From Gemmatimonadales bacterium (lineage in GTDB: Bacteria; Gemmatimonadota; Gemmatimonadetes; Gemmatimonadales; GWC2-71-9), in assembly GCA_030699545.1 (NCBI GenBank), contig JAUYMC010000015.1:1-36120 (forward strand): a DNA stretch of 36,120 nucleotides, read 5' to 3'. Under the pieces are notes generated by a model. That model was not told where the DNA came from. It saw only the letters and a list, made by a program, of their open reading frames with translations, and did not search any database. The translations under genes were made by a program, and so were the position numbers. Shown piece by piece: positions 1 through 36,120 of the stretch (positions within the stretch are counted from its first letter, which is position 1; each line of letters begins with the position of its first letter).

Positions 1-1814
1 TTGTCGATCCACCAGAACTTCCCGGCGTCGCCGCGGTCGCCGTGCTCCTGCGACCGCACCACCACGACGTCCGGCCGCTGGAGACACTCCGGCACGTCGT
101 CGGGGCCGTTGAGGTAGACGCACAGCATGTCAACCTGGTCGACGAGCGAGGCGACGACGCCCGGCAGGATGTCGACGCGTCCGGGGATCGTCGCCATGCA
201 GGCGACCACCCGAGGCCATAGCCCACCGGCCCGCTCGACCACGTCGCCCGTCTCCGGCGCTACCGGGCCCGGCTTCTCGCCCGCAGCCCACGCGGCCTCA
301 CGCTCTCGGATGACCTCCCATGCCTTCCTTCGGGCAGGCGTGTGACTGCCGCACTCGGGGTCCGTCGTCAACGAGCCTGGGTGCTTGCGCTCGAAGTAGA
401 AATGCTCGGGCACGACGCGCTCACGGAAGCTCAGGGCCCGGGCGCGATAGACCGTCTCCATGTCGGCGCCGAAGCGCCACGGTTCGTGCCCTCCGATGTA
501 GCGGTCCCACAGGTCCCGGCGCCAGCACCACACGCCGGCGCCCGCGATGTCGACGTCCCGAAACGCCGACGTCTGGCCCATGAGCCTCATGTCGAGGCGG
601 CGCCAGGTGTTGACCATCCCCAGCGCCGGGTCTCGGTCGATGGCCTCGCACATCTTGCGAAGGCGGTCGGGGTGGATCGTATCATCAGCGCCGACCTGGG
701 TGAACCAGTCGCCGACCGAGTGAGCAATCGCGGTGTTGACCGCCCGGTAGCAGCCCACGTTGTCGCCGAGGCGCAGCAATCCGACAAGCGGGTGACGGCC
801 GTACCGCTCGCTGACCGCCCGCCACGTCGCGTCGCAGCCGTCGACCGCTACCACGACCTCCAACGACCAGCGAGCGGGCAGCCGGGAGGTGAGGATCGAA
901 TCGACGCACTCGGCGATCCACCGCTCCGCCCGGTAGGCGGAGATGACCACGGACACTCGCCTCGCGCTCTCGGCGGCGGCGACGGAGGCTGGCAGCCCGA
1001 CCACGCCGAACGGCCCAGAGCGTGCGGCCTGCCCCGGTTCGGGAAACGGACGGCCGGCGTTCAGGTTGCGGCCGTGCTCCAACGCGACCGTGCCGTCAAG
1101 GCGCAGGTCGTGACAGCGGTAGCCCTCGGCGCGCAGGCGGGCGGCCATCGCGCCGTCCATCCCCCGCGCCACGTCGGGCCAGCCGTCGACGGCGAGGGCG
1201 ACGCCGCGGGCGAGGCTGGTGCAGGTCCCCACAAGCTCGGCCGGTCCCTCGTAGCGTGCCTCCCGCCCGTCGGCGGTGCGCCGGAACGTCAGCACCGAGC
1301 TCGACGTCCACGGCTGCCCGGCGTCGTAGGCGGTGCAGGCCGCGGCGAGACGGCGCGGGTCCTGGAGGTCGTCGTCGCCGGCGATGAGCACCAGGTCGGC
1401 GTCGGTGTCGTGCAGCGCCGCGTTGACCTTCGCCGTGACGCTCCGCCTCGGCGCCTCGACCACGATGCAGCCCAGCTCGGCAGCGACGGCCAGTCCCGGG
1501 TCGCCCGCCTCGCCGACAACGAAGACCGTGGCGGACCAGCCCGCCGGCGCGACCCGCCCGCAGATGGTCGCCAGCGCGCCGCGCAGCAGCTCCGGCCGGT
1601 AGGTCGTCGGGACGATCCACGCGGCGCAACGCGGGCGGTCGGTGACGGGGGCCCACGCGGCGGCCGGCTGCGACGGGGCGGGGCGGTCACGCTGTCGTCC
1701 GGCCGCTGCGCTCTGGACGAGGCGGGGCGGGTCGACGGCGGCGCAGACCTTCCGGCCGTCGAAGCCCCGGGCGCGAATGCGGGCTTTCGCCTTGGTCCGC
1801 TTCATCGCGCCCAT
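1..1814 (-). CDS. Multidomain glycosyltransferase, C-terminus cut by window edge
   Basis: I translated this frame directly from the bases; 604 codons are open from the ATG at 1814 to the window edge. Three nucleotide-sugar-transferase-like segments are visible. Segment 1 (about residues 62-250) has a GDDD metal-binding motif at 146-149. Segment 2 (about 286-480) begins VSVVISAYRAERW and has GADD at 375-378, typical of family 2 GT-A enzymes. Segment 3 begins near 535 (VVACMATIPGR), continues with VYLNGPDDVP, and runs off the edge at GDAGKFWW. The N-terminus is basic (MGAMKRTKAKARIRARG). An alternative ATG lies at 1805, and no clear Shine-Dalgarno is seen. It lies downstream of the tail genes on the same strand. 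It may modify host surface glycans or glycosylate virion proteins; the acceptor cannot be told from sequence. Confidence 0.8.
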   Translation of the reverse strand, partial: MGAMKRTKAKARIRARGFDGRKVCAAVDPPRLVQSAAAGRQRDRPAPSQPAAAWAPVTDRPRCAAWIVPTTYRPELLRGALATICGRVAPAGWSATVFVVGEAGDPGLAVAAELGCIVVEAPRRSVTAKVNAALHDTDADLVLIAGDDDLQDPRRLAAACTAYDAGQPWTSSSVLTFRRTADGREARYEGPAELVGTCTSLARGVALAVDGWPDVARGMDGAMAARLRAEGYRCHDLRLDGTVALEHGRNLNAGRPFPEPGQAARSGPFGVVGLPASVAAAESARRVSVVISAYRAERWIAECVDSILTSRLPARWSLEVVVAVDGCDATWRAVSERYGRHPLVGLLRLGDNVGCYRAVNTAIAHSVGDWFTQVGADDTIHPDRLRKMCEAIDRDPALGMVNTWRRLDMRLMGQTSAFRDVDIAGAGVWCWRRDLWDRYIGGHEPWRFGADMETVYRARALSFRERVVPEHFYFERKHPGSLTTDPECGSHTPARRKAWEVIREREAAWAAGEKPGPVAPETGDVVERAGGLWPRVVACMATIPGRVDILPGVVASLVDQVDMLCVYLNGPDDVPECLQRPDVVVVRSQEHGDRGDAGKFWWID

Positions 1815-1906
1815 GGTGGCACGTCTTGGCACACATTGTCACGCTGAACACCCGCGCAGTTGCGGCGGGCGCCTCGCGTGCGCATCATCTCCGCAGGAGG
1901 TGGGCG

Positions 1907-2410
1907 ATGCGGAACGTGCTGTTGATCGGGGTGCTGCTGGCCGGGTGCGGGGACGAGGGCGAGGCGGACGGGTGCGTCCCCGTCGAAGGCGGCGCCCCGT
2001 GCTGCGATCAGTCATTCGACGTCTCGCCCGGCGACTGCCCGGAGGGAACGACGTTCGAGGAAGCGTGCATGATGACCCGAAGCGGCCAGACGACTCGTGC
2101 CCCGTGCGACGCCCCGGGCGCGATCAGCGCCTCGCGCGCGTGCATCGGTGACGACAGGAAGCCCCACGGCCCCGGCGTCAGCTACCACCCGAACGGCAAG
2201 GTCTCGGCCTTCTGGCGCAGCGATGAATGGCAGGTCAGTTGCCACGACAACGGGCTGATGATGCTGCGCCAGCGCGCCGTCGCCGTAAGCGTCTTCGAGC
2301 GCAACGGGTGCTTCGAGGCGTGCTACGACGTCCAGGGCGCCGCCGTCGCCTGCCACCCGGGCCAACCCTACTGCCCCGACTTCGGCCCGCCCGAGACCCC
2401 CGCCCCCTAG
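1907..2410 (+). CDS. Cysteine-rich lipoprotein (moron candidate)
   Basis: This 167-residue protein is on the strand opposite to its neighbours. The ATG at 1907 follows a strong AGGAGG Shine-Dalgarno, which decides the start over an upstream in-frame ATG at 1826. Residues 1-15 form a lipoprotein signal with lipobox LLAGC, so Cys15 would be lipidated and the protein anchored outside the cytoplasm. The mature part is rich in Cys, Asp and Gly. It contains a MORN/YwqK-like stretch (GPGVSYHPNGKVSAFW, then a second weaker CHDNG segment). It diverges from the glycosyltransferase gene (92-bp gap, probably its promoter) and converges on the tail gene at 2407, the two stop codons sharing CTAG. It is probably an independently expressed lysogenic-conversion or superinfection-type gene. 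That role is inference. Confidence 0.82.
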   Translation: MRNVLLIGVLLAGCGDEGEADGCVPVEGGAPCCDQSFDVSPGDCPEGTTFEEACMMTRSGQTTRAPCDAPGAISASRACIGDDRKPHGPGVSYHPNGKVSAFWRSDEWQVSCHDNGLMMLRQRAVAVSVFERNGCFEACYDVQGAAVACHPGQPYCPDFGPPETPAP

Positions 2411-5400
2411 TCGATGTCGTAGGCCGGATCCGCGGCCGCGCCCAACGTCCCCGCTGCATCGGCCCCGTACGCGAACGCCTGATGCGCCGACGACGCCACG
2501 TCGTAGGCCCGCGGTCGGATGGTGTCGCCGATGGACAGGCCATGCGGCGCAGCGAACGTCACCACGTTCCCGACGATGGACGTGATCGTCGTCTGGACGC
2601 GGGCCGCGAAGTTGCCGACCGGGATGCACGCCACCGCGTCGTTGACCGCGAAGTGTTGAACATCGGTCTGCACGGCGCCGGTGATCGGGTGCCGGTTGCG
2701 CGTGTAGTAGTTGGCCTCGACGATGACCACGTTCGGCGAGGTCGATACGGCCACGCGCAGCGCCGGCGCCCACCCGCTCCCGTTGATGCCGTAGGTGGTC
2801 GCGTGGATCTCGGAGATGCCCTCGCGCCAGTCGTGCGTCACCAGCAGGACGCGGGCGGGCGCATTGGTGATGCCGCGGCGCCCCGCCGCGTCCACCGCGT
2901 CGGTGGCGCTCAAGAGCACGACGCAGCCGGGGTCGATGAGGAGTGCATCGCCCGTCCAGATCCGCCCCTTCCATAGCCGCCTCGGTTGGCCGAACTGGAT
3001 CCGCAGTTGCTCGAAGGCGGGGGCCAGGACGCGGCGCGCGGCCTCCGGACTATCGGCGGGGACGTGTAGGCCGCGCAGCGCCAGCTCAAGCTCTCGACTC
3101 TCGCCCGTCTCGCCGATGCTGTCCCGGTCGTTGAAGGCGACCTTGAGCCCAGGGTCACCCGTGGCCGGGTCGTGATTCATCTCGAAGACGTAGCGGTTGA
3201 AGACGCGCTCATCCGTCCCGCTGGCCACGATGCCCGACCAATCGCCGGCCCCGATGGACGTCACCGCGTCGCGGGCGTTGTCGAGCCCCGTCGACACGAA
3301 CGCGATCCGTCGCGTCCCCGTCGTCGGATCGACGCGGGATGCGAGCACGCCACCAAGCACGCGAGCCATGGGCCCCAGGACGTCCTCGCCCGTGTCGCCG
3401 GCCCGGACGTCCAGCGACCACTTCGTCAGCTCCACGGGGATGGGGAAGTCCCAGAACGACCCAAGATCGACGTCGTCGTCGGTGAGGTTGAAGCCGAACG
3501 GCAGCACGTCGTAAGCGGCGTGGTTCGTCAACGTGCCCTGCCCCGAGTAGAGCAGCCGGAGCATGATGCGCCGCGGGTCCTCCTCACGGAACTCCACGAT
3601 CGGCGTGAACGTCGCTCGCTTCTCACCAGGCCAGTCGCCCATTGACGGGGCCAACTCGCGGTCGGCCCGCGCCACCTCGTAGCGGTAGCCCACCAACGTG
3701 GGCCCGGCGAACTCCTGTGCGCTGGAGACGACGCGGAATGATCCGCGCTTCTCCTCGCCCCCCTCGTACCAGACAGCTTCGAGCCGTTGCGGTACTGCGG
3801 TCAGGTCGAGCACGTCGGCCGAAAGGAGGATGTAGGTCTCGCCGGTCTGGTAGAACGTATCGGCGATGCCGCGGATCTCGTACCTATCCCACTCGCCACG
3901 GTCTCGCCGTTTGGTGACCCACTCGGTCCTTGTCCACTCGCCTTCGGCGTCCTCTTGATGCGAGCGGCCGCTGATGTCAGACGGCCGGGCGTCGTAGCGT
4001 CGCTCATCGTCCGGACGGGCGAAGTCGAGCGGATACCACAAGCGACGGTCGCCCCATACGTACATCCCCGGCCCACTCCCCGCGGAGAACCGCAGATCCA
4101 CGGGGGCCGGATAGTCCGTGTTCAGTCGGGCCATGAGAGCGGGCCGCGGCGTCGCCCCGTCGGCCACGATCTTGACGTCGGCCCACTGGCCCGCCGTCCC
4201 GAGATACGTTCCCGGCGTCCACCCGGTCGCGGCGTTGATGGCTTGGATCGCACCGTTCGGCCAGTCGACGAGAGACACGGCGCCCGCCGGTACCACGTCG
4301 GCCTGGATCGACTCTCGCAGGTCGGGATTCGATAGACCGTCGTTGTCGAGAACGCCCGGCGCGGCCAGCGGCGGGTTGATGAGGATCTGCGACGGCGGAC
4401 CGATGACGGTCCCGGTGATCTCGTAGGGCTCAGCGTGGCCATCGACGTCGATCAGGCCCTTGCGCGGATGACCGGCGGGCAAGGCGCCGCCGGAGTCGAA
4501 GACGCCCTCCACGCGGGCGCGAATGGACCCTTGGACGTTGATGAATGGATTGCCGGCGCCCGTGGCCAGCGCCCCAACGATGGACGTCGCGAAGACGCGG
4601 CCCGCCGGGTACTCCTGAACGTGCTCGACCGTCAGCGCGCTTTCTCCGTCGAAGACGTGGTAGCCCTGCGCCAGCTCGGCGACGGCATCTGCTCCGTTCT
4701 GGACGTCGCCCCCGAACGTCCCCGTCAGCAGCGCCCGCCATGGTTGGATGTAGAGGGTCACGGATAGGCCATCGTCGGCCAGTTGTGGCGACAAGCCGAT
4801 GAAGCCGCGCACGACGTCCACCGCATCGCTCAGGCCGCCCGAGTCGCGTTCGTTGGCGACCCGCAGCGTCGCCGGCCGGGTGCGCCAGTGGACCACCTCG
4901 CCGGTGACGTGCGGCTGCCAGCCCTGCTCAGCGTTGACCTTGTGGGCGTGGTGGCGAGTCCCCGCAGCGGCACGACTGACGTAGTTGAAGCGGTAGGGGT
5001 CTCCGAAGGCCCCGGTCCCGGCCGCGCCGTCTACCCAGAACGCCTCACGACCGATGTGGATCAGGCGCGGGAAGCCCCACCCCGAGACGTCTCGGTCCAC
5101 CTCGATGACCCCGCCGGGAATGACCGCGGAATGCGGGATGGACGTGATCAGCAGGGCGTCCAGCGTCGCGCCGCGGTTGCCGACGCGCATCAGTTGCGTC
5201 AGCGGGTCGGAGGCGTCGGTCAGGTCACCGCGGCTCGCCAGCGTCACCGTCACGCCCGAGTCGGACATGAAGCCCAACGACGGATCAAGCTCGGCCGTCT
5301 GTGCGGAGACTTCGGTGATGGCCTCGCGGTCGGTGTAGATGATCGCCGTTCCGGGTACGAGCGGCGTCGGCCAGTCGGTGCGCCGCGGGTCGCCTACCGA

Positions 5401-5481
5401 GTAGTACCGGACGCTCAGCCCGCCGACGGTGAGCAGGAACCGCCAGGCCGTCAGCCCGTCGGTGACCTCGCGCCACGTCAC
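2407..5481 (-). CDS. Large distal tail protein (probable tail tip/host-interaction)
   Basis: The product is 1024 residues. I chose the GTG at 5481 because it overlaps the preceding stop as GTGA, suggesting translational coupling; an ATG ten codons upstream is possible. The sequence is rich in beta-prone stretches, Gly, Asp and aromatics, without signal peptide or membrane segments. It is the last and largest gene of the tail operon, the position of tip, baseplate hub or receptor-binding proteins in siphophages. I recognise no enzymatic motif. Role is inferred from size and order only. The 3' end overlaps the plus-strand lipoprotein gene by 3 bases at a shared CTAG. Confidence 0.75.
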   Translation of the reverse strand: MTWREVTDGLTAWRFLLTVGGLSVRYYSVGDPRRTDWPTPLVPGTAIIYTDREAITEVSAQTAELDPSLGFMSDSGVTVTLASRGDLTDASDPLTQLMRVGNRGATLDALLITSIPHSAVIPGGVIEVDRDVSGWGFPRLIHIGREAFWVDGAAGTGAFGDPYRFNYVSRAAAGTRHHAHKVNAEQGWQPHVTGEVVHWRTRPATLRVANERDSGGLSDAVDVVRGFIGLSPQLADDGLSVTLYIQPWRALLTGTFGGDVQNGADAVAELAQGYHVFDGESALTVEHVQEYPAGRVFATSIVGALATGAGNPFINVQGSIRARVEGVFDSGGALPAGHPRKGLIDVDGHAEPYEITGTVIGPPSQILINPPLAAPGVLDNDGLSNPDLRESIQADVVPAGAVSLVDWPNGAIQAINAATGWTPGTYLGTAGQWADVKIVADGATPRPALMARLNTDYPAPVDLRFSAGSGPGMYVWGDRRLWYPLDFARPDDERRYDARPSDISGRSHQEDAEGEWTRTEWVTKRRDRGEWDRYEIRGIADTFYQTGETYILLSADVLDLTAVPQRLEAVWYEGGEEKRGSFRVVSSAQEFAGPTLVGYRYEVARADRELAPSMGDWPGEKRATFTPIVEFREEDPRRIMLRLLYSGQGTLTNHAAYDVLPFGFNLTDDDVDLGSFWDFPIPVELTKWSLDVRAGDTGEDVLGPMARVLGGVLASRVDPTTGTRRIAFVSTGLDNARDAVTSIGAGDWSGIVASGTDERVFNRYVFEMNHDPATGDPGLKVAFNDRDSIGETGESRELELALRGLHVPADSPEAARRVLAPAFEQLRIQFGQPRRLWKGRIWTGDALLIDPGCVVLLSATDAVDAAGRRGITNAPARVLLVTHDWREGISEIHATTYGINGSGWAPALRVAVSTSPNVVIVEANYYTRNRHPITGAVQTDVQHFAVNDAVACIPVGNFAARVQTTITSIVGNVVTFAAPHGLSIGDTIRPRAYDVASSAHQAFAYGADAAGTLGAAADPAYDID

Positions 5482-6080
5482 AGCGCCGTCTCCTGGACCG
5501 GCCACTCCCACGCGGTCGCGGACCAGACGCGGACGTTCGCGCAGTCGAAGCGCAGGACCACCTCGGTCCCTGCCGCGGCGCTGCCCGTCTCCAGCAGTCG
5601 CGGCCGCGGGGCCGGCGCCTGGATGATCGGAGGCGTGTACGCCGTGAGGAACGGGAACTCGTCGAAACGAAAGCCGGCGATGAACATCTTGACGCGATCG
5701 GTCTCAAGCGAACTGTCGTCCGTGGTGAACGTTACCGTGTCGTGGACCGGCGCCCCGGTGGGGTCTTCGAGGATGACGTCGACGGTGTTCGCCCCGCTGG
5801 TCATGGGGTGGGCCTGGTAGTCGAAGACCACGAACAGCCGCTCGCAGGCGTCGCGCAGCCGGAAGCGCATTCGCACCGTCTCGGTCGCGAAAGGCTGCAC
5901 ATCGAAGAAGCTCGCGACGCCGGGAGGGCGCGTCCACATGCACGTCGCGATGGCCCTGTAACGCCAGCCGATGAGGTGGGCGTAGCAACTCGCCAGCGTG
6001 CCGAGCGACCGGAGCTTGGCGCCGGTGTGCGTCACCTCCTCGTTCGGGGCCGCCGGGACGCGGAAGTCAATGAGCGCCAT
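5478..6080 (-). CDS. Minor tail protein, unknown fold
   Basis: The product is 200 residues, starting at the ATG at 6080 that overlaps the preceding stop by one base (TGATG). A much longer upstream open frame exists, but there it only mirrors the preceding gene in another frame. The body reads like a beta-sandwich: alternating hydrophobic strands such as VRMRFRLRD, LFVVFDY and VDVILEDPTG. No catalytic motif is seen. It sits between two other distal tail genes and is coupled to both by overlaps, so a structural role at the tail end is likely, but the family is not recognised. Confidence 0.72.
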   Translation of the reverse strand: MALIDFRVPAAPNEEVTHTGAKLRSLGTLASCYAHLIGWRYRAIATCMWTRPPGVASFFDVQPFATETVRMRFRLRDACERLFVVFDYQAHPMTSGANTVDVILEDPTGAPVHDTVTFTTDDSSLETDRVKMFIAGFRFDEFPFLTAYTPPIIQAPAPRPRLLETGSAAAGTEVVLRFDCANVRVWSATAWEWPVQETAL

Positions 6081-7153
6081 CAGCGACCCCAGACCGAGAC
6101 GGAGTGGATAGCGGGCCCGGCGTTGCCGCCGTTCTGGGGGTGCCGGTCGGTGAAGTCGCCGACGCCGGCACGATCGCGGGTGCCGGGCCAGATGGCGATC
6201 TGAGCCATCGGGTGCCGCGCGCCTGCAAGCTCGGACTCCTCGCGGAGCCGGATCGTCGCCGTGTACCACGTCGGGACGGCCGGACCGTTGGCCACGTCCA
6301 GCGCCGTCATCACGAACGGGCCCTGCGGGTGGCCGACGAGATGCCCCGGCCCGCCGTGGTGGATGTTGATCTGCGTGGCAAACACCGGATCGGGCGTGGC
6401 GCGGACGTGGACCGTGAGGACCATGCTGTCGTCCTCGCGCGTGCCGTAGTGGACGGGCACCCACACCCGATGGATGACCTCGTCCATGTCCGGCTGGATG
6501 GTGGACGGCCCGTTGATTCCGCTCCAGTTGTAGTAGACGCGCGGCAGGTCGAGGAACAGGTCGTAGTTGTCGATCAGGCGGCGCCCGACGTCGGCGGCGA
6601 CGGCGGAGTCGGCGTCAAGCTCCAGCGTGTCGAGCGGGCAGACGCCGTCCGACAGGCCGGCGGCGAGCACGCCTGCGAGCGGCTCGTACTCGACCTCGAC
6701 GCTGTGGACCGTGGTGGCCGAGACGCCGTCGCCCACGACGTGCATCCCGATCTCCTCGTAGCCCGCCGCCGGAGCGATGGGGCAGTTGCCGGAGTACCAC
6801 GCGGGCGCGCCGGGCGGAACCGCGAGGTCGACGAGGCCGGCGCCGGTCTGGAAGCGGACGGTCCCGTTGCCCGCGCCGCCGGCGAACTCGGCGTAGGCGT
6901 GGCACCGGACCGCCGTCCACACCGCCGCCAACTCAGGGAAGCGCCAGACGCAGTGCGCCGCGGCCAGAACGGCGGGCTCGGCCAGTAGCGATTCGGCGAA
7001 GCCCTGCGTCACCACGTTCTGAGCGTGGCCCCAGGCGCGACACCCGTTGGACGACAGTCCCAGGGTGGTCACGTCGCTGGCGAGCAAGTCGCGGCCGATG
7101 GCGAAGGCGGGCGCGTTCGGGATGATAACCGGCGCGGGGACGGTGCGGGCCAT
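6080..7153 (-). CDS. Minor tail protein, beta-rich
   Basis: The product is 357 residues from the ATG at 7153, immediately after the TAG stop of the preceding gene (TAGATG). It contains long beta-prone stretches (VWVPVHYGTREDDSMVLTV, TWYTATIRLREE) and has two similar-looking halves, suggesting two sandwich domains. Tryptophan-, His- and Gly-rich loops (INIHHGGPGHLVGHPQGP) could be exposed. There is no signal peptide, transmembrane segment or known enzyme motif. By position it is a distal tail or adhesin-type component; this is inference from gene order. Confidence 0.72.
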   Translation of the reverse strand: MARTVPAPVIIPNAPAFAIGRDLLASDVTTLGLSSNGCRAWGHAQNVVTQGFAESLLAEPAVLAAAHCVWRFPELAAVWTAVRCHAYAEFAGGAGNGTVRFQTGAGLVDLAVPPGAPAWYSGNCPIAPAAGYEEIGMHVVGDGVSATTVHSVEVEYEPLAGVLAAGLSDGVCPLDTLELDADSAVAADVGRRLIDNYDLFLDLPRVYYNWSGINGPSTIQPDMDEVIHRVWVPVHYGTREDDSMVLTVHVRATPDPVFATQINIHHGGPGHLVGHPQGPFVMTALDVANGPAVPTWYTATIRLREESELAGARHPMAQIAIWPGTRDRAGVGDFTDRHPQNGGNAGPAIHSVSVWGR

Positions 7154-8398
7154 CTACCGCGCCCCGCTCAGGTTCATCGTGATCAGCGCCCGCGTCCGGT
7201 ACGGGGCCGAGCTCCACTGCACGACGCTGTTGGCCTGGTCGTCGCCGGAGCGGTAGGCGTCGAGCCGGCCCTGGTAGCCGTTGCGCTCCGAGGTGTAGAG
7301 CAGATCGTAACCCGGCTGGTCAGCCGTCACCTGGTGGCTCATGAGCGCCCGCCGCGGATCGCCCCAGTGCTGGTAGAGCGTGACGGGCGCCCCGGGCCAG
7401 ACGTAGCGGAGCACCTGGTCGAACCAGTGCCGGTGCAGATCGGTGGCGTCGGCAGATCCGGTGAGCCGGAACCCGAGTTGCCACTGCGGGACGAAGGCGA
7501 CGCGGTTCGAGACGTAGGCGCCCGACGTGAGCCGCGCCGCCACGCTGTCGTCGATGACGCCCGGGTTCATGAACTCCAGCCCGGCCGGCGCGACGTGCAG
7601 GCCCGGCAGCGGGTGCGTGGCGGTCAGCACCTCGGTCGCGCCGATCGCGCCGATCGCCTCGTCGCCTGCGAACCCGAGGCGGTCGCGGAACGACGCGCTA
7701 TCCCAGGTGACGGTTGCGATGAGGCCAGTCGGCCACGCCATGTATGCGTGGCCGTTGTCGTCGATCCCGAGGCGCAGCGTGTAGGCGCCGCCGATGGCCT
7801 CCTGGATCAGCCGCTCCAAGTTGCCGGGCGGGTTCAGCGCGTCGGCGTCCCCCTCGTTCTGGTTGCGGACGAAGGTGACCACCGACTGCGCCCGACTGAC
7901 GTAGATCGGATAGTTGGCGCCCGCGCCCGCCGGGTTGACCACGAGACCGATGTTCGTGATGTTCCCGCGCGTCCACTCCGCGGACGCGGTGTGGCGGAAG
8001 GGGGCGCCGCCGCCGACGTTGCCCGTACCGCCCGCCGGGAACCCAAGGAAGGCGTTCCCGGCGGCCGCGTCCAGGGCGAAGTCCTCGAGGCTCGACTCCA
8101 ACCAGACCCGGTCGTCGTCGTCGATGCCAGCGGTGAAGACCGTCGCGGCTCCGGTCCAACCGTTCTGCGCCAGGAGCGCCAGCGTCTGGCCTGAGATGCC
8201 GCCGCCGCCGAAGTCATCGTCTCGGCTACCGCGCCCGTTCAGGAACTCCATCGCGTCCCCGAACACGCCCTCGCCGGTACCGTACGCAGGCAGCGTGACG
8301 GGGGTCGCCGCGACGGTCACCACCTGCACGCCCGACCACGGGCGGGCGTCGAAGCGCGACGCCAAGCAGATCGGAGGATGCGGGTTTAGTGACGGCAT
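7154..8398 (-). CDS. Tail protein directly downstream of the tape measure
   Basis: The product is 414 residues with ATG at 8398 and stop at 7154, three bases after the tape-measure stop. In siphophages this slot usually holds the distal tail protein that joins the tube to the tip. The C-terminal third (GFRLTGSADATDLHRHWFD, then VTLYQHWGDPRRALMSH, ending in YRTRALITMNLSG) looks like a compact beta domain. A Gly-rich loop (DFGGGGISG) lies near residue 63. No Shine-Dalgarno is obvious, so translation may depend on termination of the tape-measure gene. Exact role not recognised. Confidence 0.72.
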   Translation of the reverse strand: MPSLNPHPPICLASRFDARPWSGVQVVTVAATPVTLPAYGTGEGVFGDAMEFLNGRGSRDDDFGGGGISGQTLALLAQNGWTGAATVFTAGIDDDDRVWLESSLEDFALDAAAGNAFLGFPAGGTGNVGGGAPFRHTASAEWTRGNITNIGLVVNPAGAGANYPIYVSRAQSVVTFVRNQNEGDADALNPPGNLERLIQEAIGGAYTLRLGIDDNGHAYMAWPTGLIATVTWDSASFRDRLGFAGDEAIGAIGATEVLTATHPLPGLHVAPAGLEFMNPGVIDDSVAARLTSGAYVSNRVAFVPQWQLGFRLTGSADATDLHRHWFDQVLRYVWPGAPVTLYQHWGDPRRALMSHQVTADQPGYDLLYTSERNGYQGRLDAYRSGDDQANSVVQWSSAPYRTRALITMNLSGAR

Positions 8399-8401
8399 GG
8401 C

Positions 8402-10072
8402 TCAGCGTGCCCCCCGCCGGACGGCGGCCCGGCCGCGACTGGCCGCGTTGAGCGAGCGGGTCACGGCGTCGGCGATGTCCCGGTCGGTCGAGATAGGGCG
8501 GCCGGCGAAGTTGATGTTGAAGACCATCTCCGTCGGCCGGTCGTCTGCTCGTTCGCGCTCGGGCCGGGCCGGCTCAGGCCGGGCCGGCGCCGCTGAGCCT
8601 CCGCCGCCTCCACCGCCTCCACCGCCGGCCATCATCTTGCCGGCGGCCCTGAACACACCCGCCGCCGCACCGTGAAGCGCCGCGGCGTTGAGGAAGCCGG
8701 GGACGGCCGCCGGCGCGATGAACGCTGCCGCTGCCGCTCGGGCGAGCATCTCCAACGCCAAGCCGAGGTTACGAACGGCCATCGCATCGAGTTCCTTGCC
8801 GATGGCCTCCTTGACGCTCTCGCCTGCGAGCCAAGCGGCCGCCGCGGCTTGCCCCATGCCAGCGGCTGTTGCCGCTGCCGTGTCAACGATCGTGTCGCGG
8901 AAGCTCTCGTGCTCCTCGCGCTGGCGCTTGAGATCGTCGAGTTCGGCGGCGCGCGCGCGCGCAAGCTTCTGCGCGTCCGTCAACAGGTGCTCGACGCTTT
9001 GCCCTTGGATGTCCCGCTTGGCGATCTCGTGCTGGGTGAACGACGCCAAGGCAGCGTCGGCGCTCGCTTCAACCGTCTTCGCTTCGCTGCGCCTCTGGTT
9101 CTCCGCTGCGATCTCGGCGTCGATGGCGTCCTTGGCGGCCCCCTTGATGGCGTCCCATGCCGTCCGTACGCGCCCGAGGGCGTCGGCGTAGGCTTCGGCC
9201 GCGGGGCTCAGCCCTTCAAGGGCGGCCTGTTGCGCCTTCGTCGCCGTCGTGACGCCCAGCAGCGCGGCCTTCCGGTCCCGAAGCCAGATCAGGTTGTCAG
9301 CTTCGACCCCAATGAGAGCTCGGGCTTGAGCGATCTGCTCTTCGCCGCGCCTGACCGCCTGCTCGACGTTGAACAACTCGCCGAGCGCCCGCTGGCTCTG
9401 GCGGGCGGCCGCGTTCTCCCGCATCCGCTCGTGCTGCTCTTCGAGGCGGATCAACCTCTTGCTCTGCGCCGCTTCCGCCTTCGCCAGCGCGGCCCGCGCG
9501 TCAGTCACACCCTTGATCGCGTCCTGTTCGTCCTCCAGCAGTTTCTGAATCTGAAATGCTTCGTGCTCCGGGAACAGTTCCGGCAGCACGCCGCGGGCCG
9601 CGGCCACCTTGGCGATGAGGTCCTGCTGGGCCCTTGTCAGTTCTTCGACCTTGACGCGGGCGGCGACCGCCGCCTCCTTCATCGTCGCAAGCGCCCCCTC
9701 CATCATCCCGATGCCCTGGCTGGCACCGCGCGCGGCCTTGTCGGCCTCGGCGAGCTTCGCCTTCAGGAACGTGAACGCCGAGATCACGATGCCGGTGATG
9801 CCCATCACCGCGCCCGCGACCGACTGGAGAGCGGTCAGTCCCTTGATCAGATCCTCAGCACGCCGGACCGCCGTCTCCATCGCAAGCGATTTCTGGCGGA
9901 TTGCCTCAGTGAGCCCGCCTACGCTCCCGCGGGCGGCGGCGTCGGCAGCGGCCGACCGGCGGCTCGCGTCGGCGACCCGGTCGACGGCCCGCTCTACACG
10001 ATGCGTCTGATCCTGCGCTTCCCGTGCGCCCTCCTGCCGGAACCTCAGTTCGATGTCGCGGATGACGCTCAT
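8402..10072 (-). CDS. Tape measure protein
   Basis: The product is 556 residues and sets tail length; at the usual 0.15 nm per residue the tail would be about 83 nm. The N-terminal half is Ala/Glu/Arg-rich and helical. A hydrophobic segment near residues 83-105 (LQSVAGAVMGITGIVISAF) is typical of tape measures. Long coiled-coil stretches follow (about 105-380). A second hydrophobic Ala-rich segment lies near 395-470, then a run of ten glycines, a Pro/Arg/Glu linker and a short beta-like end (EMVFNINFAGRPI). The ATG at 10072 has a GGAGG Shine-Dalgarno and overlaps the GT stop as ATGA. The frameshifted chaperone directly upstream fixes the identity. Confidence 0.92.
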   Translation of the reverse strand: MSVIRDIELRFRQEGAREAQDQTHRVERAVDRVADASRRSAAADAAARGSVGGLTEAIRQKSLAMETAVRRAEDLIKGLTALQSVAGAVMGITGIVISAFTFLKAKLAEADKAARGASQGIGMMEGALATMKEAAVAARVKVEELTRAQQDLIAKVAAARGVLPELFPEHEAFQIQKLLEDEQDAIKGVTDARAALAKAEAAQSKRLIRLEEQHERMRENAAARQSQRALGELFNVEQAVRRGEEQIAQARALIGVEADNLIWLRDRKAALLGVTTATKAQQAALEGLSPAAEAYADALGRVRTAWDAIKGAAKDAIDAEIAAENQRRSEAKTVEASADAALASFTQHEIAKRDIQGQSVEHLLTDAQKLARARAAELDDLKRQREEHESFRDTIVDTAAATAAGMGQAAAAAWLAGESVKEAIGKELDAMAVRNLGLALEMLARAAAAAFIAPAAVPGFLNAAALHGAAAGVFRAAGKMMAGGGGGGGGGGSAAPARPEPARPERERADDRPTEMVFNINFAGRPISTDRDIADAVTRSLNAASRGRAAVRRGAR

Positions 10073-10551
10073 CGGCGCCCGCCTCCAGGCGACGCGCCCG
10101 GCGCCGCCGCAGCCGCGACCTTGGCGTCGTACGCATCCGCGGCCCGCCCCGCGGCGTTCACGACATCCAGCGCGTCGAGGAGCGCCGCCGACGGCGCGGG
10201 GTGCAGCAGCGCCAGTTGCCCGTCGCGGGCGTAGCGCTGGGCGCGGAACACGGCCGCGAAGGTTGGGTCGTAGTCGACCTGAGCCACCGGGCAGCGGGTG
10301 AACGCGTCGCCGTCGAGGCCCGACGACGGGCGCAGCACGCGGTCCGCCGACAACTCGATCACGCCGTCACTGCGTCGGCGGGCGCCGTCGAGAACATCAC
10401 CGGGGGCGGCCGGATGGAGCCGGAGCAGCGCGTCCGTGAACGGGCCGCCGCAGTCGCCCAGCGCTGTTCTCCAACCGTTCACCTGGCAGTCCTCGCACGT
10501 CAGGGGACGGGCGTACCGGGAGGCGCGCCAGACCGCCCACCGGAGCAGGCT
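10069..10551 (-). CDS. T extension of tail assembly chaperone, reached by -1 frameshift
   Basis: This frame is open upstream of the slip site but has no convincing start of its own. A -1 slip at GGGAAAA continues reading with AGC CTG CTC and adds 160 residues to the first 172 of the short form, giving a fusion of about 332 residues. The extension begins SLLRWAVWRASRYARP, contains a Cys pair (CEDCQVNGW), and ends with a helical Ala-rich tail. It stops at 10069 in an ATGA overlap with the tape-measure start. In lambda the T part binds the tail tube protein and the G part binds the tape measure; the same division is inferred here. Confidence 0.85.
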   Translation of the reverse strand, partial: SLLRWAVWRASRYARPLTCEDCQVNGWRTALGDCGGPFTDALLRLHPAAPGDVLDGARRRSDGVIELSADRVLRPSSGLDGDAFTRCPVAQVDYDPTFAAVFRAQRYARDGQLALLHPAPSAALLDALDVVNAAGRAADAYDAKVAAAAAPGASPGGGRR

Positions 10552-11066
10552 TTTCCCTCCGGGGCCGCGCTCCCGATGCGGTCGAGATGGTCCGCGATCT
10601 CCTGCCGCGCCTCGTCCGGGACGCGGTCGAGGTGCTCCGTCGGGTAGCAGCGCAGGCCGCCCACGGCGGCAGCGGTCACGCCGGGGAAGTCGGAGACGCG
10701 CTCGATGCCGTAGCGGCACAGATTGTAGGCACGCCGGCCGCGCCAGACCATGAAGCGCTCGAACAACGCCTCGTCCTCCGGGGTCAGCCGGTCCACGTCC
10801 GCCTCGCCGGTACGGATGCGGTCCAGGACGTCGTGGACGGGCTTGCCCAGCACGCCGGCCTCGGCCGTCGCGCGACCGGGTGCCTGCCCGTTGAGCGGCC
10901 GGATCGTGAAGCGGCTCGCGTCGTCGGGCACGACGATCTCGCTGAGGTCGCCGCTCGCGCGGTAGCGCTGGAGCGCCTCGGACGTGTTGGCCGCCGCGAC
11001 CGCCGGGTCGCAGACGCAGACGACGTCCACGAGCGTCCGCGCGTCGGGGTAGAACCTGAGCGCCAT
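10500..11066 (-). CDS. Tail assembly chaperone, short form (lambda G analogue)
   Basis: The product is 188 residues from an ATG at 11066 with AGGAGG six bases upstream. It lies between the tail tube and tape-measure genes, where lambda-type siphophages encode the G/GT chaperones that coat the tape measure during tail assembly. It is largely helical (ALFERFMVWRGRRAYNLCRYG). Codons 171-172 are GGA AAA within G GGA AAA, a canonical -1 slippery heptamer. Ribosomes that do not slip make this short form and end at the TGA at 10500 after 16 further residues rich in Gly and Pro. Primary sequence similarity to lambda G is not evident; identification rests on order and frameshift architecture. Confidence 0.85.
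   Translation of the reverse strand: MALRFYPDARTLVDVVCVCDPAVAAANTSEALQRYRASGDLSEIVVPDDASRFTIRPLNGQAPGRATAEAGVLGKPVHDVLDRIRTGEADVDRLTPEDEALFERFMVWRGRRAYNLCRYGIERVSDFPGVTAAAVGGLRCYPTEHLDRVPDEARQEIADHLDRIGSAAPEGKACSGGRSGAPPGTPVP
10551..10557 (-). other. Programmed -1 frameshift slippery heptamer GGGAAAA
   Basis: On the minus strand the seven bases read G GGA AAA in the frame of the short chaperone, the X XXY YYZ form that allows both tRNAs to re-pair after a -1 slip. Lambda uses GGGAAAG at the same place. Slipping joins the frame ending at 10500 to the one ending at 10069. Downstream bases are very GC-rich and contain GGGCG/CGCCC and GGCGCGCC self-complementary segments that could stimulate slipping, but I did not fold them. 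Confidence 0.88.
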
Positions 11067-11074
11067 GGTGCCTC

Positions 11075-12355
11075 CTACAGCGCGAACGCGAGCCGTGCGT
11101 GCGTCCCCGCGGGCTCGGCGTTGGAGTTGTCGCCTGCGTTGCGGCCCTGCCGGTAGTTGAGCGACTGGCGCACGACGTCACCGCCGAGGTCGCGCAGAGC
11201 GGCGTCGTTGGTCAGATGCGCGGCGGGCAGGTACAGGCAGGCGCCGTCGCCCTTGCCGGGCGGCCCCCAGCCGACGAGGACCGACCGCTCCGTCTGGTCG
11301 AGGAGGTCGTCGTCCACCGTGTCCCACGCACGGGACAACGTCAGCGAGACCTCCGCGTCCTGCTTGGCGATGCGGTAATCGCTCATGCCGAGGATCGAGT
11401 CCGATCGCGAGAGCGGGGCGAGGGTGTTGGTGATGGACGCCGAGAACTCGTCCACGCCGACGACGTTGCGGGCCAGTTCCCAGGGCGCGGCGCCGGTCGC
11501 AGCCCCGGAGATCACGGCGTAGGAGCCGAGGGCGTGGACGATGGCGCCCGCTTCGTAGGTCGGCGGGGAGACGTCTGCGCTGGCGTGGTCGGTGTCGGCG
11601 TGCGCCGCCCGCAGCGTCACCTCGCAGACCACCTTGCGCCCGTCGTAGGAGATGGCGAGCGATTCCATTCGGCACCCAACGGCCACCGCGCGCCAGCCGT
11701 CGCCGTCGATGATCAGCGCGATCGACGGCCCGAACAGCGCCTCGTCCGTGGTGAGGTGGAACACGCGACACAGCCGCGCCTCGTCGTCCAAGACGAGCCC
11801 GGCGCTGAGGGCCGGGCTGTGGATCAGCGTGGCCGGGGCCGACTTGCCCGTGATGGCCGAGAACTCGGCCCGGCCTGCGATCTCCGTGGCGAGCATGTCG
11901 CCGACGACGGCGGCCGCGAAGTCGGCCACGCCCACAGTGAACCGGGTCGCGGAGCTGGCGCCCGTCGCGGTCACCAGCAGCGCCGCCGGGTTGTGGACGC
12001 CCATGCCGCTCGCGATCATCTGGGCAAGCGGGACCTGCCCGTAGTAGCTGAACGTCCCTCCGTGGACGCCCGCCGTCCGGAGGCTCGCCTTGACCTTGAT
12101 GGTGCCGGTCAGACGCCGGACCCTGCTACCGCCGGACCAGACCGTCACCGGCTCGGGCGGGCGGTGGTAGAAGCCGTCACGGCCGTCGGCGTTCTCGGTG
12201 GTCTCCGCCTCAAGGCTGGACAGGTCGACCGAGGCAAGCTCGAACTCGGCCTGCCGGAAGACCAGAGCCGCGACGTCCGGCAAGCCGGTGGCGGCGGCGA
12301 TGCTGCCGAAGCTGCTCTCAGCGGCGACGGCGAGCGCTCTTACGTGGGTGGTCAT
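11075..12355 (-). CDS. Major tail (tube) protein
   Basis: The product is 426 residues from an ATG at 12355 with GGGAGG upstream and an ATGA overlap with the preceding stop. It sits directly upstream of the chaperone pair and directly after the terminator candidate, the standard place of the tube protein. The sequence is beta-rich (RLTGTIKVKASLRT, RKVVCEVTLRAAH, YRIAKQDAEVSLTLSRAW) with moderate hydrophobicity, as expected for a tube subunit. The length exceeds the usual 150-250 residues, so an additional surface domain is likely. No database comparison was possible. Confidence 0.78.
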   Translation of the reverse strand: MTTHVRALAVAAESSFGSIAAATGLPDVAALVFRQAEFELASVDLSSLEAETTENADGRDGFYHRPPEPVTVWSGGSRVRRLTGTIKVKASLRTAGVHGGTFSYYGQVPLAQMIASGMGVHNPAALLVTATGASSATRFTVGVADFAAAVVGDMLATEIAGRAEFSAITGKSAPATLIHSPALSAGLVLDDEARLCRVFHLTTDEALFGPSIALIIDGDGWRAVAVGCRMESLAISYDGRKVVCEVTLRAAHADTDHASADVSPPTYEAGAIVHALGSYAVISGAATGAAPWELARNVVGVDEFSASITNTLAPLSRSDSILGMSDYRIAKQDAEVSLTLSRAWDTVDDDLLDQTERSVLVGWGPPGKGDGACLYLPAAHLTNDAALRDLGGDVVRQSLNYRQGRNAGDNSNAEPAGTHARLAFAL

Positions 12356-12837
12356 GAAGCCTCCCGGTACAGCAAGGTCATGGGAATCGGGTTCATCAGC
12401 ATGGCGCCGTCTGCGGTCCAGACGCCGGCCACATGCTCGCCCTCGAAGCCGACGTGCTCGATGCCGCTGGCGGGCCGGTCCCAGTTGTCGGGGTCGGTGA
12501 CGCGCCGCACGATTGACTCGGCGTCCTCGGCAGCGATCGTCTGCGCTTCAAGCCGGCTACCGTGGACGCCGACGTGGTAGAGCACGCGGATTGCGACGCG
12601 CGCCCGGAGCCGGCGGCTTGCCGTCTGCGGCTGCGCCTCGCCGTCGTCGTGCGGGCCGGCGAGCCACGCGAGGTCACAGACGCGGCTCTGGACTACCGCG
12701 GCGTCGCGGACCTGCTCCAGCGGCGCGATGGCGCCCGTGCCGTCATCGAGAAAGACGAACGTCTGCTCGGGGCTCGTGCGCGGGACGACCTGCGCCACCT
12801 GGTCCTGGAGGACAGCGAGAGCGGCGCGGACACCCAT
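12352..12837 (-). CDS. Tail terminator / tail completion protein
   Basis: The product is 161 residues. The ATG at 12837 overlaps the preceding stop by one base (TGATG). The layout matches tail terminators: an N-terminal helix (MGVRAALAVLQDQVAQVV), a central beta-rich part (RARVAIRVLYHVGVHGS), then a C-terminal part with VRRVTDPDNWDRP. It lies between the neck protein and the tube protein, as terminators that cap the tube and form the tail side of the joint do. It may be of the Mu gp37-like type. Assignment is by order, length and fold impression, not by a diagnostic motif. Confidence 0.65.
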   Translation of the reverse strand: MGVRAALAVLQDQVAQVVPRTSPEQTFVFLDDGTGAIAPLEQVRDAAVVQSRVCDLAWLAGPHDDGEAQPQTASRRLRARVAIRVLYHVGVHGSRLEAQTIAAEDAESIVRRVTDPDNWDRPASGIEHVGFEGEHVAGVWTADGAMLMNPIPMTLLYREAS

Positions 12838-13442
12838 CAGCGCCCCACCATCAGGCGGTCGACCTGCTCGCCGATCACGATGTCCAGCTCTACCATCTCC
12901 GCGTCGTGGTGGCCGAGGAACGGGCGGTCCTCGTTGACCGCCGGGCCGTACTCACGAGCCGGGCCGCGGATAGAGACGGTGCCCTGCTCGGCCGTGACTT
13001 GGACGGCGTCGATGGACCGCATGAGCTGGCCGGACAGCACCAGATCGACCTCCGCCGATCTGATGTTGCCCTTGCGACTGGCCTGCTTGTACTCCCGGTA
13101 CCCGCCGTCGTAGTACCGTCCAGTGATCGGCCAACTCTTCCCCGCCGGTGGCCTACCGCTGGCGCTGAGCAGCCTGCGCGGTCGGCCGGGGCCGTAGGCG
13201 GGCTTGCCGCCCTTGGGCTTGAGACGTATCGCCGTCTCGGACCGGAGCCCTACGGTCATCGCCTTCGTCGCGTAGGCGGCCAGCGGCTCACCGTCGGCGC
13301 CGATGCCGAGCCGCGTCGTGCGGTTCACGATGATCTCGACGGACCACGCGGTCACGGCGGCCATGGCCTGCTCGTCCCACAGCGTGATGTCGTCGAGGCG
13401 GGTGCCCTCGATACGGATGCCGACGTTGACGGTGATGGCCAT
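12837..13442 (-). CDS. Neck / virion morphogenesis protein (Mu gpG or HK97 gp10 type)
   Basis: The product is 201 residues from an ATG at 13442, five bases past the previous TAG. The C-terminal half has features common in head-tail joining proteins: ITGRYYDGGYREYKQ, DLVLSGQLMRSID, REYGPAVNEDRPFLG. The N-terminus is a beta-helix pair (MAITVNVGIRIEGTRLDDIT) and the middle is basic. It follows the Mu F-like gene and precedes the terminator, fitting a neck or completion protein that acts when heads and tails join. The upstream part of a longer open frame here is a shadow of the Mu F-like gene. Confidence 0.72.
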   Translation of the reverse strand: MAITVNVGIRIEGTRLDDITLWDEQAMAAVTAWSVEIIVNRTTRLGIGADGEPLAAYATKAMTVGLRSETAIRLKPKGGKPAYGPGRPRRLLSASGRPPAGKSWPITGRYYDGGYREYKQASRKGNIRSAEVDLVLSGQLMRSIDAVQVTAEQGTVSIRGPAREYGPAVNEDRPFLGHHDAEMVELDIVIGEQVDRLMVGR

Positions 13443-13444
13443 GG

Positions 13445-14596
13445 CTACCGCCGCCTTCGTCGCGCGGCCGCGGCGTTGACGCGGCGCACGTCGGTGTCGG
13501 TCGCGGCTTCGATGCCGCGCCGCTCGGCGATGGCCGGGGACAGCGCCATGAATCGGTGCCGGCAGTTGTACCCGCCGGCGCTCATGAGCGCGCCGGGGAT
13601 CTGGCGGTTGTCGAGTTGGCCGACAAGGTCCAGCGGCCAGACCTTGCCCGCCTCCAACATCGCCCGGCAGAACGGCCGTGTCAGCCCGTCCTCGGGCCCG
13701 CCGTAGAAGAAGGTCTGTAGTCCGGCCTTCTCGGCGACGGTCAGGTTGACCGTGCGATCGAAGATGGCCGCCTCGGTCCGGGCCGCGGTAACAGCGCGCG
13801 CCCGCGACGTCTCCAGCCGCTCGGCGATGCGCTCCACCGCCTGCGGCAAGCTCTCCATCGTCAGCGCCGATCGCAGGCCCTCGCGGAGCAGGGCCGCGTC
13901 CGGGCCGACCACCTTGGTCGCCCAGAACGCCTCGGACTGATCGCGGATGGCCGCCTTGATCGCGAGCGTGTCGGTGGAGACGACACCCGCTGGCAGGGCC
14001 TGAACGGCCGTTGACTTGTTCGCCGTCTCGATGACTCGCCGCTGGTCCTCCGACCACTGAGCGCGGGCCTCGATGATGCCAGCGCCCTCCAGAATATCCT
14101 CGAACCCCTGGAGGTTGGCGTTCAGGACCGCGGCCGACTCCGGCCGCGTCGGGTTGCGGATCGCCTCTTCGAGCACCGTGATGATCCGCGCGTGAAGCTC
14201 GCGTAGGTGGCCCTCGAAGGCATCGACGGTGTCGATCTCGATCTCCAGCCGGTCGGCCATGAGGCCGAGCAGTTCGCCGAACTCGCCACCGACGCGCCGG
14301 GCCTCGGTCCGCATGCGGCGGATCTTGGCTCGGGTGCGCCCGCTCTCATCGGCGAGCAGCAGCCGCCCGTCACCGTGCTCCACGCCGCAGCCGGGGCAGG
14401 TGTGCGCGCCCGGGTCGAGGGCGGAACGTAGCCCGGCCAGGGCCGCTCGCGCGCGCAGGCGTGCAGGCGCGGGCGTGCCGTCGTCCGCGTCAGCCAGGCG
14501 CTGCAGTCGCGCCACCGCGTCCGCGGCGAGACCGGCCGACCACTCGGCGATCTCGACCGGGGAGCGGCCGTGAGCGTCGCGGGCGGCTCCGGTCAC
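13445..14596 (-). CDS. Mu F-like / SPP1 gp7-like minor head protein
   Basis: The product is 383 residues, read from the GTG at 14596 that overlaps the preceding stop as GTGA. The C-terminal region is diagnostic: ARTEAAIFDRTVN, then DGLTRPFCRAMLEAGKVW, then GGYNCRHRFMALSP, the Cys/His-bearing end of Mu F-family minor head proteins. The N-terminal half is helical and includes a CPGCGVEHGDG pair that could bind zinc. Family members sit inside the head near the portal and may be ejected. Here the gene lies after the major capsid gene and two further genes, whereas it often follows the portal gene directly. Confidence 0.85.
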   Translation of the reverse strand: MTGAARDAHGRSPVEIAEWSAGLAADAVARLQRLADADDGTPAPARLRARAALAGLRSALDPGAHTCPGCGVEHGDGRLLLADESGRTRAKIRRMRTEARRVGGEFGELLGLMADRLEIEIDTVDAFEGHLRELHARIITVLEEAIRNPTRPESAAVLNANLQGFEDILEGAGIIEARAQWSEDQRRVIETANKSTAVQALPAGVVSTDTLAIKAAIRDQSEAFWATKVVGPDAALLREGLRSALTMESLPQAVERIAERLETSRARAVTAARTEAAIFDRTVNLTVAEKAGLQTFFYGGPEDGLTRPFCRAMLEAGKVWPLDLVGQLDNRQIPGALMSAGGYNCRHRFMALSPAIAERRGIEAATDTDVRRVNAAAARRRRR

Positions 14597-15606
14597 AGCC
14601 GCATGTCCCGCGTGAACGTCCGCGTCGGGGCCGAAGTGAAGCTGGAGCGGCCGAGGCGCGCCGTGGGGCCGGGGTTGACCTCGGTCTCGCCCTCGTCGAC
14701 CACCCCATCGCCGTCGTCGTCGACCCATGGGATCGACTGCATGACCGTCGCATACTGGCGCTCTGCGCTGTCCATGTAGTGGTCGCGCGCGGCCCCGCGA
14801 TCAGCGCCGGCGCCCGCGTGCCCCTGCATCACCAGGTACGCCGTGAGGAACGCGTGGACCAGCCGGAAGCCCGCGCCCGAGACGTCGTGCTCCCGGCGGC
14901 CGCGCTCGCGCAGGTCGCGCCGGAGCCACGCGACGAGAAGGTCGCGGGCCGCGTCGATCTGCGGCTGCCACGACGTCTGACGCGCGGGGACCTGGACGGC
15001 CAGCGACGGCACGAGCACGAGGACGTCGCGCGTGTTCAACCCCGTCTCGAAGGGCTGCCGCACGACGTCCAGTAGGCCCTCGTAGCGCCGCCGTGTGCGC
15101 GGGACGCCCGCGCCGTGGTCCTCCTGCCAGTCGACGCGCCACGCTATCGGGCGCGCAAGCGCCGTCTCGATGGGCTCGCCGGCGCCTGCGCCAAGCTCGG
15201 CGGTGTAGACCGACCAGCGCAACTCGTCGCCGGCCGCGACCGTGAGCGCCTGCCCGAGCGGTTCGGCAAGCTCCACGGTTGTGTTGGTCGGGAACGAGCG
15301 GATCTGGACGGGGATGACGCCGTGGCGCGCCGTGACGAGGTGGGCGTGGCCGCCCTGCTGGCCCTGGAGGCCGGACGTCAGGGCTGGCAGCGCCGCAGTC
15401 GTCAGCGTTCGGCGGTCGGCCGACAGCGCGGTCACGCTGGCGTCGACTGCCACGCGCGAGAACGCCGGCGTCAGGTCGCCGAGCGTCGGGTGCCGGACGG
15501 TCAGGACCGGGGCGACGGCGGGCGGCCCCGCGTCCTCGTAGACGGCGGTGGGCGCGTGCCACCAGAGGCGATACGCGACGCCGACGGTGGCGGTCAGACG
15601 GTCCAA
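14593..15606 (-). CDS. Probable head-tail connector with EF-hand-like loop
   Basis: The product is 337 residues from a TTG at 15606, overlapping the preceding gene by 13 bases; GAGGGAGA about ten bases upstream could be the ribosome site. Residues about 30-135 look like a beta domain, and residues 216-262 are helical (AARDLLVAWLRRDLRERG), reminiscent of connector adaptors. Near the C-terminus, residues 296-307 (DDDGDGVVDEGE) match an EF-hand/dockerin calcium loop: Asp at positions 1, 3 and 5, Gly 6, Val 8, Glu 12. Family not recognised; the connector role is inferred from its place between capsid and neck genes. Confidence 0.7.
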   Translation of the reverse strand: MDRLTATVGVAYRLWWHAPTAVYEDAGPPAVAPVLTVRHPTLGDLTPAFSRVAVDASVTALSADRRTLTTAALPALTSGLQGQQGGHAHLVTARHGVIPVQIRSFPTNTTVELAEPLGQALTVAAGDELRWSVYTAELGAGAGEPIETALARPIAWRVDWQEDHGAGVPRTRRRYEGLLDVVRQPFETGLNTRDVLVLVPSLAVQVPARQTSWQPQIDAARDLLVAWLRRDLRERGRREHDVSGAGFRLVHAFLTAYLVMQGHAGAGADRGAARDHYMDSAERQYATVMQSIPWVDDDGDGVVDEGETEVNPGPTARLGRSSFTSAPTRTFTRDMRL

Positions 15607-16199
15607 CGCAGGACGTCTCCCTCGCGCTCGATGGTGGCGTTGTGCTGCTCAGCGGCCAGACGTCGGGCGGCGCGCAGGACGTAGGGCAGGCGGCTCGCCT
15701 CGACGCCGAGCTCGGCCGCGACGTCGGCGCGGGTCGCCTCGCCTCGTCCGCGGAGGTAGTCGACGAGGCACTGCTCGGGCGTCGGGGGTGTCGGCTCGTG
15801 CGGCTCGTCTGCGACGCCGACGCCCTCCGGCGCCGCCGGAGGCGCCGGCGGGGGCGTCTCTACCTCGCGGTCCGCGTCGGCCACGGTCTCGACGATGAGC
15901 GGCGGGGCGGGCGCGTCTGCGCCCTCGGGCGCCGCGTCCTCGTCGAACTGCCACCCGCACCGCGGGCAGTGGGAGGGCGCGGCCCCGGCGCCCGCCGATT
16001 GGGGGGCGCCGGGCGCCGGGGCCGCGGGACGATGTGGCTGCTGGACTGCGGGCGTCACGGGTAGCGGGTGGAGGCGGGTCCGCAGCGCGGGGCTCGCGGC
16101 CTGCTCGTGCGTCAGTTCGACGATGTCGCCGGCGTGGGCCCAGCCCCCGGCGACCCTGATGCGGTCGCCGGGGTTCTCGGGCTGGAAGCGGTATCGCAT
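15594..16199 (-). CDS. Zinc-ribbon and winged-helix-like small head-region protein
   Basis: The product is 201 residues. I prefer the ATG at 16199 (GGGGAG four to five bases upstream) over a TTG four codons earlier. Order of parts: a small basic/beta N-terminus (MRYRFQPENPGDRIRV), a Pro/Ala linker, a CPRCGWQFDEDA zinc knuckle, a second Pro/Glu linker, then a helical C-terminus (CLVDYLRGRGEATRADVAAELGVEASRLPYVLRAARRL) resembling a winged-helix or HTH unit. It follows the major capsid gene. Similar short proteins with an N-terminal beta patch occur after capsid genes in phages, but a DNA-contact role is only suggested by the HTH-like end. Confidence 0.68.
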   Translation of the reverse strand: MRYRFQPENPGDRIRVAGGWAHAGDIVELTHEQAASPALRTRLHPLPVTPAVQQPHRPAAPAPGAPQSAGAGAAPSHCPRCGWQFDEDAAPEGADAPAPPLIVETVADADREVETPPPAPPAAPEGVGVADEPHEPTPPTPEQCLVDYLRGRGEATRADVAAELGVEASRLPYVLRAARRLAAEQHNATIEREGDVLRWTV

Positions 16200-16240
16200 C
16201 GGGCTCCCCAATGCCCGCGGATGCTACGGGCGGATCATGC

Positions 16241-17242
16241 TCACGCGAAGGTGATGCGCCGCCCGTGGGCGGCGGATACGAGGCGGATCTCCTCCATGTA
16301 GCCGGCGATGAGCTGGCCGATGTAGCCACCGTCCCACTTCTCGCGCAGCTCCATGTCGCTGACGACCGGCCGCACGACCGCGACGTTATTCGACTTCCAG
16401 ATGCCCTCGGCGCGGCGCTGCCCGAGGTTCTTGCCGTCGCTCATGTGGCCGATCCACATCTGCGGCCCGTCGGTCTGCGTGTCCCAGATCGACCCGAGGG
16501 TGGTCGGCGAGATGGCCTGCGCGGACGTCTGCGCCATGGCCACGCCGATGTGGCCGAGCTTCAGGCTGGTCCACTTGCGACTCAGCCACGCGAGGACGTC
16601 GTCCTCGGTGAACAGCGAGCGGTCCACGGTCAGCGCCTGCGCCGCGATGATGTCGTCGTGGAAGCGCAGGTACTGCGCCGCGGTGTAGGACAGGATGACG
16701 CCGTTCGGGCGCGACCCCGTCGCCTCCCACACGGCGCGGTAGGCGTTGTCGATGTCGTTGATCGGCGTGCCGCCGCTGTTGGCCCACGAGGGCACGTTGT
16801 CGGCCGTGAAGTTCGCGCCGAAGAACATCTGCGCCGCCCGGTCCTCGCGGTCGAGCATCAGATCGTCCCAGAGCTGCGTGTAGTGCGCCTGCTTCACGTC
16901 CAGCGCCACATCCGAGGTCTTGACGTCGTAGACCTCGTCCAGCGGGAAGTACTCGGCGTAGTGCCGGCAGTCGTAGTCGACCGTCCCGTACTGGACGCCG
17001 CGGGCGGCCGCCGGCTCGGCGCCGCGGGGCCGCTCCAGCGTCGGCTGCCCGGGGCCGCGGCCGTGGAACGAGCCCGGCAGGGTGTAGGCGAACTTGCCGG
17101 TCTTCTCGCCTCCGACGCTGAACGCGGGCAGGACACGGTCCGCGATGAGATCGGTTTCGCGGTTCCGGTACGAGAGCATGAAGCCCTCGACCAGCCTTGC
17201 GACCGGTCGGAGGCCGGACGGCTGCGGATGGATGGCGGGCAT
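16241..17242 (-). CDS. Major capsid protein
   Basis: The product is 333 residues with a strong GAGGAGGT Shine-Dalgarno eight bases before the ATG at 17242, in keeping with high expression. It follows protease/scaffold and decoration genes in the standard order. Features typical of HK97-fold major capsid proteins are present: an N-terminal arm mentioning RNRETDLIADRVLPAFSV, a central part with YFPLDEVYDVKTSDVALDVK, and a C-terminal part with WKSNNVAVVRPVVSDMELRE. It forms the icosahedral shell around scaffold, and its N-terminus may be trimmed by the phage protease. Confidence 0.9.
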   Translation of the reverse strand: MPAIHPQPSGLRPVARLVEGFMLSYRNRETDLIADRVLPAFSVGGEKTGKFAYTLPGSFHGRGPGQPTLERPRGAEPAAARGVQYGTVDYDCRHYAEYFPLDEVYDVKTSDVALDVKQAHYTQLWDDLMLDREDRAAQMFFGANFTADNVPSWANSGGTPINDIDNAYRAVWEATGSRPNGVILSYTAAQYLRFHDDIIAAQALTVDRSLFTEDDVLAWLSRKWTSLKLGHIGVAMAQTSAQAISPTTLGSIWDTQTDGPQMWIGHMSDGKNLGQRRAEGIWKSNNVAVVRPVVSDMELREKWDGGYIGQLIAGYMEEIRLVSAAHGRRITFA

Positions 17243-17260
17243 GGTGTGCTACCTCCTCAC

Positions 17261-17677
17261 TCAGACGCTGCCGACCGCGTCGGTGTAGAACGGGTTGACG
17301 AAGGTCATGGCGTCGACGCCCGCCGCCGAATCGGCGGTCCCGACGTGGAACCCGAGGACCCAGCACGGCCCCACGGCCGCGACACAGGCGCCATTGGCGT
17401 CGCTCATGACCGCCCCGCCGGGCTGCACCACGCCGCCGTACTCGGCGTACGTGCGACCGTGCTGGACGACGCCGACGGCGCCGCCGACGCGGTCGTCCAT
17501 GTAGGACGCGACGCCGAGCGGGATCTGCGTCTCGGCCGTGGCCCGCTCGACCCGGCCAGCGTTGGCGCCGTTCGGGACCTGCCGGACGATCCGACCCTCC
17601 GTGATCGTCGTGGTCGGGTTCGCCGCGGCTGCGGCGAGGAACCCGTTGCTGAAGTTCGCTCCCGTTCCGATGGTCAT
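17261..17677 (-). CDS. Capsid decoration protein (DUF2190/lambda gpD-like position)
   Basis: The product is 138 residues. The ATG at 17677 overlaps the protease stop as ATGA, and the stop lies 18 bases before the capsid start. The sequence is Ala/Gly/Val-rich with short beta strands (EGRIVRQVPNGANAGRVERA, IPLGVASYMDDRVGGAVGVV), like small trimeric decoration proteins that bind the shell after expansion. A long upstream open frame in the same phase is a shadow of the scaffold gene. Identification rests on size, composition and position between scaffold and major capsid genes. Confidence 0.8.
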   Translation of the reverse strand: MTIGTGANFSNGFLAAAAANPTTTITEGRIVRQVPNGANAGRVERATAETQIPLGVASYMDDRVGGAVGVVQHGRTYAEYGGVVQPGGAVMSDANGACVAAVGPCWVLGFHVGTADSAAGVDAMTFVNPFYTDAVGSV

Positions 17678-18711
17678 CGCCGAACTCCCTTCAGCTTCTT
17701 CTCGGCCTCGCGCTGGAGGGCCAGGAACTCGCCGCTCTGGATCTTGCTCGTGTCGATCTTCCGCTCGGCCGCGAGCCGGAGGACCTCGTCGTACAGGCGG
17801 TCCTCGTAGCTCTTCGGCGCCCCGATGGCACCGCCGCCGCCGCCGTGGCCGTAGACCATGGTGTCCGGCCCCTCGGGGTTGGCGCGCAGCCGCTCGATCT
17901 CCATGTCGAACAGACCGCGGTCGGCCTGCGCCAACTTGAACATGTAGGTTCGACGCAGGCCGGGCGCGCCGTCGTCGCCGGGCGCGCCGGGCGCGTACAG
18001 ACCGGCCGCCTCGTAGTTGTCGAGCTCGCGCTCGAGCTTCAGGTCGGCCTCGCGCCGCTGCGCGGCCGCCATGAACTGCGTGGCGACGTGCTTGTGGGCC
18101 GTCAGCCGGTCGACCTCGGCCTTGAGCCGGATGATCTCCGGGTCCGGGCCCCGCGACGCCTGCACGTGGGCCGGGGCCGCAACCTGCGGCGCGCGGGTGG
18201 GCGCGGGCGTCGGGGTCGGCCGCGGGGCCGCGGGGGTGGGCGCGCGGACTCCGGCGTTCGGCGGCCGGCGCGACATCGTCTCGCGGTCGTCCGCGAGATC
18301 CTGGCTGGCCTTGAGCTGCGCGATCTGCTCGCGCAGCGCCTCGTTCTCCGCCTTCAGCTCCTCGATCGACATCTCGTCGGCCTCCGGTTCCTCGCCGTCC
18401 TCGGCCAGCTCCTCCGACCCGGAGCAGGCCGCGATGCACTTGTCGCACTCGGTCGCGCACGTCTCGCAGGTCGGGTTGTCCATGGTGCGGCAGACGGCCG
18501 CGCACGCCTTGCAGGCCGCGATGCACATCTTCACCGCCGGCGACTCCGGGTCACCGCCAGCGCCGATGAGCGCCTCGCAGGCCAGGATGCACGCCTCGCA
18601 CGCGGCCACGAGCGAGTCGGGGTTGGCGACCGACTCGGCCTCGGCGACGCACGCCTTGCAGGCCGCGATGCAGGACTCGCACGCGGCGATGATCTTCTGG
18701 GGGTCGGGCAT
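17674..18711 (-). CDS. Scaffold protein from internal in-frame start
   Basis: An ATG at 18711 (Met194 of the protease fusion) has a near-perfect Shine-Dalgarno, AGGAGGT, seven bases upstream. It lies exactly at the junction after the protease domain. Initiation here would give a 345-residue protein with the cysteine bundle, both coiled coils and the basic tail, but no protease. Lambda C/Nu3 and other phages make scaffold in this way from within the protease gene. Strong SD plus correct boundary makes this likely, but only protein data can show it. Confidence 0.7.
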   Translation of the reverse strand: MPDPQKIIAACESCIAACKACVAEAESVANPDSLVAACEACILACEALIGAGGDPESPAVKMCIAACKACAAVCRTMDNPTCETCATECDKCIAACSGSEELAEDGEEPEADEMSIEELKAENEALREQIAQLKASQDLADDRETMSRRPPNAGVRAPTPAAPRPTPTPAPTRAPQVAAPAHVQASRGPDPEIIRLKAEVDRLTAHKHVATQFMAAAQRREADLKLERELDNYEAAGLYAPGAPGDDGAPGLRRTYMFKLAQADRGLFDMEIERLRANPEGPDTMVYGHGGGGGAIGAPKSYEDRLYDEVLRLAAERKIDTSKIQSGEFLALQREAEKKLKGVRR

Positions 18712-19290
18712 CGTGGAGACCTCCTCGGTCACGCTCTCGTCGTCCCGCTGCAATCTACAGCAACGAGACAGAAGTACACAATTCATAGAATTCTGCGCCG
18801 GCCTCGGGGTGAGGCTGATCGCGAGGATCTCAGCGCCGCCGATCCGCTCGCCCGTGCCGCGGGCGAACACGTCGCGAATCACCAACTCGGGGCTGATGTA
18901 GAGCGCCGATGACTCGGTCTCGTCGCCCAGGTCAAGCCGGTGATCCTCGACGAGGGACCGGCCGCGATCGGTGTAGACGAGGCGCCCCACGAGCCCCAGC
19001 CGCGGGTCGACGCGCATTGCCTCGACCTGGCCGACCGCGCTCTGGAGCTCGGGCGCGAGCGTGTCGTCGCCCGAGCCGTGGGCCCAGTCGACGGGGATCT
19101 GGCCGCCCTCGGCGCGCCGTCGCTCGAACACCCGGAGCAGGTCGTCGAGCAGATCGGCCGTGACCTCCAGACGCAGCTTCCCGGTGTCCGCGTCGTACAG
19201 CGGGCCGGGCCGGAGCAGATGCACCTCGCGATTATGGGCGGCTGGCGACGCCGGGCCCGCGGCCCGCAGCCGGATGCGCTGCTCGGTCAT
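17674..19290 (-). CDS. Prohead protease (Mu I-like) joined to scaffold with 16-Cys bundle
   Basis: The product is 538 residues with ATG at 19290, SD GGAGG and an ATGA overlap with the portal stop. Residues 1-180 resemble Mu-type prohead proteases: IPVDWAHG (His71, likely catalytic), a GLVGRLVYTDRG core and ALYISPEL (Ser134), ending AISLTPRPAQNSMN. Residues 197-290 hold 16 cysteines in four clusters (204-214, 231-238, 256-267, 275-289) spaced C-x2-C-x3-C, the pattern of DUF326/copper-storage four-helix bundles. Then come an acidic stretch, a coiled coil (307-330), a Pro/Ala linker (342-380), a second coiled coil (384-425), a five-Gly run and a basic C-terminus (EKKLKGVRR), as in scaffolds. The cysteine insert is highly unusual for this family. 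Confidence 0.85.
   Translation of the reverse strand: MTEQRIRLRAAGPASPAAHNREVHLLRPGPLYDADTGKLRLEVTADLLDDLLRVFERRRAEGGQIPVDWAHGSGDDTLAPELQSAVGQVEAMRVDPRLGLVGRLVYTDRGRSLVEDHRLDLGDETESSALYISPELVIRDVFARGTGERIGGAEILAISLTPRPAQNSMNCVLLSRCCRLQRDDESVTEEVSTMPDPQKIIAACESCIAACKACVAEAESVANPDSLVAACEACILACEALIGAGGDPESPAVKMCIAACKACAAVCRTMDNPTCETCATECDKCIAACSGSEELAEDGEEPEADEMSIEELKAENEALREQIAQLKASQDLADDRETMSRRPPNAGVRAPTPAAPRPTPTPAPTRAPQVAAPAHVQASRGPDPEIIRLKAEVDRLTAHKHVATQFMAAAQRREADLKLERELDNYEAAGLYAPGAPGDDGAPGLRRTYMFKLAQADRGLFDMEIERLRANPEGPDTMVYGHGGGGGAIGAPKSYEDRLYDEVLRLAAERKIDTSKIQSGEFLALQREAEKKLKGVRR
18719..18726 (-). promoter_or_regulatory. Internal Shine-Dalgarno for scaffold start
   Basis: The minus strand reads GAGGAGGT here, seven bases before the in-frame ATG at 18711. 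It is at least as strong as the site at the start of the full gene and is well placed for internal initiation. Confidence 0.7.
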
Positions 19291-20666
19291 GCCTGCCTCC
19301 GTCGGGCCTGCGCGAAGAGTTGCGCCGCGGCGCCCGCGGGTGAGCCTCCGGCGCTGCGCTCCGACGGCGTGCGGTAGTGGTCAGGGTCGAGCGGCGAGGC
19401 GCCCATGCCCACGCGGATCATGTCCTCGATCTCGTTCGTCGCCGTGAAGACCCCGCAGCCGATGAGCGCGGGCAGTTCGGCGGCGAGAGCCAGGATGGGC
19501 CCCGGGTCCAACCGGCCGAAGGACAGCCGCGGCCGGAAGCGGGGATCGAGCGTGGGGAAGTTCCAGCGCAGCAACCGAGCGATCGTGCCCTGCCCTGGTC
19601 CATCGTCACCGCCGAGCACGTCTGCGACGTGGTCCAGGCCGGCGACCGCCATCTCCCGGAAACTGCTGATCTGCACCTCGCCCGCAGCTCGCCCGCCGGG
19701 GCCGATCACGCCCTGGCCGAGGAACTCCAAACCGAACCCGAACATGAACTCGCGGTTGCAAGCCGTGATGATCTCGAGCGGCTGCTGAACGTCGAGCACG
19801 CGCTCGCCGAACGTGCCCAGTTCCATGCCCGGCAGGTCCTTGACGTAGCTCGCCTCGCCAGCGACGTACCGCTCGGCGGCCTGCTCGACCTCGGTCGTCA
19901 GCGCGGTGATCTGGTCCGGGGTCAGCTCCGCGTCTTCAAGGACCCGCTTGTCGGTTCGGATCTTCGGCGTGGGCGTCGCCCACCGCTCCAGGCCGATGCC
20001 GACCTGCCGCAGCGCGTGGGCCTTGAGCTTGGACGCGAAGTGCAGGGGCCGGAGCATGCCGACGCCCTCGAAGTTGTCGCCCGTGCGCTGGTGCGTGAAC
20101 AACGCCAGCTTGTGCGCGGGGATGGGTTCGCCGCCCGCGCCGACGGTCGTCCAGTCCTGAGTCACCGACTCCAGCGCGCGGCCGTCGGCGCTCATGTTCC
20201 AATACCAATGCGCGCGCGGCTCCCGGTCCCGGAAGTCGATCCAGACCCGCCCCGCGTCGGGCGTGTAGACCTCCTCGAAGTAGCGGAAGCCCTCCAACTG
20301 GTAGCGGAGGAAGTGCCGGAGCATCCCCTTCCAGCCGCCACGTAGGTAGCCGCGCCCCTCGCGCGACATCCCGAACGCCTCGGACAGGAAGTCGCGGGCG
20401 CGGTGTGCTTCGCCCGGCCAGTCGTCCTCGACCACGAACTGCGCCTCGGCCGTGGTCTGCGTATCGAGCAGCGTGCGGGCGAACGCGGCGATGACCGCGT
20501 CGGTCCGCAGCATCTGGTCGGCGGCCTCCGCCCACGCCTGGCCCTGGAGATCGGTGTTGAGCTCGTACTCGGTGATCCGCCCGCCGTAGATGCGGGTGCC
20601 CGACGTGCCAAGCTCGCGGTACAGCGGTCGGCGGGTCGAGGCGGGCGTCTCGGTGGGGCTGCTCAC
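19287..20666 (-). CDS. Portal protein (Mu gp29-like, DUF935 type)
   Basis: The product is 459 residues from a GTG at 20666; there is no good Shine-Dalgarno. Portal features are present: an N-terminal helical region on subunit contacts (LRTDAVIAAFARTLLDTQTTAE), a wing/clip-like central part (WYWNMSADGRALESVTQDW), KLALFTHQRTGDNFEGVGMLRPLHF, then the helical stem and crown region with FMFGFGLEFLGQGVIGPGGRAAGEV and a C-terminal ALIGCGVFTATNEIEDMIR. This order matches the DUF935 portals of Mu-like phages. Twelve copies would form the DNA channel at one capsid vertex. It lies between terminase and protease genes as expected. Confidence 0.88.
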   Translation of the reverse strand: MSSPTETPASTRRPLYRELGTSGTRIYGGRITEYELNTDLQGQAWAEAADQMLRTDAVIAAFARTLLDTQTTAEAQFVVEDDWPGEAHRARDFLSEAFGMSREGRGYLRGGWKGMLRHFLRYQLEGFRYFEEVYTPDAGRVWIDFRDREPRAHWYWNMSADGRALESVTQDWTTVGAGGEPIPAHKLALFTHQRTGDNFEGVGMLRPLHFASKLKAHALRQVGIGLERWATPTPKIRTDKRVLEDAELTPDQITALTTEVEQAAERYVAGEASYVKDLPGMELGTFGERVLDVQQPLEIITACNREFMFGFGLEFLGQGVIGPGGRAAGEVQISSFREMAVAGLDHVADVLGGDDGPGQGTIARLLRWNFPTLDPRFRPRLSFGRLDPGPILALAAELPALIGCGVFTATNEIEDMIRVGMGASPLDPDHYRTPSERSAGGSPAGAAAQLFAQARRRQA

Positions 20667-20680
20667 GCGCCCATGATGGA

Positions 20681-20701
20681 TGATCTACGAATCGTAGATC
20701 A
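20681..20701. repeat. 21-bp perfect palindrome between terminase and portal genes
   Basis: Ten-base arms TGATCTACGA and TCGTAGATCA flank a single A at 20691. It occupies one of the few gaps in the structural operon (20667-20721) and is far more AT-rich than its surroundings. No T-run follows on either strand, so it is not a classical terminator. It resembles an operator for a dimeric regulator. Confidence 0.75.
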
Positions 20702-20721
20702 AGCGGGCTGCGAATCGTGGC

Positions 20722-23121
20722 CTATGGGCCGGAGCGGGACGACGCGGCCCAGCCCCTCCGTGGGGTGGGGCGGGTGGGCGAGACGCCAGGCTTCAGGCCG
20801 GCGCCGCCGAGATGTAGAGACGGAGCATCGGCGGGGCGCTCGCCGTACCAGTGCCAGACGATCGCGTCATAGCGCAGGGCGTCGCAGTTCGAGACGAGCA
20901 CGCCGTTGGCGAAGTACTCGTGCTCGCCGTCAACGGTCAGGTTGTAGACGTCGCCTCGCCCGGCCCGTCGCACGCCCTGCACACGCTCGGGAGCAACGCG
21001 CGGTCCGGGTGTAGCGGTTGACGATGAAGGCGGCACCGCATTCGACGCACCGGCGCTCGACGTCATCAACGCCCGCGTCACGTCGCCACTTGGACTTGCA
21101 TGGGTTGGAGCAGAAGCGCGCCCCGGCGCCGCGCTTGAGGGTCTCGAAGCTGCCGCCGCACCGCTCACAGGTACGTCGTTCAGGTTCACGCCCGGCCCAT
21201 GTTCTGCGCCCGTGCTCCCGGTGCCACTCTCGCCCGGCGTCGCTTCGGTACCACTCCGTAGCGAGCGGCCTGATTCGCTGAAGGTGCGCGGCCCGTTTTG
21301 CGCAGTTCTCCTCGCATGCGTAGCACTCCTCAAGGTGGGCGCGCGTGTGCTCAGCCCCCAACACGCACTCGAGGTTTGTCGCGTCGTTGTTGAGCGGATC
21401 GCCGTCGACGTGGTGGATGACGTGCCCGGCGGGCACGCATCGCCCGTTGTGACGTTCCCAGACGGCAACATGTAGGTATTGAGGGCGACCACCCCACCCG
21501 GCGGATCTGAAGTAGACCCGATCGCTTCGCTGGGTGGCGTCAGGGTATCTCCTGAACGTGACCCCATGAAACTCGACTTCGGCGCTGCTTGGCCTCTCCA
21601 TACCGTAAGTGTATCGTATTGCGTCAAGGACGCAAGCGGAACGCGGCCCCTTTCGGCCGTCCATACCGGGTGGTCCTGCGTCCCAACGAGACGTATCCCC
21701 GACTCCGTCTCGACCTCCCACAGCGCCGCGTCTTCGCCCGTTCGGGCCGCGGCCAGCACATCGCGCAGTCCGGCCCGCGTCCATACGCGGTCGCCCACAC
21801 GAAGCGTCTCGATAGCCGCCGGGCCGTACTCCGCCTCCACGAGCGTCCCGGCCGGGAAGCAGTGATGATCGTGGACGTCGTCCTTGAGCGGCAGATCGCC
21901 CCCCTTCTCTGGGTAGCGATAGCCCTCGATGGCCTTGCGCAGCGTCCGGCCCGCCCGGCGCTCGCCGTCGTCCCACAGCTCGCGCGTGATGACCACGCGG
22001 CGCACGCCGTCCGGGCCGAGGATGCGGCGACGCAGGCGCTCGATGCCGTTCGGGATGTGCCGCTTGATCGGGTCCGTCTCGTAGCGCAGGCGCACGCCGC
22101 AGCCGATGGGCCGCGGCTGGCCGACGAACCGGATGGAGTCGATCCCCGTCTGGTCGTTGACCGCCTTCCCCGCCGGATCCCCGGCGCCAGCCTCGATGCG
22201 CACGCCCCAGCGGTCGGCCTCGGCGTTGATGGCCCGGCACAGTTCCGGGACGAGGCACTCGTCGGGCGCCACCTCGGCAAACACGACGTCGACCTGCTGG
22301 CCGTTGATGTCGGCGCTCTGAATCAGGATGACGGCCGGGGAGCGACGGCCGAAGTCAATCGCCATCCGAACCGGACGCGCGGGGTCCGGCCGCCAGCCGT
22401 CCAGGATGTTGCCGTCCGGCCACGACGACGGCTCCCAGCAGTCAAGGACCTGGCCGACCGGAGGGCGCGGCCGGTTGTTGATCATCGCCTCGTATCGCTC
22501 GGGAGACAGGACCGAGCGGGCGCGCTTGAACCAGTCCGGGGAGAGGTTTGCGGCGTTGACGTGCGACGTCGCGCGCAGGACGAGGCCGCTCGTCCCCGCC
22601 TGCTCCGCCCGCTTCACCCACCACGCGCCAGCGACAGGCAGGCCGGCGACGCAGATGGAGATCGGCGCGCCGCCCGCCGGCGTGCGGATGCGGCCTACCA
22701 GAGCCTCCAGCGCCTCGGGACGCAGCGCCTGGCCCTCGTCGATGAGGCCGAGCGAACCATTGACGCCCTCGAGCGGGTTGTTCTCCTGCGCCCGCGTGCT
22801 GGCCCGGTAGTACATCCGCAGCCAGAGGCGGAAGCCGTTGGGGTGGCGCCAGTAGTACTTGCTGGGGTCGGCGTAGAAGGTCCAGCCGAACCCGCGGAGC
22901 AACTGGTCACAGACGGGCTGGACGACCGACTCCAGCCGGGAGCGGGTGTCGGTGACCCATACCCCGGCGTCGCCCGGCCGCTGATCACCCGCGAGAGCGG
23001 CGATGAGTCCGAGGCCGAACGTCTTGCCGCTGCCCCACCCGGCCTGTACGGCGGTCAGGTAGCGGCCCTGGACGTGGGCCGCGACCATTTGGGCCTGGAG
23101 GGTGTTGAGGTCGAGGTTCAC
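20722..23121 (-). CDS. Terminase large subunit precursor containing an intein
   Basis: The precursor is 799 residues from the ATG at 23121, which overlaps the small-subunit stop. The N-terminal ATPase has Walker A GWGSGKT (28-34) and Walker B LGLIDEG (D128, E129). The nuclease domain begins with MAIDFGRRSP (Asp256). Residues 421-745 are an intein; splicing joins HDHH to CDALRYDAI and leaves a 474-residue terminase, a normal length. The insertion falls in the conserved C-terminal nuclease motif (DALRY), so unspliced protein should be unable to cleave DNA. The mature enzyme pumps DNA through the portal into the capsid and cuts it. It fits Mu gp28-like or other headful-type enzymes; the exact class is not resolved. 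Confidence 0.9.
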   Translation of the reverse strand: MNLDLNTLQAQMVAAHVQGRYLTAVQAGWGSGKTFGLGLIAALAGDQRPGDAGVWVTDTRSRLESVVQPVCDQLLRGFGWTFYADPSKYYWRHPNGFRLWLRMYYRASTRAQENNPLEGVNGSLGLIDEGQALRPEALEALVGRIRTPAGGAPISICVAGLPVAGAWWVKRAEQAGTSGLVLRATSHVNAANLSPDWFKRARSVLSPERYEAMINNRPRPPVGQVLDCWEPSSWPDGNILDGWRPDPARPVRMAIDFGRRSPAVILIQSADINGQQVDVVFAEVAPDECLVPELCRAINAEADRWGVRIEAGAGDPAGKAVNDQTGIDSIRFVGQPRPIGCGVRLRYETDPIKRHIPNGIERLRRRILGPDGVRRVVITRELWDDGERRAGRTLRKAIEGYRYPEKGGDLPLKDDVHDHHCFPAGTLVEAEYGPAAIETLRVGDRVWTRAGLRDVLAAARTGEDAALWEVETESGIRLVGTQDHPVWTAERGRVPLASLTQYDTLTVWRGQAAPKSSFMGSRSGDTLTPPSEAIGSTSDPPGGVVALNTYMLPSGNVTTGDACPPGTSSTTSTAIRSTTTRQTSSACWGLSTRAPTLRSATHARRTAQNGPRTFSESGRSLRSGTEATPGESGTGSTGAEHGPGVNLNDVPVSGAAAASRPSSAAPGRASAPTHASPSGDVTRALMTSSAGASNAVPPSSSTATPGPRVAPERVQGVRRAGRGDVYNLTVDGEHEYFANGVLVSNCDALRYDAIVWHWYGERPADAPSLHLGGAGLKPGVSPTRPTPRRGWAASSRSGP
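20887..21861 (-). mobile_element. Intein (325 codons) in terminase, with nested HNH gene
   Basis: The splice junctions can be read directly: Cys1 (codon 421) in HCFPAGTLVEAEYG and Asn325 (codon 745) in GVLVSN, followed by Cys+1. Block A is CFPAGTLVEAE with LRVGDRVWT after it; block B is GTQDHPVWT (TxxH); block F/G is VYNLTVDGEHEYFANG followed by VLVSN. The residue before Asn is Ser rather than the usual His, which occurs in some active inteins. The splicing parts total about 110 residues, mini-intein size. Between them the reading frame stays open but gives only Ser/Thr/Pro/Gly-rich sequence, because the real coding there is an HNH gene in the -1 frame. Confidence 0.9.
20930..21601 (-). CDS. 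HNH homing endonuclease nested out of frame in the intein
   Basis: The frame gives 223 residues from ATG 21601 to TGA 20930. Residues 42-90 are an HNH_3-type nuclease: YLHVAVWERHNG, VIHHVDGDPLNN (His63/64), ATNLE (Asn76) and HTRAHL. Three Cys groups follow: C93-x2-C96-x3-C100, then C145-x2-C148 with C164-x3-C168, then C185-x2-C188 with C203-x3-C207. The last two read like zinc knuckles common in homing endonucleases (CERCGGSF with FCSNPC; CVECGAAF with CSRAC). The frame is -1 relative to the intein at both ends. Third positions are less GC-rich than in neighbouring genes, suggesting recent arrival. No Shine-Dalgarno is visible before the ATG; the upstream bases are locally AT-rich. How it is translated is unclear. 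Confidence 0.82.
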   Translation of the reverse strand: MERPSSAEVEFHGVTFRRYPDATQRSDRVYFRSAGWGGRPQYLHVAVWERHNGRCVPAGHVIHHVDGDPLNNDATNLECVLGAEHTRAHLEECYACEENCAKRAAHLQRIRPLATEWYRSDAGREWHREHGRRTWAGREPERRTCERCGGSFETLKRGAGARFCSNPCKSKWRRDAGVDDVERRCVECGAAFIVNRYTRTARCSRACAGRATGRARRRLQPDR

Positions 23122-23639
23122 CCGTCGTCATCGCCCTCAGACGGCGGCGCGGGCAGCACGACCTGAGCGGCGCGGGCGAGGGCGTCGCTGATGACCTCGG
23201 AGGCCGTGAACTGGATCGAGCCGGAGTGCTCGATCTTCTGCGCCGTCAGGAAGCCGTCGAGATGAGCCACGCGCTCCGCGGCTATGAGCGCTACCTTGAG
23301 CGAGCCCTTGTCGCCGAGTCCCTTCTGGACGAGCTTCATGAAGCGTTCGCGGTGCTCCCGCCGGAGCGCCTCACGGTCGCCACCCTCGCGCTCTGCGTCC
23401 TCGCGCCACCGCCGCCGGACGCGGGCGCAGTAGGTGAGCGCCGTGTCGTAGCGGACATCGAACTTCCGCGCGAGACGTCGGGCCGCCTTGCGGTCGTTGC
23501 CTTCCAGCAGCATCACCCGCTCGGCGTAGAGCAGGCGGTCCTCGAGCTCGGCCTTGGTTGGCGCCTGCGGCTTTCGCCCACGCGCGGGCGTGGGCGCGGC
23601 GGGCGCGTCCGCCGGAGGTGCCGCGTCTCGCGCGGTCAC
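23118..23639 (-). CDS. Terminase small subunit candidate
   Basis: The product is 173 residues if read from the GTG at 23639. The frame extends upstream to 23753 with TTG (23720) and GTG (23753) possibilities, but those lie in AT-rich inverted repeats that look regulatory. The middle carries an HTH-like segment (RKAARRLARKFDVRYDTALTYCARVRRRW) suited to recognising phage DNA. A charged helix follows (REALRREHRERFMKLVQKGLG), then SLKVALIAAERVAHLDGFLTAQK. It overlaps the large-subunit start by four bases. The N-terminus is a Pro/Ala-rich linker. Position and HTH support the call, but no family signature was checked. Confidence 0.75.
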   Translation of the reverse strand: MTARDAAPPADAPAAPTPARGRKPQAPTKAELEDRLLYAERVMLLEGNDRKAARRLARKFDVRYDTALTYCARVRRRWREDAEREGGDREALRREHRERFMKLVQKGLGDKGSLKVALIAAERVAHLDGFLTAQKIEHSGSIQFTASEVISDALARAAQVVLPAPPSEGDDDG

Positions 23640-23669
23640 GGCCCGCAACCCCGCGTCTTCACGCCTGAA

Positions 23670-23708
23670 TGCCGAATTGCGGCAAAAACCCTTGAATTCC
23701 GAAGGGTT
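23670..23708. repeat. Two short inverted repeats in the terminase/DUF5131 control region
   Basis: TGCCG-AATTG-CGGCA spans 23670-23684, and AACCCTT-GAATTCCG-AAGGGTT spans 23687-23708. They lie in an AT-rich pocket unlike the rest of the window, next to the larger repeat at 23721-23770. They may be operators or weak hairpins. The second overlaps the possible promoter. Confidence 0.6.
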
Positions 23709-23721
23709 GGCGGTCGACAAT
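23692..23721 (+). promoter_or_regulatory. Possible sigma70-like promoter for the Gp37/Gp68-family gene
   Basis: TTGAAT at 23692-23697 and GACAAT at 23716-23721 match the -35 and -10 consensus at four of six positions each, with an 18-base spacer. Transcription would start near 23728, about 50 bases before the GTG at 23777. The assignment is weak because consensus use in this host is unknown. Confidence 0.35.
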
Positions 23722-23770
23722 CCTCCTGCCGCGGGTTGAAGTCGCCAAACCACCTCCCGCGGCAGGAGGA
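23721..23770. repeat. 15-bp inverted repeat embedding a ribosome binding site
   Basis: Arms 23721-23735 and 23756-23770 are perfectly complementary (TCCTCCTGCCGCGGG and CCCGCGGCAGGAGGA) around a 20-base loop. The right arm contains AGGAGG, the Shine-Dalgarno of the plus-strand gene at 23777. The left arm has the same sequence on the minus strand, facing the terminase genes. A folded transcript would hide the site; as DNA it could be an operator controlling both divergent units. Confidence 0.8.
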
Positions 23771-23776
23771 CCGAAC

Positions 23777-24664
23777 GTGGAGAGTATCCCCTACGAGATC
23801 CGAGGCGCCGAGCGGCGCCACGGCACGACGAAGATCGAATGGACCGAGGCCACGTGGAATTGGATGATCGGGTGCACCCCGGTCTCCGCCGGCTGCAAGA
23901 ACTGCTACGCGATGCGCATGGCGTTCCGCTGCGCGGAGATGGGGCAGGAGCCCTACCGCGGGCTCACGACGCCCGGCCCCCGTGGGCCCGTGTGGACCGG
24001 CGTCATCCGCGAGAACAGTGACACCGTCGTCTACCGCCCGCTCGGCTGGCGCGCGCCGCGCCTCATCTTCGTCAACAGCATGTCCGACGTGTTCCACCCG
24101 AACGCGCCGGATTGGCTCCGCGAGATCGGCTTCGACATCATGCTCGAAGCGCCCCAGCACCGCTACCAGGTGCTGACCAAGCGCCCCGACCTCATCGCCC
24201 CATACCTCGCCCGCTCCGGCCGGCGCATCCCCGACTCGGTCTGGCTCGGGGCGACGGTGGAGGACGAGCGGGTCGCGGAGCGCGTCGACCACCTCCGCGC
24301 CGCCCCGGCCCGCGTCCGCTTCCTGTCCGTGGAGCCGATGACCCGCCGCCTCGGCCGGATCGACCTCAGCGGCATCCACTGGGTCATCACCGGGGGCGAG
24401 TCCGGGCCGGGCCGCCGCCGCATCGACCCCGAGTGGGTCCGCGAGGTCCGCGACGTCTGCGCTGAGCAGGGCGTCGCGTTCTTCCACAAGCAGTGGGGGC
24501 ACTGGAGCGACAACCCGCTCCTGGCCCGCTGCCCGGCGGGCGAGCCGCCCGCCGAGTGGATCAAGCGCGTCGACCCCCACGGCAAGGGTGGCGCCATCCT
24601 TGACGGCGTGCTCTGGCGCGAGTTCCCGGAGCGCCTCGACCATCAGGCGGCCCTCGCCGCCTGA
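23777..24664 (+). CDS. Phage Gp37/Gp68-family protein (DUF5131, radical-SAM-like cysteines)
   Basis: The product is 295 residues from a GTG at 23777 with AGGAGG seven bases before it. The signature start of the family is present: KIEWTEATWNWMIGCTPVSAGCKNCYAMR, where Cys33, Cys40 and Cys43 form a C-x6-C-x2-C group like iron-sulfur radical-SAM enzymes (the sequence is split here as KIEWTEATWNWMIGC and TPVSAGCKNCYAMR). Other family landmarks follow: VNSMSDVFHP, YQVLTKRP, WLGATVE, LSVEP and WVITGGESG, then HKQWG. The family is common in phages and actinobacterial elements and its chemistry is unsettled; an RNA- or DNA-modifying role is speculation. It runs on the plus strand, divergent from terminase, and its end overlaps the methyltransferase gene by 22 bases tail to tail. 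Confidence 0.88.
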   Translation: MESIPYEIRGAERRHGTTKIEWTEATWNWMIGCTPVSAGCKNCYAMRMAFRCAEMGQEPYRGLTTPGPRGPVWTGVIRENSDTVVYRPLGWRAPRLIFVNSMSDVFHPNAPDWLREIGFDIMLEAPQHRYQVLTKRPDLIAPYLARSGRRIPDSVWLGATVEDERVAERVDHLRAAPARVRFLSVEPMTRRLGRIDLSGIHWVITGGESGPGRRRIDPEWVREVRDVCAEQGVAFFHKQWGHWSDNPLLARCPAGEPPAEWIKRVDPHGKGGAILDGVLWREFPERLDHQAALAA

Positions 24665-25827
24665 GCACCCGTCTCCGCCTCCCAGCGGGCGACGATAACG
24701 TCGCACCGCTCGGGGTCCAGTTCAATCGCGCAGGCCCGCCGCCCCATCCGCTCCGCAGCGATGATGGTCGTCCCCGTGCCGCAGAAGGGGTCAAACACCA
24801 TCTCCCATTCGGGCGTCCAGTGGGTCAGGTGCTCGATGAACAGATCGACGGGCTTGCCGTGCCGTTGCAACCGACTGAACGGCCGCTCGCCGTCGACAAG
24901 GTGCTCGCCGATACCGATCTCGACGATCGACGGGAAGGTGAGCCGCTTATCATCCGGGCATTTCTTGACGCTTCCGACCTGAACGATCAGGGCGTGCGCG
25001 TGCGCCACCTGAGTCGTCGCGCTTCGGTGATGGGTCGGCCGGACGATCACCCGCTCGAACCGAAACCACTCATCGGGAATCAGGCGAATCACCTTCGCAG
25101 GGCCGAAGACGATGCTTGGGTCCGCGATGTGTTGCGAATAGGCAGCGTCGCCCACCTCGTAGGGCGGATCGACGATGGTTACACCGGGGACATCGCCAGC
25201 GCAGACCCGCGCAATGTCGTCCGCCGATGTGCCATCTCCGCACAGGAGCCGGTGCGCGCCCATGAGCCAGACGTCGCCGCGCTTGGTCACGACGTGCAGG
25301 GGCGGCTCGGGTACATCATCTCCGCCCCCGCTTGTGCCTCCGCCTTCGTCGTCCAGCGCTGCAAGCTCGCCCAGCCGCAACTCCTCGTAGAGCGCCGCGT
25401 CGTCCGCCTCGATCTCGGCGAGGATCGCGTCAAGGTCGTCGGTGAACTCGCCCGCGCTGTGGGGGTTGTTCGCCGCGACGTTGGCCGCCTTCTCCTTCGC
25501 CTCCGGCCACCGAACGCCGCGGATGCGGAAGCGGCCGGACGGCGTATCGAGCCAGCCCCAGCACTCGGGGCCGGACTCCGTGTCGCGCCACTCCTCTTCC
25601 CACTGGACGTCACCGGGCGCGAACGCCTCCAAGATGGGCGTGCGCTGGTGGCCGGTGACGAGGCGCTGCGTCTCGAAGTTGTAGACGATGCCGGAGATGT
25701 CGCCGAACGCGACGACGCTGGCACTGAGGCCGGCGCGCGCCTCGTCGGTGATGCGGCGCGGGTTGCGCTCCCAGCCCTTCAATTTCGTGGGCGGCGTCTC
25801 GGCGGCGTCTCGGCGTCTACGAGTCAT
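24643..25827 (-). CDS. ParB-like domain fused to N6-adenine/N4-cytosine DNA methyltransferase
   Basis: The product is 394 residues from the ATG at 25827; an ATG three codons upstream is equally possible, as GGAGG sits very close. Residues about 18-125 are ParB/Srx-like with RLVTGHQR (54-61 region) and NVAANNPHSAGEF. After an acidic linker comes VWLMGAHRLLCGD, then the methyltransferase with catalytic DPPY (220-223) before the S-adenosylmethionine loop FDPFCGTGTT (345-354) and CAIELDP. This motif order is the beta class. Such fusions are frequent in phages and methylate phage DNA, probably against host restriction. Target sequence cannot be predicted. The 3' end overlaps the opposing DUF5131 gene. 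Confidence 0.88.
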   Translation of the reverse strand: MTRRRRDAAETPPTKLKGWERNPRRITDEARAGLSASVVAFGDISGIVYNFETQRLVTGHQRTPILEAFAPGDVQWEEEWRDTESGPECWGWLDTPSGRFRIRGVRWPEAKEKAANVAANNPHSAGEFTDDLDAILAEIEADDAALYEELRLGELAALDDEGGGTSGGGDDVPEPPLHVVTKRGDVWLMGAHRLLCGDGTSADDIARVCAGDVPGVTIVDPPYEVGDAAYSQHIADPSIVFGPAKVIRLIPDEWFRFERVIVRPTHHRSATTQVAHAHALIVQVGSVKKCPDDKRLTFPSIVEIGIGEHLVDGERPFSRLQRHGKPVDLFIEHLTHWTPEWEMVFDPFCGTGTTIIAAERMGRRACAIELDPERCDVIVARWEAETGAQAARAA

Positions 25828-25867
25828 GGCCTCCATCCTACCATACGCGGCCTTGACGCCGCCCCGC

Positions 25868-26305
25868 CTACGGCTCGCCCACCATGAACGCGAGCGCCGT
25901 CGACTGACGCACGACCTCGGGGTCAAGGGCGCCGACCACGGCGCGCAGCTTGGACAGCGCGTACCGGGCTGCCCTCCAAGCGCCCCGGTCCATCGCGTCC
26001 GCGACGGCCCCGATAGCGGACTCGACGCACCGCGGGTGCTCCGACCTCGGCAGAGGCGGCGCGCCCCCGGCGAGTTCGTCCAGCGTCAGCAGGTGCCGCC
26101 CGTCCACGGCCGCCGTCGTCGGATCGGTGCCCGCCGACGTCCCGTAGCACGCAGCCGCCTCCTCCAGCGGCAGCGACCACAGGCCGGGGCCGACAGCGCG
26201 CCCCGTCTCGACCTCGAAGACGCGGCCGACGCAGGCGAACGGCACCTCGCCCTTGGCCACGCCGAGCACCAGACCGTCCTCACGAACCGTCACACGTATC
26301 CGCAT
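25868..26305 (-). CDS. Hypothetical protein, 145 residues
   Basis: The ATG at 26305 has GAGGAGG eight to nine bases upstream. The N-terminal part is a small beta domain (MRIRVTVREDGLVLGVAKGE, then GRVFEVETGRAVGPGLWSLP). The C-terminal half is helical (VESAIGAVADAMDRGAWRAARYALSKLRAVVGALDPEVV). No catalytic motif or known family is recognised. It is divergent from the zinc-ribbon gene at 26360 and 40 bases upstream of the ParB-methyltransferase gene on the same strand, so both may be in one transcript. Confidence 0.7.
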   Translation of the reverse strand: MRIRVTVREDGLVLGVAKGEVPFACVGRVFEVETGRAVGPGLWSLPLEEAAACYGTSAGTDPTTAAVDGRHLLTLDELAGGAPPLPRSEHPRCVESAIGAVADAMDRGAWRAARYALSKLRAVVGALDPEVVRQSTALAFMVGEP

Positions 26306-26359
26306 CGTTTCTCCTCCTCGGGCCTTGCGACCAGCCTACTCCGCGCGCATCGTCTCCCC

Positions 26360-26647
26360 ATGGAACGTATCGCCATCGTCCTGCCCTGCCCCCACGGTGA
26401 CCACCACAGCAAGATCGGCGTGCAGCCCCTCTGGGAGTTGGTCCGGGCCGGCGAGCCGTACCCGTGCGGGGTGTGCGGCCGCCCCATCATCGTCGATGTC
26501 GTGGTCCGCACCCGCGCCCCGTCGCTGAAGATCGTGGGCGAGGAGAGGCCGGCGACGATCACGGTCCAGAAGCTCGCCATGGGTTCAGGCGCCATCCAGA
26601 TCGTCTTCGTGCGGGGCGAGCGAGCGGAGCCGCTCGACCAGCCGTAG
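26360..26647 (+). CDS. Small zinc-ribbon-like protein
   Basis: The product is 95 residues from the ATG at 26360. Two metal-ligand groups are visible: CPHGDHH at 10-16 and CGVCG at 36-40. The rest is beta-prone (PIIVDVVVRT, ATITVQKL, AIQIVFVRGE). Third codon positions are almost all G or C, supporting real coding on this strand. No Shine-Dalgarno is seen, so it may be leaderless. It diverges from the 145-residue gene (54-bp gap) and its last 63 bases overlap the opposing ribbon-helix-helix-like gene. Function not recognised. Confidence 0.6.
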   Translation: MERIAIVLPCPHGDHHSKIGVQPLWELVRAGEPYPCGVCGRPIIVDVVVRTRAPSLKIVGEERPATITVQKLAMGSGAIQIVFVRGERAEPLDQP

Positions 26648-27070
26648 CGCCGCGCGCTTGCTGACCGCCAGATCCGGCCGCCCCACGTACTCCGCGACGG
26701 CGCGCCGAACCAACGCCGCGACGTTCGTCCGCCGCATGGTGGCCGTCCCGTGCAGCACCCGCGCCCACTGCGGCGGGATCACGGCCGCGACGTAACTGCC
26801 GCACCGGGAGCGGCAGCGTGCGCCCCGACTGGGGGACGTCCAGCCGCACGGCGTGAGGTGCACGCGGGCCCGCCGCGCCCACTCCGCGAGGGCGCGGCGG
26901 ACCAGCGTCGAGACCGAGACGTTGTCGAGCTCGGAGCGGATGACCACGGCCTCCGCGAGGGCGCCGCAGACCGACACCATGATGCACACGTTCTCGCCGC
27001 GGTGGGCCTTGCGGCGGTCGGCGGGCGTGGTGAGGCCGCCCCCGACTTCGCCGCGGCGGGTCTGGGTCAT
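26585..27070 (-). CDS. Tandem ribbon-helix-helix-like protein, paralogue of the gene at 35863
   Basis: The product is 161 residues; the ATG at 27070 overlaps the preceding stop as ATGA. It contains two related units of beta strand plus two helices: about 28-68 (ENVCIMVSV ... VSVSTLVRRALAEWARR) and about 89-132 (GSYVAAVIPPQWARVL ... TNVAALVRRAVAEYVGR). This is the layout of ribbon-helix-helix DNA-binding proteins, here with two units in one chain. The linker holds three cysteines (TPCGWTSP, ARCRSRCGS). Part of the gene is nearly identical in DNA to the gene at the right edge of the window. A regulatory role is plausible but inferred. Confidence 0.75.
   Translation of the reverse strand: MTQTRRGEVGGGLTTPADRRKAHRGENVCIMVSVCGALAEAVVIRSELDNVSVSTLVRRALAEWARRARVHLTPCGWTSPSRGARCRSRCGSYVAAVIPPQWARVLHGTATMRRTNVAALVRRAVAEYVGRPDLAVSKRAALRLVERLRSLAPHEDDLDGA
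26829..26905 (+). repeat. Direct repeat copy A (77 bp identical to 36044-36120)
   Basis: This block is identical to the last 77 bases of the window, and similarity continues leftward with scattered substitutions to about 26680. It encodes the end of the first ribbon-helix-helix unit and the Cys linker. The second copy runs off the edge, so the full extent is unknown. Confidence 0.9.
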
Positions 27071-27393
27071 GCCGCCGCCCCGAACCACGCCACGATCGCC
27101 TCCACCGCTTCATCCTCCGCCGCCGGCCGCTCGTCGTCGGGACCTGCGACCGCCACCCCCTCGCCCGTCGCCTCGACAACCAGCCAGTTGTCCTCGCCCT
27201 CCCACTCCGCTTGCAGCATCCCGCACCCCGGCGAGATGAACGGCTCGGCCCAGCGGGCGCCCACGCGCTCCTCGGCTCGGTCGAGCACGCGGCGCAGTTG
27301 GTCCGCGGCCTTGGGACTCGGCGGTGGCGAGCCGTAGGAGTCCCAGTCGTTGGGCAGGGCCAGCAGGGCGGTCAGGCGCTCATCGCGGGTCAT
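27067..27393 (-). CDS. Small hypothetical protein with WDSYG motif
   Basis: The product is 108 residues. The ATG at 27393 has GGAGG six to seven bases upstream. It begins MTRDERLTALLALPNDWDSYGSPPPSP, a pattern often seen in short phage and bacterial proteins of unknown function (NWDSYG followed by a small residue and Pro). A helix follows, then a beta-rich middle (MLQAEWEGEDNWLVVEATGEG) and an acidic C-terminus. It overlaps the ribbon-helix-helix gene by ATGA. No activity can be assigned. Confidence 0.72.
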   Translation of the reverse strand: MTRDERLTALLALPNDWDSYGSPPPSPKAADQLRRVLDRAEERVGARWAEPFISPGCGMLQAEWEGEDNWLVVEATGEGVAVAGPDDERPAAEDEAVEAIVAWFGAAA

Positions 27394-27481
27394 CGTCGGC
27401 CTCCATCTCCACGTACGGCCCGCAGACCTCGCACGCCGCCACCCCCGCCAGCGAGACGCACATCGCCCACACTTCATACAT
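27380..27481 (-). CDS. Possible micro-protein with Cys pair
   Basis: A 33-residue frame (MYEVWAMCVSLAGVAACEVC, then GPYVEMEADDDPR) fills the space between the PP-loop enzyme and the WDSYG gene. Its ATG at 27481 overlaps the preceding stop, and its end overlaps the next start by 14 bases, in the tight style of this operon. C8, C17 and C20 could bind metal. It is short, so the call is tentative. Confidence 0.4.
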   Translation of the reverse strand: MYEVWAMCVSLAGVAACEVCGPYVEMEADDDPR

Positions 27482-28433
27482 CCCCACCGTCATCCGTCTC
27501 GCACATGCCCCACCGCATACAGCCGTCGGTCGCGGCGTTGTCGAGCAGGTCGAACATCGGCATCTGACGCCCGCCGCGGTCCGTCTGCGCCCACGCAACC
27601 ACGTCGTCGATGCTCATCACGCCGTTGCGGGCCGGGCCCTGGAAGTAGCAGCGCTCGTGCCGTGGAGAGGCGGGGTCGCGCAGTTCGCGCTCCAAGTCCT
27701 CCAACTCCTCGTCGCCGGCGATCTTCTCCGGCCATGGCTTCTCCGCCCGCGCGGTCGATCGCGCTCGCGCCCCGGCCGTCATCTCGATCTCCAGCGCGCG
27801 GATCATGTCGATGCGCTCCGGGTCGTCGCGAGCCACCAGCGCGATCTCCGCCTTGCGCGCGTGGATGCAGGGCCAGCAGCCTACCCGGTTGGCGCCGCGC
27901 AAGTACAACGGGTTCGGCGCGATGCCGTGCCGCCGGTGGATCTCGATGACCTGCTCCTCGGTCCAGCCGATGAGCGGCCGCCAGATCATGCAGTCGATGC
28001 CGCCGCGCTGGTCCGCGGCCCACCGCTCCCACTCGGGCAGTTGCGCCCGCGCGGCCGACTCCAGGCGGCGGATGCCGACGGCGTTGACGACCGTCCCACC
28101 CGTCTCCTCGATCCGCCGGATCGGGTACTCGCGGATGGGCAGCACCTTCAGGCGTTCGGTACACCAGCGGCGCATCCGGCTCGGAAACATCACCTTGCGC
28201 CGGATCCACTCGACCATCCCACCCTCGGGCGAGCGCAGCCACCGGATGGGGCCGATCGCTGGGTCGAGCACGTCGCGGAGGTAAGTGTAGGTGTCGGGGT
28301 GCTCCCAGCCGGTATCGCAGAACACCGCCTCGTAGGCGATACCCTGCTCGCGCAGGTGCAGCGCCATCGCCGTCGAGTCCTTGCCGCCTGAGACGCTGAC
28401 AACAACAAGACGCCCATCAACATGTTCGTTCAC
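27474..28433 (-). CDS. PAPS reductase-family PP-loop enzyme
   Basis: The product is 319 residues from a GTG at 28433 with GGAGG seven bases upstream. The nucleotide-binding PP-loop SGGKDS is at 15-20, followed by VFCDTGWEHPDTYTYL, as in CysH/DndC-type enzymes that adenylate or use activated sulfate. Later cysteines (RRWCTERLK; GCWPCIHARKAE) could bind an iron-sulfur cluster. The C-terminus has CYFQG and CMRWGMC. Phage members are common and their substrate is mostly unknown; sulfur modification of nucleic acid is one idea, but no other Dnd genes are seen here. It follows the RusA-like gene after a 53-base gap. Confidence 0.85.
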   Translation of the reverse strand: MNEHVDGRLVVVSVSGGKDSTAMALHLREQGIAYEAVFCDTGWEHPDTYTYLRDVLDPAIGPIRWLRSPEGGMVEWIRRKVMFPSRMRRWCTERLKVLPIREYPIRRIEETGGTVVNAVGIRRLESAARAQLPEWERWAADQRGGIDCMIWRPLIGWTEEQVIEIHRRHGIAPNPLYLRGANRVGCWPCIHARKAEIALVARDDPERIDMIRALEIEMTAGARARSTARAEKPWPEKIAGDEELEDLERELRDPASPRHERCYFQGPARNGVMSIDDVVAWAQTDRGGRQMPMFDLLDNAATDGCMRWGMCETDDGGDV

Positions 28434-28486
28434 TTCACACCTCCCCCGGGTATCCGAGCCCGGCCAACCACCGCACCGCGTCGGCG

Positions 28487-29074
28487 CTACCCATCAGCCA
28501 TCTCCACCGTCACCTCAACCCGCGGCGCGCCACGGTCCACGCCTCGCCACTCGATGCGCTGGCCAACGACCACCGTGCAGGCGTCGTCCGCGAGCACCTC
28601 AGCGCCCGCCTTCACGAGCCCGTCGAGCACCGTCTTCAGGATGTTGTCGAGGTCGCGGCGCCGTCGGTCCGGCGTCCAGACGTCCACCGACACGCGGCAC
28701 GGGCCCTGCCCCGCCCGGACGCCAGCGGCGCGGGCAGCGGCAGCGACGCGCGCCTTGTAGCGCCGCGTCTCGGGCGGGGTGTAGGTCCCGCTGCCAGTAA
28801 CCCGGGGCCGCTGCATCGCGACGGGCTTGCCGAGCACAACGAACGACCACGACGTCTCGGGCCGCGCCGCGCCCTCACCCCGGGCCATCGGGTCGCGACG
28901 ACGCCCCCGGGCAAGCCGCTCGTTGCCTGCATCAACCACCGCGCGGGCCTTCGACGACAGGCCGTCGGCGCGGCGGGCCTCCGCGGCTTCCAGCGCCGCC
29001 ACGAGGGCCGCGGGCGGGCGGGGGTCGTGGACGAGACCGAGGGCGCGGGCCAGTACAGTGGCGGTCGGCTTCAT
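28487..29074 (-). CDS. rusA: RusA-like Holliday junction resolvase
   Basis: The product is 195 residues; the ATG at 29074 overlaps the preceding stop as ATGA. The RusA domain occupies about residues 74-192: SFVVLGKPVAMQRPR, YTPPETRRYK, VSVDVWTPDRRRRDLDNILK, TVLDGLVKAGAEVLADDA. The acidic residues D141, D143 and D151 with N144 and K147 match the catalytic centre. The N-terminal 70 residues are an extra helical, Arg-rich extension. The enzyme would cut branched DNA during recombination or before packaging. RusA proteins are usual in phage early operons. The symbol denotes the family. Confidence 0.88.
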   Translation of the reverse strand: MKPTATVLARALGLVHDPRPPAALVAALEAAEARRADGLSSKARAVVDAGNERLARGRRRDPMARGEGAARPETSWSFVVLGKPVAMQRPRVTGSGTYTPPETRRYKARVAAAARAAGVRAGQGPCRVSVDVWTPDRRRRDLDNILKTVLDGLVKAGAEVLADDACTVVVGQRIEWRGVDRGAPRVEVTVEMADG

Positions 29075-29352
29075 GCGGCGGCCCTCTCGGCGTGGTAGGC
29101 GTCGATGTAGTCGTCCACATCGTCGGGCCAGAGCACTCGGCCTACGTCGGGGCCGGCGAGCACCACGATGCAGGCCGGCCGCCACGTCGTGACGCTCATC
29201 AGCGTGCCGCTGCCCCACAACGCCGGCCCCTGTGGTGCGCGGGCTTCCCGCAGCGCCTCGCGGGCCTCGCCCCAGGAGGGGACGACGGCAGCAAGTCGCC
29301 AGAAGCAACCCTGCTCGAGGCGGGCGATAGCGAAGGCGGCGGGGCGGTTCAC
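29071..29352 (-). CDS. Hypothetical protein, 93 residues
   Basis: The GTG at 29352 overlaps the preceding stop as GTGA, which decides the start. The sequence begins with NRPAAFAIARLEQGCFWRLA and continues with helix (SWGEAREALREARAP) and a beta-rich second half (VTTWRPACIVVLAGPDVGRVLWP), ending with an acidic helix DDVDDYIDAYHAERAAA. No family is recognised. Being locked into the operon by overlaps at both ends, it is very likely a real gene. Confidence 0.68.
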   Translation of the reverse strand: MNRPAAFAIARLEQGCFWRLAAVVPSWGEAREALREARAPQGPALWGSGTLMSVTTWRPACIVVLAGPDVGRVLWPDDVDDYIDAYHAERAAA

Positions 29353-29615
29353 GACGCGATCTCCAGTCCAAGGCCCATCTGCACCGCTTCTGCGAGGGGC
29401 CGCGACCTGACGCCAGTGCACGACGGGCACTTCATCCGCAACACCCTCCCGACGACGACCTCAACGAACCCAGCCCCGATCACAGCCTCGGCACACGCGG
29501 CGCTCCGGTCGCTCTCGTTCGGCGGACCCAGCCCGGCGTACCGGCGCCCGCCTTCAGCCCGGCACCAGTCGCAAGCCGCCGCGGTCCAACGTCCTTCATA
29601 GTCGACGATGATCAT
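29349..29615 (-). CDS. Small zinc-binding protein
   Basis: The product is 88 residues; the ATG at 29615 overlaps the methyltransferase stop as ATGA. It contains CDWCRAEGG (C15, C18) and CPSCTG (C63, C66), two CxxC pairs that should bind one or two zinc ions. The part between is FVEVVVGRVLRMK-like beta sequence. The longer open frame upstream is a shadow of the adenine methyltransferase. Function unknown; zinc ribbons next to DNA-modifying genes may aid DNA or protein contact. Confidence 0.7.
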   Translation of the reverse strand: MIIVDYEGRWTAAACDWCRAEGGRRYAGLGPPNESDRSAACAEAVIGAGFVEVVVGRVLRMKCPSCTGVRSRPLAEAVQMGLGLEIAS

Positions 29616-30472
29616 GAGGCAACCTCCAGGGCGAGTTCGATCTGCACGGCGGGGAGTCGGCGCGGCGCCCGGCTCATCGTGAGCCACTCGGGCTTCCCCG
29701 CGTCGCGCAGGCGGCAGGCGGTCCAGCCTTCGAGGGGCAGCGGCTCGGCCTCGGAGACGACCACCAGGTCCGCGACGTCGGCGTGACGCTGCGCGAGATC
29801 TAGCACGTCGGCCCGCGGCAGCAGCTCCGCGTACCGCGGCGCACCCAGGTAGGGCGGGTCGATGTAGACGACCGAGCCCGGCACCGGATCGACGTCGCGG
29901 ACGTCGCCGTGCACGACCTCGACGCGGCTCCAGTCGAGGTGGTCGAGGGCCTCGACGCGGTCGGCCAGCGTCGCGATCCGCTTGACCGCGTGCCGACGTA
30001 CTGGCGACCGGGTGGGCGTCACCTCCCCAACGCTGTCCCACACGCGGCCGCCGCCGTTTGCCTCCCAGCGCGCGCGCTCCGTCGACCACCACAGGGGCAT
30101 GCAGCCGGTCATTCGCGCCTGGAGGCACAGGTACTGCGCCGCGCGCCACGCGGGACCAGACGGCGGCTCGTGCAGCAGCGTCGGCCACACCTCGACGAGG
30201 TCGCCGCGGGCGTGCCAGGCGCGCAGGACCTCCACCGTCTCGCGGCGGATGTCTGCGTCGCGGAGCGTCTTCCACACGTCGCCCCACGGCCCGGCGTCCA
30301 CGAGCACCACGCGGGCCGGATCGCGCACGCCCAGCAGCGACACGAGCACGGAGGCGTCGCGGCGCTTCGATCCCATGAAGCCGGTGAGCGGGCGCGCCCG
30401 GGCGAGGGCCCAGAGCGAGACGCTCGCGGTGCCGCAGCACAACTCGACGAGGGCGGGGCCGGGGGTCGTCAC
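29612..30472 (-). CDS. Dam-like (D12 class) adenine DNA methyltransferase
   Basis: The product is 286 residues from a GTG at 30472 that overlaps the preceding stop as GTGA. The S-adenosylmethionine loop is ELCCGTASVSLWAL (10-23), followed by GFMGSKRRDA, which takes the place of the family's lysine-rich entry segment. Catalytic DPPY lies at 205-208 in VVYIDPPYLGAPRY. This I-then-IV order is the alpha class of N6-adenine enzymes. It would methylate phage DNA, probably to escape restriction. It is one of three methyltransferases of different types in this window. Confidence 0.87.
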   Translation of the reverse strand: MTTPGPALVELCCGTASVSLWALARARPLTGFMGSKRRDASVLVSLLGVRDPARVVLVDAGPWGDVWKTLRDADIRRETVEVLRAWHARGDLVEVWPTLLHEPPSGPAWRAAQYLCLQARMTGCMPLWWSTERARWEANGGGRVWDSVGEVTPTRSPVRRHAVKRIATLADRVEALDHLDWSRVEVVHGDVRDVDPVPGSVVYIDPPYLGAPRYAELLPRADVLDLAQRHADVADLVVVSEAEPLPLEGWTACRLRDAGKPEWLTMSRAPRRLPAVQIELALEVAS

Positions 30473-30768
30473 GTCGCGCTCCGCCTTGCCCGGCCCGCGA
30501 CCACCACCTCGCCCACCATGTCCTCGACCGACCGCGCCGGCGCCCGCCACACAGACAGGCAGGCCCGACCGCGCCCGTCCATCCCGACCACGCAGCGCAG
30601 GCCCGCGGCGCGCATCTCGCCCGCCAGCCGCTCCAGGACCGCGTGCGCCTCCGTCGGCCACGAGACGGCCGGCGCGCCGGGGCGCGGGCGCGCCATGTGG
30701 ACGCCCGCGACGTGCGGCCGCAGGTCGCAGCGCAGGCCGTCGCGCTCGGCGGGGCAGCGGGTGGCCAT
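30469..30768 (-). CDS. Small Cys/His knuckle protein
   Basis: The product is 99 residues; the ATG at 30768 overlaps the preceding stop by one base (TGATG). It starts MATRCPAERDGLRCDLRPHV, then AGVH, a C-x8-C-x4-H-x4-H pattern found at the N-terminus of many short phage and actinobacterial proteins. A helix follows (AHAVLERLAGEMRAAGL), then a beta part with CVVGMDGRGRACLSVWR and a basic end. It probably binds zinc. Function not known. Confidence 0.7.
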   Translation of the reverse strand: MATRCPAERDGLRCDLRPHVAGVHMARPRPGAPAVSWPTEAHAVLERLAGEMRAAGLRCVVGMDGRGRACLSVWRAPARSVEDMVGEVVVAGRARRSAT

Positions 30769-31073
30769 CACGCGACACCCTCCGCTTCCTTCCACTTGTG
30801 GTGCGCCTCCAGGACCTTGGCGATGTGGATCGCCGCGTCCGACGCCTCGCGCTCCGCCCTGACGAGCGCCGACCGCAGGTTCTTGACGTCCCGGGCCGCG
30901 AGGAAGACGTGCGCCTCCGCGTCGCGGACGGCGTAGATCCACGCATCCGCCTCGGTCGCGAAGTAGGTGTTGCTGTTCATCGTCTCCCCGTCGGCGTCCC
31001 GGTTCGGGTAGCCGGGGGTCTCGCACTCGACGGCGCGCGGCATGTCGTCGACCAGCTTCCAGACGGTGGGCAT
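30768..31073 (-). CDS. Hypothetical protein with helical C-terminus
   Basis: The product is 101 residues from the ATG at 31073, one base after the preceding stop; GGAGGA in the end of the upstream gene serves as Shine-Dalgarno. The N-terminal part (MPTVWKLVDDMPRAVECETP) is short and beta-like; the C-terminal two thirds are one or two long amphipathic helices (VRDAEAHVFLAARDVKNLRS, then ALVRAEREASDAAIHIAKVL). No family recognised. Confidence 0.68.
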   Translation of the reverse strand: MPTVWKLVDDMPRAVECETPGYPNRDADGETMNSNTYFATEADAWIYAVRDAEAHVFLAARDVKNLRSALVRAEREASDAAIHIAKVLEAHHKWKEAEGVA

Positions 31074-31074
31074 G

Positions 31075-31959
31075 TCAGTCCTCCTCGTCGGGCAGCATGT
31101 CGAAGAGGTCGGGCGCATCGCGCAGGTCCGGGCCGATGCCGCGGCGCTGTTCTGCGACGGTCAGCGGCCGGGGCTCGGACGTGGGCTCGGTCGGCGGATC
31201 GTACGAACCGAACTCGCGCACCCATTCCCGCCCCAGCGCCCACCTCCGCCGCATCCCGATGGCCCGCCCCAGCGTGATGCCGAGGTCAGCGGCGGCGCGG
31301 CGGTCCTCGTCGGTCGCGCCCGGCGGGTCGCAGCGGGTGAACGACAGGAACGGCACGCCCGAGACGCCGATGGCCACCTCGACGTGGCCGCAGAGCGCCA
31401 CGCCCATCCACTCGATCGCGATCGAGTCACCGAACGCGCGGATGAGCCAGTCGGCCACATCCACCGGCTCCACGTTCGCCTGCGCCTCGGCGCTCTCCGC
31501 GACGCTCGTCTCCACGTCCCGAGCGTGCTCCAGGTAGTCGATGACCGCCTCAACGGCCTCCGCCATGGTCATCCCCACCACGGCGGCGTCTCTGTACCCA
31601 CGCCGATCGATGACGGCGAAGACCTCGTCGGCCGCCTTCTGGTGGTCGACCCATGTTCGCCGCTCGATCGCCCGCGCCTCGTCCCGCTCCGCCGTGAGGC
31701 GGGTGAGGGCGGCGTCGACAGCCACGCCGATGTCCCACCGGTGCGCGTCCCGCGGCGTGTCGGCGAAGCCGTCGCGCTCCAGCGCCCGCCATGCCTCGTT
31801 GACGGCGCGCGCGAGGCTGTAGCCGTGCTCGTTGGGCTGGTCGGCGAGCGTGAAGGCGCGCATCGCCCGCATCATGTCGTCCTCGGCGCGCAGTCGCTCG
31901 TTCTCGGCGCGCAGCGTGAGAATCAACCGCACCACATCGTCCCGTATGTCCTCGCTCAT
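31075..31959 (-). CDS. Hypothetical protein, 294 residues
   Basis: The ATG at 31959 overlaps the preceding stop as ATGA and has GGAGGA upstream. The N-terminus is a coiled coil (DVVRLILTLRAENERLRAED). The middle is helical and acidic, with several Arg/Asp-rich turns (ALTRLTAERDEARAIERRTW). A small beta region follows (IAIEWMGVALCGHVEVAIGV, PFLSFTRCDPPG), then a helix with LGITLGRAIGMRRRWALG and an acidic end. No known motif is visible. A longer reading frame upstream is a shadow. Confidence 0.68.
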   Translation of the reverse strand: MSEDIRDDVVRLILTLRAENERLRAEDDMMRAMRAFTLADQPNEHGYSLARAVNEAWRALERDGFADTPRDAHRWDIGVAVDAALTRLTAERDEARAIERRTWVDHQKAADEVFAVIDRRGYRDAAVVGMTMAEAVEAVIDYLEHARDVETSVAESAEAQANVEPVDVADWLIRAFGDSIAIEWMGVALCGHVEVAIGVSGVPFLSFTRCDPPGATDEDRRAAADLGITLGRAIGMRRRWALGREWVREFGSYDPPTEPTSEPRPLTVAEQRRGIGPDLRDAPDLFDMLPDEED

Positions 31960-32258
31960 CGTTCGTCCTCCGTCCGTGTTCTTCCCGGGTGCCCGTCGTC
32001 GACGGACTGCTCCATCCCTACCTGCACCCGTGGCATCGGGCGCATCTCGATGGGCCGCGCGATGGCGCGGAAGTTGGCTTCCCGCCCCTCGGGGACGTGG
32101 ACGCGGAGGAAGGCCGACACCCCGCGGCCCATGCGCTTCGACAACCGCATCGAGCTCGTCATCGTCGACTCGGTCTCGATGAGCGCGCGCATGCACCGCT
32201 CCAGGCCCACGCGCGTCGTGTCGATGTCCACGTCCCAGGGCCAGCGCTTGGGGGTCAT
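31956..32258 (-). CDS. Hypothetical protein, 100 residues
   Basis: The ATG at 32258 overlaps the methyltransferase stop as ATGA. The sequence begins MTPKRWPWDVDIDTTRVGLE and has a basic helical centre (TSSMRLSKRMGRGVSAFLRV) followed by an extended tail rich in Arg, Pro and Asp. It is locked between two overlapping neighbours, so it is probably real. No family recognised. Confidence 0.65.
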   Translation of the reverse strand: MTPKRWPWDVDIDTTRVGLERCMRALIETESTMTSSMRLSKRMGRGVSAFLRVHVPEGREANFRAIARPIEMRPMPRVQVGMEQSVDDGHPGRTRTEDER

Positions 32259-33175
32259 GCCGCCTCCTTCAGTCGTCCCAGCAGCCACGCGACGACAGGC
32301 GGGCAGACCGCGTTGCCGAGCAGATGGACGGCATCCTTGTGGCGCGTCGGCAGCCGGTAGCCGGCCGGGAAGCCCATGCCGTCGCGGATCTCATCACGGG
32401 TCAGCATCCGCATCCGGTCGTCGTCGACGAGCGCGAACCGGTCACGGGTAGGCAGCGTTCCGAGCGGCCGGGACAGCGGTCGACCGCCCCGCTCGCTCTT
32501 GTAGTAAGCGACGAGGAAGCGGTCGCCGTGACGTGCCCGCCCCGCACAGACGCGCGCCAACGTCGCAGCCGCCCGGCCCGGCCGCTCGATCGGAGACCAC
32601 CGGCCCGCCTCGAAGTCGACCACGTCAGACGCCGGGCGATGCTCCGCCGCAGGCGCGCCGAGATGCAGCGGCACCGTCGAGCGCGCGCCGACGATGAACA
32701 GGCGGCGCCGATGCTGGGGCACACCCACGTCGGCAGCGTCGATGACGTGCTCGGCCAGCGAGTAGCCCAGCGCGTTCATCGCCATGCGCCACGCGGGGTA
32801 GAGCTTCCAGCCCTGGAACTCGGGCACGTTCTCGACCACGACGAACTGCGGCGCATGGAACTCGGCGCACGACACCACCGCCCACGCCGTCGAGCGGCTG
32901 GAGTCGTGGTGCGCCTGATCCTTGCCCCGAGCCCGGCTGTGGCCTTGGCAGCACGGCGAGGCGAGGAGGATGTCATGCGCCGGCACGCGAGACCAGTCGG
33001 CGAGGTGAAGGTCCTGGCAGGCGTGCTCGACCTCGGGGTGGTTCGCGGCGTGCGTCTCCACCGCGAGCGGCCAGTGGTTCGCCGCCCACAGCACGCGGAC
33101 GCCCGCCGCGGCCGCGCCCTCAGTGAAGCCGCCGGCGCCGGCGAACAGGTCCACGGCAGTCGCCCACGATCTCAC
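32255..33175 (-). CDS. C5-cytosine DNA methyltransferase
   Basis: The product is 306 residues from a GTG at 33175 that overlaps the preceding stop as GTGA. The motifs occur in canonical order: I VDLFAGAGGF (8-17), IV SPCCQGHS (73-80, with the catalytic Cys75 after Pro74), VI VENVPEF (114-120), VIII QHRRRLF (154-160), IX-like RPLGTLPTRDRFAL, X GNAVCPPV (287-294). The stretch between VIII and IX, which recognises the target, is short (about 70 residues). It would methylate one cytosine context in phage DNA. A solitary enzyme without a restriction partner nearby fits protection of phage DNA. Confidence 0.9.
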   Translation of the reverse strand: MRSWATAVDLFAGAGGFTEGAAAAGVRVLWAANHWPLAVETHAANHPEVEHACQDLHLADWSRVPAHDILLASPCCQGHSRARGKDQAHHDSSRSTAWAVVSCAEFHAPQFVVVENVPEFQGWKLYPAWRMAMNALGYSLAEHVIDAADVGVPQHRRRLFIVGARSTVPLHLGAPAAEHRPASDVVDFEAGRWSPIERPGRAAATLARVCAGRARHGDRFLVAYYKSERGGRPLSRPLGTLPTRDRFALVDDDRMRMLTRDEIRDGMGFPAGYRLPTRHKDAVHLLGNAVCPPVVAWLLGRLKEAA

Positions 33176-33672
33176 GCCCCGCCCTCCCGCGCCCGCCGCC
33201 GGCGCTCCGCGCTCACAGCCTCGTCCCACCGCGTCCCGTCCAACACCACGCGCCACCCCGCAGTCGCGAGCAGGTCCGCGGCGAAGACCCGGTGGCACCG
33301 TCCCGCCGCAGCCTCCGTCTGCGAGCAGGCACAGATGAGCGTAGCGCCGTCCTGCACGGGGCCGAGGTCCCTCGGATCGGCCCACAACTGCGCCATCAGC
33401 GCGCCGGGGCTCAGGTCCGCAACCACGCCTACGACGTAGCGGCGGCGGTACTCGCCGAAGTCGATGACGCCGAGGCGGATGGCGTCCAGGTCCTCGACGC
33501 GGGGGACGAGAGCGGGCACGAGGCCGTCCCCGCCCTCCCCGTAGTGGTGGCGCGGGCGGACCATGATGCACCAGACCTCGCCCGGGCCGACGCAGCGCTT
33601 GGACCGCTCCGAACCGCGGGCGGCGGCCCGCACTGTTGCTGCGTTGGTGAGGTAGACGGTCGGCGCGCTCAC
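33172..33672 (-). CDS. Hypothetical protein with C-x-C and CHR motif
   Basis: The product is 166 residues; the GTG at 33672 overlaps the preceding stop as GTGA. After an N-terminal beta part (VYLTNAATVRAAARG, then EVWCIMVRPRHHYGEG) comes a C-terminal half with TLICACSQTEAAAGRCHRVF and ADLLATAGWRVVLDG. The C-x-C followed by CHR and a Rossmann-like end resembles DUF488-type proteins. The resemblance is loose, and no function is assigned. It precedes the cytosine methyltransferase in the operon. Confidence 0.68.
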   Translation of the reverse strand: MSAPTVYLTNAATVRAAARGSERSKRCVGPGEVWCIMVRPRHHYGEGGDGLVPALVPRVEDLDAIRLGVIDFGEYRRRYVVGVVADLSPGALMAQLWADPRDLGPVQDGATLICACSQTEAAAGRCHRVFAADLLATAGWRVVLDGTRWDEAVSAERRRRAREGGA

Positions 33673-33905
33673 CGCCTCCCCGCCTTCCGCGCCTTGCGGG
33701 CCGCCTTCGCGCGGGCCCGGCTGCGCTCGCGCTTCCGGGCCGCCTCGCCGTCGTGGGCGCCGAGACGGAGCTTCGCGCTGTGCCCGCGGTCGCCGTCGAC
33801 CCCGGCGGGCGGGTCGTCATCGAGCATGGCGGGGCCCGTCAGGCCGGCCATCGCCGCGAGCACGCCCGCGGTCCGCGGGGTGCGCCTCGTCGGTGTGCCC
33901 TTCAT
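33669..33905 (-). CDS. Small basic protein
   Basis: The product is 78 residues; the ATG at 33905 overlaps the preceding stop as ATGA. The first half is of low complexity (RRTPRTAGVLAAMAGLTGPA) with an acidic turn (DDDPPAGVDGDRG). The last 30 residues are a strongly basic helix (AARKRERSRARAKAARKARK). It could bind nucleic acid by charge. Composition-based call only. Confidence 0.6.
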   Translation of the reverse strand: MKGTPTRRTPRTAGVLAAMAGLTGPAMLDDDPPAGVDGDRGHSAKLRLGAHDGEAARKRERSRARAKAARKARKAGRR

Positions 33906-34318
33906 GCTGCTTTGCCCCCGTGCCGGCGCGAACGCCTCGCGTTGTACGAGGCTTTCGCCACCACGGCAGCTTCCAGGTCAATGCCGAGCGCTCCGGCGAT
34001 GTCCGCCACCCGGATGAGGATGTCGGCCAGTTCAGACGGGAGTCCCTCCGGCTTCCCGTCCTCACCGAACGTCAGTGCCATGTTGCCGAGGCGTACGTCC
34101 TCCATGGCCTCGGCGGCTTCGGAGCAGACCAGCCCGAGCCACGCGACGATGCGTATCGGGTCCGGCGGGGTCTCGTCGTCGTCGTGCCAGCCCTTCGCGC
34201 GCGCTGTCCCGTGCGCCTCGCGCACCAGTTCGCCGATGGTCATGCTGCTCCTCGCTATCCCCGACTTCGCCAAGGAGAAGCCGAACGCTGCCTCGCGCAC
34301 CAGATCGCCGATGCTCAT
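33902..34318 (-). CDS. MazG-like nucleotide pyrophosphohydrolase
   Basis: The product is 138 residues from the ATG at 34318 (GGAGG upstream and ATGA overlap). Family features are SEAAEAMEDVR (66-76, paired Glu metal ligands), ELADILIRVADIAG (97-110) and KASYNARR near the end. Such enzymes split (d)NTPs or alarmones such as ppGpp and are common in phages. The N-terminus is duplicated: MSIGDLVREA at 1 and MTIGELVREA at 26. The second Met (34243) also has its own GAGGAG Shine-Dalgarno, so two forms may be made. Confidence 0.82.
   Translation of the reverse strand: MSIGDLVREAAFGFSLAKSGIARSSMTIGELVREAHGTARAKGWHDDDETPPDPIRIVAWLGLVCSEAAEAMEDVRLGNMALTFGEDGKPEGLPSELADILIRVADIAGALGIDLEAAVVAKASYNARRSRRHGGKAA
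34215..34243 (-). repeat. Start-region repeat copy 2 in MazG-like gene
   Basis: Twenty-nine bases from the ATG at 34243 match those from the ATG at 34318 (34290-34318) at 27 positions. Both copies encode M(S/T)IG(D/E)LVREA and each has a Shine-Dalgarno. The spacing is 75 bases, or 25 codons, so the frame is kept. Confidence 0.85.
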
Positions 34319-34623
34319 GCCATACCTCCGCGCAGTTGGTCGCCGAGCGACGAGTAGCCGATGCTGCTGGCGCCGAGTTGCACCCACGCCGCGCCGTGAA
34401 ACGCCGGGGCAGGCGGGGCAGACTGGATGCTGGTCTCGCCGGGAAGCTTCGTGTCGTCGCAGCCGCCGTCGGCGCCGTCGCAGCCGCCCTCCGCCTCCGC
34501 CCTCGGTCGCACTGCGTCGCGGACCAACAGCGCCACCGCCGCGATGCTCACGAGCGCGCAGACGCCGAGGGCCACGGGCAGCAGGGCGAGGCGGACGGCG
34601 AGCGGGGCGCGGGGCACGGTCAT
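34315..34623 (-). CDS. One-pass membrane protein, 102 residues
   Basis: The ATG at 34623 overlaps the preceding stop as ATGA. A single hydrophobic segment (about residues 9-34: VRLALLPVALGVCALVSIAA followed by VALLV) is preceded by a short basic end, consistent with an N-in anchor. The remainder is a small soluble part with Asp/Cys-rich GGCDGADGGCDD, a Pro/Ala stretch and a Gly/Ser-rich end. It could be an inner-membrane spanin or a superinfection protein, but no lysis gene lies nearby. Function unknown. Confidence 0.68.
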   Translation of the reverse strand: MTVPRAPLAVRLALLPVALGVCALVSIAAVALLVRDAVRPRAEAEGGCDGADGGCDDTKLPGETSIQSAPPAPAFHGAAWVQLGASSIGYSSLGDQLRGGMA

Positions 34624-35033
34624 GGCGCGGCCTCCAGCGCGGCGACCAAGCACCCCGCAGGGTCGCGACGCGTGATGTGTACCGGCATATCGTCGTCCCA
34701 GTTGGAGAGCCGCCACGCCCGGCCGCCGCGCTTGCGGTCCGGCGCGAGGTGAACGCTCTCGTCGCCCCACGCCTTCCGCACCAACGCCAGCAGGCAGCCG
34801 CGCGTGGCAGGATCGGTGAGGTCGGGGACTGCGCCGACCCATTCGTCGAGCGCCCACCCGGGCTTCATGTAGGCGGACGCTGAGCCGGAGGCCGGGTCGT
34901 GCCACAGGCACGGCACGCCGCGGCCGTCCACGTCGAGCACGGTGCGGCCTCGGTCGTCGATCATGCGGGGCATCCACCGCCACGACTTGCAGGCGACGGC
35001 GGCGCGGGCGACAGTCTCCTCCGCGGGGGTCAT
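34620..35033 (-). CDS. Hypothetical protein, 137 residues
   Basis: The ATG at 35033 overlaps the nuclease stop as ATGA. It has a Trp-rich N-terminus (CKSWRWMPRMIDDRGRTVLD), a middle with WALDEWVGAVPDLTDPATRG, then CLLALVRKAWGDESVHL and a C-terminal WDDDMPVHITRRDPAGCLVA. The stretch DPATRGCLLALVRKAWGD occurs in short phage proteins of unknown function. No catalytic role is evident. Confidence 0.7.
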   Translation of the reverse strand: MTPAEETVARAAVACKSWRWMPRMIDDRGRTVLDVDGRGVPCLWHDPASGSASAYMKPGWALDEWVGAVPDLTDPATRGCLLALVRKAWGDESVHLAPDRKRGGRAWRLSNWDDDMPVHITRRDPAGCLVAALEAAP

Positions 35034-35866
35034 CGGCTCGCCTCCACCAAGTCATCGAACGACGGCAGCGAGACGTCGGTGCCGCTGTGACGCCCGGGCA
35101 ACCCGTCCTTGACGCGGTACGTGAACGCCCGGGCCATGTGAGCGAGGATCCGAGAGGCGCGCTCCGGCGCCGACGGCGTAGGTAGGCAGCGCGTCACGAT
35201 CGCGGGTGTCGAAGACAGGAACCCCCACCCCGGCGGTAGCTCGCCGTCCTGCACCACGCCGTCACAGGCGATGACGTAGCGGGCCGAGGTCTCGGCCAGC
35301 ACCGTCTCGCACCACAGCTTCCCGACCTTCGCCACTTCGCCGTAGGCGCCATCCGGCCCACGACCCCACTGCCGATGCTTGCGGACGGCGGCCTCCGCCT
35401 TGTCGAGTTCGGCCACGACCTCGACCTCAGCCGCCGACACCACGCGCCCGAACCGGCGTTCGAGCCCGTCCAACACCAGCGGGTGATGAAGCGTCCGAGC
35501 GTCAGCAACGAGATGACGGACCGCGTGGCGGATCTCTGCTGTGATGCCGAGCGCCGTCATGGCTTCCCGAGCGAGTCGCAGACGTTCCACCGCGCCCTCG
35601 GCCCGCGCCTTCCGCGCCACCTCCTGCCGGAAGTCGGAGCGGTGCCCTTTCGCCTCGATGACAAAGATCCGCGGGGTCTGGTCCTTCCCCCTTGGCCACT
35701 TCAGGCCCACAACGTCGAAGACCCAGGCGCCGATCGGCACCTCGAAGCCGATGACGCGGCACCCGTGCCGCCACAGCCAGCCGTAGGCCAGCAGCGTCAG
35801 CGCGTAGTGCTCCGGGGTCTGGTTCCGAGGCCGGCGGAGCTGGGTACTGACCGCAACGTGGCTCAC
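35030..35866 (-). CDS. PD-(D/E)XK-type nuclease (MmcB-like)
   Basis: The product is 278 residues; the GTG at 35866 overlaps the stop of the preceding gene as GTGA. The N-terminal domain has the usual order of this fold: helix HYALTLLAYGWLW, Glu42 in VIGFEVPIG, Asp51 in WVFDVVGL, then VIEAKGHRSDF with Glu71-x-Lys73. The E-x-K followed by S/D-F is typical of MmcB-like proteins. The C-terminal part (about 150-278) contains KVGKLWCETVLAETSARYVIACDG-like and W/G-rich segments of unknown use (cut here at KVGKLWCETVLAETSARYVI). It may process DNA in repair, recombination or host DNA degradation. Confidence 0.78.
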   Translation of the reverse strand: MSHVAVSTQLRRPRNQTPEHYALTLLAYGWLWRHGCRVIGFEVPIGAWVFDVVGLKWPRGKDQTPRIFVIEAKGHRSDFRQEVARKARAEGAVERLRLAREAMTALGITAEIRHAVRHLVADARTLHHPLVLDGLERRFGRVVSAAEVEVVAELDKAEAAVRKHRQWGRGPDGAYGEVAKVGKLWCETVLAETSARYVIACDGVVQDGELPPGWGFLSSTPAIVTRCLPTPSAPERASRILAHMARAFTYRVKDGLPGRHSGTDVSLPSFDDLVEASR

Positions 35867-36120
35867 CGCCTCCTCCCCCACCCCAGCTCCGGGCGCCCCA
35901 GGTACTCGGCCACGGCGCGCCGCACCAGCGCCGGCACCGTCGTCTGCCGCAGTCGCGCTGTCCCGTACAGGACGCGCGCCCACTGCGGCGGGAGCACGGC
36001 AGCCACGTAGCTCCCGCACCGGGAGCGGCAGCGGGCGCCCCGGCTGGGGGACGTCCAGCCGCACGGCGTGAGGTGCACGCGGGCCCGCCGCGCCCACTCC
36101 GCGAGGGCGCGGCGGACCAG
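35863..36120 (-). CDS. Ribbon-helix-helix-like protein, N-terminus beyond window edge
   Basis: Eighty-five codons are open from the right edge to the TGA at 35863. The visible part starts in LVRRALAEWARRAR, the end of the first ribbon-helix-helix unit, continues through the Cys linker (TPCGWTSP, ARCRSRCGS) and the second unit (SYVAAVLPPQWARVLYG, VPALVRRAVAEYLGRPEL), and stops shortly after. It closely matches the 161-residue paralogue at 26585-27070 but lacks that protein's C-terminal 25 residues. The first Met inside the window (36078, a GTG) is not the true start. It is probably the first known gene of the early operon chain. Confidence 0.78.
   Translation of the reverse strand: MVRRALAEWARRARVHLTPCGWTSPSRGARCRSRCGSYVAAVLPPQWARVLYGTARLRQTTVPALVRRAVAEYLGRPELGWGRRR
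36044..36120 (+). repeat. Direct repeat copy B (77 bp identical to 26829-26905)
   Basis: It is in the same orientation as copy A, 9215 bases away, and is cut by the window edge. Leftward similarity weakens gradually to about 35890. It lies inside the paralogous coding region, so it reflects gene duplication or conversion rather than an insertion element. Confidence 0.9.

Follow-up and report, generated by a model that had tools for sequence, protein, structure and literature searches.

Results

The head module and the protease/scaffold gene

The window, by which we mean the whole 36,120 nucleotide stretch of contig JAUYMC010000015.1 that was analyzed, carries a head module with the gene order terminase, portal, protease/scaffold gene, small ORF and major capsid gene (Table 1). 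The protease/scaffold gene lies on the strand of the portal and capsid genes and reads as 538 codons in which a protease part, a short linker, a cysteine-rich block and a scaffold part follow each other. The head maturation protease family phrog_328 matches residues 53-297 of the protein with an E-value of 1.4e-4, and an alignment with two Mu-like I proteins from the same order, the first of which is 24% identical to the protease part, shows that the D-x-x-H-G, S and L-T-x-R-P-x4-M columns are kept. The Pfam family Mu-like_Pro (PF10123) gives the 538-aa protein 12.4 bits against a cut-off of 25.2, compared with 101.6 bits for a Mu-like I protein from the same order. Since this score is below the cut-off, the Mu-type label should be read as a likeness that rests on the PHROGs match, the kept columns, the gene order and the internal start described below.

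The remainder of the gene was assessed by composition and by modeling. In the cysteine block the GC content at codon position 3 is 0.98, and elsewhere in the gene, except for the linker, it is 0.90-0.96; by this measure the block is read in its coding frame. The linker itself (0.70, against 0.90-0.98 in the rest of the gene) has three extra cysteines and is perhaps an insertion scar or a regulatory stretch. Downstream of the block the model of the scaffold part, residues 293-538, consists of an acidic linker, predicted long helices, a Pro-rich stretch and C-terminal helices, and outside the bundle the model of the 345-aa product of the internal start is of low confidence (mean pLDDT 66, pTM 0.34). 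A promoter and terminator scan over 17600-19400 returned no match.

Some features of the same 36-kb contig are recorded here in their own right. The terminase gene holds an intein at 20887-21861 on the minus strand, corresponding to terminase residues 421-745 (Hint_2, E 2.2e-6), and the intein in turn houses an ORF on the same strand but in a different frame, running from an ATG at 21601 to 20930, that matches an HNH endonuclease domain (PF13392, E 2.7e-15); the terminase/intein frame is open throughout this nested ORF. There are also three DNA methyltransferase-like ORFs on the minus strand (24643-25926, 29612-30946 and 32255-33820) and a PAPS-reductase-like ORF at 27474-28433.

Table 1. Features of the head module and of the cysteine-rich protease/scaffold gene, in window coordinates
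Feature	Position	Strand	Remarks
Terminase gene with intein	20722-23121	-	Head module
Portal protein	19287-20666	-	Portal_Mu E 2e-21; phrog_113 E 5.9e-22
Protease/scaffold gene (P0001)	17674-19290	-	538 aa; phrog_328 match
Protease part, residues 1-170	18781-19290	-	Mu-I-type columns kept
Linker, residues 171-193	18712-18780	-	GC at codon position 3 0.70; Cys 171, 177, 178
Shine-Dalgarno-like AGGAGG	18720-18725	-	8 nt before internal ATG
Internal in-frame ATG (Met194), proposed scaffold start	18709-18711	-	Predicted product 345 aa; putative start
Csp-like cysteine bundle, residues 194-292	18415-18711	-	16 Cys, no His
Predicted helix 1, residues 197-218	18637-18702	-	Cys 204, 207, 211, 214
Repeat copy in helix 1, 31 nt	18642-18672	-	Partner of 18495-18525
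Predicted helix 2, residues 225-243	18562-18618	-	Cys 231, 234, 238
Predicted helix 3, residues 251-269	18484-18540	-	Cys 256, 260, 263, 267
Repeat copy in helix 3, 31 nt	18495-18525	-	94% identical to 18642-18672; 25 nt exact
Predicted helix 4, residues 273-290	18421-18474	-	Cys 275, 278, 282, 285, 289
Scaffold part, residues 293-538	17677-18414	-	Low-confidence model
Small ORF, decoration-gene place	17261-17677	-	phrog_673 'head scaffolding protein' E 3.1e-10
Major capsid protein, AGGAGG upstream	16241-17242	-	phrog_1005 E 1.4e-20

A dense and regularly spaced cysteine block

The block contains 16 of the 19 cysteines of the protein, leaving 3 in the other 448 residues. They fall at positions 204-289 in the four clusters that the sequence-only reading had described (positions in Table 1). 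That reading had placed the feature at 17883-18711, which corresponds to residues 194-470 and does contain the block; the cysteine block proper is confined to residues 203-292, or 18415-18684. The 27 other listed ORFs of the window set the background, with 107 cysteines in 10041 residues (1.07%) and at most 6 in any 100 residues. At this frequency the binomial probability of finding at least 16 cysteines in 90 residues is 2.8e-15. The spacing is heptad-like, with eight cysteine triplets at 3-4 or 4-3 intervals against a shuffle mean of 0.58 (none of 20000 shuffles reached eight), and six CXXXC pairs can be read from the positions. The more specific claim of C-x2-C-x3-C in every cluster has to be relaxed, as the heptad-like rhythm holds but cluster 3 opens with C-x3-C-x2-C. 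Residues 194-292 contain no histidine at all.

Predicted fold and structural matches

AlphaFold2 was run in single-sequence mode on residues 185-304 alone and predicted four helices with a mean pLDDT of 85 and a pTM of 0.75; the identical four helices recur when the 345-aa product of the internal start is modeled. Every one of the 16 cysteines falls within a predicted helix, and those of any one helix gather on a single face (P = 0.025, 0.035, 0.004 and 0.001 for the four helices). We infer from the helical wheel, rather than from coordinates, that these faces point to the core of the bundle. When the model was compared with the PDB by Foldseek, ranks 1-9 were all Csp1 or Csp3 structures, each at a probability of 1.00, with E-values that are modest (best 6.6e-3, and none at or below 1e-3). 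VIA-align gave a similar picture, with BsCsp3 at a Z score of 16.1 and rows 1-25 all occupied by Csp/DUF326 structures or constructs containing one, and the next fold, talin, at 11.3. Rows 6, 9, 12, 20, 22 and 25 of this list are PA2107, PA2107 fusion constructs or Nmul_A1745, and these rows are also matched by a profile of eight Csps.

A Csp-like four-helix fold for residues 194-292 is thus well supported by modeling. The predicted bundle has its cysteines on one face of each helix and its nearest solved structures are Csp1 and Csp3, which supports this part of the sequence-only reading. Of the outcomes which that reading had named as counting against it, neither a model without a four-helix bundle nor a lack of resemblance to DUF326 members arose.

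The proposed internal start and the identity of the scaffold

It had been proposed that the block sits just after the protease, at the start of an internally initiated scaffold, and this placement is well supported by the in-frame ATG at Met194 and the AGGAGG in front of it. Six AGGAGG-N5-10-ATG sites occur in the window where 0.95 are expected, and none of 100 shuffles reached six. Within the head-gene block the Met194 site and the site before the capsid gene are the only two, which is the placement expected if both products are abundant. In the accessible text of a study of Pseudomonas Mu-like phages (PMC4378225), the scaffold is described as starting internally, with a Shine-Dalgarno sequence eight bases ahead of that start. 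The Mu record annotates the Z start inside gene I. An in-frame ATG with an AGGAGG at Mu-type spacing indicates that the bundle most likely forms the scaffold's N-terminal domain, with translation that would begin at Met194.

Some caution on the scaffold assignment is called for by the small ORF between the protease/scaffold and capsid genes, to which phrog_673 gives the name of a head scaffolding protein. In the Pseudomonas Mu-like phages a decoration gene is proposed at this place, as far as the available text of PMC4378225 goes, and Pfam leaves the identity of the small ORF unsettled.

Membership of the Csp family and origin of the bundle

In the available text of PMC5171941 the Csp family is characterized by 13-19 core cysteines that come from helices and include CXXXC pairs. 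The bundle has 16, borne on predicted helices with CXXXC pairs and, judging by the helical wheel, facing the core. Formal DUF326 membership, on the other hand, found no support. PF03860 is absent at E<=1 for the whole protein and at E<=10 for the segment, and has no match across the window's own genome; the same Pfam library does detect two Csps. The histidines conserved at the mouth of Csp3, which the same source places in MtCsp3 at His104, His108 and His110 in the alpha3-loop-alpha4 region (PMC5171941), have no counterpart, because there is no histidine anywhere in residues 194-292. An NCBIfam scan of the protein yielded nothing useful, and the sole match when the PDB was searched with the sequence of the segment alone was a protein named C8-71 (E 0.51).

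In database searches with the full 538 residues, the best match was a Csp of 109 aa from a genome of the same order, at 32% over residues 193-292, and hhalign against Csps gives a probability of 95.5 over 67 columns. We built a Csp profile from 28 of the 30 order-level DUF326 loci, two having been removed by a motif filter. It scores the 538-aa protein at 24.9 bits, compared with at most 6.6 bits in 1000 full shuffles; when the cysteines were held fixed, 10 of 1000 shuffles equaled the score. A stricter shuffle kept both the cysteine positions and the helix/loop composition and used a profile of 27 Csps, with L025 left out. Here 59 of 2000 shuffles reached the score of the protein, or 20 of 2000 when composition was not corrected for, and the protein obtained 24.7 bits where the 27 Csps, left out in turn, obtained 75.8-143.1. 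Since 59 of the strict shuffles are as good, common descent with Csps is weakly supported. The bundle is Csp-like in its predicted fold and cysteine layout; its descent from a Csp is likely, but the sequence comparison lends this weak support.

The DNA of the block adds a further element. Helices 1 and 3 share an identical stretch of 25 nt, 147 nt apart, while the longest internal repeat in 28 Csp genes measures 8-18 nt. This points to a recent duplication or conversion within the domain and leaves room for a convergent origin.

Occurrence and relatives

We found no relative of the fusion in viral contigs (searched with the whole protein and with the segment alone), genome contigs, phages or plasmids. 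Apart from the window itself, a free Csp is the sole match in 201 order-level genomes, and in 200 phylum-level genomes there are matches at three places in two other genomes, namely the same free Csp and two stop-broken places. The comparison set of Mu-type protease/scaffold proteins comprised 11 sequences: seven of 144 matching phage records, Mu, two order-level genomes and one viral contig. They have 0-5 cysteines each and no CxxC, and none of the 11 has a cysteine bundle. The idea that related phages might have the same insert between protease and scaffold therefore found no confirmation, either in a relative of the fusion or among these more distant proteins. Searches for phage relatives with the portal, capsid and terminase proteins gave nothing beyond weak matches. 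The best of the portal matches is BigNuz, whose protease is not usefully similar to the 538-aa protein; a Bacteroidales portal match (L161) was rejected because the frames listed for it include no head genes, and L160, a phrog_328 match, was rejected as a long coiled-coil frame.

Free Csps occur in the order, with PF03860 matches at E<=0.01 in 30 of 201 genomes, the genome of the window not being one of them. Four Csps that we compared with PHROGs match no family at E<=0.1. By tblastn, two of these matched five phage records each, seven distinct and three shared; one with full annotation shows host-like genes and others are very short or unannotated. We also scanned viral contigs with two DNA patterns of the Csp helices, each of which gave at least 120 stretches. 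Among the matches listed for the first pattern the Csp profile gives one frame an E-value of 0.085 and none a better one; among those listed for the second, at 228 loci, 126 frames hold the pattern, none reaches E<=1e-3 and none is Csp-like. Cysteine-codon patterns in viral DNA often appear to be the reverse of Ala-rich repeats or coils (TGC is GCA reversed), which makes them a trap for motif searches.

Two viral structures in BFVD have a Csp-like predicted fold, A0A8D9FR86 (E 2.9e-4, TM 0.76) and A0A5J6VLP3 (E 6.6e-4, TM 0.70), with TM values normalized by query length, so bundles of this predicted kind do occur among viruses. Judging from titles and abstracts, the papers retrieved that mention copper storage proteins together with phages do not deal with a phage Csp. 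In the literature that we searched on Csp/DUF326, phages, and copper-binding or cysteine-rich scaffolds, we found no Csp-like domain in a phage scaffold; in their accessible parts, the phage papers retrieved with DUF326 concern DUF3263, DUF3268 or DUF3269, or gonococcal antigens. The combination of a Csp-like bundle with a phage scaffold looks unusual.

Discussion

The reading that we prefer, at a probability of roughly 0.6, joins a Mu-type protease to an internally started scaffold that is headed by a mainly structural bundle of Csp fold, capable of binding Cu(I). The gene would encode a Mu-type head maturation protease, with the scaffold encoded in its 3' part. The internal start at 18711 would give a separate scaffold protein, and both the scaffold and the protease fusion would carry the four-helix cysteine bundle. 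In the reducing cytosol its thiols would remain reduced and could take up Cu(I). The bundle would mainly serve as a compact and probably self-associating head of the scaffold, gathering scaffold and protease inside the prohead, and would be lost when the protease clears the scaffold. Cu(I) binding and self-association are suggested by the resemblance to Csps. According to the available portions of PMC5171941 and PMC7558416, Csps are folded before copper binds, assemble into tetramers and coordinate Cu(I) through thiolates. If the domain behaves likewise, it should be a stable scaffold head that perhaps associates with itself and is able to bind Cu(I). We find it somewhat likelier that the role is structural and the copper capacity a by-product than that the role depends on copper, since an abundant scaffold would, by a rough estimate from copy numbers, outnumber the copper of the cell.

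The strongest competitor keeps the fold and drops the metal. The bundle would then be a structural or oligomerizing module of the scaffold whose cysteines form a core or crosslinks, with no metal bound in the cell. The same rough estimate from copy numbers speaks for it, as a cell with very many scaffold copies is probably short of copper, and there is no other copper gene among the window proteins scanned. However, 16 buried cysteines make for a costly core, and they are arranged on one face of each helix with a spacing of 3-4, as in the metal-binding Csps; such a core is also missing from all 11 Mu-type relatives. We consider this explanation a real contender that falls somewhat short of even odds.

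A second alternative concerns where the bundle came from. A cysteine-containing helical hairpin could have duplicated within the phage gene and given rise to a bundle of similar fold, with no descent from a Csp. The long exact repeat shared by helices 1 and 3, the marginal similarity to Csps outside the cysteines in the strict shuffles and the missing DUF326 match all suit this origin. Against these stand the hhalign probability and a fit to the Csp fold that is 5 Z units above that to other bundles, and a recent repeat could equally arise by local conversion within a captured Csp. A convergent origin is therefore, in our view, rather unlikely, if worth keeping in mind.

It is also conceivable that the bundle acts as a redox or metal switch, in which Cu(I) or Zn loading, or disulfides, control scaffold assembly, protease release or the exit of the scaffold. 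The location of the block exactly between protease and scaffold, in both predicted products, would be apt for this, as would the three further cysteines of the linker. But no relative of the fusion turned up in the collections searched, and the thiols of apo-Csp3 reportedly do not oxidize readily (PMC5171941, available text), which makes us doubt this option. The most far-reaching scenario would have the phage take a Csp-type thiol bundle into its scaffold, so that proheads form around a lattice of Cu(I)-binding domains, a metal or thiol switch couples assembly or protease release to the metal or redox state of the cell, and breakdown frees the metal; we hold this to be improbable as well. Finally, it is very improbable that the block is an artifact, whether from reading the wrong strand or frame or from a chimeric assembly of a host Csp gene and a phage gene: the window is a contig of a 402-contig draft genome, the linker is of odd composition and the cysteine pattern in the 126 viral-contig frames (among the matches listed) looked out-of-frame or antisense and none was Csp-like, but here a single uninterrupted 538-aa frame keeps a high GC at codon position 3 through the block, shows similarity to proteases further upstream and shares its strand with the portal and capsid genes, and the block has its own in-frame ATG preceded by a Shine-Dalgarno sequence.

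The usual description of a phage scaffold is that of a plain helical protein which leaves the head or is digested. If our preferred reading is true, a metal-storage-type fold at the head of a scaffold would represent a new type of component for these proteins. The Csp-like fold, which free storage proteins have, would also take on a structural role as part of a fusion. Such a scaffold would raise the question whether capsid assembly could be tied to the metal or redox state. The evidence base for the fusion is one draft genome, without relatives.

Comparison with known systems

The closest structural parallels are the Csps. The Csp3 proteins (BsCsp3, 5FIG/6WKT; MtCsp3, 5ARM/5ARN; Streptomyces Ccsp, 6EI0) resemble the predicted bundle with Z scores of 14.4-16.1, and both are four-helix structures of about 100 residues with CXXXC-bearing cysteines on the inner face and no export signal. 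They differ in that Csp3 is a free protein with 18-19 cysteines and three conserved mouth histidines, whereas the phage bundle lies inside a protease/scaffold protein and has 16 cysteines, none of these histidines and no PF03860 match. Csp1 of Methylosinus trichosporium (5FJD/5FJE) is the best Foldseek match (E 6.6e-3). Its core has 13 cysteines (PMC5171941, in the part available), and it is described as a free-standing protein exported by a Tat signal in the accessible text of PMC7558416. Unlike Csp1, the phage bundle forms an inner part of a cytosolic phage protein and lacks histidine altogether.

Among viral proteins, A0A8D9FR86 from an uncultured marine phage is, with 116 aa, by its length a small separate protein, unlike the scaffold-fused bundle, and A0A5J6VLP3, a 193-aa protein from a Megaviridae sample, is alike by predicted fold. 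In gene organization the nearest systems are I/Z of phage Mu and the protease (I) and scaffold (Z) proteins of the Pseudomonas Mu-like phages DMS3 and JBD5. In these, as in this gene, the scaffold lies in frame behind the protease, with an internal start that has a Shine-Dalgarno sequence eight bases before it, and the whole stands at the same place before the capsid gene. Those three have 0-2 cysteines and no CxxC, whereas the protein described here has 19 cysteines and a predicted cysteine bundle at the N terminus of its scaffold.
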